64,000 bases of DNA from positions 2,489,469 to 2,553,468 of the forward strand of contig NZ_KI632512.1 of NCBI RefSeq assembly GCF_000504305.1, read 5' to 3'. The stretch is from Nitratidesulfovibrio termitidis HI1 (GTDB lineage: Bacteria > Desulfobacterota > Desulfovibrionia > Desulfovibrionales > Desulfovibrionaceae). Numbering within the stretch: position 1 is the stretch's first letter; every line of letters begins with the position of its first letter. A model generated the notes under the pieces. The model did not search any database, had not been told where the DNA came from, and saw only the letters and a program-made list of their open reading frames with translations. This document shows, piece by piece, positions 1 through 64,000 of this stretch. The position numbers and the translations under genes were made by a program.

Positions 1-78
1 CGCCTGTCGCCCGAGGCGTACACCCTTGCCGCCGCCGAGGCGGTGGTGGCCAGGCTGGGGCTGGCGAAGAAGGCATAA
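1..78 (+). CDS. C-terminal end of an unidentified protein (partial)
   Basis: The window opens inside a reading frame that ends at TAA (76-78). The last 25 residues are alanine- and leucine-rich and end in LGLAKKA. Too little is present to name a family. A strong terminator follows 50 bp downstream, which supports this being the true 3' end of a plus-strand gene. Confidence 0.6.
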   Translation, partial: RLSPEAYTLAAAEAVVARLGLAKKA

Positions 79-130
79 CGTCGCACGGGGCGCTCGCTTC
101 GCCCCCCCCCCCCACCACGTCAGCGCAAAC

Positions 131-174
131 GACGCGGCGCACGGAAGAACTCCGTGCGCCGCGTCTTCATTTTT
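131..174 (+). terminator. Rho-independent terminator
   Basis: A perfect 15-bp stem (131-145 with 151-165) closes a 5-nt loop and is followed by a T-rich run to 174. It ends transcription of the gene cut by the window edge and insulates the glycyl-radical operon. Confidence 0.9.
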
Positions 175-236
175 GCATCCGCTCCGGCCCGCAGCAGGCG
201 GGCTGGAACAGTGGCGGGCAGCCGCACCAGGCCCTG

Positions 237-254
237 GGTCGCAAAAATGCGACC
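237..254. promoter_or_regulatory. Candidate activator site A (UAS)
   Basis: A perfect dyad with 7-bp arms, GGTCGCA-AAAA-TGCGACC. It lies about 165 bp upstream of the -24 element of the sigma-54 promoter at 417, a normal distance for an enhancer-binding-protein site. Related dyads occur at 324, 4079 and 4159. Assigning it to the activator encoded at 12985 is inference. Confidence 0.65.
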
Positions 255-323
255 TCAACCCCTTGTGCCATCCTGCACAATTACAAGCAACAATCTACAT
301 TAACTGAATTTATCCGCCATGAC

Positions 324-339
324 GACGCATTCTTGCAAC
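324..339. promoter_or_regulatory. Candidate activator site B (UAS)
   Basis: GACGCA-TTCT-TGCAAC, an imperfect version of site A with the same half-site spacing. It lies about 80 bp upstream of the -24 element at 418. Confidence 0.5.
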
Positions 340-416
340 ATTCCCCCTTCCATCCCGCGCAGGCCCCCAGAAAGGCAAATGCCACCAGCATGCTGTATTA
401 ACACATTTTTATTCCA

Positions 417-431
417 TGGCACACTCGATGC
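417..431 (+). promoter_or_regulatory. Sigma-54 (-24/-12) promoter of the glycyl-radical operon
   Basis: TGGCAC-N5-ATGC matches the sigma-54 consensus TGGCAC-N5-TTGC with correct spacing between the GG and GC elements. It predicts a transcript starting near 443 and a leader of about 65 nt before the ATG at 509. Two dyads upstream and a sigma-54 activator gene downstream in the locus support it. Confidence 0.7.
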
Positions 432-508
432 TTATCGCCAGCCAGTGCATGCGTACACCGCCCCCCTGCAACATCACGCACATGGGCCACGGCCCAGGGA
501 GACCTTAC

Positions 509-2980
509 ATGACCACCTGCCGCCTTTCCCCCCAGGAAGTGCGTCTGCAGAACCCGGAACCGAACAAGGCCGGGCGCGAGCGCGTCTACTCCATTCTCGA
601 AACCTTCCAGTACCAGGTTCCGTTCATCGACGTGGAGCGCGCCCGCTACTTCACCGAGTCCATGCGCACCACCGAAGGCCAGTTGCTGGCACTGCGCTGG
701 GCCAAGGCGCTGCACAACTGCGCCGAAAAGATGACCGTGTACATCACCCCGAACCAGCTCATCGCGGGCCGCGCCGGGCAGTTCGGCCGCTACGGCATCC
801 TGTACCCGGAAATCGACGGCGACTTCTACGGCGAGGTCATGCGCGACCTGCCAGGCCGCGCCAAGAGCCCGTTCCGCATCTCGGACACGGACATCAACAT
901 CATTCTCGAAGAAATCGCCCCCTATTGGGAAGGCAAGACCTACCACGAGCACCTCAACGGCGCCCTGCCCGCGGAACTGCGCAACGTCACCTACGCCGAC
1001 GACTCGGGCCTGAAGTCCAAGTTCGTGGTCAGCGAAACCTCTTCCTACCGTTCCGCCCTGCAGTGGGTGCACGACTACGAAAAGGTGCTGCAACGCGGCA
1101 TGCTGGACATCAGGGCGGAAATGCTGGCCCGCATGGAACGGCTTGATCCCGACAGCCCCATCGACAACTGGGAGAAGAAGCCCTTCCTTGAAGCCATGGT
1201 CATCGTGTGCGACGCCTTCATGCTCTGGGCGAAACGCCACGCCGACCTTGCCCGCGAACAGGCCGCCGCCGAAAGGAACCCCGCCCGCAAACAGGAACTG
1301 CTGCACCTTGCCGACATCTGCGACCACGTGCCCGCGCACCCCGCCCGCACCTTCCACGAGGCCGTGCAGTCGCAGTGGTTCGTGCAGATGTTCTCGCGCA
1401 TCGAGCAGAAGGCCAGCGCCATCATCTCCAACGGGCGCATGGATCAGTACTTCTACCCATACTACGCCAGGGATATTGCCGAAGGCCGCATCACCGAAGA
1501 ACGTGCCATGGAGCTTCTGGAGTGCATGTGGGTGGAGATGGCGCAGTTCATCGACCTGTACATCAACCCCACCGGCAACGAATTCAACGAAGGCTACGCC
1601 CACTGGGAGGCCGTGACCATCGGCGGCCAGACCCCCGACGGCCATGACGCCACCAACGACCTGACGTACCTGTTCCTGCGCTCCAAGCGCGAATTCCCGC
1701 TGAACTACCCCGACCTTGCCACCCGCATCCACTCCCGCTCGCCCGAACGCTTCCTGTACGACGTGGCCGAGACCATCAAGGACGGCTCCGGCTTTCCCAA
1801 GCTGATCAACGACGAGGAAGTCGTGCCGTTGTACGTGGCCAAGGGCGCGTCCTTCAGGGATGCCCTGGACTACGCCGTGTCGGGCTGCACCGAGGCCCGC
1901 ATGCCCAACCGCGACACCTACACCTCCGGCTGCGTGTACATCAACTTCGCCACGGCCATGGAAATGACCATGCACAACGGGCGGATGCTGAAATACGGGC
2001 CGGACGACCTGGTGGGGCTGGAAACCGGCGACCCCACAACCTTCACCACCTGGGAACAGTTCTGGGAAGCCTACAAGGCCCAGCACATGAACCTGCTGTC
2101 CAAGGCCTTCACCCAGCAGTACGTGGTGGACTGCCTGCGCCCGCAGCACTTCGCCTCGCCCTTCGCCTCGGTGCTGCACGACCTGTGCGTGGCAGACTGC
2201 AAGGACCTGCAGTCGCCGAAAATCGAAGGCGGCGTGGATTTTTCGTACTTTGAATTCCTGGGGTACGGCACCGTGGTGGACTCGCTGGCCTCGGTCAGGA
2301 AGCTGGTGTTCGAAGACAAGAAGGTGACCATGGCCGAACTGGTGGCCGCCCTGCAGAACGACTTTGCGGGGCACGAGCCCCTGCGCGCCCTGCTGCGCTC
2401 GGCGCCCTGCTACGGCAACAACAATCCCTATGCCGACGCCATTGCCAGGGAAGTGGACCGCATGACCCAGGTCTTTGCGGAAAAGTACTCCCGGATTCGC
2501 GGCATCAACTGCGACGTGCGCTACGTGCCCATCACCTCGCACGTGCCCTTTGGCAAGGTGGTCAGCGCCACCCCCAACGGCCGCAGGGCGTGGACGGCCC
2601 TGTCCGACGGTTCCTCCGCCTCGCACGGCGCGGACCGCAACGGGCCCACGGCGGTACTGCTGTCCAACTACAATTCCAAGAACTGCGACCTGGAGAACCG
2701 CGCCTCGCGCCTGCTGAACATCAAGCTGTCGCCCAGGTGCGTTGCCGGCGAGACGGGCACCCGCAAGCTCGTGGATCTCATCCGCAGTTGGTGCGACCTC
2801 AAGTTGTGGCACCTGCAGTTCAACATCATCAACAGGGAAACCCTGCTCAAGGCCAAGGCCGATCCCGACAGATACCGGGGCCTTCTGGTGCGCATCGCGG
2901 GGTACAGTTCCTACTTCTGCGACCTGTCGCCCGACCTGCAGGACGACGTCATCAACCGTACCGAGCACGACGCGATCTAG
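509..2980 (+). CDS. Glycyl radical C-S lyase (isethionate/DHPS sulfite-lyase group)
   Basis: An 823-residue glycyl radical enzyme of the Cys-X-Glu eliminase type. Visible residues are Cys460 and Glu462 in SGCTE, and the radical Gly798 in [10 protein letters not shown] near the C-terminus. Compared from memory with isethionate sulfite-lyase IslA (Arg189, Gln193, Trp374, Cys468, Glu470, Arg678, Gly805), this protein has Arg181, Gln185, Trp366, Cys460, Glu462, Arg671 and Gly798. That is a constant offset of 8, then 7, so the sulfonate-binding residues appear kept. The position of IslA Phe682 is Ile675, which may fit a larger C3 sulfonate. The expected reaction is cytoplasmic, radical-mediated release of sulfite for dissimilatory reduction. 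The ATG at 509 has an upstream purine-rich site (CAGGGAGA); the in-frame ATG at 416 overlaps the sigma-54 promoter and is rejected. The activase follows 59 bp downstream. IslA, HpsG or another C-S or C-O eliminase remain possible. Confidence 0.88.
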
Positions 2981-3039
2981 CCCCAGAGGCGGGGAAGGCC
3001 CAGAACCTTCCCCGCCTCCGCCACGGGAGAGGCATACCC

Positions 3040-3942
3040 ATGCACGACAGGGAAATGACGGGCATCGTCTTCAACATGCAGAAATATTCCGTGCACGACG
3101 GCGCGGGCATCCGCACCATGGTCTTCCTGAAGGGCTGCCCGTTGCGCTGCGCATGGTGCAGCAACCCGGAATCCCAGAGGCTCCAGCCTGAACGCGGGTA
3201 CAACCGGTACACGTGTCTTTCGCCCTCGGTGTGCGGCCACTGCATTCCCGCCTGCCCGGCGGGCTGCATCTTCGAGATAGAGGGCCTGCTGGCCATCGAC
3301 CACCAGCGCTGCACGGGGTGCCTGCGGTGTGCAGACGCCTGCCCCACGAAGGCCATGAGCGTCTATGGCCAGCGCCTCGGCGTTGACGACGTGCTCGAGG
3401 CCGTGGAGCAGGACTCCGTGTTCTACGCCCGCTCCGGTGGCGGCATGACCCTGTCCGGCGGGGAGGCCATGTACCAGCCCGACTTCACGGTGGCCTTGCT
3501 GCGCGAGGCACGCCGCAGGCACATCAACACGGTGATGGAAACCTGCGGACATTGTGACGGCGATGCACTGGTCGAAGCCTGCCGCCACATCGACGGGTTG
3601 CTGTTCGACATCAAGCACCTGTCCACCGAGCGACACCGCCAGGGCACCGGCGTGGGCAACGAGCGAATCCTGGCGAACTTCCTCCGGATATGCGCAGAAT
3701 TCCCCGCATTGCCCATCACTGCCCGCACCCCGGTCGTTCCGGGATTCAACGACAACGAAGACGACATCCGGGCCATTGCCCGGTTCCTGCCCAAGCGCGC
3801 CAACCTCGTGCACGAACTGCTGCCCTACCACCGCATGGGGCAGCCGAAGTACGAGTTCCTCGGCCGCGCCTTTCCCATGGGGGGGGCGCAACTGGAGGAA
3901 AACATCATGCCCCGCCTTCAGGAAGTGGCCCTGGCCCGCTGA
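3040..3942 (+). CDS. Radical-SAM glycyl radical enzyme activase
   Basis: A 300-residue activase that installs the glycyl radical on the enzyme encoded just upstream. The SAM-cluster motif CX3CX2C is Cys33, Cys37 and Cys40 (CPLRCAWC). An insert carries two ferredoxin-like cysteine sets, about residues 59-76 and 91-101 (CTGCLRCADAC), as in activases of eliminase-type glycyl radical enzymes but not of pyruvate formate-lyase. The SGGE motif follows around residue 130. The ATG at 3040 has a GGGAGAGG ribosome site. Co-transcription with the lyase is likely; no terminator lies between them. A GC-rich hairpin follows the stop codon. Confidence 0.93.
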   Translation: MHDREMTGIVFNMQKYSVHDGAGIRTMVFLKGCPLRCAWCSNPESQRLQPERGYNRYTCLSPSVCGHCIPACPAGCIFEIEGLLAIDHQRCTGCLRCADACPTKAMSVYGQRLGVDDVLEAVEQDSVFYARSGGGMTLSGGEAMYQPDFTVALLREARRRHINTVMETCGHCDGDALVEACRHIDGLLFDIKHLSTERHRQGTGVGNERILANFLRICAEFPALPITARTPVVPGFNDNEDDIRAIARFLPKRANLVHELLPYHRMGQPKYEFLGRAFPMGGAQLEENIMPRLQEVALAR

Positions 3943-3987
3943 CCCTCCAACCGGCCCCGCGCACCGGCCACCGCGCCGTGCGCGCCA

Positions 3988-4021
3988 TGCCCCCGGCGTG
4001 CCCCGCAGCATGCCGGGGGCA
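3988..4021 (+). terminator. Possible terminator hairpin after the activase
   Basis: A 10-bp stem (TGCCCCCGGC at 3988 with its complement ending at 4021) with a 14-nt loop lies 46 bp after the activase stop. The following T-run is poor, so this may be a weak or Rho-assisted terminator. Confidence 0.4.
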
Positions 4022-4078
4022 CTTCTGCGCCCCACGGAAGGCAAACAGTGCAAATCGGCACATTTTCCCGAACGCCAC

Positions 4079-4094
4079 GTCGCATTTTTGCAAC
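4079..4094. promoter_or_regulatory. Candidate activator site C (UAS)
   Basis: GTCGCA-TTTT-TGCAAC, sharing 11 of 12 half-site positions with site A. It lies about 365 bp upstream of the -24 element at 4460, a long but workable distance for a DNA-looping activator in AT-rich DNA. Confidence 0.55.
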
Positions 4095-4158
4095 AGAAAA
4101 ACCCTGCACCAAACTCAATTCAGTATAATTGCAGCGTTTTTCACGACGCCACGCCTGA

Positions 4159-4174
4159 GTCGTATTTTTGCATC
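4159..4174. promoter_or_regulatory. Candidate activator site D (UAS)
   Basis: GTCGTA-TTTT-TGCATC, with the same architecture as sites A to C, 80 bp after site C and about 285 bp upstream of the sigma-54 promoter. Confidence 0.5.
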
Positions 4175-4458
4175 ATATATAAGATATAGTACACTTCCAG
4201 CGAGCAGTATTTCTGCGCTTATAAAATTATTCGCATTTCAAGCGTGTTACAAAGCAATCAACAATGGCAACCAATACTTTTTATTTTGACTCGACCTCTC
4301 TCGTCCTGCCCATACCCCCACCATACAACACCTCAATGAGGTCACTGCATTCCCAACGCCAGACAACGACACGCCAATACTCTGTTTTAACTATATAAAA
4401 CTGCAGAAATAGTGCTGTGCACTCAAACAATTAAACCGTTCGCACAATCATTCACAAA

Positions 4459-4474
4459 CGGCACCCTTCTTGCT
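4459..4474 (+). promoter_or_regulatory. Sigma-54 (-24/-12) promoter of the dehydrogenase/ABC operon
   Basis: CGGCAC-N5-TTGCT has both GG and GC elements at correct spacing and differs from consensus only in the first base. Transcription would start near 4485 and read into the SDR gene at 4795. Confidence 0.65.
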
Positions 4475-4794
4475 TTTCATGCTGCACGCACACGCGTCGA
4501 CCGTCCATTGCAATGTCGACGCAGTTCTGTGTCCGTGCAAACATAAACGCCACCATACAACACCATATATACATGAAAATAAATCACACGGGGCTTCCCA
4601 TGCCGGACCATGCACGTTCACGCCGCAAAAATCCGACGAAAGGCCATTGCAGTACCCCGTGCCGAGGTTTTCTCAAAAACGTCGTCGCAGGCATTGTGCC
4701 CTCCTCTTGCCACGCGGAGAGGCGCCATCACCCCGCAAGCACGCCGCATCATCCCGGCGTGGACTGCCGATAACCCCACGCCGGAAGGTCCGCC

Positions 4795-5580
4795 ATGCCA
4801 GCACTCCGTCCGCAGTGCCCCTTTGCGCTGTTCGATCTTTCCGGCCGGACGGCGTTGGTCACCGGTGGCAATTCCGGGCTTGGCGAAGCCATGGCCACGG
4901 CGTTGGGGTTGGGCGGCGCCAGGGTGCTCCTGCTGGCGCGGCGCCGCCGCGAACTGGACGAAGCGGCAACGCGCCTTGCCGGTCTCGGCATCGAGGCACT
5001 TGTCCTCTCCGCCGACCTTTCCGACCCTTCCGCCATTGCCGACAGCGCGGCGCACGCCCGCCAGGCGCTGGGGCACGTGGACATCCTTATCAACGCGGCC
5101 GGAGTCAACCTGCGCCAGCCCTTCGAGGAAATCACCCCCGAGGCATGGCGACGGCAGGTGGACCTGCACCTTTCCGCGCCGTTCTTTCTGGCCCGCGAAC
5201 TGGCGCCCGGCATGCGCGAGCGCGGCTGGGGCCGCATCATCAACATCGGTTCCCTGCAATCGTACCGGGCCATGCCCGACAGCGCGCCCTACGGTGCGGC
5301 CAAGGGGGGCATCATCCAACTCACCCGTGCCATCGCCGAGGCCTGGGGTCCATACGGCATCACCTGCAACGCCATCGCCCCCGGCTTTTTCCCCACCTCG
5401 CTCACCGCGCCGGTGTTCGACAATCCCCAAACCGTGGCCCGGCACGCCGCCCAAACGTGCCTTGGCCGCAACGGCCGACTGGAGGATCTGCACGGCCTTA
5501 CCCTGTTTCTCGCAAGCAACGCATCTTCGTACGTCACCGGACAAACGATCATGCTCGATGGTGGATTCACGGCGAAATGA
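4795..5580 (+). CDS. SDR-family NAD(P)-dependent alcohol dehydrogenase
   Basis: A 261-residue classical short-chain dehydrogenase. The cofactor motif TGGNSGLG is at 23-30, the NAAG motif at 100-103, and the catalytic Ser153, Tyr166 and Lys170 are in the expected order. The closest look is to gluconate 5-dehydrogenase-like enzymes. The ATG at 4795 has a GGAAGG ribosome site. It is the first gene of the operon that carries the ABC importer. A role in oxidising or epimerising the hydroxysulfonate, or in reducing a carbonyl product of C-S cleavage, is inference from position. The substrate cannot be read from sequence. Confidence 0.88.
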
Positions 5581-5659
5581 CTGGTGTTTTCCTGTGTCAA
5601 ACGGCTCCGTTCCCAGCTTCATGTGACAATTTCACAGAACAGCAACAGCGAGGTCGCAC

Positions 5660-6739
5660 ATGAAAAAACGTCTGGCCACTGCCCTTGCCTTCCTGCTCGC
5701 CAGCATGCTTCTCACCGGATTCCTTCCCCTCGCCGCGCAAGCGGCGGACAAACCCGAAGTCCGCACCAGCGCGCAGCCCTGTCTGCACGGCATGCCGCTG
5801 TGGCACGCGGAAAAAGCCGGTTGGCTCACCAACGCCCCGTTCGTCGACAAGTTCATGCTGTTCGCTTCGGGGGCGCCGCAGGTCGAGGCCCTTGCAGCCA
5901 ACCAGTGGGACGTGGGGGCCATGGGCGCCCTGCCCACCATGATGGCCAGCATGCGGTACGGCTACAAGCTGATCGGCATCTCCAACGACGAATCCGAAAC
6001 CAACGACCTGTGGGTACGCCCCGATTCGCCACTGCTGAAGACCAAGGGCGCCAACCCCAAGTTCCCGGAAATCCATGGCAGCGCCGATGACTGGAAGGGC
6101 AGGAAGGTGCTGGCCACCACCGTCTCCACCGGCCACTACGCCCTCACCGCCACCCTTGCCGCCCTGGGCCTGAAGGACGCCGACGTTTCCCTCGTGCACA
6201 TGGAGCAGGGCCAGGCTGTCACGGCCTTCAACGCGGGAGAGGGCGACATCATCCAGCTGTGGGCCCCCTTCAGCTACATTGCCGAGGCCAAGGGCTGGAA
6301 AAAGGTCTCTTCCGGCAGCAAGGCCGGGGTGGTCATCATCGGCGGCATCGGCGTGCGCAAGGAATTCGCGGAACAGCACCCCGACCTCGTGGTGGACTGG
6401 CTGGACGTGTACATGCGCGGCATCGAGATGATGCGGAACGAGCCTGGCAAGAGCGTCGACCCGCTGCTGAACTACTTCACCGGCTATTGCGGCCTGGAAC
6501 TGACGCGCGACCAGGTGGAAAAGGAATTCAAGTACCGCCCGCTGTATGACGTGAACGAGCAGGTGCGCCTGCTGGAAGACCCGTCCAAGACTGCGGCATG
6601 GATGGACGGCGTTGCCAAATTCATGCTTTCGCAGGGTCGCATTGCCGCCAAGGAATACGACCGCTACGCCAAGAACCACTTCGAGATCGATCCCTCCTTC
6701 ATGAAGAAGCTGGCCGAACGTCGCGCTGCGGCGAAATAG
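5660..6739 (+). CDS. ABC transporter periplasmic substrate-binding protein (Tau/Ssu/NMT1-like)
   Basis: A 359-residue solute-binding protein. A signal peptide of about 29 residues is clear: basic start MKKR, a hydrophobic stretch, then AAQAAD as a signal peptidase I site. The body resembles binding proteins for taurine, alkanesulfonates and nitrate-like anions, with the motif QWDVGAMGALP typical of that fold. It is encoded 79 bp after the SDR gene and is followed by two permeases and two ATPases, so the complete importer is here. Given the adjacent C-S lyase an organosulfonate ligand is likely, but that is inference. Confidence 0.88.
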   Translation: MKKRLATALAFLLASMLLTGFLPLAAQAADKPEVRTSAQPCLHGMPLWHAEKAGWLTNAPFVDKFMLFASGAPQVEALAANQWDVGAMGALPTMMASMRYGYKLIGISNDESETNDLWVRPDSPLLKTKGANPKFPEIHGSADDWKGRKVLATTVSTGHYALTATLAALGLKDADVSLVHMEQGQAVTAFNAGEGDIIQLWAPFSYIAEAKGWKKVSSGSKAGVVIIGGIGVRKEFAEQHPDLVVDWLDVYMRGIEMMRNEPGKSVDPLLNYFTGYCGLELTRDQVEKEFKYRPLYDVNEQVRLLEDPSKTAAWMDGVAKFMLSQGRIAAKEYDRYAKNHFEIDPSFMKKLAERRAAAK

Positions 6740-6899
6740 CCTTTCCTCGCCATCCTCCGGCGGTGAAGCCCGCCGGAGGATGGAACCGAGCCCCGTGGCG
6801 GTTTCCGCTCCGGAGTGCCACCCCGGCCCGCCCTTTGCGGGATGGCCGGAAAGGCCGGAAGGTTCCGCCGCCCCCTCCCACGTGCGACAGGAGTCCCGC

Positions 6900-7739
6900 A
6901 TGCAGAGCACGACACACGACGCATCAGGCCCCGTATCACTGGATGTGGAAAAAGCCGGATACATCGCGGCCGCAGTACGGCAGCACTGGATATCCGTCAT
7001 CAGCCTGGTGCTCTTTCTGATCTTTTGGGAACTGATTTGCCGGTTCGAGATCATCGGGCCGTATCAGCTCGTTCCGCCTTCCGAAGTTCTTGGCGTGTTC
7101 GCCGACAAGTTCACGAACCCCAACCCCGACGGCGCGCTGTTGCAGCAGCATGCCTGGGCCAGCCTTTCCCTGGCGCTGGTGGGCTTTGGGGCCGCGGTGT
7201 GCATCGGCGTGCCACTGGGGCTGCTGATGGGCTGGTACCGCCCCGTCAACCTGATGGTGCGCCCGCTGTTCGACGCGGTGCGCCCCATCCCCCCCATCGC
7301 CTGGATACCCATCGCCATCCTGTGGCTGGGCATCGGCATCCACGCCAAGGCGTTCATCATCTTCCTCGCGGCGTTCGTGCCCTGCGTGATCAACTCCTAC
7401 ACCGGCATCCGCCTGACCAACCCGGTGCTGATCCGCGTGGCGCGCATCTACGGCGCCTCCGATTTCGAGACCTTCCGGAAAATCGGCGTTCCCTCGGCCA
7501 TTCCCATGGTGTTCACGGGCATCAAGCTGTCGCTCAACGCCGCGTGGACAACCCTGGTGGCGGCCGAACTGCTGGCCGCCTCGCAGGGGCTCGGCTACCT
7601 CATCCAGCTTGGCCGTCGGCTGGCCCGTCCGGACATCATCATCGTGGGCATGCTGGCCATCGGTTTGCTGGGCGCGCTCATGTCGTGGGGGCTGACCAGG
7701 ATCGAGTCCCGCTTCGCATCCTCACGGAGGCTCTCATGA
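6900..7739 (+). CDS. ABC transporter permease 1 (Tau/Ssu-like)
   Basis: A 279-residue inner-membrane permease with about six hydrophobic segments. The EAA loop reads RVARIYGASDFETFRKIGVP and contacts the ATPase. The start at 6900 is chosen because ACAGGAG lies 7 bases upstream; longer in-frame starts lack a ribosome site. Its stop codon overlaps the next start (ATGA at 7736), so it is translationally coupled to permease 2. The two permeases share the run RPIPPIAWIPIAILWLG, which points to a duplication and a heterodimeric channel. Confidence 0.88.
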   Translation: MQSTTHDASGPVSLDVEKAGYIAAAVRQHWISVISLVLFLIFWELICRFEIIGPYQLVPPSEVLGVFADKFTNPNPDGALLQQHAWASLSLALVGFGAAVCIGVPLGLLMGWYRPVNLMVRPLFDAVRPIPPIAWIPIAILWLGIGIHAKAFIIFLAAFVPCVINSYTGIRLTNPVLIRVARIYGASDFETFRKIGVPSAIPMVFTGIKLSLNAAWTTLVAAELLAASQGLGYLIQLGRRLARPDIIIVGMLAIGLLGALMSWGLTRIESRFASSRRLS

Positions 7740-8518
7740 CCGCATCGTTCCGCAAACGGCTGGTGCCCGTGGCCATGACCACGGGTTCGCTGCTGGCCTT
7801 CCTCGTGTTCTGGCAGGTGGTTTCCCTGTACACGAACCCGGAATTCCTTCCCTCTCCACGGCAGGTATGGGTGGAAGCCTTGCGCCTGTTCCACACCCAG
7901 GTGGGCGGCAAGGACCTGCTCACGCACGTGGGCTTCAGCTTGCGCCGCGTGCTTACCGCCTACCTGTGGGCCATCGTGCTGGGGCTGCCGCTGGGCCTGT
8001 GCATGGGCTGGAACCGGGTCTGCGAGCAGATAGTCTCGCCCATTTTCGAACTGCTGCGCCCCATACCGCCCATCGCCTGGATACCCATCGCCATCCTGTG
8101 GCTGGGCGTGGCCGAGGGGTCGAAGGTGTTCATCTGTTTCGTCGGTTCCTTCGTCATCCTGGTGCTGAACTCGTACACCGGCATGCGCTACGTGGACCCG
8201 CTGCTGATCGACGCCGCCCGCTCGTTCGGGGCCACGCGCAGGCAGCAGTTCTTCAACGTGGCGGTGCCCGCCTGCCTGCCGTCCATCTTCGCCGGGCTGC
8301 AGAACGCGCTGTCCATGGCCTGGATGTGCGTGCTGGCGGCGGAACTGGTGGGCGCGCGCGAAGGCGTGGGCTTCATCATCATCCAGGGCATGGACCTGAA
8401 CAGGCCGCCCATGATCCTCGTGGGCATGATCCTGATCGGCATCGTGGGGTCGCTGCTGGCGGCCTCGCTGCGCTGGGCGGAACGGGCCCTGTGTCCGTGG
8501 CGGAGGGAACTGGTATGA
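7736..8518 (+). CDS. ABC transporter permease 2 (Tau/Ssu-like)
   Basis: A 260-residue permease, paralogous to the preceding gene. The EAA loop is DAARSFGATRRQQFFNVAVP. It starts at the ATGA overlap with permease 1 and ends in another ATGA overlap with the first ATPase, so the three are tightly coupled. It is expected to form a heterodimer with permease 1 in the cytoplasmic membrane. Confidence 0.88.
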   Translation: MTASFRKRLVPVAMTTGSLLAFLVFWQVVSLYTNPEFLPSPRQVWVEALRLFHTQVGGKDLLTHVGFSLRRVLTAYLWAIVLGLPLGLCMGWNRVCEQIVSPIFELLRPIPPIAWIPIAILWLGVAEGSKVFICFVGSFVILVLNSYTGMRYVDPLLIDAARSFGATRRQQFFNVAVPACLPSIFAGLQNALSMAWMCVLAAELVGAREGVGFIIIQGMDLNRPPMILVGMILIGIVGSLLAASLRWAERALCPWRRELV

Positions 8519-9282
8519 CGGAACAGACTGCCAAGATCGAATGCCGCAACCTGTCCAAGGCCTTTCACGTACCCGGACAACCCCAGCGACTGCTGGTGCT
8601 CGACCGCGTGTCGCTGGCCGTGCGCGAAAACGAATTCCTGGTCATCCTCGGTCCGGGCCAGTGCGGCAAGACCGTACTGCTCAACTGCATCGCCGGGCTC
8701 ATCGAACCCTCGGCCGGGGATGTGCTGCTGGACGGCGCCCTTGTCACGGCGCCGGGGCCTGACCGGGCCATGGTCTTCCAGCGCTACGCGCTGATGCCGT
8801 GGAAAACCGTGGAGCACAACGTGGCCTTCGGCCTTGCCGTACGCGGCGTGCCGCAGAAGGAACGGCTGGAGATCGCCCACCGCTACATCGACCTCGTGGG
8901 CCTGCAGGGCTTCGAAAAGGCCTACCCCGAACAGCTTTCCGGCGGCATGAAGCAGCGCGTGGGCATTGCCCGCGCCTACGCCAACGCGCCGGAAATCCTG
9001 CTCATGGACGAACCGTTCGGCGCGCTGGACGCGCAGACGCGCTACGCCATGGAGCAGGACCTGCGTTCCATATGGGAAAAGGAAAAGCGGACGGTCATCT
9101 TCGTCACCAACAACATCGAAGAAGCCATATACCTTGGCGACAGGATTCTGGTCATGTCCGTACTGCCCGGCACGGTGAAGGCGGAATACCTGATCGATAT
9201 TCCCTCGCCGCGCAATTATACAGACCCTGCGTTCCTCACCTACAGAAAGATGATCTCCGAAGCCACGGATCTTTCCATATAG
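8515..9282 (+). CDS. ABC transporter ATPase 1
   Basis: A 255-residue nucleotide-binding subunit. Walker A is GPGQCGKT, the signature is LSGGMKQR, and Walker B is ILLMDEPFGALD. The H-loop position reads VTNNIEE, so the usual switch histidine (VTHD in relatives) is replaced by Asn. This suggests an asymmetric ATPase pair in which ATPase 2, which keeps the His (THNIEE), completes one site. The start overlaps the permease 2 stop (ATGA). Confidence 0.88.
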   Translation: MTEQTAKIECRNLSKAFHVPGQPQRLLVLDRVSLAVRENEFLVILGPGQCGKTVLLNCIAGLIEPSAGDVLLDGALVTAPGPDRAMVFQRYALMPWKTVEHNVAFGLAVRGVPQKERLEIAHRYIDLVGLQGFEKAYPEQLSGGMKQRVGIARAYANAPEILLMDEPFGALDAQTRYAMEQDLRSIWEKEKRTVIFVTNNIEEAIYLGDRILVMSVLPGTVKAEYLIDIPSPRNYTDPAFLTYRKMISEATDLSI

Positions 9283-9292
9283 GAGGCATTCC

Positions 9293-10066
9293 ATGGAAGC
9301 TGCACCGCAGTATCCCTACGCGCACGAGCGCAAGGTCAAGGTACAGGTGGAAAGCCTTACCAAGTGCTACGGCGACCTTCTGGTGCTCGACAAGATCAAC
9401 TTCGAAATCTACCAGGGCGAACTGCTGTGCATCGTCGGCCCCACGGGGTGCGGCAAGACCACGTTCCTGAATTGCCTTTCGCAGTTCATTCCCATGACGG
9501 AAGGTTCCATCCTGGTGGACGGCGTGCCCGCCTCGCCGGCAATCCACAACATCGCCTTCGTGTTCCAGGAAGTTTCCGCCATTCCGTGGCTGACGGTGGA
9601 GGACAACATCCGCTTCGGCCTGCGCATCAAGCGCCTGCCCGAAGACGAGATAGAGCGGCGCACCGAGCGCATGCTCGACCTCGTGGGCCTGCGCAAGTAC
9701 CGCACCTACTTCCCGCAGCAGCTTTCGGCCAGCATGGAGCAGCGCGTGGTCATCGCGCGCAACTTCGCCATCAACCCCGACCTGCTGTTGATGGACGAGC
9801 CCTACGGCCAGCTCGACGTCAAACTGCGCTACTACCTCGAAGACGAACTGATCCGCATCTGGAAGGAACTGGGCAGCACGGTGGCCTTCATCACCCACAA
9901 CATCGAGGAAGCCATCTACCTCGCCGAGCGCATCCTCATCCTTTCGCCGAAACCCTCCACCATCAAGGAGGAGGTCATCGTGGACCTGCCCCGCCCCCGC
10001 CAGTACGACGACCCCGAATTCGTCCGGCTGCGCGAATACGTGACCGAACGCATCAAGTGGTGGTAG
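9293..10066 (+). CDS. ABC transporter ATPase 2 with a degenerate signature motif
   Basis: A 257-residue nucleotide-binding subunit. Walker A GPTGCGKTT and Walker B LLLMDEPYGQLD are intact and the H-loop is ITHNIEE. The signature motif is LSASMEQR instead of LSGGQ-type. Paired with ATPase 1, which lacks the H-loop histidine but has a good signature, it would give a heterodimer with one canonical and one degenerate ATP site. Such asymmetry is known in other ABC systems, but its use here is inference. It starts 10 bp after ATPase 1, with AGGAGG upstream. Confidence 0.87.
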   Translation: MEAAPQYPYAHERKVKVQVESLTKCYGDLLVLDKINFEIYQGELLCIVGPTGCGKTTFLNCLSQFIPMTEGSILVDGVPASPAIHNIAFVFQEVSAIPWLTVEDNIRFGLRIKRLPEDEIERRTERMLDLVGLRKYRTYFPQQLSASMEQRVVIARNFAINPDLLLMDEPYGQLDVKLRYYLEDELIRIWKELGSTVAFITHNIEEAIYLAERILILSPKPSTIKEEVIVDLPRPRQYDDPEFVRLREYVTERIKWW

Positions 10067-10227
10067 GCCCCCGCCCGCCATCGTTCCCAGTCCATAGCGG
10101 CCTCTATCGCCCGCGCCGTTCTCCGGCCCCTTTTGGCCCGCTTGGCCACATTCCGGGGGGCGCGACGGACGCAACGTCAAACCGGGTCCGCGCTCTGCGC
10201 GGACAATACCCGCCAAGGAGAAACGTC

Positions 10228-11088
10228 ATGCATATCGGATTCATCGGCGCAGGGCTGATGGGTGGTCCGCTGGCCCGCAATCTCATCCGGGCCGGAAAGG
10301 ACGTCCTGGTCTACGACCTGAACGCCGAAGCCGCCGCGCGCACCGCCAGCGTCGGACCCACCGGGCGCACGGCCTCCGCCCTGGTCGACCTTGCCGGGTG
10401 CGACCTGGTGTTCACCAGCCTGCCCCTGCCCACCCACGTGGAAGGGGTGATGCTGGGCGACGACGGCCTGCTGCAACGGCTGAAGCCCGGCGCCATCCAT
10501 GTGGAACTGAGCACCATCGACCCGCAAACCTCGGCCCGGCTGGAAGCCGCCGCCAAGGCCAGGGGATGCGCCTTCCTGCAGTGCACCCTGGGCAAGACCC
10601 CCGCCCATGCGGAAAAGGCCGAGGAACCCCTGTTCATCGGCGGCGACCGGGCCGTGTTCGACAGCCTGGCCGACATCTGGCCCGTCATCGGCAACCCGGC
10701 CTACTACATGGGGGGCGTGGCCGCCTCGTGCGCGGTCAAGCTGATCAGCAACATGGTGGGCATGACCAACCTGGCCGTGCTGGCCGAGGGGCTGCGCATC
10801 GGCGAAAAGGCGGGCATCGAGCGCGCCGCGCTCATTGCCCTGCTGCAGGACACCGGCGCGCGCAGCTTCCAGATGGACGTGCGCGGCCCGTGGATCGCCG
10901 CCGACGACTACGGCAACCGCTTCGGCCTCGACCTTGCCCTGAAGGACGTGCGCCTGGGCTGCGAGATGGCCTCCACATGGGGCATGAAGATACCGGCCAT
11001 GTCCGCCGCGCTGGAAACCTTCCGCAAGGCGAGCGCGGCGGGCTACGGCCGCGAGGACTGCAACGCCGTCTACAAGGCCACGGAATAA
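10228..11088 (+). CDS. Beta-hydroxyacid dehydrogenase, sulfolactaldehyde-reductase-like
   Basis: A 286-residue NAD(P) oxidoreductase of the 3-hydroxyisobutyrate dehydrogenase superfamily. The nucleotide motif GAGLMG is at 7-12, the catalytic lysine is Lys171 and Asn175 follows. The usual substrate motif of this family (V-S-G-G) is replaced by LGKTPAH, with Lys123. The E. coli sulfolactaldehyde reductase YihU, recalled from memory, has Arg123-Thr, Lys171 and Asn174-Asn175 at the same positions. A reaction between a C3 sulfonate aldehyde and its alcohol is therefore plausible, but a carboxylate substrate is not excluded. AAGGAG precedes the ATG. Confidence 0.83.
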   Translation: MHIGFIGAGLMGGPLARNLIRAGKDVLVYDLNAEAAARTASVGPTGRTASALVDLAGCDLVFTSLPLPTHVEGVMLGDDGLLQRLKPGAIHVELSTIDPQTSARLEAAAKARGCAFLQCTLGKTPAHAEKAEEPLFIGGDRAVFDSLADIWPVIGNPAYYMGGVAASCAVKLISNMVGMTNLAVLAEGLRIGEKAGIERAALIALLQDTGARSFQMDVRGPWIAADDYGNRFGLDLALKDVRLGCEMASTWGMKIPAMSAALETFRKASAAGYGREDCNAVYKATE

Positions 11089-11230
11089 CGCCAGACCCAC
11101 CGGACCCGCCATATCCGCCAAACGGGGCGGACGGCGATCTATCGGATGGGCATATCGGGGCGGACAACTGCATCACCGCATCGCTCCGGCCCCAGGAACA
11201 CAGAGCCCCACGGAACCGAAAGGAGCACAC

Positions 11231-12685
11231 ATGTTACGCAATCCCGAACTGATGCATCAGGCATGCTACATCGACGGCGCGTGGGTCGGCGCCGACAGCG
11301 GCGCGACCCTTTCCGTGCACAACCCCGCCAACGGCGAAACGCTGGGCGCCGTTCCCGCGTGCGGCAAGGCGGAAACGGCGCGCGCCATTGCGGCGGCGGC
11401 CGCCGCGTGGCCGGAATGGCGGGCCATGACCGCGCTGCAACGGGCAGACATCATGCTGCGCTGGCGCGACCTGATCATGCAGAACCAGGACGACCTGGCG
11501 AAGCTGATGACCCTGGAACAGGGCAAGCCCCTGCCCGAAGCGCGCGGCGAAATCGGCTTCGCGTGCAGCTTTCTGCGCTGGTTCGCCGAAGAAGCCCGCC
11601 GCATGTACGGCGACATCGTGCCTGCCCCCTGGAAGGGCAAGCGCATCCTGGTCACCCGCGAGCCGGTGGGGGTGGTCGGCGTCATCACCCCGTGGAACTT
11701 CCCCACGGCCATGATCGGCCGCAAGGTGGGCGCGGCCTTTGCCGCCGGGTGCCCGGTGGTCATCAAGCCCGCCAGCCAGACCCCGTATTCCGCACTGGCC
11801 CTGGCCGGGCTGGCCGAGCAGGCCGGCGTGCCCAAGGGCGTGTTCAACGTGCTGACCGGCTCCGCGCGCGAGATCGGCGGTGAGCTGACCGGCAACCCCG
11901 CCGTGCGCAAGGTAAGCTTCACCGGCTCCACCGAAGTGGGCAAGCAGTTGATCCGCCAGTGCTCGGACACGGTCAAGAAGGTGTCCATGGAGCTTGGCGG
12001 CAACGCGCCGTTTCTCATCTTCGACGATGCGGACATCGACCTCGCCATAGTGGGGGCCATGGCCAGCAAGTATCGCAACACCGGCCAGACCTGCATCTGC
12101 GCCAACCGCTTCTACGTGCAGGCGGGCGTGTACGACGAGTTCGTGCAAAAGCTGACCGTTGCCGTTTCCGCCCTGAAGGTGGGCAACGGCCTTGACGACG
12201 GCGTGACCCAGGGGCCGCTCATCGACGACAAGGCCCTGGCCAAGGTCGAGGCACAGGTAAAGGATGCCCTGGGCAAGGGCGGCACGCTGGTCTGCGGCGG
12301 CCACCGCCACAGCCTTGGGGGCAACTTCTTCGAGCCCACCGTCATCGCGGACGCCACCCCGGCCATGGCCTTCGCCAGGGAAGAAACCTTCGGCCCGCTG
12401 GCGCCGGTGTTCCGGTTCAAGACCGAGGCCGAGGCCGTCGCCATGGCCAACGACACGGAATTCGGCCTTGCCGCCTACACCTATACCCGCGACCTCGGCA
12501 CCGCCTTCCGGGTGTCCGAGGCGCTGGAATACGGACTGGTCGGCGTGAATGAAAGCCTCATCTCCACCTGCGAGGCCCCCTTCGGCGGCGTGAAGGAAAG
12601 CGGCATGGGCCGTGAGGGATCGCGCCACGGCCTCGATGATTACACCGTCATCAAGTATACCTGCATAGGCGGTCTTGGCGGTTAG
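11231..12685 (+). CDS. NAD(P)-dependent aldehyde dehydrogenase, GabD/SSADH-like
   Basis: A 484-residue non-acylating aldehyde dehydrogenase. Catalytic Cys288 lies in GQTCICANR and general base Glu254 in MELGGNAP, the positions I recall for E. coli succinate-semialdehyde dehydrogenase GabD. The cofactor motif is FTGSTEVGK at 230-238. Sulfolactaldehyde dehydrogenases of sulfosugar pathways belong to this same group, and the gene lies next to a sulfolactaldehyde-reductase-like enzyme. Oxidation of a sulfonated or desulfonated aldehyde to the acid is thus the working hypothesis. AGGAG precedes the ATG. It is probably the last gene of the operon. Confidence 0.85.
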   Translation: MLRNPELMHQACYIDGAWVGADSGATLSVHNPANGETLGAVPACGKAETARAIAAAAAAWPEWRAMTALQRADIMLRWRDLIMQNQDDLAKLMTLEQGKPLPEARGEIGFACSFLRWFAEEARRMYGDIVPAPWKGKRILVTREPVGVVGVITPWNFPTAMIGRKVGAAFAAGCPVVIKPASQTPYSALALAGLAEQAGVPKGVFNVLTGSAREIGGELTGNPAVRKVSFTGSTEVGKQLIRQCSDTVKKVSMELGGNAPFLIFDDADIDLAIVGAMASKYRNTGQTCICANRFYVQAGVYDEFVQKLTVAVSALKVGNGLDDGVTQGPLIDDKALAKVEAQVKDALGKGGTLVCGGHRHSLGGNFFEPTVIADATPAMAFAREETFGPLAPVFRFKTEAEAVAMANDTEFGLAAYTYTRDLGTAFRVSEALEYGLVGVNESLISTCEAPFGGVKESGMGREGSRHGLDDYTVIKYTCIGGLGG

Positions 12686-12984
12686 GCTCCTCGTGTCGGC
12701 GAGGGCGTACGCCGGGACATGACCCCGCATGGGATGGCACCCCAGGCCCCCGCCGTCATGTGTCCGCCAGCCGGGCATGCGTTGCCACGCGCATGCCCGG
12801 TCTTTTGCCGCGTAAAGGCCGTCCGTCTTTCCTTCCCACCGTCCTTCGCCTATACGAAGCATACGGCGAAGCGAAATTCCGCTAGTGCCCCCGCCGACCA
12901 CCCGCGTCACGGAGGGGGTCGTGAACCGGCCGTCCGGACTCCCCGGACGGCCGGGTACACGGTCACCCCCGCCAAGGGAGCCCC

Positions 12985-14361
12985 ATGCTTTCGGAATACT
13001 TCCACCAGTTGCTGGACACCTTCAAGGACGCCATCTGCATCACCGACCATGAGGGGATCATCGTCTACCTCAACCGGCGGTATGGCGAACTGACAGGCTT
13101 TCCCCCGGAAGGGTTGGTCGGCAAATCCGTCATCGAAATGATGCGCCACGGCGTGTTCGACACAGTGCTGAACCCCGAGATCGTCAAGACCCGCCAGGGC
13201 ACCACTTCCATCCAGAACATCTCCAACGGGCGCAAGCTGTTTCTCGACGGCAGCCCCATCCTCGACCGGGACGGCAAGGTGGTCTACGTGATCACCTTCA
13301 TGCGCGACGTGACCACCCTGATGGAACTGAAGCGCGAACTGGCCTCGCAAAAGGAACTGCTGGACACCTTCCAGAGCCTCAGCAGCGCAAGTCCCGAACG
13401 CACCGAAAACTACCCGCTGATGCTGCACAGCACGGTCATGCGCAAGCTCTGCGACCAGCTTGCGGGCATTGCCGAGACCGACGCCACCGTGCTGCTGCTG
13501 GGTGACACGGGCGTGGGCAAGGACGTGCTGGCCCGTCGCCTGCACGCCGTCAGCCCGCGCGCGGGCAAGCCCTTCATCAAGGCGGACTGCGCCAGCATTC
13601 CGGCCAATCTCATCGAAACGGAATTGTTCGGCTACACGCCTGGCACCTTCTCCGGCGGCAACCGGCACGGCAAGATGGGCCTCATCGAGGCGGCCACCGG
13701 GGGTACCCTGTTCCTCGACGAAATCGGCGAACTGCCCATGCCCATGCAGTCGCGCCTGCTGCGCCTGCTGCAGGACCGCGAGGTGATGCGCGTGGGTTCC
13801 ACCACGTCCGCCCGGGTGGACGTGCGCATCGTGGCGGCCACCAACAAGGATCTTGAAAGGGAGGTGCGCGACGGCAGCTTTCGCAGCGACCTCTACTACC
13901 GCCTGAAAGTGGCGGTCATCCGCATTCCTCCATTGCGCCAACGCAAGGCGGACATCGTGCCCCTGGCGCAGGGGTTCCTGAAATTCTACTGCGCGAAATA
14001 CCGCCGCAGCCTCACCCTTTCGGACGACGCCGAAGACGCCCTGCGCGAGCACCACTGGCCGGGCAACGTGCGCGAACTGGAAAACCTGATGCAAGGGCTG
14101 GTGGTCACCTGCCAGCTCGGCGCCATAGAGGCGCGCGACCTGCCCTTCGCCCGGCCCGCTTCGTCCAGGCCCGATGTTGGCCGCGAAGCCGGAACCGGAT
14201 TGGAAATCGAGGGGCGCAGCTTCAAGGACATCATGCACGAACTCGAAGGGCGCGTGCTGCGCCAGGCGCTGGCCCGCTACGGCACCATCGCCGAGGTGGC
14301 CAAACAGTTCGGCGTGGACCGCAGCACCATCTTCCGCAAGCTCAAGGGCTGGGAAGACTGA
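12985..14361 (+). CDS. Sigma-54-dependent activator with PAS sensor domain
   Basis: A 458-residue enhancer-binding protein. An N-terminal PAS domain (about 8-110) replaces a phosphoacceptor domain. The AAA+ core runs from about 144 to 372, with Walker A GDTGVGKD at 173-180 and Walker B LFLDE at 242-246. A Fis-type helix-turn-helix lies at the C-terminus (about 434-455, GVDRSTIFRKL). The sigma-54 contact loop, normally GAFTGA, reads GTFSGG (220-225). This is unusual, although the key Phe is kept and Thr is changed conservatively to Ser. It is encoded on the same strand directly after two operons with sigma-54 promoters and shared dyads, so it is the likely regulator. The PAS ligand is unknown. 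Confidence 0.9.
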   Translation: MLSEYFHQLLDTFKDAICITDHEGIIVYLNRRYGELTGFPPEGLVGKSVIEMMRHGVFDTVLNPEIVKTRQGTTSIQNISNGRKLFLDGSPILDRDGKVVYVITFMRDVTTLMELKRELASQKELLDTFQSLSSASPERTENYPLMLHSTVMRKLCDQLAGIAETDATVLLLGDTGVGKDVLARRLHAVSPRAGKPFIKADCASIPANLIETELFGYTPGTFSGGNRHGKMGLIEAATGGTLFLDEIGELPMPMQSRLLRLLQDREVMRVGSTTSARVDVRIVAATNKDLEREVRDGSFRSDLYYRLKVAVIRIPPLRQRKADIVPLAQGFLKFYCAKYRRSLTLSDDAEDALREHHWPGNVRELENLMQGLVVTCQLGAIEARDLPFARPASSRPDVGREAGTGLEIEGRSFKDIMHELEGRVLRQALARYGTIAEVAKQFGVDRSTIFRKLKGWED

Positions 14362-14744
14362 CGGGGCGCGGGCCCGTCCGGCGCGTCCGGCGCGTCCGGC
14401 GCATCCGGCGCATCCGGCCGCCAATTTCCGGCTGAACGCAGGCCCCGCCGTCCTCCGCCGCCTTCCGTGCGTGGACGCACGCCGCGCCATATCCTTGCAG
14501 GCCCGGAATGCCTCGCGACAGGGGGCCACCCCCTCGTCCTCCACAGCCTCCACAGCCTCCCCTCGTCGGCACGCCCGGCGCCCTGCCTGCCGCGCAACCG
14601 CAAAGCGCATTGCGGGATGGAACACGCCCACCCCCGCGTCAATGACGGCGCGCGGCGGGGCATACCGCTCACGCCCTTGCGCTGGCGGGCTTCTTCTGGC
14701 ACTGGCAAGTGAACGTTTACGAGATTCCGCGACAAGGAGAACGC
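14362..14744. other. Gap without gene; short tandem repeats
   Basis: No convincing gene is seen. From about 14375 to 14419 a 9-bp unit (CGTCCGGCG or CATCCGGCG) is repeated about five times directly after the activator stop. The purH promoter presumably lies here but no clear hexamers stand out. Confidence 0.5.
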
Positions 14745-15344
14745 ATGGAGTTCCTGCCCATCAAACGGGCGCTCATGAGCGCCACGGACAAGAGCGGCCT
14801 GGCCGACTTCGCGGCCTTTCTGGCGGGCAACGGCGTGGAACTCGTCTCCACCGGCGGCACGCGCCGCATGCTCGAAGGCGCGGGGCTGAAGGTCACCCCC
14901 GTCAGCCGCGTGACCGGCTTTCCCGAAATCCTCGGGGGCCGGGTAAAGACGCTGCACCCGCACATCCACGGCGGCGTGCTGGCCGACAAGGACAACCCGG
15001 AACACGTGGCGACGCTGCGCGAACTGGGCATTGCCCCGTTCGACCTCATCTGTGTGAACCTGTACGACTTCGCCACCGCCGCGGCCAAGGGGCTGGACCT
15101 CAGGCAGGCCGTGGAGGAAATCGACATCGGCGGCCCGTGCATGCTGCGCGCCGCGGCCAAGAACTACCACTCCATCCTCGTGCTGCCCTCTCCCGCGTTC
15201 TACGGGCGGGCCATGGAGGAAATGCGCGCCAATTCCATGCGCGTGGGGCTGGAGTTCCGGCGCGAGATGTCGGTGCTCACCTTTGCCGCCACGGCGGCCT
15301 ATGACCGGATGATCGCCGATTATCTGGCCGCTGCGGCCCGTTAG
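14745..15344 (+). CDS. purH: Stand-alone IMP cyclohydrolase (N-terminal PurH domain)
   Basis: 199 residues matching only the MGS-like IMP cyclohydrolase half of bifunctional PurH. Motifs are ALMSATDKSG, STGGT, KTLHPHIHGG and DIGGPCMLRAAAKN. The AICAR transformylase domain (about 300 residues in fused PurH) is absent and the gene ends cleanly before a strong terminator. It therefore performs the last step of IMP synthesis, ring closure of formyl-AICAR, while formylation must be encoded elsewhere. The ATG at 14745 is preferred over the upstream one at 14709 because AAGGAG lies just before it. Confidence 0.92.
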   Translation: MEFLPIKRALMSATDKSGLADFAAFLAGNGVELVSTGGTRRMLEGAGLKVTPVSRVTGFPEILGGRVKTLHPHIHGGVLADKDNPEHVATLRELGIAPFDLICVNLYDFATAAAKGLDLRQAVEEIDIGGPCMLRAAAKNYHSILVLPSPAFYGRAMEEMRANSMRVGLEFRREMSVLTFAATAAYDRMIADYLAAAAR

Positions 15345-15370
15345 GGCCACTGCCTCCGCTTCGACTGCCG

Positions 15371-15400
15371 ACCGGGCGCCCGCAAGGGCGCCCGGTTTTG
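15371..15400 (+). terminator. Rho-independent terminator of purH
   Basis: A perfect 11-bp GC-rich stem (15371-15381 with 15386-15396) with tetraloop GCAA, followed by TTTTG. It lies 27 bp after the purH stop. Confidence 0.9.
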
Positions 15401-15615
15401 TCATGCGGCGGGCCCGTTCCCGCCCCCGAACTGGCGAGCTGACCATGGAGCAACGGGCCAGTGTCCCCCTGTCCCCCTGCCCCCCTGCCCTCTGGGAAAA
15501 GGCTACCATCGCCGCCGCCCCCTCGCCCATGTCCCGCTTCCCCGCGCCGCCCCTTCCGCGTATGCTGTCCCTTCGCGCCGGGCAGCCGACCGCAGATGAC
15601 CTCATATGACCTCAT

Positions 15616-17580
<1,965 letters not shown>

Positions 17581-18084
17581 CGCACGGGCGCCTCGCGCCG
17601 CCGGGCATGGGGAAACAGGGCAAAGGCAACCCGAGGACAGCGGGACTGACGGCATGGAGACATGGCTGCTGCCGTTTCCCCCCGCCTCACGGGCGCACGA
17701 GCGGCGCACCAATCAACGCGCAAGCGGAAGCACGACGGGGTGCGCGGCGGTATGCCCAGCCGGATGCCTGACGGACGCGTGGCAGAGGCAACAGAACACA
17801 CCGCCAAAGCTCGCACAGCATGTGGTGCAACCCTGCATCGTGCGGGCGCACAATGCCATACGACGATGCACACCTGCAGCGTCACACCCAACATACCGCG
17901 TTCATTGAAACTATTTTTTCGAAAAAAATGTTCTTTCCTTTCTGCATATTACAACTGCAACATGGCGGTACCGCACCATGACATCATGCGCATATCCAAC
18001 TCCATCAATGGATGCGCCATGTTGCGCAATCAAAAAATGCGTCACCACAACGTCGCAAGAATGCCGCCGCAGCGCCGCACCCCC
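17581..18084. other. Gap without gene; AT-rich palindrome
   Basis: No supported gene. 17910-18060 is AT-richer than its surroundings and contains the palindrome ATTTTTTCGAAAAAAAT (about 17914-17930). The section just before 18085 leads into the promoter of the candidate RNA. Confidence 0.5.
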
Positions 18085-18113
18085 TTTACAGCCGACACGC
18101 GCAGGGCTAGGGT
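18085..18113 (+). promoter_or_regulatory. Sigma-70-type promoter of the candidate ncRNA
   Basis: TTTACA, 17-bp spacer, TAGGGT. The tRNA-Leu promoter at 46288 has TTGACG, 17 bp, TAGGGT, and both continue as CTAGGGTTT. The shared -10 suggests a stable-RNA promoter of this organism. Confidence 0.55.
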
Positions 18114-18118
18114 TTAGT

Positions 18119-18470
18119 CACCGGCGAAAGACATCGGCCTAGCCAGTGGGCCGGAATCCCGCCGGAGTACGCAGCAACGCCGAGGGCGTTGCGAGGTCCG
18201 CAACCAGTGCACAGAGCGCTCGCAGCCTGAGACCAACCAGACCAGGCGGAGCCCAGCCGAGCCACGGCACGACGCACGGAACGCGACAGAGGCCAGATGC
18301 GAAGGAACGCCATCGGAGGACTGTTCTGGCAGAGATTTACCCCCATAACGGCAAAGCGAGTTGCCCCCAATGAATAGGGACACGGAAGATAATCCCTAAC
18401 AGGCGTGCAGCAGAGATCCCGGCGCAAAGCGCGGAATCTCCCGGATATCCGGAGCGCACGCCTTTCTTTT
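18119..18470 (+). ncRNA. Candidate structured non-coding RNA, about 350 nt
   Basis: No protein is convincing on either strand, but the region is dense in stems. It has CGGCC/GGCCG (18135-18153), a perfect 8-bp hairpin GCAACGCC-GAG-GGCGTTGC (18174-18192), a GAGAT...ATCTC hairpin (about 18412-18440) and the palindrome CCGGATATCCGG. An outer stem AGGCGTGC/GCACGCCT (18401 with 18463) is followed by a T-rich tail. A promoter ends 6 bp before the predicted start. I looked for tmRNA, RNase P, 6S and SRP signatures and found none, so the class is unknown. A phage- or satellite-type immunity RNA is only a speculation. Confidence 0.45.
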
Positions 18471-18962
18471 CGCCTTTTTTCCACCCGCTGTTCTCGCGCC
18501 CTGCGCGGAGCTTTCCTTTCCCCTCCTTTCCGCCTCCTTCCGCCATTCGGCCCGCCAGTCAGCCAGCCAGTCAGCCAGCCCGCCAAACCCGTCGCGCTTT
18601 GCGGCTTTGCTGTCCACGCAGCAGCCCGCCTGCATCGCGCACTTTTTTCGCCCCACCAGCGCAGTAAGCACACGCAGACCTTGCCACACGACGCGAAAGC
18701 GCCTAAATCATACCCAGACAGTAGGCAATAACCCCACTTGCGTGGGGTATTTCATGTTGTCATCTTGACGACGGCCCGCACCTGGGGCAGTGCAACCCCT
18801 TGCGGAGCCGAACTTTTCCGGCCGTTCCGTACCGCGTCGCCGCCGCTGCCGCATGCTTCGGCAAGCCCCGGCCCACCCGCGCAAGCCCGAACAGACGCGC
18901 GCCCCCGTGCCGCGCGCCGCACCCCGCGCCGTCATCCGCGCGCAGCCCACGGAGGTTTCAGC
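18471..18962. other. Gap without gene; short tandem repeat and hairpin
   Basis: No gene is seen. A 12-bp unit (CAGTCAGCCAGC) is repeated at 18555-18578. A small hairpin ACCCCAC-TTGC-GTGGGGT lies at 18731-18748 and is followed by ATTTC, a possible weak terminator for the RNA upstream. Confidence 0.45.
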
Positions 18963-20675
18963 ATGTCCACGCACGTCGTCGTCATCGGGGCAGTCGCCCT
19001 TGGCCCCAAGGCCGCCTGCCGGTTCAAGCGCCTCGCCCCCGACGCCAAGGTCACCATGATCGACCAGTCGCCGCGCATTTCCTACGGCGGCTGCGGCATT
19101 CCCTATTTTGTCTCGGGAGAGGTCAACAACATCGACGCGCTGCAGGCCACCCCCTACAACGTGGTGCGCGACCCCGAATTCTTCCGCGTCAACAAGGACG
19201 TGGACGTGCTGACGGAAACCCGCGCCGTGTCCATCGACCGCGCGGCAAAGACCGTGCTGGTGGAGCACCTGCGCACGGGCGAACAGCAGACCCTTTCCTA
19301 TGACAAGCTGGTGCTGGCGCTGGGCAGCCGGGCCAACCGCCCCCCCGTGGAAGGGCTGGACCTTGCGGGCGTGACCGCCGCCACCAACCTGGAAGAAGCC
19401 GAAATCATCCGCAATTCCGTGGCTTCGGGCACGGTGAACCATGCCGTCATCGTGGGCGGCGGGTTCATCGGCCTGGAAATGGCCGTGGCCCTGGCCGACA
19501 TGTGGGGCATCGGCGTGACCGTGGTGGAACTGGCCGACCGGCTCATGCCGGGCTTTTTGTCCTCCACCCTTACCCGCATGGTGCGCCACGACCTTGAGAA
19601 GAACGGCGTCACCGTGCTGACGGGCGAGAAGGTGGTGCGGCTGGAAGGCGAGGACGGCGCCGTGGCCCGTGTGGTGACCGACAAGCGCACCATCGATGCG
19701 GAACTGGTGATCATGGCTGCCGGGGTGTCGCCCAACACGGCCATCGCCAAGGCGGCCGGGCTGGAAACCGACCCGCGCGGCGCGCTGATCGTCAACGACC
19801 GCATGCAGACCAGCGACCCGGACATCTATTCCGGCGGCGACTGCGTGACCATCCCCAACCTGATCACCGGCAAGCCCGGCTTCTTTCCGCTGGGGTCCAT
19901 GGCCAACCGCCAGGGCCGCGTGGTGGGCACCAATCTGGCGGGCGGCGACGCCACCTTCCCCGGTGCGGTGGGCAGTTGGGTGGTCAAGCTGTTCGAAATC
20001 TCGGCCTGCGGCGCGGGCCTGACCATCGAAACCGCCCTGCGTGAAGGCTTTGACGCCATCAACGTGCACGTGGAGCAGTTCGACCGGGCGCACTTCTTCC
20101 CGGAAAAGACCATCATGTCGCTGGAACTGGTGGTGGAAAAGGCCACCCGCCGGGTGCTGGGCATCCAGGGCGTATCCACTCTGGGCGACGCGCTGACCGC
20201 GCGCATCAACGCCGTGGCCACCATGCTGGCCGACAAGCCCACCATCGAGGACATCAGCAACGCCGAAATCGTGTACTCGCCGCCGTTCGCCTCGGCCATG
20301 GACATCCTGAACGTGGCGGGCAACGTGGCCGAGAACATCCTTGAGGGCCGCGCCAGGGTCATCGACCCCGAAGAATTCGAACGGCTGTGGAACGAGCGCG
20401 CCAGCAACGACACGGTGTGCTTCATCGACACGCGCCTTTCCGGCAACGCCGTGCCACTCATGGAAAAGTACCCCGACCACTGGAAGAACATCCCCGAGGA
20501 GCAGATTCACGACAGGCTGGGCGAAGTGCCCACCGACCGCACCGTGGTGCTGGTGTGCAACACCGGGCTGCGCGCCTACGACGCCCAGCTCATGCTGGCC
20601 AAGGAAGGCGTGACCAACACGGTCAGCGTACAGGGCGGCATGGTGGCCATGCACAAGATCGGGGCGGATATCTAG
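18963..20675 (+). CDS. CoA-disulfide / persulfide reductase with C-terminal rhodanese domain
   Basis: A 570-residue FAD- and NAD(P)H-dependent disulfide reductase of the CoADR-RHD (Npsr-like) group. The single active-site cysteine is Cys44 in YGGCGIPYF. The NAD(P) motif GGGFIGLE lies near residue 165, and the FAD segment SGGDC around residue 295. A rhodanese domain occupies about 460-570 with Cys532 in VCNTGLRAYDAQ. Relatives reduce CoA disulfide, CoA-persulfide or polysulfide, useful for handling sulfane sulfur in sulfate reducers. The first dinucleotide loop reads GAVALG rather than the common GGVAAG. Start at 18963, with GGAGG about 8 bp before. Confidence 0.88.
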   Translation: MSTHVVVIGAVALGPKAACRFKRLAPDAKVTMIDQSPRISYGGCGIPYFVSGEVNNIDALQATPYNVVRDPEFFRVNKDVDVLTETRAVSIDRAAKTVLVEHLRTGEQQTLSYDKLVLALGSRANRPPVEGLDLAGVTAATNLEEAEIIRNSVASGTVNHAVIVGGGFIGLEMAVALADMWGIGVTVVELADRLMPGFLSSTLTRMVRHDLEKNGVTVLTGEKVVRLEGEDGAVARVVTDKRTIDAELVIMAAGVSPNTAIAKAAGLETDPRGALIVNDRMQTSDPDIYSGGDCVTIPNLITGKPGFFPLGSMANRQGRVVGTNLAGGDATFPGAVGSWVVKLFEISACGAGLTIETALREGFDAINVHVEQFDRAHFFPEKTIMSLELVVEKATRRVLGIQGVSTLGDALTARINAVATMLADKPTIEDISNAEIVYSPPFASAMDILNVAGNVAENILEGRARVIDPEEFERLWNERASNDTVCFIDTRLSGNAVPLMEKYPDHWKNIPEEQIHDRLGEVPTDRTVVLVCNTGLRAYDAQLMLAKEGVTNTVSVQGGMVAMHKIGADI

Positions 20676-20807
20676 TTCTTGAATGCCTTCGGGGGCAGAA
20701 CGGTAGCCGTTACGCGGGCGCGAAGCGCGCATGTTACGGATACCGATCGCAACGCGGGCCCAGGCCCCCTTCCCCCCATTTAAGGTATTACCGGAAGATT
20801 CCTCGCT

Positions 20808-20837
20808 CTCCCCCCAACTGAAAAGTTTTGGGGGGAG
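20808..20837. terminator. Hairpin between convergent genes
   Basis: CTCCCCCCAACT-GAAA with a nearly complementary arm ending in GGGGGGAG. It lies between the convergent reductase (plus) and DMT transporter (minus) genes and may stop transcription from either side. Confidence 0.4.
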
Positions 20838-20843
20838 GGGTTC

Positions 20844-20934
20844 GGGGAGGGAGACCTTTTTACGCTCTGCGGTCGCCATCCGTAAGGTTCGCGCAAGCGC
20901 TCACCTAACGGCTGCCGCAAAAGGTCCCCTCCCC
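20844..20934. repeat. Intergenic palindromic repeat, copy 1
   Basis: About 90 bp folding into one long imperfect hairpin. The outer arms are GGGGAGGGAGACC and GGTCCCCTCCCC, the inner arms CCGTAAGGT and ACCTAACGG, around GCGC-AA-GCGC. A near-identical copy is at 34945 and a diverged copy at 39171. No gene is inside. Confidence 0.8.
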
Positions 20935-20942
20935 GATTCAAT

Positions 20943-21851
20943 TCATGCCGTCACCCGCCCCCGGAACAACTGGCGCAGGTCCAGCAGCAGCACGAGTCCC
21001 GCCACGATGCACGCGGCTCCGGCGGCCATGGCCGGGGTGATGCGTTCACCCAGGAACAGCGCGCCCCAGCCCATGCCGAACACGGGAATGAGCAGCGTGA
21101 CGGTAAGCGCACGGGCCGGGCCGGTATCTTCCACCAGCCGGAAGTACAGCAGGTAGGCCACGGCCCCGCAGACCAGGGCCAGGCTAACGATGCAGGCCAA
21201 CACCAGCGGCGTGAGCAGGGCAGGGTTGTGCATGGCGGGCGCAGGCCACAGGGGCAGCACGGGCAGCAGGGGCAGCAGGGTCAGCGCCGCGCCCAGTTGG
21301 CTGCCAGCGGCCACCGCACCGGGGCGGATGCCCGCGCCGTGCAGCTTGATGTAGGTGGCGGCAAGGCCGTAGCACAGCGGCGCGGCCAGCCCGGCGCCCA
21401 CGGCCAGCAGTACCTGGGGCGTCGGTTGCACCGGCCCCACCCCCACCATGACGGCCACCCCGGCAATGCCCAGCGCCAGCCCGGCGATGCGGGCGGGCGT
21501 GACGCGCTCGTGCAGCCATATTGCCGCGCAGATCACCCCGAACAGGGGCGCGGTGGCGTTGAGCACGGCGGAATAGGCCGCCGGAATGTGCAACGCGGCA
21601 TAGGCGAACAGGGCAAAGGGCACGCCGGAGTTCACCGTGCCCACGATGACGAAGAAGCGCCAGTGGGCACGCAGCCCCAGGTCCGCACCGGTGGCGCGAA
21701 ACCAGGCGAACAGGGCCAGGCCCGCCAGCAGCACGCGCATCTCGGCGGTCAGCAGCGGCCCCAGCGCAGGGGCCACCAGCCGCATGAACAGGAACGACGC
21801 CCCCCAGATGGCGGCCAGCAGCAACAGGCGAAACAGATCGACGGGACGCAT
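20943..21851 (-). CDS. DMT/EamA-family exporter
   Basis: A 302-residue integral membrane protein with about ten hydrophobic segments arranged as two EamA repeats. The first contains AAIWGASFLFMRLVAP, the second GLAAPLCYGLAATYIKLHG. The family exports small metabolites or amino acids; the substrate is unknown. The start at 21851 is chosen for the GGAGGAACC ribosome site; the longer frame upstream is not membrane-like. A dyad (CGACC-GAAT-GGTCG, 21893-21906) lies about 42 bp upstream of the start. Confidence 0.85.
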   Translation of the reverse strand: MRPVDLFRLLLLAAIWGASFLFMRLVAPALGPLLTAEMRVLLAGLALFAWFRATGADLGLRAHWRFFVIVGTVNSGVPFALFAYAALHIPAAYSAVLNATAPLFGVICAAIWLHERVTPARIAGLALGIAGVAVMVGVGPVQPTPQVLLAVGAGLAAPLCYGLAATYIKLHGAGIRPGAVAAGSQLGAALTLLPLLPVLPLWPAPAMHNPALLTPLVLACIVSLALVCGAVAYLLYFRLVEDTGPARALTVTLLIPVFGMGWGALFLGERITPAMAAGAACIVAGLVLLLDLRQLFRGRVTA

Positions 21852-21892
21852 GGTTCCTCCCGATAAAAAAGCGTGATTTTGCCCCAATCGAA

Positions 21893-21906
21893 CGACCGAA
21901 TGGTCG
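21893..21906. promoter_or_regulatory. Possible operator dyad upstream of the EamA exporter
   Basis: CGACC-GAAT-GGTCG, a perfect 5-bp dyad extended by weaker flanks, in the 335-bp leader region between the exporter and the upstream alkyltransferase gene. The arrangement is like a small-repressor operator; no regulator gene is adjacent. The rest of the gap holds no gene. Confidence 0.3.
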
Positions 21907-22186
21907 AACGCGACAGGGGAGCAGCATCTCGGTACGCGCTGCGCGCCGAAGCTGCCGGAAATGGCGACAGAGAGCAATGTGCGGTGAGGGGGCGACGGGC
22001 GAGCGCCTTCCACGTCGTCGGCGCGGACCCTGCCTTGCGCAGGCGGCGGACAGGCCGACGGTGTTGCGACTTCCATCCCGTGTCGTCTTATCCGCCCCGA
22101 CCCGCCTTGGAGTCAGCCTGCGGCGGGCGGACGACGAAGACGGAGCGCGCGTGGCAACGGGATGACCGGGGGACGAAGCACCGCCG

Positions 22187-23152
22187 TCACCCGCTGGGCA
22201 TTCGGGCGGATTCGCGGCGCAGCAGTTCGGCTTTTCGATCCACCCCCCAACGGTAGCCGGTAAGCGCGCCGTCGCGCCCCAGCACGCGGTGGCACGGCAC
22301 CACCACGGCCACGGGGTTGCGGGCACAGGCGGCGGCCACGGCGCGCACGGCCGTGGGCCTGCCAATGCGGGCGGCAAGCTGGGCGTAGCCCAGCGTCGTG
22401 CCGGGGGACAGTTCGCGCAGGGCGCTCCATACCGCATGCTGAAAGGCTGTGCCGCGCACGTCCAGCGGTAGCGCGGGGTGCGCGCCGCCATGCTCGACGA
22501 AGGCCACCACGGTGCCCAGCCATTGGCGCACCGCATCGCTCGGGGTGTGCAACTCGGCACGGGGAAAGCGGCGTTGCAGGCCGGAAAGCAGCGCCTCGCG
22601 GTCATCGCCGATGTCGATGGCGCACACGCCGTCCTCCGTGGCGGCCATGACCAGCCAACCCAGCGAGGTCTGCGCGGCGGCCACGGCCAGTTGCTGGCCG
22701 GGCGCACCCTTGCGGTAGCGGGCCGGGGTCATGCCCAGCATGCCGTGCGCATCTTCGTAGACCCGGCTCGGCGAACCGAACCCGGCCTCGTAGATGGCCT
22801 CGGCCACGGGCACGCCCCGCTCCAGCGCACCGCGCAGGCGCTGTTCACGGCAGGCCTGCTGGTAGACGCGCGGCGAAACCCCCACCAGCCGGGTGAACAC
22901 CCGCTGGAAGTGGCCGGGGCTCAGCCCCGCCGCCCCGGCCACTTCCGCCAGGGGCACCGGCTCGGCACGTTCGCGCAGGGTGGCGCAGGCGGCGCGGACC
23001 AGCGCCAGGCGCGGGTCGTCGGACCTGGGAGCAACCTCTGGCGCGCCAGCGGCGCAGGTCGTGCCAGTTGAACCTGTCACGCCAGATGACCCTGTCACGG
23101 CGGTCACGGCGGCCACCGGATCGGCGGCGGTATGGCGGATGGGCGTGTCCAT
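22187..23152 (-). CDS. AraC-type regulator fused to O6-alkylguanine-DNA alkyltransferase (Ada-like)
   Basis: About 321 residues. An AraC helix-turn-helix domain (about 55-150) includes GLSPGHFQRVFTRLVGVSP. The alkyltransferase domain follows, with acceptor Cys287 in VVPCHRVLG and the downstream arginine-finger region. The N-terminal zinc-cysteine domain of E. coli Ada, which senses methylphosphotriesters, is missing, so the protein keeps repair and DNA-binding parts but not the classical sensor. The start is uncertain: the ATG at 23152 lacks a clear ribosome site and a second ATG lies 14 codons upstream. Confidence 0.85.
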   Translation of the reverse strand: MDTPIRHTAADPVAAVTAVTGSSGVTGSTGTTCAAGAPEVAPRSDDPRLALVRAACATLRERAEPVPLAEVAGAAGLSPGHFQRVFTRLVGVSPRVYQQACREQRLRGALERGVPVAEAIYEAGFGSPSRVYEDAHGMLGMTPARYRKGAPGQQLAVAAAQTSLGWLVMAATEDGVCAIDIGDDREALLSGLQRRFPRAELHTPSDAVRQWLGTVVAFVEHGGAHPALPLDVRGTAFQHAVWSALRELSPGTTLGYAQLAARIGRPTAVRAVAAACARNPVAVVVPCHRVLGRDGALTGYRWGVDRKAELLRRESARMPSG

Positions 23153-23666
23153 GACGGCAACATAGGCCCGCCGCGTGCGCTTTTCCATCCGAATCTTGCG
23201 CTGCCCCCCGCCGGGCAGGAAAATTTTCCCTGCCCCCGCCACCCTGCCTTCCTCCTGCCTGCAGCCCGCGCTCCGACTGGAATCCGGCGGCATCGCCTGC
23301 CCGTGCGACGGCATGTACACCTTTGGACCAACCGATGGCCGCGTGGACGGAACAGCCCCATGCGCGTATGCAGGGGCATGGAGTTCTGCCGTGCGTACGG
23401 CTGGGGTACCATCGGCAGCACTCCGCCGACGCATGCCGCCGGACACTTCCCGACGGGCACGTCCCGCCGGACACATCCCGCCGGACACGTCCCGAAGGAT
23501 ACGGTCCGTAAAACATGCTTCCGACAGATGATGCTTCTGGTGTGTTTCCGCTGGCGGGCGCAACCTGCGTCCCGGCATGCCCTTGCGGACCGGTCCTGAC
23601 CTGTCTGTAACGGCCCGCGCCGGTACGCCGCCATGGGGGCTGTCGCAAGGCGGCCCGGGAGGTACC
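23153..23666. other. Gap without gene; degenerate tandem repeats
   Basis: No supported gene. A 14-15-bp unit (CCGCCGGACACATC and variants) is repeated at 23436-23498. Frames on both strands here lack a ribosome site and look non-coding. Confidence 0.45.
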
Positions 23667-23906
23667 ATGGAAGACGAGGCCGGATATCTGGCAATGCTGG
23701 AACGGCAAATGGACGAGGCCATGGCGCGCCTGGCCGACACCTGCCGCGACGAACAGGGCTGCGCCGCCCCGGAAGGCAACGGCGCCAGACAGGCTGCCCG
23801 AGCCGCCTGCGAACAGGCCGAAGAAGCCGCGCGCTCCACCTACGAGCAGGAATGGGCCAAGGTGTGGGGCGTGGTCAGCCAACGCAAGCACAAGGGTGGG
23901 CGCTGA
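23667..23906 (+). CDS. Small hypothetical protein, 79 residues
   Basis: A short acidic, alanine- and glutamate-rich protein, probably all-helical (EDEAGYLAMLERQMDEAMAR). It has two cysteines in the first half and a basic tail (QRKHKGGR). The ATG has a strong GGGAGG ribosome site 4-5 bp upstream, the main reason to accept it. I do not recognise a family. The gene is alone between divergent and convergent neighbours. Confidence 0.55.
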   Translation: MEDEAGYLAMLERQMDEAMARLADTCRDEQGCAAPEGNGARQAARAACEQAEEAARSTYEQEWAKVWGVVSQRKHKGGR

Positions 23907-23989
23907 CCGCCGCACCTTTCCGGCGCGGCACGCGCGAGAGGCCGTGCACCCCGTACATCCGGACCCCGCCGGTACTGCTGACCGCCCGG

Positions 23990-24865
23990 CTACCCTTGCA
24001 GCGACAGCCTATCAAGACTGATCGTCGACAGGTCCACCACGGCCATCCGGCCATGGGGGCCGCCCAGGCGCGGGGATTGGCCCAACACCAGCCGCACCGC
24101 TTCGGACAGCACCAGGCCCGCCGCCACCAGCAGGGCCGGGGGCTGACAGCCCAGCACGTCTTCTGCCGGAATTGCCGCCGACTGCCCGTGCGGAAAGAAC
24201 ATTCCGGCCAGCCCGCGTTCGCCGGGCAGGGCCGTGGCCACCATGGCCGTCCACCCGGCCACGCTGGCGGCGATCAGCGGCACACCTGCGGCGGCGGCCC
24301 CGGCCTCTGCCGCCGGGCGAAACGCCACGCCGCCCAGCGCGTCAATGGCCACATCCCCCCCCGCGTAAAACCGCGCGAAGTCCTGCCCTTCCAGCCGGTC
24401 GCGCCACACGTCCAGTTCCACCGCCGGATTCACCTGCGCCACACGGCGCACGGCGGCCTCTGCCTTGGGCATGCCGCATTCCGCTTGGGTGGCCAGCAAC
24501 TGGCGGTTCAGGTTGGTTGCCTCGAACACGTCGTGGTCGGCCACCCGGATCTGCCCGACGCCCATCCGGGCCAGCCCCTCCAGAATGTGCCCGCCAAGGC
24601 CGCCCAGCCCCACCAGAGCCACGCGGCCGCGCAGCAGCCGGGCCTGGCCCGCGCAGTCCAGCGTGGCGAAGTTGCGCAGGTAGCGCTCCGGAATCAGCCC
24701 CAGTTCCAACGCCGCGATTTCGACATGGCGCAGGGCTACACCCGATTGGCGGGCGGCATCTTCCACTGTCCCGTGCGGCAGTATCCGCACCGGGCTGCCG
24801 TCTGGCAGAGTACCGGAGATGGCAGCCCGTTCCAGCGCCGCGCGCAACATGTCGGCAGAATCCAT
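23990..24865 (-). CDS. ThiF/MoeB/HesA-family E1-like adenylyltransferase
   Basis: 291 residues. The ATP-binding Rossmann core reads VALVGLGGLGGHI (about 81-93), followed by the family motif around VADHDVFEATNLNRQL. These enzymes adenylate the C-terminal Gly-Gly of MoaD/ThiS proteins for sulfur transfer. Two MoaD/ThiS-like genes and an aldehyde:ferredoxin oxidoreductase lie just upstream on the same strand, suggesting a dedicated tungstopterin maturation set. The CXXC zinc pairs of MoeB are not visible. A terminator lies between it and the MoaD-like genes, so its level may depend on read-through or its own promoter. Confidence 0.85.
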   Translation of the reverse strand: MDSADMLRAALERAAISGTLPDGSPVRILPHGTVEDAARQSGVALRHVEIAALELGLIPERYLRNFATLDCAGQARLLRGRVALVGLGGLGGHILEGLARMGVGQIRVADHDVFEATNLNRQLLATQAECGMPKAEAAVRRVAQVNPAVELDVWRDRLEGQDFARFYAGGDVAIDALGGVAFRPAAEAGAAAAGVPLIAASVAGWTAMVATALPGERGLAGMFFPHGQSAAIPAEDVLGCQPPALLVAAGLVLSEAVRLVLGQSPRLGGPHGRMAVVDLSTISLDRLSLQG

Positions 24866-24962
24866 GGCGAGTTCCTTGGGGGTGATGTGGCCTTGGGACG
24901 GGCATGCGCCGCGCCCGGCATGTGCAGGGGGGCGGCCATGCCTTCATGCAACATGTAGACAA

Positions 24963-24992
24963 AAAGCCCCGTCACCGTAAGGTGCGGGGCTG
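24963..24992 (-). terminator. Rho-independent terminator (minus strand)
   Basis: On the minus strand an 11-bp stem (AGCCCCGCACC with GGTGACGGGGCT, one bulge) around TTAC is followed by TTTTTGTC. It lies downstream of the MoaD-like genes and upstream of thiF-like. Confidence 0.85.
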
Positions 24993-25083
24993 ACGGTCGC
25001 TTGGCGTTGCCGGGCACCTGTCGGCGGCAGATGCCGCATGCCAATGCATGCCGCTGCGTGGCGGACACGCCACCGGAAACGAC

Positions 25084-25449
25084 CTACATCTTGCGAAAGC
25101 CCAGCAGCACCCGGTACGGCCCCGGAACGCCGGGCGGCGCAAGGGCCACCCTGTCTCCGCCGGACATCACGGCCAGATCCGGGCTGACCGCCTTGCCGTT
25201 GACGAAGACCACCTCCACCTGTTCCGGGGCGATGTCGAGCTGGCGCAGCAGTTCCGGCCCCGTGGTGCCCGGATGCACGCGCACCGGCAGCGGCACGGAC
25301 CATCCACGCTGGCGGAACAGCTCCGCAAGCCCCATGAATGCCCGCAGTTCTATGGTGTCCTGCGCTGCGTCTTCCCCGTTCTCTCCGTCCTTCCCGTCTC
25401 CCGCGTATTTCTGTCCGATCGCCCCGCGACCGTTCGCATTGTCCGGCAT
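25084..25449 (-). CDS. MoaD/ThiS-like beta-grasp protein without C-terminal Gly-Gly
   Basis: 121 residues. A polar N-terminal tail of about 30 residues (GKDGENGEDAAQD) precedes a beta-grasp domain with VEVVFVNGKAV and GDRVALAPPGVPG, like MoaD/ThiS proteins. The chain ends in LLGFRKM, not in Gly-Gly. Unless it is processed, it cannot be adenylated and thiolated, and may be a structural or chaperone-like relative. It lies 18 bp after the Gly-Gly-bearing MoaD homologue, with a GGAGG ribosome site. Confidence 0.75.
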   Translation of the reverse strand: MPDNANGRGAIGQKYAGDGKDGENGEDAAQDTIELRAFMGLAELFRQRGWSVPLPVRVHPGTTGPELLRQLDIAPEQVEVVFVNGKAVSPDLAVMSGGDRVALAPPGVPGPYRVLLGFRKM

Positions 25450-25467
25450 GGTTCCTCCGCTCCGCAG

Positions 25468-25695
25468 CTATCCGCCCCCCACGGCCGGGAACAGGCCCAG
25501 CCGGTCACCGTCGGCCAGCGCCTTGCCCATGGGGGCATGCAGGCCGTTGACGAAGATCACCGCCACGTCTTCCGGCGCGATGCCCAGAGCCAGCACCACG
25601 TCATGCACGGTTCCGCCCTCGCGCAGGACAAAGTCCTCTCCGCCCGTTGGCTGAAAGCGTTGCAGCGTGGCGTAGCATTTCACGGTGATATGCAT
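25468..25695 (-). CDS. MoaD/ThiS-family sulfur carrier
   Basis: 75 residues. A beta-grasp sulfur carrier with VAVIFVNGLHAP and the canonical C-terminus FPAVGGG, which ends in the Gly-Gly needed for adenylation by an E1. It is encoded directly after the aldehyde:ferredoxin oxidoreductase. MoaD relatives next to such enzymes are thought to serve synthesis of the tungsten-pterin cofactor; the link here is inference from context. Confidence 0.85.
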   Translation of the reverse strand: MHITVKCYATLQRFQPTGGEDFVLREGGTVHDVVLALGIAPEDVAVIFVNGLHAPMGKALADGDRLGLFPAVGGG

Positions 25696-25721
25696 GGTTG
25701 GTCCGCTTTCACGTCATGCCG

Positions 25722-25757
25722 CGTGGCCGCCCCCCCAAGAGGCGACCACGCGGCTGC
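25722..25757 (-). other. Hairpin between AOR and moaD-like genes
   Basis: GCCGCGTGG...CCACGCGGC forms a long GC stem in the 68-bp gap after the oxidoreductase stop. It has no T-run, so it is more likely an mRNA-stabilising or attenuating structure than a full terminator. Confidence 0.4.
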
Positions 25758-25763
25758 ATGTTG

Positions 25764-27491
25764 CTAGAAGGCCAGCACGCTGTCGATTTCCTCGTCCGTG
25801 AAGTCCCACACGGTGTTGTGCGGGGGGCACGGTTCCTCGAAGAACTCGGGCAGCCGGTCGTGCGCGCTGGTGAACCCGGCGCGGCGGTTGAAGTCCAGTT
25901 CGGCCTTCAGGATGGTCTTGCCAAGGGCCGTCACGTCGTCGCCGGTCAGGGCCAGATCGTAGCGCGCATTGATCATGTCGACCAGCGCGTTGAACCCGTC
26001 GGGAATGTCCAGGATGGCGAAGGCGATGAACAGGCACATGCCGGTGGAATCCACGGCGGCGGTGGCGATTTGCAGGTTGCGCGAAAGCTCCACCTGCCCT
26101 TCCTTGCCCAGCGGATCGACAAAGCCGCCCACGCGCAGGATGTTGGTGGCCACGGCGTACCCGGCGGTGTGGTCGGCGCCCATGGGGGTGGTGGCGTAGG
26201 TCAGGCCCACGCCCTTCACCGCGCGCGGGTCGTAGGCGGGGATGGCCTGGTTCTTCACCACCGGCACGCGGGTAAGCCCGTACATCTGGCCCACGGCAGC
26301 CGCGCCGCAACCCAGGATGCGGCCAAGCGGGGTGCCCTGGCGAATTTCCTTGATCAAATCCAGCGCGGCCTTGGCGTCGCCCCACGGGATGACGCCCGCG
26401 TCCATGGCCACGGCCACGGCCACCGAGGTCTCGATGGAGTCTATGCCCGCTTCGTCGTACTCGCGGTCGGCGTAGGCGATGGCGTCCAGGTCGTCGATGG
26501 CGGCATCCGCCCCCAGCGCCCAGATGGTTTCATACTCGAAGCCGCTGGTGATGTACTTGCCCTGCTTGTCCATGTAGTGCTGCGAACAGCGGATGACGCA
26601 CCCGGCATGGCAGCCGTGGGTGGTCTTGCCGCCGCGTTCCTCGATGGTGGCAGCCATGGTTTCGCCGCCGATGTTGTTGGCCCACTCGTTGCGGCCCCGG
26701 CGGAAGTTTTCCGTGGGCAGGCCGCCCGCTTCGTTCAGGATGTTCACCAGCACGTTGGTGCCGTACTTGGGCAGGCCCTGGCCGGTGACGGGGTGGGTGG
26801 TCAGGGCGTTGGCAAAGCGCTTGGCCGCGCTCTTGAATTCCTCGGGCTTGGCGATGGTCACGGCGGGCGCGCCCGCATCGTCGATGACCACGGCCTTGAT
26901 GCCCTTGGAACCCATGACGGCGCCCAGCCCGCCGCGCCCGGCGCTGCGGATGTTGCCTTCCGGATCGGCAAAGGAAATGTTGGCGGCAGACAGCTTCATC
27001 TCGCCCGCCGGACCGATGAGCGCAACGCCCACCTTGGGGCCGTACTTGTTCTGCAACACCTTGATGGCGTCGTAGTTGCCAGCGCCCATGATTTCTGCGG
27101 GGGCGTCGTCAAGGGTCACGCCGTCCTTGTCCACCTTGACCACGACGTACGTGCCGTCTGCGGGCAGGCCTTCGAACACCAGTGCCTTGATGTCCAGGCG
27201 GGCCATCTTCTGCGAAAAGCTGCCGCCGCTGTTGCTTTCCTTGATGCCGCCGGTAAGCGGGCTTTTGGCCCCGCAGGAAATGCGACCGGAGTTGACCGCG
27301 CTGGTGCCGGTGAGAAAACCGGGCGCAAAGACCAGCTTGTTGTACTTGCCAAGGGGATGGCAGGTGGGCTTCACCTCGTCGGCGATGAACGTGGACGTCA
27401 GGCCGCGCCCCGCAAGCCCGGCATACTTTTCGGGACAGTCCCCGATCTCCGTCGTCCTCGTACCCATGTCAATGCGTATGAATTTCGCCAT
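25764..27491 (-). CDS. Tungsten aldehyde:ferredoxin oxidoreductase
   Basis: 575 residues, the normal length for the AOR family. The N-terminal domain has AGRGLTSTFIADEV. The 4Fe-4S cysteines appear as Cys294, Cys298 and Cys302 (CX3CX3C in GCHAGCVIRC) plus Cys486 in STGMCLF; classical AOR has CX2CX3C, so this is a subfamily variant. The family oxidises aldehydes to acids with ferredoxin, using a bis-pterin tungsten centre and a 4Fe-4S cluster in the cytoplasm. The start at 27491 has GGAGG upstream. It heads the MoaD-MoaD gene set. Confidence 0.92.
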   Translation of the reverse strand: MAKFIRIDMGTRTTEIGDCPEKYAGLAGRGLTSTFIADEVKPTCHPLGKYNKLVFAPGFLTGTSAVNSGRISCGAKSPLTGGIKESNSGGSFSQKMARLDIKALVFEGLPADGTYVVVKVDKDGVTLDDAPAEIMGAGNYDAIKVLQNKYGPKVGVALIGPAGEMKLSAANISFADPEGNIRSAGRGGLGAVMGSKGIKAVVIDDAGAPAVTIAKPEEFKSAAKRFANALTTHPVTGQGLPKYGTNVLVNILNEAGGLPTENFRRGRNEWANNIGGETMAATIEERGGKTTHGCHAGCVIRCSQHYMDKQGKYITSGFEYETIWALGADAAIDDLDAIAYADREYDEAGIDSIETSVAVAVAMDAGVIPWGDAKAALDLIKEIRQGTPLGRILGCGAAAVGQMYGLTRVPVVKNQAIPAYDPRAVKGVGLTYATTPMGADHTAGYAVATNILRVGGFVDPLGKEGQVELSRNLQIATAAVDSTGMCLFIAFAILDIPDGFNALVDMINARYDLALTGDDVTALGKTILKAELDFNRRAGFTSAHDRLPEFFEEPCPPHNTVWDFTDEEIDSVLAF

Positions 27492-28042
27492 GTCAGCCTC
27501 CGTTGCTGTGTAAGGACAGGCGCGCGCCGCAAACCGGCAACGCCACCACGCCATGCGCCTTGCCCACGCGCCAACGCACGCGGCTGCATGGCCGACAACA
27601 CCACATCTGCAACACCAGTACGGGGCGCGCGGGCGAAAGGCTGTCGCCCGCGCGGCGTCCCGTTGCGTACAGGCGTGACGCAACACCTGCCTTTACTCTC
27701 ACTATTTATGGCATGCCACGGTGTCAATTTATGCCTCGCATGACATAGGACGCTTTCCTGCTGCATTCCTGAATGCATTATTATGCCATGCAAGACACAA
27801 CAAAATTCCCTGCACGGCATCCAGACGACAACATATGATGCCTGCACACCACGCCTGACCACATTCGGCCTCTGTACGGCGCCATTGACGCAGCAACACT
27901 CCATTTCTTCGTACGCCGTGGTTCGTTTGCCTCCGTATTGGTAAGAAAAACGCATAACCCGCTGACAGCAAGGCCTGGGGCGGTCTGACCATGTCCGGAG
28001 ACATTCCCGGCACCCGTCCCCCCCGCCCGACTCACCCGACGC
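27492..28042. other. Gap without gene upstream of AOR
   Basis: About 550 bp between AOR and the pot operon end, partly AT-rich (27690-27960). It must contain the AOR promoter but I see no clear -35/-10 or -24/-12 pair on the minus strand. Short frames here are not convincing. Confidence 0.4.
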
Positions 28043-28086
28043 AAAAAAATCCCGGCCCCTGCCGGACAAGCGGCGGGGGCCGGGAA
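28043..28086 (-). terminator. Rho-independent terminator of the pot operon
   Basis: On the minus strand a GC-rich stem (CCCGGCCCC with GGGGCCGGG) is followed by TTTTTTT. It lies 23 bp after the last pot gene. Confidence 0.9.
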
Positions 28087-28108
28087 AATGGCCGGATGTG
28101 AAACAGGA

Positions 28109-29185
28109 CTAGCTGCCCGTCTTCAGCATCTCCCAATACTTTTCGTAGGTTTCAAGCGCATTGCCCACGCTGTTGGTGAACTCGGCGTTCTTCAGGTCCG
28201 CGTCGGTGGGCGAGGTGATGCGGCTCTTGGCCAGTTCGGGCGAAAGCATCTTCTGCGCGGCCACGTTGGGGGTGGAGTAGTTGTATTCCTCCACGCATTC
28301 CTTGGCCACGTCGGGCCGCAGCAAAAAGTCGATGAACTTGTGAGCGTTGTCCTTGTGCTTGGCGCCCACGGGAATGGCCAGGCTGTCCACCCACAGGGGC
28401 ACGCCTTCCCTGGGGTAGACGTACACCAGGTTCTCGTTCTCGCTGGCGGCAATGTAGGCATCGCCGTTCCAGATCAGGCCCGCGGCCACTTCCTCGCTGA
28501 TGAAGGCCTGCTTGCTGGCGGTCACGTCGAACACGCGCACGGCGGGCAGCAGCTTCTTCAGCCATTCGTAGGCGGCCTTGATTTCCTTCTCGCTGGTGGA
28601 GTTCACCGAGTAGCCCAGCGCCTTCAGGGCCACGCCCATGGAGTCGCGCTGGTCGTCGGACAGGATGACCTTACCCGCGAATTCGGGGCGGTTCAGGTCG
28701 TTCCAACTGGTGATGGAGGCCGGGTCCACAACCTTTTTATTCACCATCAGGCCCGCGGAACCCCACATGTAGGGCACGGAGTATTCATTGCCCGGGTCGA
28801 ACGGCTGGTTCAGCACCTTGGGCGAAAGATTCTTGAAATTCTTCAGCCTGGACTTGTCGATCCTGGTCAGCAGCCCGTCGTCGCGCATCATGGAGATGAA
28901 GTAGGTGGACGGCACGATCACGTCGTAGCCCACGCCCTTCAGCAGCTTGATCTTGGCGTACATGGCCTCGTTGGATTCGTAGGTGGTGTACACCACCTTG
29001 ATGCCCGTCTCCTTGGTGAACCGGTCGAGCACCGACTGGGGCACGTATTCCGACCAGTTGTAGACGTTCAGCACCTTTTCTTCCGCCGCCATGGCGGGGC
29101 CTGCGAACAGCGTCGCCGCCAGCACCGCCAGGGCAAGGCCCACCATCACCAGCGCGGCGCGGGCCGCGTGCAGCTTCGTGCGCAT
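28109..29185 (-). CDS. potD: Polyamine ABC transporter substrate-binding protein (PotD/F-like)
   Basis: 358 residues. A signal peptide ends near GPAMAAEEK. The mature part begins LNVYNWSEYVP, the hallmark of spermidine/putrescine-binding proteins, and contains TYESNEAMYAKI and YAIPV-like segments of the fold. It binds polyamines in the periplasm and delivers them to PotBC. Two adjacent ATGs (29188, 29185) overlap the potC stop; 29185 gives better spacing to GGAGG. It is the last gene of a potABCD-ordered operon. Confidence 0.93.
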   Translation of the reverse strand: MRTKLHAARAALVMVGLALAVLAATLFAGPAMAAEEKVLNVYNWSEYVPQSVLDRFTKETGIKVVYTTYESNEAMYAKIKLLKGVGYDVIVPSTYFISMMRDDGLLTRIDKSRLKNFKNLSPKVLNQPFDPGNEYSVPYMWGSAGLMVNKKVVDPASITSWNDLNRPEFAGKVILSDDQRDSMGVALKALGYSVNSTSEKEIKAAYEWLKKLLPAVRVFDVTASKQAFISEEVAAGLIWNGDAYIAASENENLVYVYPREGVPLWVDSLAIPVGAKHKDNAHKFIDFLLRPDVAKECVEEYNYSTPNVAAQKMLSPELAKSRITSPTDADLKNAEFTNSVGNALETYEKYWEMLKTGS

Positions 29186-29958
29186 CATTTCCTCCTCGTC
29201 CTGGTAAGGGTTTGTGCCAGCAGCACCAGCACTATGGTTACCGTGAACATCACCGCCGACAGGGCGTTGATGTCCGGCTTCACGCCAAGGCGGACCATGG
29301 AATAGACGCGCAGGGGCAGCACCTCGAAGGTGGGCCCGGTGACGAAAAAGCTCACCAGCACGTCGTCCATGGACAGGGTGAACGACAGCAGCCACCCCGC
29401 CGCCACGGCAGGCGCGGCCAGGGGCAGCAGCACATGGCGAAAGGCCCGCCATTCCGACGCGCCAAGGTCGCGCGCGGCCTCGATGAGCTGTTCGTCAAAC
29501 TCGGCCAGGCGCGCCAGCACCGTCACGGTGACAAAGGGCAGCGCCAGGGTGACGTGGGCCGCCAGCAGGGTCCAGAAGCCCAGTTGCACCCCCATGGCGA
29601 TGAAGAAGATGAGCAGCGAGATGCCCATGACGATGTCCGGCGACACGGTGAGCACGTAGATGCAGCCGTGCAGCACCTTGCGCCCCGGAAAACGGTAGCG
29701 CCGGATGCAGATGGCCGCCAGCGTGCCCAGCACCGTGGCGATGGTGGCGGCCAGGGTGGCCACGGACAGCGAGTTCAGCGCGGCGTCCACCAGCGGGCCG
29801 TTGGCGGCCAGGGCGGAATACCACTTTAGGGTGAAGCCCTTCCATTCGGTGGTGTAGCGCGCGTCGTTGAAGGAATAGACGATGACCACCAGGATGGGCA
29901 CGTACAGGAAGGCGTAGACCAGCCAGACCAGCCACGTGCGAAGGGTGCGCAGCTTCAT
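29185..29958 (-). CDS. potC: Polyamine ABC transporter permease (PotC-like)
   Basis: 257 residues with about six membrane segments; the first is WLVWLVYAFLYVPILVVIVY. The EAA loop is AARDLGASEWRAFRHVLLP. The start at 29958 is directly after the potB stop; a GAGG-rich site precedes it. Its stop TGA overlaps the potD start region, so translation is coupled. Confidence 0.93.
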   Translation of the reverse strand: MKLRTLRTWLVWLVYAFLYVPILVVIVYSFNDARYTTEWKGFTLKWYSALAANGPLVDAALNSLSVATLAATIATVLGTLAAICIRRYRFPGRKVLHGCIYVLTVSPDIVMGISLLIFFIAMGVQLGFWTLLAAHVTLALPFVTVTVLARLAEFDEQLIEAARDLGASEWRAFRHVLLPLAAPAVAAGWLLSFTLSMDDVLVSFFVTGPTFEVLPLRVYSMVRLGVKPDINALSAVMFTVTIVLVLLAQTLTRTRRK

Positions 29959-29959
29959 C

Positions 29960-30916
29960 CTACGCCCTCCCCCGCGCGCCATGCGCACCGTGCGTCATGC
30001 CGTCGCCGTCTTCGTGCGTTGCATCGGGCGTGCGACCGGCGGTGGCCGCCCCGGTATCCGCACCCTTGCGCTCGCGCAGGGCCACCCGGCGGCTGCTGAG
30101 CCAGTAGCCGATGATCATCAGCACCAGCAGCGCGGTCATGATGGTGCTGGCGGCGGCGCCCAGCGGCCAGTCGCGCGCCACCAGGAACTGGTTCTTGATG
30201 AAGTTGCCGATGAGCATGCTCTTGGCCCCGCCCAGGATTTCCGGAATGTAGAAACACCCCAGCGAGGGCAGGAACACCAGCATGCACCCGGCCACGATGC
30301 CCGGCAGGGTCAGCGGCAGGGTGACGTGCCAGAAGGCGCGCAGGCTGCTGGCACCCAGGTCCTTGGCCGCGTCCAGCAGCCGCTTGTCCAGCTTTTCTAT
30401 GGACGCGTACAGCGGCAGGATCATGAACGGCAGCAAGGTATAGGTAAGCCCCGTGAACACGGCGAACTCGCTGTACATGAACGACACCGGCTCGTTGACC
30501 AGCCCCAGGGCCAGCAGCACGTCGGAGGCGAGGCCCTGCGACTTCAGGATGATGATCAGCGCGTAGGTGCGGATGAGCGAGTTGGTCCAGAACGGGATGA
30601 CCACCAGCAACAGCAGCCAGGGGCGCAACGCGCGCCGGGCCGTGGCCACGGCATAGGCGAACGGGTAGCCGATCAGCAGGCACACCAGGGTGCTGGCGGC
30701 GGCCAGCCACAGCGATTCGCCCAGTATCCTGATGAACACCGGGTCGGCGAGGCGGGCGTAGTTGTCCCACGTGAACACCAGGGACACGAAGTCCGACTCG
30801 CCCCGCTCCAGAAAGGTGACCAGCAACAGGCCGAGGTTGGGCAACAGGGCGAACAGCCCCAGCCACAACCAGACCACGGCGATGCTGGCGGTGCGGAAGG
30901 GTCTACGCTGCGTCAT
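29960..30916 (-). CDS. potB: Polyamine ABC transporter permease (PotB-like)
   Basis: 318 residues with about six membrane segments and the EAA loop DAAKDLGASSLRAFWHVTLP. The hydrophilic C-terminal tail of about 35 residues (GAATAGRTPDATHEDGDG) is longer than in E. coli PotB. The start overlaps the potA end by 14 bp. Confidence 0.92.
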   Translation of the reverse strand: MTQRRPFRTASIAVVWLWLGLFALLPNLGLLLVTFLERGESDFVSLVFTWDNYARLADPVFIRILGESLWLAAASTLVCLLIGYPFAYAVATARRALRPWLLLLVVIPFWTNSLIRTYALIIILKSQGLASDVLLALGLVNEPVSFMYSEFAVFTGLTYTLLPFMILPLYASIEKLDKRLLDAAKDLGASSLRAFWHVTLPLTLPGIVAGCMLVFLPSLGCFYIPEILGGAKSMLIGNFIKNQFLVARDWPLGAAASTIMTALLVLMIIGYWLSSRRVALRERKGADTGAATAGRTPDATHEDGDGMTHGAHGARGRA

Positions 30917-32102
30917 CGGGCAGCAGTACCTCCCATCCGTCCACCCAGCTCACGGCAACGCGCTCGCCGGGGTTGTAGTTGATGTCCTCGTCGTCCTCGT
31001 TGAAGAACTCCGCCGCCATCAGGCGCTGGCCGTCGTCCAGGGTGATGACCAGGTCCACCGTGGCGCCCTTGTATACCGATTCCTCGATGCGGCCCCACAG
31101 GTGCGGCCAGTCCGGGGTTTCCGCATCCGCAATGCGGTCGATGCGCAAATCCTCCGGTCGCAGCAGCACCTGCACCCCATCGCCGGGGGCCAGCCTGCGG
31201 GGCGAACGCACCGGAAACACGGTGCCGCCCACGGTGGCATCGTACAGGTGTTCGCCGGGCTTCAGGTCCGGCGGCAGGGCGGCGTGCTCCGGCGTGCCCG
31301 GCGCGGGCGGGGCCAGCGGCGTACCCGGCGCGGCGGACCAGTCCAGGCGTACGGCGTCGATGCGGCCCGGCAGCGCGTTGATGTCGCCCACGAAGCGCGC
31401 CACGTACATGTTGGCGGGTTCCTCGTAGATTTCCTTGGGCGCGCCGATCTGCTCTATGCGGCCCTCGTTCATCACCACCACCCGGTCGGACATGGCGAAG
31501 GCTTCTTCCTGATCGTGGGTGACGAACACGAAGGTGATGCCCAGCTGCCGTTGCAGGTGCTTGATTTCCAGTTGCATCTGCTTGCGCAGCTTGAAGTCCA
31601 GCGCGCTGAAGGGTTCGTCCAGCAGGAGCACCAGCGGGTTGTTGATGACCGCGCGGGCAATGGCCACGCGCTGCTGCTGCCCGCCGGAAAGCTGGCGCGG
31701 CTTGCGGTCGGCGAAGTTTTCCAGGTGCACCATGCGCAGGGCGTCCAGCACGCGGCGGGCCGTTTCGTCCGCCGCAACGCCCTGCATCTTCAGCCCGAAG
31801 GCCACGTTGTCGCGCACGGTCATGTGCGGGAACAGGGCGTAATTCTGGAACACGGTGTTCACCTGGCGCTGTTCCGGGGGCACGCGATTGACCACCTGGC
31901 CGTTGATGCGCACCTCGCCCGCCGTGGGCTGCTCGAAGCCCGAAAGCAGGCGCAGGATGGTGGTCTTGCCGCAGCCCGACGGCCCCAGCAGGGTCAGGAA
32001 CTCGCCGTTGCGGATGGTGAGGTCTATGGAATCGAGCGCCACGGTGTCTTCGAACGTCTTGGTGACGCCGCGCAACTCGATGATGTGATCCTGTTCTGCC
32101 AT
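30903..32102 (-). CDS. potA: Polyamine ABC transporter ATPase (PotA-like)
   Basis: 399 residues. Walker [10 protein letters not shown], signature LSGGQQQRV, Walker [12 protein letters not shown] and H-loop VTHDQEEA are all intact. A C-terminal TOBE-type domain (about 240-399) contains an extra Pro/Ala-rich stretch ([16 protein letters not shown]). First gene of the operon. The start at 32102 has AGAGGCG upstream; longer frames extend into non-coding DNA. Confidence 0.93.
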
Positions 32103-32832
32103 CGTCGCCTCTTGGTATGCTCTCTGTCGGGCATGCGCCCGGTGGTCCTTGCGGGCCGGCACATCGGAATACTGCGAGGCCGGGTACACTGCATGGCGGC
32201 AACGCTTGGGACTGCCTGCATGCAGGGTTGCGCCTGGTCCGTGAGCCACGGCCGTATCGCGGTATACGTTGCACTGTCTGTGAATGCGTGATGCCGCATG
32301 CATCCGCCGCCCCCGCTGCATACCGCCACGGGGTCTGCACGGGAAAAACGGCACGGGCAGTGCTGGTGCGCCGGGGCGCATCGCACCGGATACCGGCACG
32401 GCAAGCTTCGGTGAGGGTGAGGGGGCGGAATCGCTACGCTACGGGATGCTGGGCGCGCCGGTTACCGGAGCGCAGAAGCCGCAGGGCCGGCATCGCCGGC
32501 CACGGGCGTTCGGGCGTTTCCGGAGCGGCGAAGCCCCAGATTGCGCACCCGGTGCACCGGCCGGGATGAAAGGATGACCTGCGAGCAGCGTATCATGCGT
32601 TCGTCTTCCCTCATGGTGGGCATGAAGTGGCGTCATGAAACGGCGTCGGTGAATGACGTCGCGCGCCGGGGTCGGAGACTGGCCGCGCGCCCTAGGCGGG
32701 CGCGGGCTGGAAGGTGGTCGTTCGGGCCTTGTGTGCCATGCGTGGGGCGGGGTGACAAGCAAAAAAACACCCTCAGGGCACCCTGCCTCACATGAAACCG
32801 CGCGATTGCGGAATCGACGCTGCTCTACCCGC
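32103..32832. other. Gap without gene upstream of the pot operon
   Basis: 730 bp with no supported gene on either strand. It should hold the pot promoter (minus strand), but no confident hexamers are seen. GC-rich direct and inverted short repeats are scattered through it. Confidence 0.45.
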
Positions 32833-33816
32833 TCACGGTGCCGTAACTGCCTCTACGGCAGCGTCCACCGCATCGGACAGGCGCACGAAGCACACCCCGC
32901 GCCGCAGCAGTTCCGGCAGGGCTGCCCGCAGCCCCGCGCCGCTGCCCGCACCCGGCTTGTTCATGTGCAACAGCAGGATGTCGCCGTTGCGGGCGGCCAG
33001 CAGGTTGCGGGTAACGGCAGGTGCGGGCAGCGTGGCCCCGGCATCCACCGCCACGGTGCAGCCGGTGACGGTCTGGCCAAGATCCGCCGCAATGCGCACG
33101 GCCACCTCGTCGCAGAACAGGGTGGCGGCCCGGTAGAAGCGCGGGCGCACGCCGGTGAGGGCGGCCAGCCGCCGGGCGTTGGATTCCACCTCGTCCACGA
33201 ATTCGGCCACGGAGCGGGTGCCCCGGATACCGTAGGCGGCCCGCCCGGTCACCGAGGCGGGGCGGTGGCGCGCTCCGTGGTTGGCGATCTCGAACAGCGG
33301 ATCGGCGGCAAGGTCGGCTGCTTCGGCGGGGTGGGCGGCAAGCCATGGCCCGGCCAGAAACAGGGTGGCGGACACGCCCAGTTCACGCAGCAGCGCGATG
33401 ATCGAGGCATCGTACCCGCCGCCGCAGGCGTCAAAGGTCAGGGCCACGGTGACCGGGCCTTTCTTGGACGCAGGGGATTCGACGGACACGGGCAAACGGG
33501 TGAGCGTGCCGGGCAGGGCAGGTCCCCACTGACCAGGCTGCTGCCCGCCGTAGCGGGTCGTGAGGCGGGCCTTCAGTTCCGGCAGGGGCAGATCGGCAAG
33601 GGATGGCGCACCCGCATAAGCTGTTGGTGCGCATAGCAGAAACAGCAGCGTGAGTAACAGAACGGGCAGACACCGCGTGCGACAGTCTCCGCGATCGTGG
33701 CAGGGCAACGCCGCAGAGAGCGGCAAGGAACACGACGAAGCGATGGCCCCGGACAGGGACATCCGTCCCGCGACGGACCGCAGCGCGGTGTACCTCGTCA
33801 CCCCTGCGGTGGTCAT
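32833..33816 (-). CDS. Polysaccharide deacetylase-family protein (exported)
   Basis: 327 residues. A membrane or signal segment (LPVLLLTLLFLLCAPTAYAG, about 50-70) follows an unusually long N-terminal tail. The NodB-like catalytic domain has VALTFDACGGGYD (metal-binding Asp of motif 1) and NHGARHRP (motif 2, H-X4-H-like). Such enzymes remove acetyl groups from peptidoglycan or other polysaccharides. The start at 33816 is chosen for a good AAGGAG 6 bp upstream. It lies 3 bp after aroE, so the two are co-transcribed. Confidence 0.8.
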   Translation of the reverse strand: MTTAGVTRYTALRSVAGRMSLSGAIASSCSLPLSAALPCHDRGDCRTRCLPVLLLTLLFLLCAPTAYAGAPSLADLPLPELKARLTTRYGGQQPGQWGPALPGTLTRLPVSVESPASKKGPVTVALTFDACGGGYDASIIALLRELGVSATLFLAGPWLAAHPAEAADLAADPLFEIANHGARHRPASVTGRAAYGIRGTRSVAEFVDEVESNARRLAALTGVRPRFYRAATLFCDEVAVRIAADLGQTVTGCTVAVDAGATLPAPAVTRNLLAARNGDILLLHMNKPGAGSGAGLRAALPELLRRGVCFVRLSDAVDAAVEAVTAP

Positions 33817-33819
33817 GGG

Positions 33820-34773
33820 CTACTCCTTGCCCAGACCGGGCAACTCGCACTGACCGCAGACGCGGCCCACGGCCACGTCTCCCAGCCCCAGGGCCACGGA
33901 AACCAATGTGCGCGCGCCTTCGCCGGGCAGTTCCAGTCCGGTCCACAGGCGGAACTGCTCCCGGCCCTGTTCCACGAACATGGCCAGACCGTCCTGCGTA
34001 TCCCAACCCGCGTCGGCGGCTTCGGACAGAAAGCGGGTGCGCAGCGGGTTGTAGACAAGGTCATAGGCCAGGCCGGGCCGTCCTTCTCCCGCCCCTGCCG
34101 CTGCAACGCCCTGCGCTACAAAGCCCTCTCCCGGAAAGGCGCTGTCGCCCTGCCGCTCGCCGGACATGCCCATGGGGGTAGTGTTGACCACAAGGTCCGC
34201 GCCCCAGTCGGCGCGGGCATCCCAGTCCACGACCGCCGCGCCGAATTCGGCGGCCAGCGGGGCGGCCTTTTCCGCGTTGCGCCCGGTAACGGCCACCGCG
34301 GCCACCACGCCGTCACCGGCGGGGCCAAGCTCGCGCAGACCGGCCAGCACGGCGCGGGCAGCGCCGCCGTTACCCAGCACCAGTGCCCTTTCGCACCGCC
34401 ACCCTGTGGCTGCGCGCTGGCGCAGCGGGGCCAGGAATCCGGTAACGTCGGTATTTTCGCCCAGCAACTGGCCGTCGCGCCAGTACAGGGTGTTCACCGC
34501 GCCCACGGCACGGGCACGGTCGCTGACGCCATCCAGCAGGGGCAGCACGGCCTGCTTGTGGGGAATGGTGACGCTGGCCCCGCGTATGGGCAGGGTGCGC
34601 ACGGCGGTGATGAAGTCGCCCACGCGGCCCGGCTCCAGCGGCCAGGCCATGTACACGGCGGGCACGTCCAGCAGGCCGAAGCCCCAGTTGTGCAGCAGGG
34701 GGCTCATGGTATGGCCGAGGGGATGGCCGATGATGCCGTAGAGTTCGCGGGGCAGGAACGGATGTGCGGGCAT
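33820..34773 (-). CDS. aroE: Shikimate dehydrogenase
   Basis: 317 residues. The substrate motif GHPLGHTMSPLLHN, the catalytic Lys in SVTIPHKQAV and NTDVTGF are all present, and the NADP-binding loop is VLGNGGAARAVLAGL. It reduces 3-dehydroshikimate to shikimate in aromatic amino acid synthesis. It is about 40 residues longer than E. coli AroE because of an insert near residues 215-235 (SGERQGDSAFPGEG). Confidence 0.93.
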   Translation of the reverse strand: MPAHPFLPRELYGIIGHPLGHTMSPLLHNWGFGLLDVPAVYMAWPLEPGRVGDFITAVRTLPIRGASVTIPHKQAVLPLLDGVSDRARAVGAVNTLYWRDGQLLGENTDVTGFLAPLRQRAATGWRCERALVLGNGGAARAVLAGLRELGPAGDGVVAAVAVTGRNAEKAAPLAAEFGAAVVDWDARADWGADLVVNTTPMGMSGERQGDSAFPGEGFVAQGVAAAGAGEGRPGLAYDLVYNPLRTRFLSEAADAGWDTQDGLAMFVEQGREQFRLWTGLELPGEGARTLVSVALGLGDVAVGRVCGQCELPGLGKE

Positions 34774-34944
34774 GGGACGGCCTCCGGCGGACGGCCCCTT
34801 TCACACAGGGGCAAATGTCCAGAGCCACTGCGAGGCCCCTGCCTTTTATATCCAGACTGACCGCCGCAGTGGCAGTTTTTAGGGGGGAGCCTCAGCCGTT
34901 ATGCGAGTCTTCGAGCATTACGGATGAGGACAGCAAAGCGGGGG

Positions 34945-35038
34945 CCGGGGAGGGAGACCCTTTTCGCTCTGCGGTCGCCATCCGTAAGGTTCGCGCAAGC
35001 GCTCACCTAACGGCTGCCGCAAAGGGTCCCCTCCCCGG
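34945..35038. repeat. Intergenic palindromic repeat, copy 2
   Basis: Nearly the same 90-bp hairpin as at 20844, in the gap between hisG and aroE. The upstream part of the same gap (about 34873-34920) is an inverted match to part of the copy at 39235-39299. Confidence 0.8.
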
Positions 35039-35065
35039 TTCATTCTTAACCCAATCTACCCGGCC

Positions 35066-35947
35066 TTAAATGACCTTGTTCAGCGAATACTCGATGATGC
35101 CTTCGGCCCCGGCGGAGCGCAGGCGGGGGATGAGGTCGCGCACCAGGTCGTTTTCCACCACGATTTCCACGGCGAACCAGGTGCTGTCGCGCAGCCCGGC
35201 CACGGTGGGCGAGTTGAGGCTGGGCAGTTGATCGAGCACCGCGTCCAGGTTGTGGGCGGGCACGTTCATCTTCAGGCCCACCAGCGAATCGGCGCGCAGC
35301 GCGCCTTGCAGCAGCAGGTCGATCTGCTCGATCTTGGCGCGCTTCCACGGGTCGGCCCAGGCGGCCTTGCCCGCGATGAGCACGGTGTTGGTCAGCAGCA
35401 CTTCGGCGATGATGCGCAGGCCGTGGGCCTTGATGGTGGTGCCGGTTTCGGTGACCTCGACGATGGCGTCAGCCAGCCCTTCCACAACCTTGGCCTCGGT
35501 GGCGCCCCAGGAATACTGCACCTTGACGGGGATGCCCGCGTCCTCGAAGTAGCGGCGGGTAACGCCCAGCAATTCGGTGGCGATGGTGCACCCGGCAAGA
35601 TCCTCTGGCCGGACGTAGGGCGAATCACCGGCCACGGCCAGCACCCAGCGGGCCGGACGGTTGCTGACCTTGGAATAGACCAGGTCGGACACGGTGACCA
35701 CGTCGGCCCCGGTTTCCAGCAGCCAGTCCTTGCCGGTCAAGCCCACGTCGAGCACGCCGTCTTCGAGGTAGCGGGGAATTTCCTGCACCCGGCAGAGGCG
35801 CGCGGTCAGTTCCGGGTCGTTGATTTCCGGAAAATAGTTGCGGTGATGCTTGCGGATCTTCCACCCGGAGCGGGCGAACAGGTTCACGGTGGCTTCTTCG
35901 AGCGAGCCCTTGGGAATGCCGATCTTCAGCATGTTGTTGCCGGACAT
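35066..35947 (-). CDS. hisG: ATP phosphoribosyltransferase, long form
   Basis: 293 residues, the length of the long form with a C-terminal regulatory domain, so no HisZ partner is needed. Motifs include IGIPKGSLEEATVNLF at the N-terminus and DAIVEVTETGTTIKAHGLRI for PRPP binding. First step of histidine synthesis. The ATG overlaps the hisI stop (TAATG at 35947). Confidence 0.95.
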   Translation of the reverse strand: MSGNNMLKIGIPKGSLEEATVNLFARSGWKIRKHHRNYFPEINDPELTARLCRVQEIPRYLEDGVLDVGLTGKDWLLETGADVVTVSDLVYSKVSNRPARWVLAVAGDSPYVRPEDLAGCTIATELLGVTRRYFEDAGIPVKVQYSWGATEAKVVEGLADAIVEVTETGTTIKAHGLRIIAEVLLTNTVLIAGKAAWADPWKRAKIEQIDLLLQGALRADSLVGLKMNVPAHNLDAVLDQLPSLNSPTVAGLRDSTWFAVEIVVENDLVRDLIPRLRSAGAEGIIEYSLNKVI

Positions 35948-36348
35948 TATTTGTAGACCTCCTTGGGGTCGAACACGCGGGGCGAGCAGATGACGGGTGC
36001 GCCGTCCTTCAGCTCTCGGTAGAAACAGCTGCGGTACCCTTCATGGCAGGCCGCGCCGCCCTTCTGATCCACGAGCAGCAACACGGTGTCGCTGTCGCAG
36101 TCCAGGCGCACGGCCTTGATATGCTGGGTATGGCCCGACGTGCCGCCCTTGTGCCACAACCGGCCACGGCTGCGGCTGAAGTAATGCGCCTCGCCGGTGG
36201 CGAGGGTGGCGTCCCATGCTTCTTCGTTCATCCAGGCCATCATCAGCACTTCGCCGGTGGCGGCGCACTGGGCGATGGCGGGCACGAGACCGTTCATTTT
36301 CGCAAAATCGGGACGGAAGCCTTGTGCGGCGTCGGAAGCCTGAGCCAT
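35947..36348 (-). CDS. hisI: Phosphoribosyl-AMP cyclohydrolase
   Basis: 133 residues: the cyclohydrolase alone, without a fused HisE domain. Motifs are [23 protein letters not shown] and [13 protein letters not shown] with zinc-binding Cys residues near [11 protein letters not shown]. It is coupled to hisG by overlapping stop and start codons. Confidence 0.95.
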
Positions 36349-36974
36349 GTGCGATGTCCTCGCGCGGGGAAGTCCCCCAGGGGGTTGCGGGGCAAGGCCC
36401 CAAAAAGGTTGCAGGTGCGCGGCTCATACAGGGACGGTCTGGGGCAAACTGGCCCGAACTGGCCCGAACTGGCCCAGACGGGCGCTGACAGGCGCTGGCG
36501 TGTGCCGCGCAAGCCCGGTGCATGGCCGCAAGGTGGCGAATCTAGCCGTTCCGTGTGACGGACGCAAGGCGGGGGTGACACCACGGGTGTACCCCCGGAG
36601 CACGCGCCAGTCTTCGGCCCGGCACAACATGGAACGCGTGGCGACTCCGTGTCCTTTGCCTGACCGTCACGGGTCTGATGCCGGACGCGACGACATTCCG
36701 TTCTTCAAAATTCCTCTTGTCAACATCTGTTAATTGATGTTAGCGGAGCCATACAACTTCACATTGTTCATGCGGTGGCACATTTCGCACATATTGCTCT
36801 GCCTTGTTTGAACCTCTTTCTTAAAAATCACGGCACACATTATCAACCTGATACATGATGCCTTGGTATTATAAGATGTTTTTCTGCTTCAGCCATGTAA
36901 TTGCATTGGAATTCAGTATATTTTTTGGACAATAATACATATTCACACACTCGCGTTCTTTCCGAGAATACATA
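36349..36974. other. Gap without gene; tandem repeat and AT-rich upstream region
   Basis: No gene is supported. A 10-bp unit (AACTGGCCCG) is repeated three times at 36447-36476. From 36700 to 36970 the DNA is clearly AT-rich and leads into the glycosyltransferase gene. Confidence 0.5.
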
Positions 36975-37826
36975 ATGGGATTGCTTCTGCATACACAATT
37001 CGAGAGATTGAAACGACACATTCCGTGGCACTGGCGCAATGCCACTCCTCTGGACAATGTCCGCATCCGCACGACGCGTGAGACACTGGCGCGATGTGCT
37101 GCCTTCATGGCGTCGCAAAAGGGTGGCGCATACCTGCGCTTCGGTGATGGAGACGTCTATCTGGCACACGGAACGGACGATGCACTGCAAACCTCCACCC
37201 CCGACTTCACCCGGGAAATGCGCGAGGCCTTCCGGTGCAACATGCCGGGCGTGCTGAAGGCGCTTCCCATACATTCGGCAAGATTCGGCCATGAGGAAGG
37301 AATGTCGCCGGGCGTCTTCCTGATGCGTGACGCAGCGGCTGAACGATTCCTGCGCAGGACGCTGGAATGTTTCACGGGCCACCCCATCTACAGCGCGGTG
37401 GCTCTGCACTATCAGTTTTCCGCGGATTTCGAATACACGCTGGAATTTCTGAAGCTGCTGAAACGAAACGCCGCCCTGTTTGTCGGGGCCGAAGACGTGC
37501 CGGAAGCGGACCGGAGCCTGCTGTTCGGCAACGCGCCCCACGTCCGCACGCCGATGAAGGATTCGTACCGCGCCATGGACCGGATCGAGCAGGAAGCCGC
37601 CCGGCACCTGGCCTCGCGGGAAAACTACGGCGTGGTCGTGGTGGCCACGGGCTGCGCAGGGCGGGTGCTCATCAAGCGCCTGCTGCACCGTGGCCTGACG
37701 CGCTTCTTTTATTTCGACTTCGGCAGCCTGCTGGACATCCTCTGCGGGTGGAACACCCGGACATGGCACAGCCGGGCCGACGTCACCCCGGAAAAGATCG
37801 AACGGCTCCGGCGCGAATTGGCGTAA
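36975..37826 (+). CDS. GT-D-like glycosyltransferase (DUF1792-type)
   Basis: 283 residues. YLRFGDGDVYLA (about 53-64) resembles the sugar-nucleotide motif RFGDGE of GT-D fold glycosyltransferases, and the C-terminal FDFGSLLDILCGWNTRTW resembles their conserved end. Acceptor and sugar are unknown. The gene is alone on the plus strand among minus-strand housekeeping genes and has an AT-rich 5' region, suggesting later acquisition. No good ribosome site precedes the ATG. A strong terminator follows. Confidence 0.65.
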   Translation: MGLLLHTQFERLKRHIPWHWRNATPLDNVRIRTTRETLARCAAFMASQKGGAYLRFGDGDVYLAHGTDDALQTSTPDFTREMREAFRCNMPGVLKALPIHSARFGHEEGMSPGVFLMRDAAAERFLRRTLECFTGHPIYSAVALHYQFSADFEYTLEFLKLLKRNAALFVGAEDVPEADRSLLFGNAPHVRTPMKDSYRAMDRIEQEAARHLASRENYGVVVVATGCAGRVLIKRLLHRGLTRFFYFDFGSLLDILCGWNTRTWHSRADVTPEKIERLRRELA

Positions 37827-37880
37827 CCGCAGACAGCTCGCCCCAAGCCCGCGGCACCGAAACATGTACATGCCATCATT

Positions 37881-37919
37881 GCCCCGGTTCGTGCACTTAC
37901 CGCACGGGCCGGGGCTTTT
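37881..37919. terminator. Bidirectional rho-independent terminator
   Basis: GCCCCGG...CCGGGGC with inner CGTGC...GCACG, followed by TTTT on the plus strand. It lies between the convergent glycosyltransferase and TrmO-aldolase genes. Confidence 0.88.
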
Positions 37920-37922
37920 CGA

Positions 37923-39065
37923 TCAGCCCCGCACCGTGCCGTGAGCGGACAGCACGGTCAGTTGCACCCCGGCCAGATGCTCCAGTTCCTCGGCCAGGGC
38001 CAGGGCGCGGGCGGCGGAAGGGCCCGTGCAGCACAGGCCATGGCGTTCCATCCACACCGCGTCGCGGGTGACGGCGGCAGCCGCCATGGCGTCGGCCAGT
38101 TCCTGGGTGCCGGGGGCATGGGCGGGCGCGAAGCCCAACTGCCCGCGCAGCAGTTCCGATTCGTAAATGGGCAGGCGCAGCATGTCGTCCGGCCCGACCA
38201 GCGAACCCAGCGCCAGCAGCCGGGGCGGATGGGTATGCACCACGGCCATGGCGTCGGGCCGGGCGCGGTAGATGGCCAGATGCATGGCCCCCTCGGACGA
38301 GGGCTTGCCCCCGGCCAGCACCGCCCCGCTGGCGATGTCCACCAGCGCGAGGTCGCCGGGGCCCAGATCACCCTTGGCAGCGCCGGAGCAGGTCAGCAGA
38401 CAGGCCGTGCCGATGCGCAGGCTGGCGTTGCCGTTGAACCCGGAATACAGGCCGCGCTGCCAGCCGCGCAGGCAGATGCGCCGCAACTCGTCGGCGTAGC
38501 CGTCGGGGATGCCTTCGCCCCATGGCGACGGGGCGGAACCGGAGATGACGTGTACGGAAGGACTGCGATTTGAATTACCATTTGCTTCCGTTTTTGTCGC
38601 ACGATCTGTATTACCATCGGAGCCTGTGCCACCTTCGGGCACCGGTTCCGGCTGGCGCTGGCGGTACGAAGTCTTGATGTCGATGACCGGCGTGCCGTCC
38701 AGCGCTTCCAGCGGGGCCACGCGCAGACGCACGCCACCGTCCGCGCCGGGGGCCAGTTCCAGCAAGCGCACCTCGTGCAGGCCCACCGGGTTGGGCCGGG
38801 CGGGCGAGCGGGTGTTGAACACGCCGCGCCTTGGGCGGCGCGTATCGCCGCGCGGGTGCACGGACAACACGTCGCGGTCGGCGCGATGCAGCCAGGTGAG
38901 CAGGGTCAGCGACAGGCCCGGCGTCAGGGTGTCCAGGCCGGGCACGTAGGGCGCGGCAATCTCCACCCACGCCTCGGGCGCGCCCTCGTCGCCCTGCTTG
39001 GGGCACTGCGAAAGTTCGGTGAGCGGCGACACGATGACGCCGATGGGCCGCAGGGTGGTGTCCAT
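37923..39065 (-). CDS. TrmO-like tRNA methyltransferase fused to a class II aldolase domain
   Basis: 380 residues in two parts. Residues 1 to about 145 are TsaA/TrmO-like: RPIGVIVSPL, TRSPARPNPVGLHEV and DGTPVIDIKTSYR. TrmO adds a methyl group to t6A37 of tRNA using SAM. After a polar linker (about 150-185), residues 190-380 are a class II aldolase/adducin domain with NGNASLRIG, VVHTHPP (zinc histidines) and MERHGL. The linker region is less GC-rich than the domains. The pairing of a tRNA modifier with a sugar-phosphate aldolase-like domain has no obvious logic. The start at 39065 is chosen for GGAG upstream. Confidence 0.85.
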   Translation of the reverse strand: MDTTLRPIGVIVSPLTELSQCPKQGDEGAPEAWVEIAAPYVPGLDTLTPGLSLTLLTWLHRADRDVLSVHPRGDTRRPRRGVFNTRSPARPNPVGLHEVRLLELAPGADGGVRLRVAPLEALDGTPVIDIKTSYRQRQPEPVPEGGTGSDGNTDRATKTEANGNSNRSPSVHVISGSAPSPWGEGIPDGYADELRRICLRGWQRGLYSGFNGNASLRIGTACLLTCSGAAKGDLGPGDLALVDIASGAVLAGGKPSSEGAMHLAIYRARPDAMAVVHTHPPRLLALGSLVGPDDMLRLPIYESELLRGQLGFAPAHAPGTQELADAMAAAAVTRDAVWMERHGLCCTGPSAARALALAEELEHLAGVQLTVLSAHGTVRG

Positions 39066-39170
39066 ATGCTCCGCTCCTTGATTGCCCGTCTGTTGCGACA
39101 GTAACACCATAAAATGTATAAACACTCCGGCAACACAACCCCAATGGGATTCCAAGGGGCACAGCCGCTT

Positions 39171-39299
39171 TGCGATCGCCATCCGCGCGCTGCGGTCCCT
39201 GTCCGTAAGGTTCGCTTCGCTCACCAACGGCTAGGGCAATGCTCGAAACCTCGCATAACGGCTGCCGTCCTTGGCCGCCGGAGGCGTCCCAAAAACTAG
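39171..39299. repeat. Intergenic palindromic repeat, diverged copy 3
   Basis: Shares CGCCATCCG, TCCGTAAGGTTCGC and CTCACCAACGGCT with copies 1 and 2, and AATGCTCGAA...CTCGCATAACGGCTG with an inverted segment at 34873-34920. It fills the gap between thiL and the TrmO fusion. Confidence 0.65.
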
Positions 39300-39308
39300 C
39301 CTCGCCTC

Positions 39309-40409
39309 TTACCCCGAAAAATGGTCGAACCCGGCGGACGCGGGCAAGTCACCATTGATCAGCACCACGCCATCGGCGGTGACCTGCCCGAGCGGGGTCA
39401 GGCCCGGCACGGCGGCGCGCACCGCGTCGAACATGGCGGGGCGGCAGCAGCCCAGCAGGGCGTAGTCCTCGCCGCCCGTAATGGCGATATCCACGGGGTC
39501 CAGGTCGTTGGCCAGGGCGTAGGCGCGCACCTCGTCGGGCAGGGCTTCGGCGTCCATGACCAGTTCCGCGCCAAGGCCGCTGCCCCGGTCCGCGCCGATG
39601 AGTCGGGGCAGGTCGCGCGCAAGGCCGTCGGACACGTCCATGAGCGCGATGCGCGCGTCACCGGCACCACAGATGCCCGCCAGCGCCAGCCCCGCCGCCA
39701 CTTGCGGGCGCGGGCGCAAATGGGCGCGGCAGGCCTCCGGGTACAGGCGGGCGGCCTCTGGCCCCATGCTTTCCAGCGCCAGCAGGCCCACGCGGGCCAA
39801 ACCCACGCGCCCCACAAGAAACAGGTGGTCACCCGGCCGGCAACCGCCCCGGCGCAGGAAGGGCGGCGTGTCTCCGGCGGCGGGATGCAGCAGGATGCCG
39901 ACACCTTCGCCGCCGTCCTCCTTACCGTCCGGGACACCATTCCCTCCACCAGCTTCCATGATCGCTGCATGGGCCGGGCGCGGTGCGGGGCCGCCCCACA
40001 CGGTGATGCACAGGGACAGGGCATCGCCACGGGTCAGGTCGCCGCCGGACAGGGCCATGTCATGCTCGCGGGCCAGTGCCGCCATGGCGGACAGCATTCC
40101 GTCGCAGAACTCGCGTGAAAGATCGGCGGGCGCGGCGAGCGCCAGGCTGAAGCCCAGCGGGCGCGCGCCGCAGGCGGCCAGATCGCTGATATTCACGGCC
40201 AGGGCCTTGTGGCCGATGTCGCCGGGTGTGAAGTAGCTGGTGCGGAAGTGGCTGTGCTCGTTGAACAGGTCGGTGCTCACGGCCATGCGCGGCGGGCAGG
40301 CGATGACGGCGCAGTCGTCGCCGCGCCCCACGCACAGGTGGGGGTGGGCATTGGTGAAATGGCGGTCGATGGCGGCGAGAAAATCGTCCTCGGAGGCAAG
40401 CCGGGTCAT
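39309..40409 (-). CDS. thiL: Thiamine-monophosphate kinase
   Basis: 366 residues. N-terminal GRGDDCAVIACP and STDLFNEHSHF, then ALAVNISDLAACGARP and SGGDLTRGD for Mg-ATP, and MDVSDGLARDL near residue 250 identify ThiL. It phosphorylates thiamine monophosphate to the pyrophosphate. An insert of about 40 residues (GGGNGVPDGKEDGGEGVG, about 155-175) is absent from E. coli ThiL. Confidence 0.93.
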   Translation of the reverse strand: MTRLASEDDFLAAIDRHFTNAHPHLCVGRGDDCAVIACPPRMAVSTDLFNEHSHFRTSYFTPGDIGHKALAVNISDLAACGARPLGFSLALAAPADLSREFCDGMLSAMAALAREHDMALSGGDLTRGDALSLCITVWGGPAPRPAHAAIMEAGGGNGVPDGKEDGGEGVGILLHPAAGDTPPFLRRGGCRPGDHLFLVGRVGLARVGLLALESMGPEAARLYPEACRAHLRPRPQVAAGLALAGICGAGDARIALMDVSDGLARDLPRLIGADRGSGLGAELVMDAEALPDEVRAYALANDLDPVDIAITGGEDYALLGCCRPAMFDAVRAAVPGLTPLGQVTADGVVLINGDLPASAGFDHFSG

Positions 40410-40423
40410 GCGAAGGCTCCTGG

Positions 40424-40474
40424 TCAGTCAGATTCCAGCGTCAATCAGATTCCAGCTTCAGTCAGATTCCAGCG
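40424..40474. repeat. 17-bp triplication at the helicase 3' end
   Basis: Three copies of a 17-bp unit containing CAGATTCCAGC (40424, 40441, 40458). The third copy contains the helicase stop and the codons for LESD; the other two repeat that end beyond the stop. Confidence 0.85.
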
Positions 40475-42839
40475 TCAGGTATTCGGCCATGATCACCTTG
40501 AGGCCGAAACCGGGAAAGTTCACGCGGTACTTGTCGGGCGGCAGGTGCTGCACGATCTTGCCACGCCCGAAGATACGGTGGGTGCAGTAGCCGCACTGGC
40601 CCGCCGGAGCCGTGCCGCCAGCCAGCAGTGACGGCGCGGCAGTGTCAGGCCCGGATTGCGGGCTGAGTTGCCCGCCAACCTGCGCCCCTGCCTGCCCGCC
40701 GCCGGGGTGCGTTACGCCGGGCAACGGTCGTCCTGCCCCCCCTGCCCGGCCCGGCGTGGCCCCTTCCGCGAACATGGGCGGTCGGGGAATGCCGGGCGCG
40801 CCGTCGAAGCGCCCCCCCTGCGCAAAGCCGCCGCCACCTACCCCACCGGCTCCGCCCCTGCCGCCGCCGAAGCCCGCGCCTCTTTGTCCGTTTTGCACAT
40901 CACGGCGCATCAGCCCGCCGGAATAGCTTTCGTGCATCTCGTCGAACAGATGGGCGGGCAGTTCGCGCACGAACGGGCTGGGCACGGCGGGCTGGTTGCC
41001 GCCGTCGCCCCGGCTGTACAGGCTGGCGGGCACGAACAGGCACAGGTGGTCGCGGGCGCGGGTGCAGGCCACGTACATCAGCCGCCGCTCTTCCTCGAAG
41101 TCTTCGGCGCGGGCAATGGCGTGGCGCGAGGGGAAGCGCTCTTCCACCAGGTCGATCAGCAGCACCGCGCCCCACTCCAACCCCTTGGCCGAGTGGATGG
41201 TGGACAGCACCACGCTGTCGCGGTTTTCCTCTTCCTCGCCGGGGTCCTCCAGAGACAAATCGGAGATGAACAGGTCAAGATCGCGGTAGGATGCGGCAAT
41301 CTGGAGCAGTTGCTCCAGCCCTTGCTGCCTGCGCGGCCAGTCGTCGGGAAAGGCGGCTTCCATGCGCGGCTTGTAGTGCTCCATCACTTCCTCAAGCAGC
41401 GAGGTGGGCGTGTGCGGGCGCTTGCGCAGGCCGTCCAGCAGGGTCAGGTCGGCGCGCAGTTCCGGGTAGCGCAGGCAGGCGCGGCTGGTGGCCTCCGGGT
41501 TACCCTGACGGGCCACCTCGTACAGCTTCAGGGTGGTCTTTGGCCCCACCCCCTTGGACATGGCGGCAATGCGCTGGAACGCGGGCAGGTCCAGCGGGTT
41601 CAGCACCAACCGCGCGTAGGACAGCACGTCCTTGACGTGGGCTGCCTCCGAATAGCGCAGCCCGCCGTACTTGCGAAACTTCACGCCCAGTTTGTTCAAC
41701 TGCACTTCCACGTGGTACGACTGGTACCCCGCCCGAAACAGCACGGCGATGTCGTGCGGCGGGTAGCTGCGCAGAAATTCCACGATGCGCGACACCACCA
41801 GCGAGGCCTGCGTCAGGTCGCTGAGCGGGCGCACCACTTGCGGCCTGTCGCCCCCTTCACGCGCGGCGAACAGCTTCTTGCGGTAGGCTTGCGGGGCCTC
41901 CGCCAGAATGGCGTTGGTCAGGTCCAGCACCGGCTGCACCGAGCGGTAGTTCTCTTCCAGCTTGATGATCTGCGCGGCGGGGAACAGCTTGGGGAAATCC
42001 AGGATGTTGCGCACGTCCGCCCCACGAAAGGCGTAGATGGACTGGGCGTCGTCGCCCACGGCCATGATGTTGCCGCCCTCGCCCGCCAGCAGATGCACCA
42101 GCCGGGCCTGCACCAGGTTGGTGTCCTGATATTCGTCCACCATGATGTAGCGGAACTTGGCGCGGCACCACTCCAGCACGTCGGCCCGTTCGCGCAGCAG
42201 CCGTTCCAGTTCGAACAGCAGGTCGTCGTAATCCAGCAGGCCGTGGTCGCGGCGATAGGCGTGGTAGGCGGCGGCGATGCGGCCAATGCCTTCGGAGTGC
42301 ACCAGCAGGTGGAACGCCTCGCGCCGGATCACCTCGTCGATGTCCAGTTCCTTGTTGCGGGACTTGCTGATGAGCCCCACGATGTTCTGGGTGCGCGGGA
42401 AGGACCGGTCGCCCTTGCCGATGCCCAGGTTGTCCTTGCAGTGGCGCACCGCATCCACGATGTCCGCGCCGTCCATGACGGTAAGGTCGCCCGCCTCGTA
42501 ACCGGAGGGGCGGAACTGGCGCAGCACCGAATAGGCAAAGGCGTGAAAGGTGCCGCCCTGCACCCCGGTGACCCCGTGCACCCCGCCATGCACGGCTGCG
42601 GTGGCACTGTGTTCCAGCAGTCGCCCGGCCCGGTGCAGCATTTCTCGCGCGGATTTGCGGGTGAAGGTAAGCAGCAGGATGGCCGACGCGGGCACGCCCT
42701 GCTCCACCAGATTGGCCAGCCGGTAGACGATGGTGCGCGTCTTGCCGCTGCCCGCACCGGCAATGACCAGCACCGGGCCTTCCAGGGTTGTGGCGGCCTG
42801 ATACTGGGCGGGATTCAGCTCGTTTTGACAATCTATCAT
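40458..42839 (-). CDS. UvrD/PcrA-type DNA helicase
   Basis: 793 residues. Superfamily 1A motifs in order: Walker A AGAGSGKTR, DEYQDTN (motif II), GDDAQSIYAFRGA (III), ENYRS (IV), and near residue 560 TIHSAKGLEW with VACTRARD (V/VI). A glycine-rich low-complexity linker of about 100 residues (from about 655) separates the motor from a C-terminal module with HRIFGRGKIVQHL and CGYC. That tail is like the C-terminal UvrD/PcrA Tudor-like domain that binds RNA polymerase. Roles in repair or replication are inferred from family. Confidence 0.92.
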   Translation of the reverse strand: MIDCQNELNPAQYQAATTLEGPVLVIAGAGSGKTRTIVYRLANLVEQGVPASAILLLTFTRKSAREMLHRAGRLLEHSATAAVHGGVHGVTGVQGGTFHAFAYSVLRQFRPSGYEAGDLTVMDGADIVDAVRHCKDNLGIGKGDRSFPRTQNIVGLISKSRNKELDIDEVIRREAFHLLVHSEGIGRIAAAYHAYRRDHGLLDYDDLLFELERLLRERADVLEWCRAKFRYIMVDEYQDTNLVQARLVHLLAGEGGNIMAVGDDAQSIYAFRGADVRNILDFPKLFPAAQIIKLEENYRSVQPVLDLTNAILAEAPQAYRKKLFAAREGGDRPQVVRPLSDLTQASLVVSRIVEFLRSYPPHDIAVLFRAGYQSYHVEVQLNKLGVKFRKYGGLRYSEAAHVKDVLSYARLVLNPLDLPAFQRIAAMSKGVGPKTTLKLYEVARQGNPEATSRACLRYPELRADLTLLDGLRKRPHTPTSLLEEVMEHYKPRMEAAFPDDWPRRQQGLEQLLQIAASYRDLDLFISDLSLEDPGEEEENRDSVVLSTIHSAKGLEWGAVLLIDLVEERFPSRHAIARAEDFEEERRLMYVACTRARDHLCLFVPASLYSRGDGGNQPAVPSPFVRELPAHLFDEMHESYSGGLMRRDVQNGQRGAGFGGGRGGAGGVGGGGFAQGGRFDGAPGIPRPPMFAEGATPGRAGGAGRPLPGVTHPGGGQAGAQVGGQLSPQSGPDTAAPSLLAGGTAPAGQCGYCTHRIFGRGKIVQHLPPDKYRVNFPGFGLKVIMAEYLTLESD

Positions 42840-42895
42840 ATGGCTGCCGGATGCTTTTCGGTAGGTTTGCGGTAAAAAGTCTGTAGTGGCGGGTA

Positions 42896-44704
42896 TCAGC
42901 GCGTACGGATGGCCGGGCTATCGGAAAGTGCCGCAGGCGAAACGTCGGTGTGCGTCGGTCCGGACGGACCTGACTTGCCAGATTTACCAGACTCGCCAGA
43001 CTCGCCAGACGGGCCAGACGCGCTTGGCGGGCCGGGCGCAGTTCCGGAAGCCATACCGCCATGCCCCAGTGCGGCCACCTTAGCGCCGCGCCAGTCCGGC
43101 TGCCCGGTGAGCACCGCCGGATACGCCACGGTACGCTCCGGAGCATCCAGACCAAAGTGGCGCAGCACCAGCGCGCCCGCGTCACGCACCGAGACGGGTG
43201 CGACACCGTCCGGCTGCGAATCGTACCAGAAGGCGTCGTCCGGGGTATGGGTGCCGGTGCGCCCGTACTGTTCCGGCAGGCCGAAGACCTGGCTGCGGTT
43301 CCACTTGGCCTTCAGGTCGAAGCCATAGGCGGGCACGCAGACCAGGTCCGGCGCGGCCCAGCGCAGGGGCGGGCCGTCTTCCGGAACAGGGGGTGCGGCT
43401 GGTTCGGGAACCGGGCCGGAAGCCGGGCCAGATTGGCCCGTGCCGGGCAGCAGCCGTTTGCCTGCCCCGGAAATGGTCGGTCCGGCAACGGTTGCCCCGG
43501 CAACACCCAACTCCGAACCGATCTGGCCCGAACCAGTCAGAACCGGGCCAGTCGGAACCGGGCCAGGCTGTCCCAGCGCCCCCTGCCCCGGCACCTCCGG
43601 CCCGTAGGCCTCATCCGCCGTGAGCACGGCGCGGAACACCGGGGCACCCTCAAAGGTCAGTTCCATCAGTTCGCGCCGCAGCCGCTCGGCCAGATGCCGC
43701 CCTGCCGCCTCGTCCAGCGTGCCGTCCGGAAAGCGACGGCGGGTGCGCAGGTAGATGCGTCCCGGGTCCAGCGCAAAGGCCGCGCTGTCCGGGTGCAGGG
43801 TGGTGGCGTCCAGCTCGTGGCACTGCTCCACCCCGCCGGGCGTGACCTGACGCAACAGGCCCTGCCTGCGCAGCCAGGCGTTCAGGTCCACCTCTGCCCG
43901 CACCGGGCCGAAGCCGTGGTCGGCCAGCGCCAGCAGGCGCACCGGGCGGCCGTCGCGCGCGGAAAGGGCCTTGGCGAGGTCCAGCACCTCGCCCAGCAGC
44001 GCGTCCCATTCCGCCAGAAATTCCATGCAGGCCGGGTGCTGCGGGTGCCCTTCGTCCGTCACCGCGTCCCACAAGAAGTGGAACAGCCGGTCGGTTTCCG
44101 TCAGCACCAGCACGAACAGGTTCCACGCAAGGTCGGGCCACAGCAGGCGCAGCGCAGCGCGGCGCGAGGCCAGGGTAACACGCAGTTCTGCCAACAGATG
44201 GGCCGGGGCCGAGCCGCCACGCGCCGTGTCGGCCTCCAGCTTGTAGCCCGCCCCGGTCAGCGGCCCCAGCAGGAACGGCGGATACACCGCCCGCGCAAGG
44301 TCGTGCGCCACGAACCCGGACACCAGCATGCCCGGAATGGGCCGCGCCGGGTAGGTGTTGGGCAGATTGATGACCCTGCTGGTCAGCCCGCGCTCGCCCA
44401 GACGGTCGAAAATGGTGGGCGCGGCCACTTGCGAGAAATCGGCCAGCGACAGCTGCCGCGTGGTCACGTTGAACCGCGTGAAGCCGTACACCCCGTGCGT
44501 TTCCGGGCCGGACGCCGTGTAGAACGAGGTCCAGTTGACCGGCGAAAGGTCGGGAAGCTCGGCAGCCAGGGCCGACGCGTGGGGGGATGCGGCGATGCGG
44601 GCAAGATTGGGGGTGCGGCCCTGGGCGCAAAGGTGGCGGGCCAGCGAGAACGGCAGGCCGTCCAGCCCCAGCACCACCAGACGGGGGCGCGTGTCCGTGT
44701 GCAT
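42896..44704 (-). CDS. Alkaline-phosphatase-superfamily phosphodiesterase/nucleotide pyrophosphatase
   Basis: 602 residues. LVVLGLDGLPFSLA carries the first metal Asp, then LSPVNWTSFYTASGPETHGVYGF with the catalytic Thr/Ser region, TETDRLFHF and LADHGFGPV with the metal-binding Asp-His. The family hydrolyses phosphate mono- or diesters; the substrate is unknown. Two low-complexity segments, a Gly/Pro/Thr/Ser-rich insert (about 380-440) and a C-terminal SGESGESGKSGKSG tail, appear to be expanded repeats. No signal peptide is seen, so it is probably cytoplasmic. Confidence 0.85.
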   Translation of the reverse strand: MHTDTRPRLVVLGLDGLPFSLARHLCAQGRTPNLARIAASPHASALAAELPDLSPVNWTSFYTASGPETHGVYGFTRFNVTTRQLSLADFSQVAAPTIFDRLGERGLTSRVINLPNTYPARPIPGMLVSGFVAHDLARAVYPPFLLGPLTGAGYKLEADTARGGSAPAHLLAELRVTLASRRAALRLLWPDLAWNLFVLVLTETDRLFHFLWDAVTDEGHPQHPACMEFLAEWDALLGEVLDLAKALSARDGRPVRLLALADHGFGPVRAEVDLNAWLRRQGLLRQVTPGGVEQCHELDATTLHPDSAAFALDPGRIYLRTRRRFPDGTLDEAAGRHLAERLRRELMELTFEGAPVFRAVLTADEAYGPEVPGQGALGQPGPVPTGPVLTGSGQIGSELGVAGATVAGPTISGAGKRLLPGTGQSGPASGPVPEPAAPPVPEDGPPLRWAAPDLVCVPAYGFDLKAKWNRSQVFGLPEQYGRTGTHTPDDAFWYDSQPDGVAPVSVRDAGALVLRHFGLDAPERTVAYPAVLTGQPDWRGAKVAALGHGGMASGTAPGPPSASGPSGESGESGKSGKSGPSGPTHTDVSPAALSDSPAIRTR

Positions 44705-44937
44705 GCCCAGCCTGTAGCAGATGGGGGAACGATGCGCCAGCGCGCGCGAAGCACGGTGGGTGCGGCGGAGGTTGCGGGGAGAGGGGCAGCGGGAAAGGCG
44801 GGGCCATCCCGCGGATGTTCATCCGCCACACCTCCGGGAACATTGCGGGGCGAGCCGCCGGTGGCCCTGGCGCACCGCCCGCCGCGCATGGCGGCGACAC
44901 CGGCAGCCCTGACCGCGACGCCCCCTGCGGCCTTGCG

Positions 44938-45141
44938 CTAGGCCCCGCGCTTGCGCCGCGCGGTGATGGTTTCGCCGCCCACGCCCCAGTTGTCGGTGTC
45001 CAGTTCTTCGATGGTCACCACGGTGGTGGCGGGGTTCTTGCCGAGGATGTCCACCAGCAACTGCGTGACGCCCTGGATGAGCGCCGCCTTCTGCTCGCTG
45101 GTGGCGCCTTCGCGGGTGATGCGGATGTTGACGTAGGGCAT
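44938..45141 (-). CDS. 4-oxalocrotonate tautomerase-family protein
   Basis: 67 residues starting MPYVNIRITREG, with the catalytic Pro directly after the initiator Met, and ATTVVTIEELDTDNWGVGG as the second conserved block. The size is right for a 4-OT hexamer subunit. The physiological substrate is unknown. GGAG lies upstream of the ATG at 45141. Confidence 0.9.
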   Translation of the reverse strand: MPYVNIRITREGATSEQKAALIQGVTQLLVDILGKNPATTVVTIEELDTDNWGVGGETITARRKRGA

Positions 45142-45440
45142 GGGAAACTCCTTGGGTTGGGCGCGCCAGTATCCACCGCCGGGGCGAGCGCGTCCAGCCC
45201 GCCGCGCCCCTGCCATTTTGACGTCCGGCACATCCGCGCTCTATCATGGGGAAAACATGGGTTTCGTGATACGGCAAGGTGACGCGCCCGCCGCAGCCAG
45301 CCGCGCGCGGCGGGAAAAGCCGTGGGGACACCCGCGCCAGACAGGCCAACGCGGACAGGCCACACTACCGTACCGGCCCCGCCGCCCTGACCCGATTGTC
45401 CGCCCCAAATGCCCCTACGCCACATACACAAGGACCGACC

Positions 45441-45929
45441 ATGGCCAAATTCGACTGCGAACTCTTCGGCCACTTCGTCTACGGGCCGGAACTGAGCTAT
45501 AACGACCTGCTGGCCCGCGAGGCGGAACTGGTAGACGCCATCCACGGCGCGCTGGACGCCAGCGGCGGCGAGCACATCGACTTCACCCCCACGGGCGATG
45601 CCCTGCGCGTGCAATGCGTGTTCGCCCACCACGAGGAAACGGCGTTCCACGCGGCCTGCGCCGCCGTGGCCCCCCTGCTGCGCGGCGACGTGGAAGGCCG
45701 CATGCTGTTCGTGGACAAGGGGCTGGACCTGCTGCACCTGTACCTGCTGGCCGACGGCGCCTGGCAGGAAGCCACCCTACGCCTGCCCGACGCCCGCGCG
45801 GGCATGGCCGCCCATGCCCACAAGGACCCGGCACTGGACGTGATGCCCACCACCCGTCCCAAACCGCCAGCGGCCCGCGCCAAACGCGGCAAGGGCGACG
45901 GCAAGGCTGGGGGAAAACCGGGGGAATAG
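45441..45929 (+). CDS. Hypothetical protein, 162 residues
   Basis: A soluble acidic protein with a His/Cys-containing centre (RVQCVFAHHEETAFHAAC) and a Pro/Lys/Gly-rich basic tail (AKRGKGDGKAGGKPGE). I do not recognise a family. The ATG has AAGGACC upstream. It is divergently oriented to the tautomerase gene. Confidence 0.7.
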   Translation: MAKFDCELFGHFVYGPELSYNDLLAREAELVDAIHGALDASGGEHIDFTPTGDALRVQCVFAHHEETAFHAACAAVAPLLRGDVEGRMLFVDKGLDLLHLYLLADGAWQEATLRLPDARAGMAAHAHKDPALDVMPTTRPKPPAARAKRGKGDGKAGGKPGE

Positions 45930-46287
45930 GCGTAGGCGCGCGCGGCCTGCTCGGGCCTGCCTGAATAGGTCCGGGCCTGGCGGGATCTGCTTGGGGGGGG
46001 ACTTGGCCTGCCCTATCCGAACCTGTCGGGGTTGTCTGGCCTCTCCGGCGTCTCCGGTGTGCCCGGCCTGCCTCGTCGAACTAGTCGAACTGGACGAATT
46101 GGGCGCAACCTGTCGGCACGTTGGGTTTGCGATGCCGCTTGATGCTCCGGCCCCTGCCCCCTTGCCGTCACCCCGCGCATCTGACGCCGGACTGGGCATC
46201 TGACGTCAGACTGGGCAGTCCGGCACGCCGCAGCCACCCTGCGCCTGCGGCCATCCCCCCGGGCCACCGCCCTCGGCAACCCCGAGA
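45930..46287. other. Gap without gene upstream of tRNA-Leu
   Basis: No gene. A 19-bp unit containing GCATCTGACG is tandemly duplicated at 46177-46214. Short Ser/Gly-like repeats of GTCTCCGG type occur near 46040. The tRNA promoter follows. Confidence 0.5.
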
Positions 46288-46316
46288 TTGACGGCAACCC
46301 GCCCGCATACTAGGGT
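46288..46316 (+). promoter_or_regulatory. Promoter of tRNA-Leu
   Basis: TTGACG, 17-bp spacer, TAGGGT. The predicted start lies about 13 nt before the mature tRNA 5' end. Confidence 0.65.
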
Positions 46317-46335
46317 TTCGGCCCATTCCCACCGT

Positions 46336-46422
46336 GCCCGGATGGCGGAACTGGCAGACGCAAGGGACTTAAAATCCCTCGGCCTCACGGCTGTGCGGGT
46401 TCAATCCCCGCTCCGGGCACCA
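46336..46422 (+). tRNA. tRNA-Leu (anticodon UAA)
   Basis: 87 nt including encoded CCA. The acceptor stem pairs GCCCGGA with TCCGGGC, the anticodon stem AGGGA/TCCCT closes the loop CTTAAAA with anticodon TAA (46370-46372), the T-loop is GGTTCAATCCC, and a long class II variable arm is present. The CRISPR-cas block begins 200 bp downstream. Confidence 0.97.
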
Positions 46423-46436
46423 TACGAAGAGACAGA

Positions 46437-46475
46437 AGGTTGCATCCGCACCCCAGCGGCCATGCAACCTTTTTC
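46437..46475 (+). terminator. Rho-independent terminator of tRNA-Leu
   Basis: A perfect 9-bp stem AGGTTGCAT/ATGCAACCT followed by TTTTT, 15 bp after the tRNA. Confidence 0.92.
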
Positions 46476-46555
46476 GTTGGCCTAGCCATCCCCCACGTAC
46501 CCTTGGCATCAGTGCCAGCAGGCATGCGACTATCCCTCGGTCGCCTCTCTCTTCT

Positions 46556-46576
46556 CCTTTGCTTTCGCCGCAAAGG
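46556..46576. promoter_or_regulatory. Inverted repeat upstream of cas3
   Basis: CCTTTGC-N7-GCAAAGG, perfect 7-bp arms, 46 bp before the cas3 ATG and without a T-run. It could be an operator of the cas operon or a leader hairpin. The cas promoter itself is not clear. Confidence 0.4.
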
Positions 46577-46622
46577 ATACAAGCCAATTTACACGCTATT
46601 CGCATTTGCTTAACGTCCCCCC

Positions 46623-48890
46623 ATGAACTACGCGCACACCCTTGCGAATCGACCGGAATCGGACTGGGAGCCGCTTTCGCGACATCTTGAAGAGGTGGCA
46701 GACCTCGCGGCGGACTTCGCTTCCGCCTTCGGAGCCAGGGAATGGGGTCTGGCGGCAGGCCTGCTGCACGACGTCGGCAAGCACTCGGCAGCCTTTCAGG
46801 CCTATCTGCGCGCTTCGGCCGCAGGCAAGGGCCCCGGGCGCGGGCCGGACCATTCCACCGCCGGGGCGCAGTGGGCGCACGGGCATTACAAACAAGGCGT
46901 GGGCAGGTTGCTGGCCTACGTTCTGGCCGGACATCATGCGGGGCTGCCTGACGGCTTCGAGTCGCTGTCCCCGCGTCTGAAGCGGGCGGTGGAACCGTGG
47001 CACAGCCCCGACGACGACATCGCCGCCCGCGTGCCCGACATTGCCGGTCTGCCGCTGGCCGGGCGTATGCCGTCGCTCGGATTTCAGCTGATGCTTTTCG
47101 TGCGTATGGTGTTCTCGTGTCTCGTGGATGCGGATTCCCTGTGCACCGAGGCCTTCACCACGCCGGACAAGACTGCATGGCGGCGCGGCTACCTTCCGCT
47201 TTCGGAACTGAGTACCCGGCTGGATCGCCATCTGGGCCACCTTGGCGCCCGCGCCCCGGCCACCCCGGTGAACGAGCTGCGCGCGGGCATCCTTGCCGCC
47301 TGCCGCAACGCGGCCCTGCACGCCCCCGGCCTGTTCTCGCTGACCGTGCCCACCGGAGGCGGCAAGACGCTTTCCTCCCTCGCCTTCGCGCTGGACCATG
47401 CGCGGGCCCACGGGTTGCGCCGCGTGATCTACGCCATCCCTTACACCAGCATCATCGAGCAGACCGCCCGGGTCTTCCGCGAGGCCCTGGACGACACCGA
47501 CGACCAGGCCGTGCTGGAACACCACTCCAACTTCGTGCCCCTGCGCGCCGACGGCACGCCGGTCACCCCCAGACGAGACGGGCAGGACGACGACGCGGGC
47601 GAAGGCCGCCGCTCCGTACTGGCCGCGGAAAACTGGGACGCGCCGGTGGTGGTGACCACCAACGTGCAGTTCCTCGAATCCCTGTTTGCCGCCCGGCGGT
47701 CCCCCTGCCGCAAGCTGCACAACATCGCCCGCAGCGTGGTGATTCTGGACGAGGCGCAGATGCTGCCTCCGGAACATCTGCTGCCCTGCCTGGAAGTCCT
47801 GCGCGCCCTCGTGCTGGACTACGGGTGCAGCGTGGTGCTGTGCACGGCCACGCAGCCTGCCCTTGGCAAGCGAGAAGGCTTCGACCGGGGCCTGGAACAG
47901 GTGCGGGAAATCACCCCGGATCCGGAACAGCTTGCCGCCGCGCTGCGCCGGGTGGAGGTGACCGACGCGGGCCCCCTGGACGACGCGCAACTGGCCGCCC
48001 GGCTGGCCGGGCAGCCGCAGGTGCTGTGCGTGGTCAACACCCGGCCCCACGCGCGCGCCCTGTACGAACTGCTCGCCCCGCAAGGAGATGCGGTGCACCT
48101 TTCCGCCGCCATGTGCCCGGCGCACCGCACGGAAGTGCTGCGCGGCGTCCGCCAGCGCCTGCTTCAGGGCCAGCCCTGCCGGGTGGTGGCCACCCAACTG
48201 GTGGAGGCCGGGGTGGATATCGACTTTCCCGTGGTCTACCGCGCCATGGCGGGGGTGGATTCGCTTGCGCAGGCCGCCGGGCGCTGCAACCGCGAGGGCA
48301 AGCTGGAGCGCGGGCAGGTGTATCTGTTCACGCCGCAGGCCAGCCCGCCGGAAAACAGCACGCAGCAGGGTCGCATGCAGCAGAAACACACTCCCCCGTT
48401 CGTTCAGCAAGCCGCGCAAGCCGCGCGCACGGCGCTGCGCCGCAACCCGGACCCGCTGGCCCTCGACACCGTGGAGGCCTATTTCCGCGAACTCTACTGG
48501 CAGAAAGGGGACAAGTTGGACAGCGCCAACCTGTTGCCCCTGATGCGGGACGGCGCGCAGCGCCTGGACTTTCCCTTTCCGGAAGTGGCGCACCTCTTCC
48601 GGCTGATCCCCGACGACACCATTCCGCTCCTCATTCCTTATGACGACAACGCGCGCGCCCTGATTGCCGAACTGCCGTACATACCGGCCCCGGCCCGCCT
48701 GCTGCGCCGCGCCCAGCGCTACACGGTGGGGGTGTACCCCAGGGTGCTGGCCGCGCTGGTGCAGGCCGGAGCAGCGCGCCTGGCTACAGAAGAATGCGCG
48801 GTACTGATAAACGAAGACCTGTACGATGATCGGATGGGACTGTGCGCGGACAACCCCACCTTCCGGAATCCGGAAAGCCTGCTGGGGTGA
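46623..48890 (+). CDS. cas3: CRISPR-associated helicase/nuclease Cas3 (type I-C)
   Basis: 755 residues. N-terminal HD nuclease: His21, then His49-Asp50 in LLHDVGKHS. Helicase: Walker A PTGGGKT near residue 241, DEAQ box (ILDEAQML) near 374, VATQLVEAGVDIDF for motif V. Cas3 is recruited by Cascade and shreds target DNA. First gene of the operon. The ATG has no Shine-Dalgarno (CCCCCC directly before it), so translation may be weak or need other signals. Confidence 0.96.
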   Translation: MNYAHTLANRPESDWEPLSRHLEEVADLAADFASAFGAREWGLAAGLLHDVGKHSAAFQAYLRASAAGKGPGRGPDHSTAGAQWAHGHYKQGVGRLLAYVLAGHHAGLPDGFESLSPRLKRAVEPWHSPDDDIAARVPDIAGLPLAGRMPSLGFQLMLFVRMVFSCLVDADSLCTEAFTTPDKTAWRRGYLPLSELSTRLDRHLGHLGARAPATPVNELRAGILAACRNAALHAPGLFSLTVPTGGGKTLSSLAFALDHARAHGLRRVIYAIPYTSIIEQTARVFREALDDTDDQAVLEHHSNFVPLRADGTPVTPRRDGQDDDAGEGRRSVLAAENWDAPVVVTTNVQFLESLFAARRSPCRKLHNIARSVVILDEAQMLPPEHLLPCLEVLRALVLDYGCSVVLCTATQPALGKREGFDRGLEQVREITPDPEQLAAALRRVEVTDAGPLDDAQLAARLAGQPQVLCVVNTRPHARALYELLAPQGDAVHLSAAMCPAHRTEVLRGVRQRLLQGQPCRVVATQLVEAGVDIDFPVVYRAMAGVDSLAQAAGRCNREGKLERGQVYLFTPQASPPENSTQQGRMQQKHTPPFVQQAAQAARTALRRNPDPLALDTVEAYFRELYWQKGDKLDSANLLPLMRDGAQRLDFPFPEVAHLFRLIPDDTIPLLIPYDDNARALIAELPYIPAPARLLRRAQRYTVGVYPRVLAALVQAGAARLATEECAVLINEDLYDDRMGLCADNPTFRNPESLLG

Positions 48891-48989
48891 AGCCGGTGCA
48901 GTCCCGCAGCGAATCAAGCCCCGGAACGGACGCCCGGCGCCGGACACGCCGAACGCGCCCTGTCCCGAATGCCCACAGAGGAGGTGCCC

Positions 48990-49658
48990 ATGTCCTTTGG
49001 CGTCAGTCTTGCGGTCTGGGGAGAGTACGCCTGCTTCACCAGGCCGGAGTTCAAGACCGAGCGCGTCAGCTATGACGTCATCACGCCTTCGGCGGCGCGC
49101 GGGCTGCTGGAGGCCATCTACTGGAAACCCGCCATTGCGTGGGTGGTGGACCGCATCCGCGTGCTCAACCCCATCCGGTTCGATTCGGTGCGGCGCAACG
49201 AGGTGGGCTGCAAGATTCCCCTCGGGTCCGTCACTGCGGCCATGAAGGATCCAGAACGGCCACTGGGCATCCTTGTGGAGGACGAACGGCAGCAACGGGC
49301 CACCCTGCTGCTGCGCGACGTGCGCTACGTCATCGACGCCCATTTCGAAGCCCGCGACGAGGATGGCCGCAACACAGCCAAGCACCGCGACATCTTTCTG
49401 CGGCGCGCGGCCAGGGGGCAGTGCTTCCACATGCCCTATCTGGGCTGCCGCGAGTTCCCCGCCTCATTCGCACCACTGGATGATGCCCCATCCTCCCCCC
49501 TCGACGATGCCCTGAAGGGCGAGCGCGACCTTGGCTGGATGCTGCACGACCTGGACTACGGGTCCGACGGCGAGCGGCAGCCGCGCTTCTTCCGGGCCTG
49601 CATGCAGGACGGCGTTATCGACGTGCCGCCCCTGCGCTCTCCGGAGGTGCGGGCATGA
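48990..49658 (+). CDS. cas5c: Cas5 (Cas5c/d), pre-crRNA endonuclease and Cascade subunit
   Basis: 222 residues. In type I-C, which lacks Cas6, Cas5 cuts the repeat. Tyr44 and Lys131-His132 match the positions of the Tyr-Lys-His catalytic set known from Bacillus halodurans Cas5d (Tyr46, Lys116, His117, recalled). The start at 48990 is chosen for AGAGGAGG just upstream; an in-frame ATG at 48969 lies before that site. Its stop overlaps the cas8c start (ATGA). Confidence 0.94.
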   Translation: MSFGVSLAVWGEYACFTRPEFKTERVSYDVITPSAARGLLEAIYWKPAIAWVVDRIRVLNPIRFDSVRRNEVGCKIPLGSVTAAMKDPERPLGILVEDERQQRATLLLRDVRYVIDAHFEARDEDGRNTAKHRDIFLRRAARGQCFHMPYLGCREFPASFAPLDDAPSSPLDDALKGERDLGWMLHDLDYGSDGERQPRFFRACMQDGVIDVPPLRSPEVRA

Positions 49659-51454
49659 TCCTGCAAGCACTGGATGCCTACTACCAGCGCCTTGCCGACG
49701 ACCCGTCGGAAAACGTGCCCCGGCAGGGCTACAGCCGCGAGAAAATCCACTTCGCACTGGTCATCGGGCAGGACGGCACGTTGCTGGATGTGCACGACCT
49801 GCGCATACAGGATGGCAAAAAACTTGTGCCAAAGGAATTGTTTGTCCCCCACCCTGGAAAGAAAAGAGCCGGAACGAATCCCCCGCCGAACTTCCTGTGG
49901 GACAATACCGGCTACGTGCTGGGGGCCGACGCCAAAGGCAAACCGGACCATACCCGAAAGTGCTTCCTTGCCTTTCGTAAGCAGACCCTAGCCATACCTG
50001 ACGATGGTGATGCGGGCCTCACCGCCGTGCGTGCCTTTCTTGATGCATGGGAACCGGAACGCGCTCCGGAAGTAATCTCCACCTTCTTGCCGTGGGACGA
50101 GGTGGCCGGGTGGAACGTGGTGTTCCGGCTGGACGGCGACATGGGCTACATCCACGATCGCCCTGCCGCCCGCACCGCGTGGGAGGCCTTGCGCGGCCAG
50201 TCCGCCGATGCGGAACAAGGCTTTTGCCTCGTCACCGGCAAACTGGCCTCCATTGCCCGGCTGCACCCGGCCATAAAGGGCGTGCGCGGGGCGCAGTCCT
50301 CCGGCGCAGCCCTGGTCTCCTTCAATCTCGACGCCTTCACCTCCTACGGCAAGGAACAGAACCACAACGCCCCCGTGTCCGAGGCTGCCACCTTCGGATA
50401 CACCACGGCGCTCAACCACCTGCTGCGGGCGGGCAGCAACCGGCGCGTGCAGATCGGCGACGCCACCACGGTGTTCTGGAGCGAGCGGCCACACGTGCTG
50501 GAAGACCTGCTGGGCCTGTTTCTGGATAAAGGCCCGGCTCCTGCCGCCGCGGACGACGCCCCAGACGAAGCCGGACATGCCGATGGCCAGACGGCGGATG
50601 ACGGCGGCCTGGCCCGACGTGTTCGCCTCGTTCTGGAGGCGGTGCGCGAGGGCCGCATGCCGCCGGAACTGGGCGACACCGACGTGCGTTTCTATGTGTT
50701 GGGCCTTGCCCCCAATGCCGCCCGGCTGTCGGTGCGCTTTTTCGAGGTATCGACCACCGGCAAGATCGCGGCGCGCGTGGGCAGCCACTTCCGCGACATC
50801 CAGACGGAGCGCCGCCACCCCCGCGATCCGGAATTCCCCAGCATGTGGCAACTGCTGATCGAACTCGCCCCGCTGCGCAAGAGCGACAACATACCGCCCA
50901 CGCTGTCCGGCGCGCTGATGCGCGCCATTCTTGGCGGGCGCCCATACCCACGCAGCCTGCTGGCGGCCATCATCGGACGCATCCGCGCGGATCACGAGGT
51001 TTCCTACCTGCGCGCCGCGCTGCTCAAAGGCTATTTCACCCGCGCCCCGAAGGGCGACAACACATGGGAGGTCGGCGTGACTCTGGACCCCGCATCCACG
51101 GACATCGGCTACAGGCTGGGGCGGCTGTTCGCCATCCTTGAAAAAGCGCAGCAGGACGCCCTGCCCGGCATCAACGCCACCATCCGGGACCGTTTCTACG
51201 GCGCTGCATCCGCCACCCCACGGGCCGTGTTCCCCCGGCTGATCCACTTGGCGCAGTTCCACATTTCCAAGGCGGACTACGGTTACATCTCGGACAAACG
51301 CCTGGGCGAGGTCATGGAAGGCCTGGACGACTTTCCCGCCCATCTGACCATGGACCAGCAGGGGCGCTTTGCGCTGGGTTACTACCACCAGCGCAACGCC
51401 CTGTGGCGCAAGGCCGACACCACCGCGCAGGCCCCCGTTCCTGCGGACGACTAG
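49655..51454 (+). CDS. cas8c: Cas8c (Csd1), large Cascade subunit
   Basis: 599 residues, normal for Csd1. Conserved features include LGGRPYPRSLL, YLRAALLKG and YHQRNALWRKAD at the C-terminus. It recognises the PAM and starts R-loop formation. It is translationally coupled to cas5 and is followed after 24 bp by cas7. Confidence 0.95.
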   Translation: MILQALDAYYQRLADDPSENVPRQGYSREKIHFALVIGQDGTLLDVHDLRIQDGKKLVPKELFVPHPGKKRAGTNPPPNFLWDNTGYVLGADAKGKPDHTRKCFLAFRKQTLAIPDDGDAGLTAVRAFLDAWEPERAPEVISTFLPWDEVAGWNVVFRLDGDMGYIHDRPAARTAWEALRGQSADAEQGFCLVTGKLASIARLHPAIKGVRGAQSSGAALVSFNLDAFTSYGKEQNHNAPVSEAATFGYTTALNHLLRAGSNRRVQIGDATTVFWSERPHVLEDLLGLFLDKGPAPAAADDAPDEAGHADGQTADDGGLARRVRLVLEAVREGRMPPELGDTDVRFYVLGLAPNAARLSVRFFEVSTTGKIAARVGSHFRDIQTERRHPRDPEFPSMWQLLIELAPLRKSDNIPPTLSGALMRAILGGRPYPRSLLAAIIGRIRADHEVSYLRAALLKGYFTRAPKGDNTWEVGVTLDPASTDIGYRLGRLFAILEKAQQDALPGINATIRDRFYGAASATPRAVFPRLIHLAQFHISKADYGYISDKRLGEVMEGLDDFPAHLTMDQQGRFALGYYHQRNALWRKADTTAQAPVPADD

Positions 51455-51478
51455 CAGCACACACAGGAGGAAGCCCCA

Positions 51479-52345
51479 ATGTCCCAGCCCATCAGCAAGC
51501 GGTACGAATTCGTGCTCTTTTTCGACGTGGAGAACGGCAACCCCAACGGCGATCCGGACGCGGGCAACCTGCCCCGACTGGACCCGGAAACCAGCCGTGG
51601 CCTCGTCACCGACGTGTGCCTGAAGCGCAAGGTGCGCAACTTCGTGGAACTGGTGAAGGGCAACGCTGCCCCGCATGAAATCTACGTGCGTGAAAAGGCC
51701 GTGCTTGCGGTGCAGCAAAAGCGGGCGCACGAGGCGCTTGGAGAGGTCGACAAGAAGGCGGACAAGACCGAGCAGGCCCGCAAGTGGATGTGCCGCAACT
51801 TCTACGACGTGCGTACCTTTGGCGCGGTGATGTCGCTGAAGGACGTCAGCTGCGGCCAGGTGCGCGGCCCGGTGCAGATGGCCTTTGCCCGTAGCGTGGA
51901 GCCGGTGGTGCCGCTGGATATTTCCATCACCCGCATGGCCGTGGCCACCGAACGCGAGGCGGAAGCACAGGAAGGCGACAACCGCACCATGGGCCGCAAG
52001 TCCATCATCCCTTATGGTCTGTACCGGGCGGAGGGCTTTGTTTCCGCGCACCTGGCCGCCCAGACCGGCTTCACCGACGACGATCTTGAACTGTTCTGGC
52101 AGGCGCTGGAAAACATGTTCGAGCACGACCATTCCGCCGCGCGCGGCAAGATGGCGTCCCGCGCCCTGATCGTCTTCGAGCATGAGGGCACCCTTGGCAA
52201 CGCGCCTGCGCACACGCTGTTCGGCCTGGTGGCCTCGCCCAGGGCCGAAGGGGCCACCGGACCGGCGCGCGCATTCGAAGACTATGCCATCACCGTGAAC
52301 GATGCCGGGGCGCCCGCCGGTGTGCGGGTGATCCGGCGACTGTAG
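51479..52345 (+). CDS. cas7c: Cas7 (Csd2), Cascade backbone subunit
   Basis: 288 residues with the Csd2 N-terminus FVLFFDVENGNPNGDPDAGN and the conserved ARSVEPVVPLDISITRMA block. Several copies coat the crRNA spacer. AGGAGG precedes the ATG. Confidence 0.96.
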   Translation: MSQPISKRYEFVLFFDVENGNPNGDPDAGNLPRLDPETSRGLVTDVCLKRKVRNFVELVKGNAAPHEIYVREKAVLAVQQKRAHEALGEVDKKADKTEQARKWMCRNFYDVRTFGAVMSLKDVSCGQVRGPVQMAFARSVEPVVPLDISITRMAVATEREAEAQEGDNRTMGRKSIIPYGLYRAEGFVSAHLAAQTGFTDDDLELFWQALENMFEHDHSAARGKMASRALIVFEHEGTLGNAPAHTLFGLVASPRAEGATGPARAFEDYAITVNDAGAPAGVRVIRRL

Positions 52346-52355
52346 GCGGTCCGCC

Positions 52356-53141
52356 ATGTACCCGGAATCCGACCTGCTGCCGGTCTCGGCGTTGCAGCAT
52401 CTGATCTATTGCCCGCGCCAGTGCGCGCTCATCCACATCGAACAGGTGTGGGACGACAACGTGCACACCGCGCTGGGGAATATCCTGCACGAGCGGGTGG
52501 ACAGGCCGGGCATGGAGCGGCGCAGGGGCGTACGCACGGAATTCGGCGTGCCCCTGCGCTCGCTGGCGCTTGGCCTTGCGGGGCGGGCCGATGCGGTGGA
52601 ATTTGCCGCCGACGGTCCCTGCCCCGTGGAATACAAGCAGGGGCGGCCCAAACGCCACGCCGCCGACCACATCCAGCTTTGCGCGCAGGCCATGTGCCTT
52701 GAGGAAATGACCGGGCGCACAGTACCGCAAGGCGTGTTGTTCTATGCCGCCACGCGGCAGCGCCAGACGGTGGAACTGGACGAACACCTGCGACGGCAAG
52801 TGCGCGAGACGGCCATGGCCCTGCATGCGCTTGTCGCCACTGGCGTCACGCCACAGCCAGAACCCGGCCCGAAGTGCAAGGGATGTTCGCTCGCGGACCG
52901 TTGCCGCCCCGGCACGTTCGCCCAGGGCGGGCGCAGCGCCGCCCGCTATCTGGCGCAGGCCCGGCGGGCTGCGCACGACGAGGACGCCCGCCCCGGTGCG
53001 CAGGGTGGCGTCCCTGATGGCATCCTTGACGGCGCCCCGGACGGTGTCCCGCAGGACACGCGGAATGGCGCGCGGGACGTCGTCATGTCCTCCGCTCCGC
53101 TCCAGTTCCCGCCCCATCCACCCCGTCAGGAGGACGATTGA
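52356..53141 (+). CDS. cas4: Cas4 nuclease (adaptation) with a repetitive C-terminal extension
   Basis: 261 residues. The RecB-like core has Cys19 and Cys23 in YCPRQC, EYKQGR as the nuclease motif, and the C-terminal cluster CKGCSLADRC. Cas4 trims prespacers and checks their PAM before Cas1-Cas2 integration. About 50 extra residues follow the core, Gly/Asp/Pro-rich and repetitive (GVPDGILDGAPDGVPQD); typical type I-C Cas4 ends near 210. The stop overlaps the cas1 start (TGATG). Confidence 0.94.
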   Translation: MYPESDLLPVSALQHLIYCPRQCALIHIEQVWDDNVHTALGNILHERVDRPGMERRRGVRTEFGVPLRSLALGLAGRADAVEFAADGPCPVEYKQGRPKRHAADHIQLCAQAMCLEEMTGRTVPQGVLFYAATRQRQTVELDEHLRRQVRETAMALHALVATGVTPQPEPGPKCKGCSLADRCRPGTFAQGGRSAARYLAQARRAAHDEDARPGAQGGVPDGILDGAPDGVPQDTRNGARDVVMSSAPLQFPPHPPRQEDD

Positions 53142-54172
53142 TGCGACGCCTGCTCAATACGCTCTACGTGACCACCCAGGGCGCCTACCTTGCCAAGGAC
53201 GGCGAGGCCGTGGCCGTGCGGGTGGAACAGGAAACCCGCCTGCGGGTGCCGTTGCACGGGCTTGGCGGGGTGGTGTGCTTCGGACTGGTATCGGCAAGTC
53301 CGCCCCTGCTTGCGGCCTGCGCCGAACAGGACATCGGCGTCAGCTTTCTTTCCGAGCATGGGCGGTTTCTGGCCTCGGTGCGCGGGCCGGTTTCGGGCAA
53401 CGTGCTGTTGCGGCGCGAGCAATACCGCCGTGCCGACCAGCCCGAGGCCCGCGTCCTGCTTTGCGGATACTTCGTACAGGGCAAGATCATCAACGCCCGG
53501 ACGGTGCTGCGCCGTTTCCTGCGCGACCATGGCGACAGCGCGGACGCTCCGGCCATCGCATCGGCGGCATCGTCCATGGCCGACATGCTCGACAGGGTGG
53601 CGCGTGCCACCACGGAAGAGCAGATCAGGGGCATCGAGGGCGAGGCGGCATCGCTGTACTTCGGTGTATTCGACGGGCTCATCCTGACGCGGACCAGGGA
53701 TTTCACCTTCACTACGCGCAGCCGTCGCCCCCCGCTGGACCCGGTCAACTGCCTGCTGTCCTTCGTGTATACCCTGCTTGCCCACGACGTGCGTTCGGCA
53801 CTGGAAACCGTAGGGCTGGACCCGCAAGTGGGCTTTCTGCACCGCGACAGGCCGGGCAGGCCAAGCCTTGCCCTGGATGTCATGGAAGAATTCCGCCACT
53901 GGCTTGCGGACAGGCTGGTCCTTTCGCTCGTCAACAGGGGGCAACTGGGCCCCAAGGACTTCAAGCGCAGCGGCTCCGGCGGCGTGGTGCTGGCCGACGA
54001 TGCACGCAAGGATGTGCTTGTGGCGTGGCAGAAACGCAAACAGGAAGAGGTGCTGCACCCCTTTCTGGATGAACGGATGCCCATAGGATTGCTGGCGCAT
54101 ACGCAAGCCATGCTGCTGGCGCGCCATCTGCGCGGCGAACTGGACGCCTATCCCCCGTTCTTGTGGAAATAG
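53141..54172 (+). CDS. cas1: Cas1 integrase (type I-C)
   Basis: 343 residues. The metal-binding triad is probably the Glu in EGEAASLYF, His in GFLHRDRPG and Asp in LALDVMEEF. With Cas2 it inserts new spacers at the leader end. AGGAGGA precedes the ATG at 53141. Confidence 0.96.
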   Translation: MRRLLNTLYVTTQGAYLAKDGEAVAVRVEQETRLRVPLHGLGGVVCFGLVSASPPLLAACAEQDIGVSFLSEHGRFLASVRGPVSGNVLLRREQYRRADQPEARVLLCGYFVQGKIINARTVLRRFLRDHGDSADAPAIASAASSMADMLDRVARATTEEQIRGIEGEAASLYFGVFDGLILTRTRDFTFTTRSRRPPLDPVNCLLSFVYTLLAHDVRSALETVGLDPQVGFLHRDRPGRPSLALDVMEEFRHWLADRLVLSLVNRGQLGPKDFKRSGSGGVVLADDARKDVLVAWQKRKQEEVLHPFLDERMPIGLLAHTQAMLLARHLRGELDAYPPFLWK

Positions 54173-54174
54173 CC

Positions 54175-54465
54175 ATGCTCATGCTCATTACCTACGACGT
54201 GAACACCGAAGACCGCGAAGGCAAAACCCGTCTGCGCCGGGTAGCCAAGCTCTGCCTGGACTACGGCCAGCGCGTGCAGCTTTCGGTATTCGAGTGCGAG
54301 GTGGACCCCGGCCAATGGGAAACCCTGCGCCACAAGCTTGTGTCCACCATCGCCCCGGAAAAGGACAGCCTGCGCTTCTACCGCCTTGGCCGCGACGGCA
54401 AGCGCCGGGTTGAACACGTGGGGTTCAAGGAACCCGTGGACCTTGAAGGCCCCCTTGTGGTGTAG
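54175..54465 (+). CDS. cas2: Cas2 (type I-C)
   Basis: 96 residues: LITYDVNTEDREGKTRLRRV with the conserved Asp, then QLSVFECEVD. It forms the core of the Cas1-Cas2 complex. It starts 2 bp after cas1. A second Met two codons later (54181) is equally possible. Confidence 0.95.
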   Translation: MLMLITYDVNTEDREGKTRLRRVAKLCLDYGQRVQLSVFECEVDPGQWETLRHKLVSTIAPEKDSLRFYRLGRDGKRRVEHVGFKEPVDLEGPLVV

Positions 54466-54651
54466 CAGATAGTACCGCGCGAACCTCTGGCGTACGGGTA
54501 TTTCCCGGCAGGTTCGCGCGGGATAAAACCTTAATGGGGAAGCATGTTACAGCGCCACACCATCTGAAAGGCATGGGCATTGACCAAATGGCGCGAGGTT
54601 CGCGGATGTCATCCCCGTGATCCCCGCCCCGCATACGTTTTCAGGATGGCA
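54466..54651 (+). promoter_or_regulatory. CRISPR leader
   Basis: 186 bp between cas2 and the first repeat. It contains a perfect 12-bp inverted repeat (CCGCGCGAACCT at 54475 with its complement at 54510-54521) and a third partial copy of that arm (AGGTTCGCGG, 54596-54605). New spacers should be added at its 3' edge; the inverted repeats could bind Cas1-Cas2 or a host factor. Confidence 0.75.
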
Positions 54652-57600
54652 GTCGCCCCTCACGCGGGGGCGTGGATAGAAACTTGGCGATATGCACACG
54701 CGCCAGGAGCGAACGCTGGTCGCCCCTCACGCGGGGGCGTGGATAGAAACAGGTGCGGCGGTGGGCCATCAAGGTGGCCCTTCGTCGCCCCTCACGCGGG
54801 GGCGTGGATAGAAACTGGTTGTAGTTGCGTCTCATCGCGAGCCTCTCCCGTCGCCCCTCACGCGGGGGCGTGGATAGAAACGTCGGAAAGATTGGCGTTC
54901 TGCGGGGTGACGCATGTCGCCCCTCACGCGGGGGCGTGGATAGAAACAGGTTGCGCCACGGCGTGGGTATCGGCGGCAGGATGTCGCCCCTCACGCGGGG
55001 GCGTGGATAGAAACCCGTCGAGCAACGGAAGCTGCACCTGTACCTGCTCGTCGCCCCTCACGCGGGGGCGTGGATAGAAACAAGCGCCTGTGTGGCGCTC
55101 ATGCGGTTGACGATGGTCGCCCCTCACGCGGGGGCGTGGATAGAAACCAGTCTCCCCTGCAGGTGACCGTGCTGGATTCCACGTCGCCCCTCACGCGGGG
55201 GCGTGGATAGAAACCGTAATGCCGGGCGCTCCCACTCCTCCCGGCCCTGTCGCCCCTCACGCGGGGGCGTGGATAGAAACACCAGGTCGGGCGTGCACAG
55301 CACGTCCACGCGGTTGTCGCCCCTCACGCGGGGGCGTGGATAGAAACCGGCACGGCAGAGGTGCACAACAAGGTGCGCCTGGTCGCCCCTCACGCGGGGG
55401 CGTGGATAGAAACTGGGACCGTTTGCTGTCCCGGCCCGACGTGCGCAAGTCGCCCCTCACGCGGGGGCGTGGATAGAAACAACTCCGCCGCCTCGTCCAC
55501 CCTGGCCGACGTGGTCGCCCCTCACGCGGGGGCGTGGATAGAAACGCAGGGTGTCGGTCAGGTCCGTCAGGGCCAGCAGGTCGCCCCTCACGCGGGGGCG
55601 TGGATAGAAACTCGCTGAATACCGGCGCCGACATCCTGACGTTCCGTCGCCCCTCACGCGGGGGCGTGGATAGAAACCACGCGCCGCCGCGTGAGCGCCC
55701 ACCCCTTTGACGTCGCCCCTCACGCGGGGGCGTGGATAGAAACGTACGACAGGTAGTGCAGGGCGGCAGGGGTACCCGTCGCCCCTCACGCGGGGGCGTG
55801 GATAGAAACACCGAACCGCACCACCCCAACGATCCCGCCCGTAGTCGCCCCTCACGCGGGGGCGTGGATAGAAACCTTGCCTCGCGGGATGGGGTGCGAC
55901 GTGCCTTGGTCGCCCCTCACGCGGGGGCGTGGATAGAAACCGGTTCGATACCCGGCAGGCGGAAGACCTGGCGACGTCGCCCCTCACGCGGGGGCGTGGA
56001 TAGAAACCGAGCCCCCGCCTGTTCCTCTCTCACGCCCGGTCGTCGCCCCTCACGCGGGGGCGTGGATAGAAACCGCCGGAGGGTCCAGCCCTTGCCGCTG
56101 GTATTCCAGTCGCCCCTCACGCGGGGGCGTGGATAGAAACGGCGCATCCGTATTGCGGGACATGGCCGTCAGGGGGTCGCCCCTCACGCGGGGGCGTGGA
56201 TAGAAACCCGTTGTTGTTGTTGTTGCCATCCGGGCGGACGTGTCGCCCCTCACGCGGGGGCGTGGATAGAAACGGCGCATCCGTATTGCGGGACATGGCC
56301 GTCAGGGGGTCGCCCCTCACGCGGGGGCGTGGATAGAAACCCGTTGTTGTTGTTGTTGCCATCCGGGCGGACGTGTCGCCCCTCACGCGGGGGCGTGGAT
56401 AGAAACACGGTTCACGGCGGAAGAAGAACAGGCGAGCAGGGTCGCCCCTCACGCGGGGGCGTGGATAGAAACCCGGACCAAGGGGGTCGTCGGATAGCTC
56501 CATACCTGTCGCCCCTCACGCGGGGGCGTGGATAGAAACCCGAACGACATCCGCCGCAGCCAGCCCGGCGCCGGTCGCCCCTCACGCGGGGGCGTGGATA
56601 GAAACGGGAACAGGATGCGCGCGGGAACGTTGGCTGCGCTGTCGCCCCTCACGCGGGGGCGTGGATAGAAACATGAAGAACATGGCGGCAGCGGCCATGC
56701 TGCCGGGTCGCCCCTCACGCGGGGGCGTGGATAGAAACTGGCGAAAGGCGCAGCGGACCCGGTTTTCCACGGTCGCCCCTCACGCGGGGGCGTGGATAGA
56801 AACCCTTGGTGCCGGGGGCGAGGAGAAAGGAGAACCTGTCGCCCCTCACGCGGGGGCGTGGATAGAAACTCTGCGCTGATGCACAAGCACGGGCTGTCGC
56901 AGGTCGCCCCTCACGCGGGGGCGTGGATAGAAACGTGGGTGACGTGCTGGAACTGGACGACGCAGAAGGTCGCCCCTCACGCGGGGGCGTGGATAGAAAC
57001 CCGGTCACGCCCAGGCCCTGCTGGAAGTGCTGGAGTCGCCCCTCACGCGGGGGCGTGGATAGAAACCAAGGTGAGCCCGGCCTGCGACCACTGCTATGCA
57101 GGTCGCCCCTCACGCGGGGGCGTGGATAGAAACAGGCCCATGAGGTATTCAAGGCGCGGCGCGTCCATGTCGCCCCTCACGCGGGGGCGTGGATAGAAAC
57201 AAGCCTCGTACCGGGGCTTGACGGCACCTACAGTCGCCCCTCACGCGGGGGCGTGGATAGAAACCGCTATGACGACCCGTTCTGGTCCACCCACTACCGT
57301 CGCCCCTCACGCGGGGGCGTGGATAGAAACTCCAAAAGGCTGGCGGACTATGCGCGTGTTGCTGCGTCGCCCCTCACGCGGGGGCGTGGATAGAAACTGG
57401 GGACCGTACCGGTGGTATCCCCTGCCCGCAGTCGCCCCTCACGCGGGGGCGTGGATAGAAACCGTTCACGGTCCCGTCATCCTGCACCGGGATGCGGTCG
57501 CCCCTCACGCGGGGGCGTGGATAGAAACTCCAGCAACTGCACGCCCGCCACGCCCGGCAGGGTCGCCCCTCACGCGGGGGCGTGGATAGAAACGCGCCCC

Positions 57601-59600
57601 CGGCGTGCTCGCACACGGGGTGGAGGGTCGCCCCTCACGCGGGGGCGTGGATAGAAACCTGCTGGCGCGGCGCGACGGCGGAAAGATCGTCTGTCGCCCC
57701 TCACGCGGGGGCGTGGATAGAAACGACCGCATCTCGCAGGACTTCTCCGGCCGCCTGGTCGCCCCTCACGCGGGGGCGTGGATAGAAACACTTTAAAGTT
57801 TGCAGAACTTGCGCCATTTCGTAGTCGCCCCTCACGCGGGGGCGTGGATAGAAACCAGGTCTTGCGCCCCCACGGTCGTGCACGTTGCGTCGCCCCTCAC
57901 GCGGGGGCGTGGATAGAAACCGCTCCGGGGACGGTGAAGTCACGGACGTGGCTGGTCGCCCCTCACGCGGGGGCGTGGATAGAAACTTTTAAAGAAACAA
58001 TGCCCGCCGAAGCGGGCATTGTCGCCCCTCACGCGGGGGCGTGGATAGAAACGGAAACCTGCACGTCGCAGACGGTGCAGGCATTGGTCGCCCCTCACGC
58101 GGGGGCGTGGATAGAAACCGCTTACCCGGCCACGACACTCGCGGGCGGGGTGGTCGCCCCTCACGCGGGGGCGTGGATAGAAACCTCATGAGGCGTGAGG
58201 TTTTGGCGGTTCGCATTTGTCGCCCCTCACGCGGGGGCGTGGATAGAAACAAGTCCTGGGGTGAGTGGGGCACGACACGCATTGGTCGCCCCTCACGCGG
58301 GGGCGTGGATAGAAACCGGCGAAACGGACGGCGTAAAAGGCGGCGCCACGTCGCCCCTCACGCGGGGGCGTGGATAGAAACAGCCTGCGCCTGTCCGACC
58401 GCTGGACGCAAGGGGGTCGCCCCTCACGCGGGGGCGTGGATAGAAACTCGCGGGTGGGGCACCGTGACCTTGCCGGGCCGGTCGCCCCTCACGCGGGGGC
58501 GTGGATAGAAACCGACACTACTGCGAACACGGAACAGGTCCGCAAGTCGCCCCTCACGCGGGGGCGTGGATAGAAACCCCACCGAGGCGCAACTGCTCAA
58601 CGCCTCGTACACGTCGCCCCTCACGCGGGGGCGTGGATAGAAACGCATTCCTGCGGGTGCGGCACGTGCACGTTCCCGGGTCGCCCCTCACGCGGGGGCG
58701 TGGATAGAAACCTGTTTGTCGGGCGCGGCGCGGGCACCAACGAGGTCGCCCCTCACGCGGGGGCGTGGATAGAAACTGCAGCCCCTCAAGCCTCATGGCC
58801 TCGTCCAGCCTGTCGCCCCTCACGCGGGGGCGTGGATAGAAACATCGACGCCGTACACCGCCGGTATCCTGGCCCTGGTCGCCCCTCACGCGGGGGCGTG
58901 GATAGAAACAACAAAATGGAACGCGCCCTTATCGAAGGCCAGGGTCGCCCCTCACGCGGGGGCGTGGATAGAAACCCGAACGACATCCGCCGCAGCCAGC
59001 CCGGCGCCGGTCGCCCCTCACGCGGGGGCGTGGATAGAAACTAAACACCGACGCAACATCGTCCTCACCGCCCAGTCGCCCCTCACGCGGGGGCGTGGAT
59101 AGAAACGGCTGCGGCGGGGTCAACGCCGCCCCGGCGTTGGTCGCCCCTCACGCGGGGGCGTGGATAGAAACAGTTTGTAGCCGCTTCGCGGCTGCACCAC
59201 GTCCCGTCGCCCCTCACGCGGGGGCGTGGATAGAAACTTGTTGCCCTGCTGATGCCCCCTGCCGTTGCATGTCGCCCCTCACGCGGGGGCGTGGATAGAA
59301 ACCTCGATGGTGGGCAGGGTGTAGCCGCCCTGCTCGTCGCCCCTCACGCGGGGGCGTGGATAGAAACTCCACGTCCAGCCGCAGCACGTCGGGCGGCGGC
59401 GTCGCCCCTCACGCGGGGGCGTGGATAGAAACGCCTTCGCCGGACACGATGCGGATGTCGTTGGTCGCGTCGCCCCTCACGCGGGGGCGTGGATAGAAAC
59501 CGGATATGGGGGCTCGCGGGCACCCACCTGGGGGCGTCGCCCCTCACGCGGGGGCGTGGATAGAAACCATGCTGGACAGGGCGGCTGCGAGGGTAGATGT
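54652..59600 (+). CRISPR. Type I-C CRISPR array, leader-proximal part (75 repeats)
   Basis: By hand count 75 repeats of 32 bp with spacers of 33-36 bp. The repeat begins GTCGCCCCTC, has a CCCC...GGGG stem, and ends GGATAGAAAC; all copies read are identical. The first repeat is 54652-54683, the last of this part 59536-59567, followed by a 33-bp spacer (59568-59600) that abuts an insertion sequence. Orientation follows from the leader, the repeat 3' end and the degenerate repeat at the far end. A two-spacer block is duplicated at 56109-56374, and one spacer occurs twice (56540, 58976). Confidence 0.98.
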
Positions 59601-60723
59601 GTATACTGCCCCCCATTAACAAGGTGGCCCTGTTAAGGTAGTTTTCTTCCATCCTTGGAGGAAGCATGAAACGCCGAGTCTGGGACAGCAAAAGCAAGGC
59701 CCGCATTGTGCTTGAGGGATTGCAGGGTCGCTCTGTGGCAAGCATTTGCAGTGAGTATCAAATCACTCAGGGTATGTATTACCGCTGGCGCGACACGTTG
59801 TTGGCCAATGCCGCCCTGGCTTTTGAGGTGGGCGCCACTAACCGACGAGAAGAACGCCTTGCGACAGAGAACCAAAAACTCAAGCAAGCCGTTGGCGAAC
59901 TGACGCTGGAGTTAAAAAAACGACTGGTAAGCGGCAAGCGCCGATCCGGCCAGGCCCAGCTTCAGCGCGATGCCGAACTCTTGCCGTTGATCGAGTCCCT
60001 GAAAATGGAACATCCCTTTTGGGGCTATCGCCGCGTATGGGCCACCCTTCGGTATAAAAACGGCCTGATCATCAACGTCAAACGAGTGGCGCGCCTGATG
60101 CGTCTGCATGGCCTTGGGGTGAAGCGCGCAGCCTTGCGGGCAAAGCGCACCCCTTCCGGAAGCAAGCCGCGCCCCGTCCGCCCGTGTCAGTGGTGGGGCA
60201 TCGACATGACCAAGGTCATGACGGAAGGCGGCTGGGTGTATATCGTGCTGGTGGTGGACTGGTTTTCCAAGAAGATCGTGGGCCACCATGCCGACTACCG
60301 GAGCCGGAGCCATGAGTGGCTGCAAGCTCTGGATACGGCTATCCAGACGCACTTTCCCGGAGGCGTCCGGGGGCACGGCCTGAGCCTGATGAGCGACAAC
60401 GGCTGCCAACCGACAGGAACGGCTTTTATGCGCGCCTGCGCGACTCTCGGCATCACGCAGGCGTTTACCAGCTACAACAATCCCAAAGGGAACGCGGATA
60501 CCGAGCGGACAATGCGTACGATCAAGGAAGAGCTCTTCTGGCTGCACGAATGGCGTAGCCTGGAACACCTCAACCGCGCCCTCTCTGACTGGATAGAAAA
60601 CTTCAACACCACATACCTGCATTCGGCGCTTGGCTGGAAGACTCCGCAAGGCGTCCATCAGCAGGCAAACAAAACCTGGCGGAATTCTCCCTTAAAGGCC
60701 GCTTGATTTAAGGGGGGCATTAC
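59601..60723 (+). mobile_element. IS3-family insertion sequence inside the CRISPR array
   Basis: 1123 bp. The ends are imperfect inverted repeats, GTATACTGCCCCCCATTAA on the left and GTAATGCCCCCCTTAA on the complemented right. ATGT flanks both sides (59597-59600 and 60724-60727) as a likely target duplication. It is inserted exactly between a spacer and the next repeat. It encodes one full transposase frame and looks recent and active. Confidence 0.92.
59666..60706 (+). CDS. IS3-family transposase, OrfA-OrfB as one frame
   Basis: 346 residues. An N-terminal helix-turn-helix and coiled region (about 1-85) corresponds to OrfA. The integrase core follows, with Asp in GIDMTK, Asp in LMSDNG and Glu in TERTMRTIKEE. 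In most IS3 elements OrfA and OrfB are joined only by programmed frameshifting; here one frame runs through. A run of seven A (59914-59920) lies at the junction, and a +1 shift there meets TAA within three codons, which would give a short OrfA-like product. Confidence 0.93.
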   Translation: MKRRVWDSKSKARIVLEGLQGRSVASICSEYQITQGMYYRWRDTLLANAALAFEVGATNRREERLATENQKLKQAVGELTLELKKRLVSGKRRSGQAQLQRDAELLPLIESLKMEHPFWGYRRVWATLRYKNGLIINVKRVARLMRLHGLGVKRAALRAKRTPSGSKPRPVRPCQWWGIDMTKVMTEGGWVYIVLVVDWFSKKIVGHHADYRSRSHEWLQALDTAIQTHFPGGVRGHGLSLMSDNGCQPTGTAFMRACATLGITQAFTSYNNPKGNADTERTMRTIKEELFWLHEWRSLEHLNRALSDWIENFNTTYLHSALGWKTPQGVHQQANKTWRNSPLKAA

Positions 60724-60727
60724 ATGT

Positions 60728-62805
60728 GTCGCCCCTCACGCGGGGGCGTGGATAGAAACTCGGCAAATTCCATCAGGTCGCGCTGGTACGCGTCGCCCCT
60801 CACGCGGGGGCGTGGATAGAAACCGACACCTCTCGGATATCGGCGGTATCCCCGTATCGTCGCCCCTCACGCGGGGGCGTGGATAGAAACAGGGTGGCCA
60901 TCAGCGCCTCCGTGCCGGGGCATGTCGCCCCTCACGCGGGGGCGTGGATAGAAACCACGTGACCCCACCAGCGCCGGGGATCGAACCCGGTCGCCCCTCA
61001 CGCGGGGGCGTGGATAGAAACGCGCGGGCGCGGGGATACGACAACGCGTTGTCCTGTCGCCCCTCACGCGGGGGCGTGGATAGAAACCGCTGGCCGTGGA
61101 CCAGAAGCTGGTGCGCCGCGGTCGCCCCTCACGCGGGGGCGTGGATAGAAACGCAGCTGTTGCAGCGCACGCTGCGCCGGTTTGAGTCGCCCCTCACGCG
61201 GGGGCGTGGATAGAAACAAGCTGGTGCGCGGCGTGGGCAGGCTGCCCGACGCGTCGCCCCTCACGCGGGGGCGTGGATAGAAACGAGCACTACGGGTTCA
61301 CCTCGTGCCCGCTGCCGGGTCGCCCCTCACGCGGGGGCGTGGATAGAAACCAGGCATTCCCATGCGGTTTCGCCCGGCTCCACGGTCGCCCCTCACGCGG
61401 GGGCGTGGATAGAAACACCAGACCCTGCCGCTGCCCGGCATCCTGGCCCCGGTCGCCCCTCACGCGGGGGCGTGGATAGAAACAGGATCTGGGCCCGCGC
61501 AAAGTAGAACTTTCGCGTCGCCCCTCACGCGGGGGCGTGGATAGAAACTGCCTGTGGTACGAGGGCGAGGCGAAGAGCGCCGTCGCCCCTCACGCGGGGG
61601 CGTGGATAGAAACGCCGCAGAACTGGCCGAAGCGTGGAACGCAGCCTGTCGCCCCTCACGCGGGGGCGTGGATAGAAACCGTTTCCCGATGGCCGGAGCC
61701 TGACGGATGAGATCGTCGCCCCTCACGCGGGGGCGTGGATAGAAACCCGCACGCGCAGGTCTGCATACAGACCCCACATGGTCGCCCCTCACGCGGGGGC
61801 GTGGATAGAAACTGTGCATGGATCAGGCCCTGCGCCTGGCCAGGGCGTCGCCCCTCACGCGGGGGCGTGGATAGAAACCCCTGCGTCACGCCGTCGTCTC
61901 TGACGGTCATGGCAGGTCGCCCCTCACGCGGGGGCGTGGATAGAAACCTCCGAGAAGTCCATGCAGGCGTGGGCGTGGGCCGTCGCCCCTCACGCGGGGG
62001 CGTGGATAGAAACCTCTCCCGCGCCGCGCAGCTTGGATATTTTGACGTGGTCGCCCCTCACGCGGGGGCGTGGATAGAAACTTTAATAGTCCTTGCTGGG
62101 ACCAGCCGTGCCGCAGGTCGCCCCTCACGCGGGGGCGTGGATAGAAACGCCCTCGGCCCCGGCGCGGTCGATGCCGTCATCAGTCGCCCCTCACGCGGGG
62201 GCGTGGATAGAAACACGCCGTCACGGGCCGCGCGCCCACGGTGGCCTCGTCGCCCCTCACGCGGGGGCGTGGATAGAAACCCCTTCCGTAGGCGGCGGGG
62301 CATCTTCGACCTGCGTCGCCCCTCACGCGGGGGCGTGGATAGAAACTCCGCGATGATGAGGTCCACGTATTTGACGCGCGTCGCCCCTCACGCGGGGGCG
62401 TGGATAGAAACCTCCGGCGCGCGGAGGATGCGCTCGATGCCCACGTCGCCCCTCACGCGGGGGCGTGGATAGAAACTGCAGCATCATTGTCGTTTCGGAC
62501 GAAAGGCCCGCGTCGCCCCTCACGCGGGGGCGTGGATAGAAACACCGTCTCGGGCGCGTTGGGCGCCCAGGGGCCAGGTCGCCCCTCACGCGGGGGCGTG
62601 GATAGAAACGCCGGGCACGGCGCGCGGGTGGCTGCGGAGTACTGGTCGCCCCTCACGCGGGGGCGTGGATAGAAACCCGCACAACGAGGGCATGACACGT
62701 CGTCCAGTGGGTCGCCCCTCACGCGGGGGCGTGGATAGAAACACGCCGTACAGGGTCTTTCAGTTCCAGCGGTGCGGGTCGCCCCGCGCAGGCGTCGCTC
62801 GGAAC
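60728..62805 (+). CRISPR. Type I-C CRISPR array, leader-distal part (31 repeats plus a degenerate one)
   Basis: 31 more copies of the same 32-bp repeat (60728 to 62742) and a final degenerate copy at 62778-62805. The last copy keeps GTCGCCCC, AGGCGT and GGAAC but lacks several bases. A worn terminal repeat is usual at the leader-distal end. The IS at 59601 now separates these spacers from the leader and its promoter. Confidence 0.97.
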
Positions 62806-63140
62806 ATGTACGATTGGTCCGCGGAAAGTAAGGCAAGGGTTGCGTCCTATGTAGGCAAATGCCCCAGAATGGAGTTGAGGCCCTCCGCCCCGTTGCCTGC
62901 CGTGCGCTTTCCGGTATGGTGAAGAAAACCCCCATTCAGGAGGCCGCCATGCCGCATGCCCGCCGCGCACACCACGAAGCGCTCCATGAAGTTCCCCTCC
63001 CCGAGCACCACGCCACGCATCAAGACTCTGATGCGCGCCGCAACCCGGCCCCACCCCGCATTGCCGGAAACACCATCGGCCACAGGTCGGCCTCCACTCA
63101 CGGGTGCCGCGCCGCATCCCGCACCGTGCCCGGCGGCCTC
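62806..63140. other. Gap after the array; possible alternative start of the cytochrome gene
   Basis: No separate gene. An AGGAGG with ATG at 62949 opens a frame that continues into the cytochrome at 63141 and would add 64 polar residues before its signal peptide. The site is strong but the product would hide the lipoprotein signal, so I keep the later start. Confidence 0.4.
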
Positions 63141-63467
63141 ATGTCCCACACCGGGCCAACCCAGGGGATCAGCGCCCTGCTCGGTCCGCTGGTTCTCACC
63201 GCCGGGCTGGTCATGACGTTGGCCACCCTGCTGGCTGGCTGCGGTGACAAGACTCCCCCCGGTGAGGTGGTGGTCATGCGGGCCTGCCGCATCTGCCACG
63301 GCGCGGACCGCATCTGCGCGGACATCGGCAAGCCGGACCGGGCGGGCTGGGAAAAGACCGTGGACCGGATGATTGCGGGCGGCGCCAACGTCACTCCCGA
63401 GGAGCGTACCGTCGTCATCGACTGGCTGTCCACGCGGAAGCCGGGCGACAAGCCCTTGTGCCCGTAA
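63141..63467 (+). CDS. Small monohaem c-type cytochrome lipoprotein
   Basis: 108 residues. A hydrophobic signal ends in the lipobox LLAGC (Cys about 33), so the mature protein is probably a periplasm-facing lipoprotein. One haem motif CRICH is followed by GADRIC, then DRAGWEKTVDRMIAGGANV, and a short C-terminal helix. It is a class I-like minimal cytochrome. The gene cut at the window end is a paralogue. The start is uncertain because no ribosome site precedes 63141; see the entry for 62806-63140. Confidence 0.75.
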   Translation: MSHTGPTQGISALLGPLVLTAGLVMTLATLLAGCGDKTPPGEVVVMRACRICHGADRICADIGKPDRAGWEKTVDRMIAGGANVTPEERTVVIDWLSTRKPGDKPLCP

Positions 63468-63735
63468 GGAGAATTCTGTCACTTTCCGGAAAGCACCCGA
63501 TCAACCTCCGGACACTACGCACGTGTGCACCCATACCGCGCGCTTGCCGCACCCCTTGCCGGGCTGGCAATCGACTCTGCCATGGCAGGCCGCGCCCCGC
63601 CCACCTGTCGGGCGGCCCCCTCTTCCGCCCTCGACAGCGGGGACAAGCCCCCCGCGCGCCGAGCCGGTCAGTCGGCACGGTTGCTTCCGCTGAGCCTCCA
63701 TCCGACACGGCCATGCCCTTTGCCGCATCATCCCG
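63468..63735. other. Gap without gene between the two cytochrome genes
   Basis: No supported gene on either strand. It ends in a promoter for the second cytochrome. Confidence 0.5.
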
Positions 63736-63763
63736 TTGCGTCCTGCGCACCCGCGTGTATACT
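63736..63763 (+). promoter_or_regulatory. Sigma-70-type promoter of the second cytochrome
   Basis: TTGCGT, 16-bp spacer, TATACT. The -10 is one base from consensus. It lies 33 bp before the ATG at 63796, and AAGGAG follows at 63784. Confidence 0.55.
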
Positions 63764-63795
63764 CGCGGCAATTCCCCTCAACCAAGGAGTCGCTC

Positions 63796-64000
63796 ATGCG
63801 CCGTACGCCCCCCCGCCGTGGCCGGATGCCGTCCTGTCTGACCGCCCTGGCCGTATCCGCCACCCTGGCAGCAGTTGCCGCCTTTTCCTCCGCCGTGCCC
63901 GCCACCGCGCAAGACCCGGCGGGCACCGTCATGTCCGCCTGCACCAGGTGCCACAACACCCAGCGCATCTGTGCCAACCTGGGCGCCAAGGACAAGGCCG
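63796..64000 (+). CDS. Small c-type cytochrome, 5' part (cut by window end)
   Basis: 68 residues are visible. A signal peptide (basic start MRRTPPRRGR, hydrophobic core, cleavage near ATAQD) is followed by one haem motif CTRCH and NTQRICANLGAKDKA. This matches CRICHGADRICADIGKPDRA of the upstream lipoprotein, so the two are paralogues, this one soluble. The ATG at 63796 has AAGGAG 6 bp before it. Confidence 0.85.
   Translation, partial: MRRTPPRRGRMPSCLTALAVSATLAAVAAFSSAVPATAQDPAGTVMSACTRCHNTQRICANLGAKDKA

Follow-up and report, generated by a model that had tools for sequence, protein, structure and literature searches.

Two known routes from DHPS to sulfite appear to lie side by side, with one importer, in a gene cluster of Nitratidesulfovibrio termitidis

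The window analyzed here, a stretch of 64,000 nucleotides from Nitratidesulfovibrio termitidis HI1, carries between positions 509 and 12685, all on the forward strand, open reading frames for a glycyl-radical enzyme, an activase, an SDR, an SBP, two permeases, two ATPases, a HIBADH-family enzyme and a GabD-like ALDH. The first-pass annotation had listed this gene set and read it as an organosulfonate cluster built around a C-S lyase. Open reading frames and HMM families place every one of these genes where it had been reported, and the reading as a C-S lyase cluster holds, with the lyase being of the HpsG type by clade and pocket.

The lyase gene, hpsG (509–2980), encodes a protein of 823 amino acids that matches PF02901 and PF01228 and was assigned by HMM, alignment and tree. 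The catalytic residues C460, E462 and G798 are kept, in the motifs SGCTE and VRIAGYSSY; their counterparts in IslA are reported as C468, E470 and G805 (PMC8473560). R181, Q185 and R671 align with Arg187, Gln191 and Arg676, the reported sulfonate ligands of IseG (PMC6453916), so that the ligands which the annotation had named for IslA are real. The likeness to IslA/IseG thus extends to the Arg, Gln, Arg ligands, the catalytic Cys/Glu and the Gly radical site (PMC6453916, PMC8473560). Unlike in IslA/IseG, however, Thr310 is replaced by A304 and Phe680 by I675, the clade is another one, and the genome has an IseG/IslA of its own at a separate locus next to a TRAP importer.

The lyase is 72.7% identical to 6lon, 66.8% to 5ymr and 62.8% to 7kq3. 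In a tree built by a quick method, a branch with support 100 separates 46 rows with the Ala/Ile pocket, including 6lon, from 67 rows with the Thr/Phe pocket (2 rows are ungrouped); the Thr/Phe side holds 5ymr, 7kq3 and the genome's own IseG, and the window lyase falls on the side of 6lon. We take 6lon to be the Bilophila HpsG because it is 61.3% identical to 7kq3, where 60.6% is reported between HpsG and IslA of B. wadsworthia (PMC8397734), and 91.7% identical to a protein from a Bilophila MAG. The alignment and phylogeny against IslA and HpsG that the annotation had proposed therefore group the lyase with HpsG and apart from IslA, and its idea of a new IslA relative does not stand. The lyase is HpsG, a known type of DHPS sulfite-lyase, with sulfite release predicted. 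The annotation's comparison with the transporters of IslA systems is accordingly beside the point, the true IseG/IslA lying elsewhere with its TRAP importer.

That the enzyme is nevertheless an isethionate lyase (IslA/IseG), or a glycyl-radical enzyme of the diol or choline type, is very improbable. The sulfonate triad is common to IslA, and the model NF048011 fails to separate HpsG from IseG; we dropped this model as proof of HpsG, since the window enzyme, with 1500 bits, scores below the IseG of its own genome (1585 bits). Against this stand A304 and I675 in place of Thr and Phe, the support-100 branch that splits the two pocket types, and scores far below the cut-offs for HpfG, the DHPS dehydratase (NF048009, 442.6 bits against 1000), CutC (TIGR04394, 517 against 1050) and HypD (NF043068, 540 against 1100), all three of which also disagree with pocket and tree.

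Downstream of hpsG lies hpsH (3040–3942), which encodes the radical-SAM activase of HpsG (NF048010, 441.1 bits, cut-off 430). HpsGH is said to have been described by Liu in 2020 as the DHPS sulfite-lyase of Bilophila wadsworthia. The window proteins resemble that system in the clade of the glycyl-radical enzyme (72.7% to 6lon, as above), the pocket residues and the matching activase model. In Bilophila, hpsGH is reported to be part of a DHPS-induced cluster of four genes (PMC8397734), whereas here the pair stands with an ABC importer, an HpsO-like SDR, DhpA and SlaB.

Three dehydrogenases are encoded further downstream. The SDR (4795–5580) is a candidate (R)-DHPS dehydrogenase resembling HpsO, judging by alignment, PDB match and context. 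It matches PDB entry 8wwf, "(R)-DHPS dehydrogenase HpsO", with 275.6 bits, and its S153, Q155, Y166 and K170 align with Ser145, Gln147, Tyr158 and Lys162 of RpHpsO (4 of 4 kept), that is, with the catalytic Ser/Tyr/Lys and the enantiomer-selecting glutamine that recognizes R-DHPS. The HIBADH-family enzyme (10228–11088) is a candidate DHPS dehydrogenase of the DhpA type, 79% identical to PDB 9k2j and 62–75% identical to DhpAs outside the genus that are linked to SuyAB or to the ABC importer. In a tree that leaves out duplicate loci, matches covering less than 90% and rows with stops, a single clade of 21 rows (support 100/99) joins it with SuyAB-linked DhpAs. The annotation had called this enzyme sulfolactaldehyde-reductase-like, which is right at the level of the superfamily but not for the specific family: NF012005 gives only 139 bits, its cut-off being 348, and the DhpA clade fits better. 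Its GabD-like dehydrogenase (11231–12685), in turn, is well founded, with 709 bits for the SSADH model TIGR01780 (cut-off 646); we regard it as a candidate SlaB-like sulfolactaldehyde dehydrogenase, sulfolactaldehyde being preferred to succinate semialdehyde as its putative substrate from context. The C3 route through DHPS or sulfolactaldehyde that the annotation had proposed finds agreement in the HpsG lyase and in the DhpA-, SlaB- and HpsO-like dehydrogenases.

Between the SDR and dhpA genes lie an SBP of the SsuA/TauA type (5660–6739), a candidate DHPS binder by HMM and context, permease 1 (6945–7739, start uncertain, with the frame open from 6780), permease 2 (7736–8518), ATPase 1 (8515–9282) and ATPase 2 (9293–10066). 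The SBP reaches 88 bits with TIGR01728, under the cut-off of 163.5, and the models nearest to the permeases, TauC and SaoP, both stay under their cut-offs. Orthologues of the importer occur with SuyAB, DhpA and SlaB in three loci (L171, L172 and L173), with HpsN, HpsP, SDR and SuyAB in three others (L176–L178), and with HpsGH and SDR, without DhpA or SlaB, in a different genus (L174, genome G097). Two more stretches hold the SDR and the importer (L175, G099) or the importer alone (L179, G275), with no other DHPS genes in either. Across L171–L173, L176–L178 and L174, DHPS would be the substrate common to all contexts.

The genome also holds a SuyAB-type pair at C1:2587.8 kb (L007), about 87 kb from the cluster. 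The SuyAB models gave no score on this pair, and only a galactarate dehydratase model responded, far below its cut-off; the pair was therefore named from its context, its SuyB being 82–89% identical to SuyBs that adjoin DhpA in 11 loci. A second pair (L006, C1:10.1–11.6 kb) was rejected, because its SuyB-like protein shares no more than 37% identity with the one from L007, and the neighbors of the pair, of the FAH and DapA families, look like sugar-acid catabolism; our SuyAB claim is thus based on L007. The genome also has dsrA. The annotation's suggestion of sulfite as the likely respiratory acceptor stands at that strength.

Directly 3' of the cluster, at 12985–14361 on the forward strand, we observed a gene missing from the first-pass annotation, which encodes a regulator with PAS, sigma-54 AAA+ and Fis-type HTH parts, a candidate activator of both units. 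A -24/-12-like sigma-54 element lies 5' of hpsG (417–431, forward strand, core kept in four genus members) and another 5' of the unit formed by the SDR, ABC, DhpA and SlaB genes (4459–4473, forward strand, kept in three). Conservation in genus members is the sole argument for these two putative sites; a scan of the whole window found 299 against 322 expected, no excess. An inverted repeat, GTCGCAAAAATGCGAC, is a candidate activator site 5' of hpsG (238–253), with a degenerate copy at 324–339; between hpsH and the SDR gene stands GTCGCATTTTTGCAAC (4079–4094), with degenerate copies at 4159–4174 and 4622–4637, each of the three copies having 2 mismatches. The repeat pattern was drawn after seeing the sites and was not found in L174. 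As sigma-54-like elements and repeat stand 5' of both gene blocks, the two DHPS routes probably have one control system in common.

hpsH and the SDR gene are 852 bp apart, and the gap holds a promoter-like element of its own. This could also mean that only HpsGH acts on DHPS, and that the ABC, SDR, DhpA-like and SlaB-like genes form a separate unit for another C3 sulfonate or hydroxyacid that is a neighbor by chance. We consider this unlikely. The ABC block does occur elsewhere without HpsG, and the 20 HpsG loci that we read (L040–L059) have this importer in 2, a TRAP importer in 10, an MFS importer in 4 (14 for the latter two) and no recognized importer in 4. However, DhpA lies within 20 kb of HpsG in 26 of 49 rows, against 0 of 71 rows of lower identity and IseG type, among the matches listed. 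The 49 are all HpsG rows listed at 70% identity or more and the 71 the next rows listed, with one row (G253:C69, 67%) dropped; 13 of the 49 come from genomes where no DhpA match turned up, and among the counted DhpAs that of G117 is interrupted by a stop. The pairing therefore reaches beyond this genus, but among the loci read, importer, SlaB and HpsG were seen united in one locus in this genus only. In one locus (L053), HpsG and HpsH stand together with DhpA, SuyAB, a LarA homologue, a TRAP importer and an AOR-like gene. The importer stands with HpsGH and SDR in a different genus, similar elements precede both units, and importer, DhpA and SlaB of Desulfovibrio sp. DF1 are reported to be DHPS-induced (PMC6278857), all of which speaks against chance.

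Together, the gene identities and contexts make it probable that the importer brings in DHPS and that the cluster desulfonates it by two routes. The ABC importer, with its two permeases and two ATPases, would take up 2,3-dihydroxypropane-1-sulfonate (DHPS). In the radical route, HpsG activated by HpsH would split (2S)-DHPS into hydroxyacetone and sulfite. In the oxidative route, DhpA and/or the HpsO-like SDR would convert DHPS to sulfolactaldehyde, SlaB would turn this into sulfolactate, from which SuyAB, whose genes lie about 87 kb off, would release sulfite and pyruvate. Dsr would respire the sulfite from both, and the sigma-54 PAS activator probably turns on both units. By our count, the oxidative route would be redox-balanced on DHPS alone, with 6 electrons set free and the sulfite taking up 6; for DF1, a fermentation of DHPS that yields acetate and H2S has been reported (PMC6278857). 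The radical route would deliver sulfite without reducing power, which fits growth with H2, formate or lactate.

A single linear route, in which the SDR or the DhpA-like enzyme oxidizes or reduces hydroxyacetone and the GabD-like enzyme oxidizes a C3 aldehyde, appears still less likely than a chance neighborhood. Hydroxyacetone is the HpsG product, the neighbors are alcohol and aldehyde dehydrogenases, and no other hydroxyacetone enzyme was recognized in the cluster. Yet relatives of SDR, DhpA and SlaB adjoin SuyAB without HpsG (L171–L173, L176–L178, L180, L183, L184 and L186–L189), the SDR keeps the glutamine for R-DHPS, and Bilophila is reported to excrete hydroxyacetone (PMC8397734). The SDR as hydroxyacetone reductase is also less likely because its relatives adjoin HpsN, HpsP and SuyAB.

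The two-route reading raises the question of handedness. Burrichter et al. synthesized DHPS as a racemate, so that their work does not assign a handedness to DhpA. Next to SuyAB, at 6 kb, the genome has a LarA homologue that keeps cofactor-site and catalytic residues in an alignment with Mar2, a malate racemase and the nearest relative with a solved structure. Malate resembles sulfolactate. Among 15 loci with this type of SuyB (L006 is left out), the homologue is present in 10 of the 12 that lack HpsN but in none of the 3 that have the R-specific HpsN. Fifteen genomes with it are without DhpA, judged by the best 30 of 66 DhpA rows, with the other 36 rows in none of these 15. The phrase "sulfolactate racemase" was not found in the literature searched for this analysis. 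Our tentative suggestion is that DHPS might be sorted by handedness, with HpsG taking (S)-DHPS, SDR and SlaB leading (R)-DHPS via (R)-sulfolactate to an R-specific SuyAB, and a nickel-pincer racemase of the LarA family near suyAB rescuing (S)-sulfolactate from DhpA and SlaB.

The activities of the homologues (HpsG, DhpA, SlaB and HpsO) and the DHPS induction of the DF1 importer were established by others; our own observations concern gene identity, clade, pocket residues, conserved linkage and genome content. DHPS-grown DF1 already provides an example of an ABC importer accompanied by DhpA and SlaB (PMC6278857). The likeness of the cluster to that of DF1, judged from protein families, gene context and the inventory of parts, extends to the HIBADH-family DhpA, the SSADH-family SlaB, the SsuA/TauT-type SBP and the two permease plus two ATPase genes, and SuyAB is reported to lie elsewhere in the genome there as well (PMC6278857). 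The window cluster differs in having HpsGH and the SDR; the main text on DF1 has 0 occurrences of "glycyl" (PMC6278857). In Roseobacteraceae and Cupriavidus, the DHPS dehydrogenases HpsO, HpsP and HpsN are reported to be enantioselective (PMC11131964, PMC11382572). To that system the SDR is linked by its match to HpsO and its Ser/Gln/Tyr/Lys, and the importer by relatives (L176–L178) that carry HpsN-like, HpsP-like, SDR and SuyAB genes, but the window cluster lacks HpsN and HpsP and belongs to an anaerobe with dsrA and HpsG.

DHPS is a plant-derived sulfonate, and the sulfite released from it feeds hydrogen sulfide production. Two anaerobic routes from DHPS to sulfite have been reported, from different bacteria (PMC12330013). 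The cluster appears to hold both of these known routes side by side, with one importer, in a sulfate-reducing bacterium, and would couple the radical route of HpsGH to the oxidative one that leads to SuyAB. The enzymes themselves are known; the novelty lies in a single cluster, probably under joint control, that combines both routes and adds an HpsO-like SDR. It offers an ABC alternative to the TRAP and MFS importers of other HpsG loci, and its study also yields a candidate sulfolactate racemase. Through the combination, both mirror-image forms of DHPS may be usable, a question of handedness that the cluster makes directly testable. Given such a cluster in this genus and DhpA near HpsG in about half of the listed rows, a single organism may switch between the routes or divide DHPS between them.

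The genes at 509-12685 had been proposed in the first-pass annotation as an organosulfonate degradation cluster, possibly with 2,3-dihydroxypropane-1-sulfonate (DHPS) as entry. The cluster is real and well explained as a DHPS cluster in which two known modules are joined. Reading frames and families recover all the genes named there, running in one direction: the glycyl-radical enzyme (509-2980), its activase (3040-3942), an SDR (4795-5580), the substrate-binding protein, two permeases and two ATPases of an ABC importer (5660-10066), and enzymes of the HIBADH (10228-11088) and SSADH (11231-12685) families. A PAS/sigma-54 regulator gene (12985-14361) is additional to these. The host genome consists of one contig of 4.26 Mb.

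The lyase is not the new type that had been suspected; judged by its pocket residues and tree position, it is HpsG, the DHPS sulfite-lyase. Among solved structures it matches 6lon best (1427 bits), followed by IseG 5ymr (1284) and IslA 7kq3 (1200), with identities of 72.7%, 66.8% and 62.8%, respectively, in an alignment of 123 rows (the window protein, the second such enzyme of its genome, the three structures, and 118 proteins from other loci, some of the same organism). The record of 6lon names it only 'PFL2/glycerol dehydratase family'. As 6lon is 61.3% identical to 7kq3 of B. wadsworthia, for which 60.6% between HpsG and IslA has been reported (PMC8397734), and 91.7% identical to a protein encoded in a Bilophila MAG (L134), we take it as Bilophila HpsG. 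The IslA-type sulfonate ligands noted in the first pass are kept, since R181, Q185 and R671 align with the IseG ligands Arg187, Gln191 and Arg676 (PMC6453916). The isethionate-touching residues Thr310 and Phe680 of IseG are replaced by A304 and I675. The resulting pattern RLQARI, as in 6lon, occurs in 52 of the 123 rows, the Thr plus Phe pattern in 69 (RIQTRF 53, RLQTRF 15, RNQTRF 1) and a mixed pocket in two. In a tree built by a quick method from the 115 rows left after dropping 8 duplicates, a branch with support 100 splits all 46 Ala/Ile rows, among them the window lyase and 6lon, from all 67 Thr/Phe rows, among them 5ymr, 7kq3 and the second such enzyme of the genome; the two mixed, long-branched rows lie outside both groups.

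The second glycyl-radical enzyme of the genome (C1:70585-73041, on the genome's own contig) is of the Thr/Phe kind (IseG type), and the genes next to it encode an activase and an importer of the TRAP class (DctP, DctQ-DctM). The NCBIfam model NF048011, '(2S)-3-sulfopropanediol dehydratase', scores 1585 on this enzyme (L008) versus 1500 on the window HpsG, so that automatic annotation may mislabel IseG genes; HpsG itself is reported as a sulfite-lyase, not a dehydratase. Enzymes with the Thr/Phe pocket were also seen in organisms that are not obvious sulfite respirers: Bifidobacterium (L108-L111, L113, L122, L125), Planctomycetaceae MAGs (L082, L086, L089, L093, L107) and Paenibacillaceae (L094, L096, L098).

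By analogy with Desulfovibrio DF1, the importer, DhpA and SlaB form a known kind of DHPS unit. The account of DF1 describes, as DHPS-induced, a binding protein of SsuA/TauT type, whose gene is accompanied by two for permeases and two for ATPases, a DhpA of the HIBADH family converting DHPS to sulfolactaldehyde, an SSADH-like SlaB converting sulfolactaldehyde to sulfolactate, and SuyAB (PMC6278857). The window has this set of parts, but SuyAB is missing from it. Binding-protein orthologues of at least 51% identity occur in 15 of the 348 genomes of the class searched. In the 20 stretches examined around binding-protein and DhpA matches, the importer block stands with SuyAB, DhpA and SlaB (L171, L172, L173), with SDR and DhpA (L170), with HpsN, HpsP, SDR and SuyAB (L176, L177, L178), with HpsGH and SDR (L174), or with the SDR as sole partner (L175); none of the other DHPS genes was found in the L179 stretch, L181 is too short to judge, and L182 is a contig of the genus of the window organism. 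We infer that DHPS is the substrate common to the informative contexts.

The closest solved structure to the window DhpA is 9k2j (79%), described only as 3-hydroxyisobutyrate dehydrogenase. In a tree of 38 rows, the window DhpA falls in a 21-row clade that holds SuyAB-linked DhpAs; 5 of the 22 other HpsG-linked rows share this clade, 12 form a separate one and 5 lie between, and from these positions the function of HpsG-linked DhpAs outside the window's clade may differ. DF1 also has a DHPS-induced aldehyde:ferredoxin oxidoreductase (AOR). The AOR of the window (25468-27491, minus strand; PF02730 and PF01314) adjoins a ThiS/MoaD-type gene, lies 13 kb away and is only 28-30% identical to AORs near DhpA in relatives.

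The SDR is HpsO-like by sequence. It is related to the solved structures 9pvq (330 bits, with no stated function), 8wwf, '(R)-DHPS dehydrogenase HpsO' (275.6), and 6le3 (262), and its S153, Q155, Y166 and K170 align with Ser145, Gln147, Tyr158 and Lys162 of Ruegeria HpsO, where Gln147 is reported to contact the chiral hydroxyl of R-DHPS and most activity is gone on its loss (PMC11131964). In L176-L178 the SDR gene lies between a histidinol-dehydrogenase-family (HpsN-like) gene, called by PF00815 in all three, and a zinc alcohol dehydrogenase (HpsP-like) gene, called by Pfam in L176 and L178 and by similarity in L177. These stretches belong to genus g32 of the family and unite the HpsN-like, HpsP-like and HpsO-like genes with the ABC importer and SuyAB, an aerobic-type DHPS gene set in Desulfovibrionaceae.

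The association of HpsG with DhpA extends beyond the window. Searching the 348 genomes gave 49 HpsG rows in 48 genomes (at least 70% identity, among the matches listed) and 66 DhpA rows in 63 genomes. DhpA lies within 20 kb of HpsG in 26 of the 49 rows listed; in the remaining 23 it is far off on the same contig (1), on another contig (9) or absent (13). For the next 71 lyase rows listed, from 68% down to about 63% identity, with those sampled in the tree being IseG-type, the corresponding number is 0 (far 3, another contig 25, genome without DhpA 43). Both proteins occur in 35 genomes versus 8.7 expected if independent, a figure that covers the matches listed and ignores kinship. The importer is near HpsG in 4 of the 49 rows listed, three of this genus plus G097, and of the loci examined, those that unite importer, SlaB and HpsG all belong to this genus. 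In 20 HpsG loci (L040-L059) we recognised TRAP importers in 10, MFS in 4, this ABC type in 2 and none in 4. One locus, L053 (G030:C1:511209-531208), carries HpsG, HpsH, regulator, DhpA, an AOR-like gene, a TRAP importer, a LarA homologue and SuyAB. On a MAG contig of Candidatus Bilophila faecipullorum (G071:C9; L045:3617, L134), HpsG and a DhpA homologue (63%) are about 10 kb apart, although a 2021 paper described every known Bilophila genome as lacking dhpA (PMC8397734).

Sigma-54 promoters carry GG and GC at a set spacing. Both features, with the usual spacing, are found in the sigma-54-like elements TGGCACACTCGATGC (417-431, before hpsG; core kept in four genus members) and CGGCACCCTTCTTGC (4459-4473, before the SDR gene; kept in three). 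A repeat, GTCGCANTTTTGCNAC, occurs with at most 2 mismatches at five places in the 64 kb (238, 324, 4079, 4159, 4622), each of them within one of the two gaps that precede the hpsG and SDR units. At up to 3 mismatches there are 12 matches versus 5.9 expected, a number reached in 3 of 100 shuffles. A palindromic scan of the window gave four places, of which three fall in the gaps and the fourth at 36300; simulated sequences gave a mean of 0.74 and a maximum of 4. L040 and L041 also carry a matching repeat, at about 270 bp before hpsG; no such repeat was found in L174 or in the genome's own IseG and SuyAB stretches. Since the patterns were derived from the very sites they describe, the repeat is a lead only.

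In the probable model, DHPS would first be imported. HpsGH would split S-DHPS into hydroxyacetone and sulfite, in keeping with the description of HpsG as a (2S)-DHPS sulfolyase (PMC11489063). DhpA and the SDR would convert DHPS to sulfolactaldehyde and SlaB would convert this to sulfolactate, from which SuyAB, encoded about 87 kb from DhpA (L007), would release pyruvate and sulfite. Dsr would reduce the sulfite; dsrA is present in the genome. Because SuyAB is reported to be R-specific (PMC11131964) and sulfoglycolysis to yield S-DHPS and S-sulfolactate (PMC11382572), the use of S-sulfolactate calls for a racemase or for two paired dehydrogenases.

A candidate sulfolactate racemase is a LarA-family (nickel-pincer racemase) homologue (L007:2536-3786, equal to C1:2580538-2581785, minus strand), about 6 kb from SuyAB and 80 kb from DhpA. 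The protein aligns with malate racemase Mar2 (6d6z, 210 bits), and as we read the alignment, R74, K181 and H197 of Mar2 as well as the catalytic histidines are matched (residue roles in PMC7583248). The plain alternative is a malate racemase. LarC of the cofactor pathway is encoded in the genome. Among 15 loci with SuyB of this type (at least 74%), LarA is found in 10 of the 12 without HpsN and in none of the 3 with it; the two exceptions without HpsN (L171, L180) have LarA elsewhere in the genome. When the 39 LarA rows from the 348 genomes were set against the best 30 of 66 DhpA rows, DhpA was within 20 kb for 15, far off for 3 and on a different contig for 6, and the other 15 came from genomes with no DhpA row, so the association of LarA is not with DhpA alone. 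The phrase 'sulfolactate racemase' was not found in the literature examined, nor 'sulfo' in those portions of the LarA-superfamily literature that were covered. Nine relatives likewise have a LarA homologue in their SuyAB/DhpA stretch. In L007 the SuyAB pair is duplicated (9846-13685; the second SuyB is short, 205 aa as called, and 96% identical), and TctA- and TctC-type transporter genes, TctA called twice, lie between SuyAB and LarA.

Elsewhere, the window holds a Cas operon (46989-54465; Cas3 C-terminal/helicase, Csd1, Cas7, Cas4, Cas1 and Cas2 by Pfam), presumably of type I-C, followed to about 63 kb by a gene-poor stretch that may contain an array.

The combination of hpsGH and dhpA in one genome has been counted before, in two mouse MAGs (PMC12330013). 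We found no description of this cluster in the literature on HpsG and DHPS that was covered. Liu et al. (2020) reportedly showed HpsG neighbourhoods, and as that work lies outside the literature covered, an ABC-linked HpsG cluster may have been noticed earlier. What is new here is the joined arrangement of the two modules, with its HpsO-like SDR and the probable joint control of both; sorting of DHPS by handedness and racemization of sulfolactate are hypothetical.
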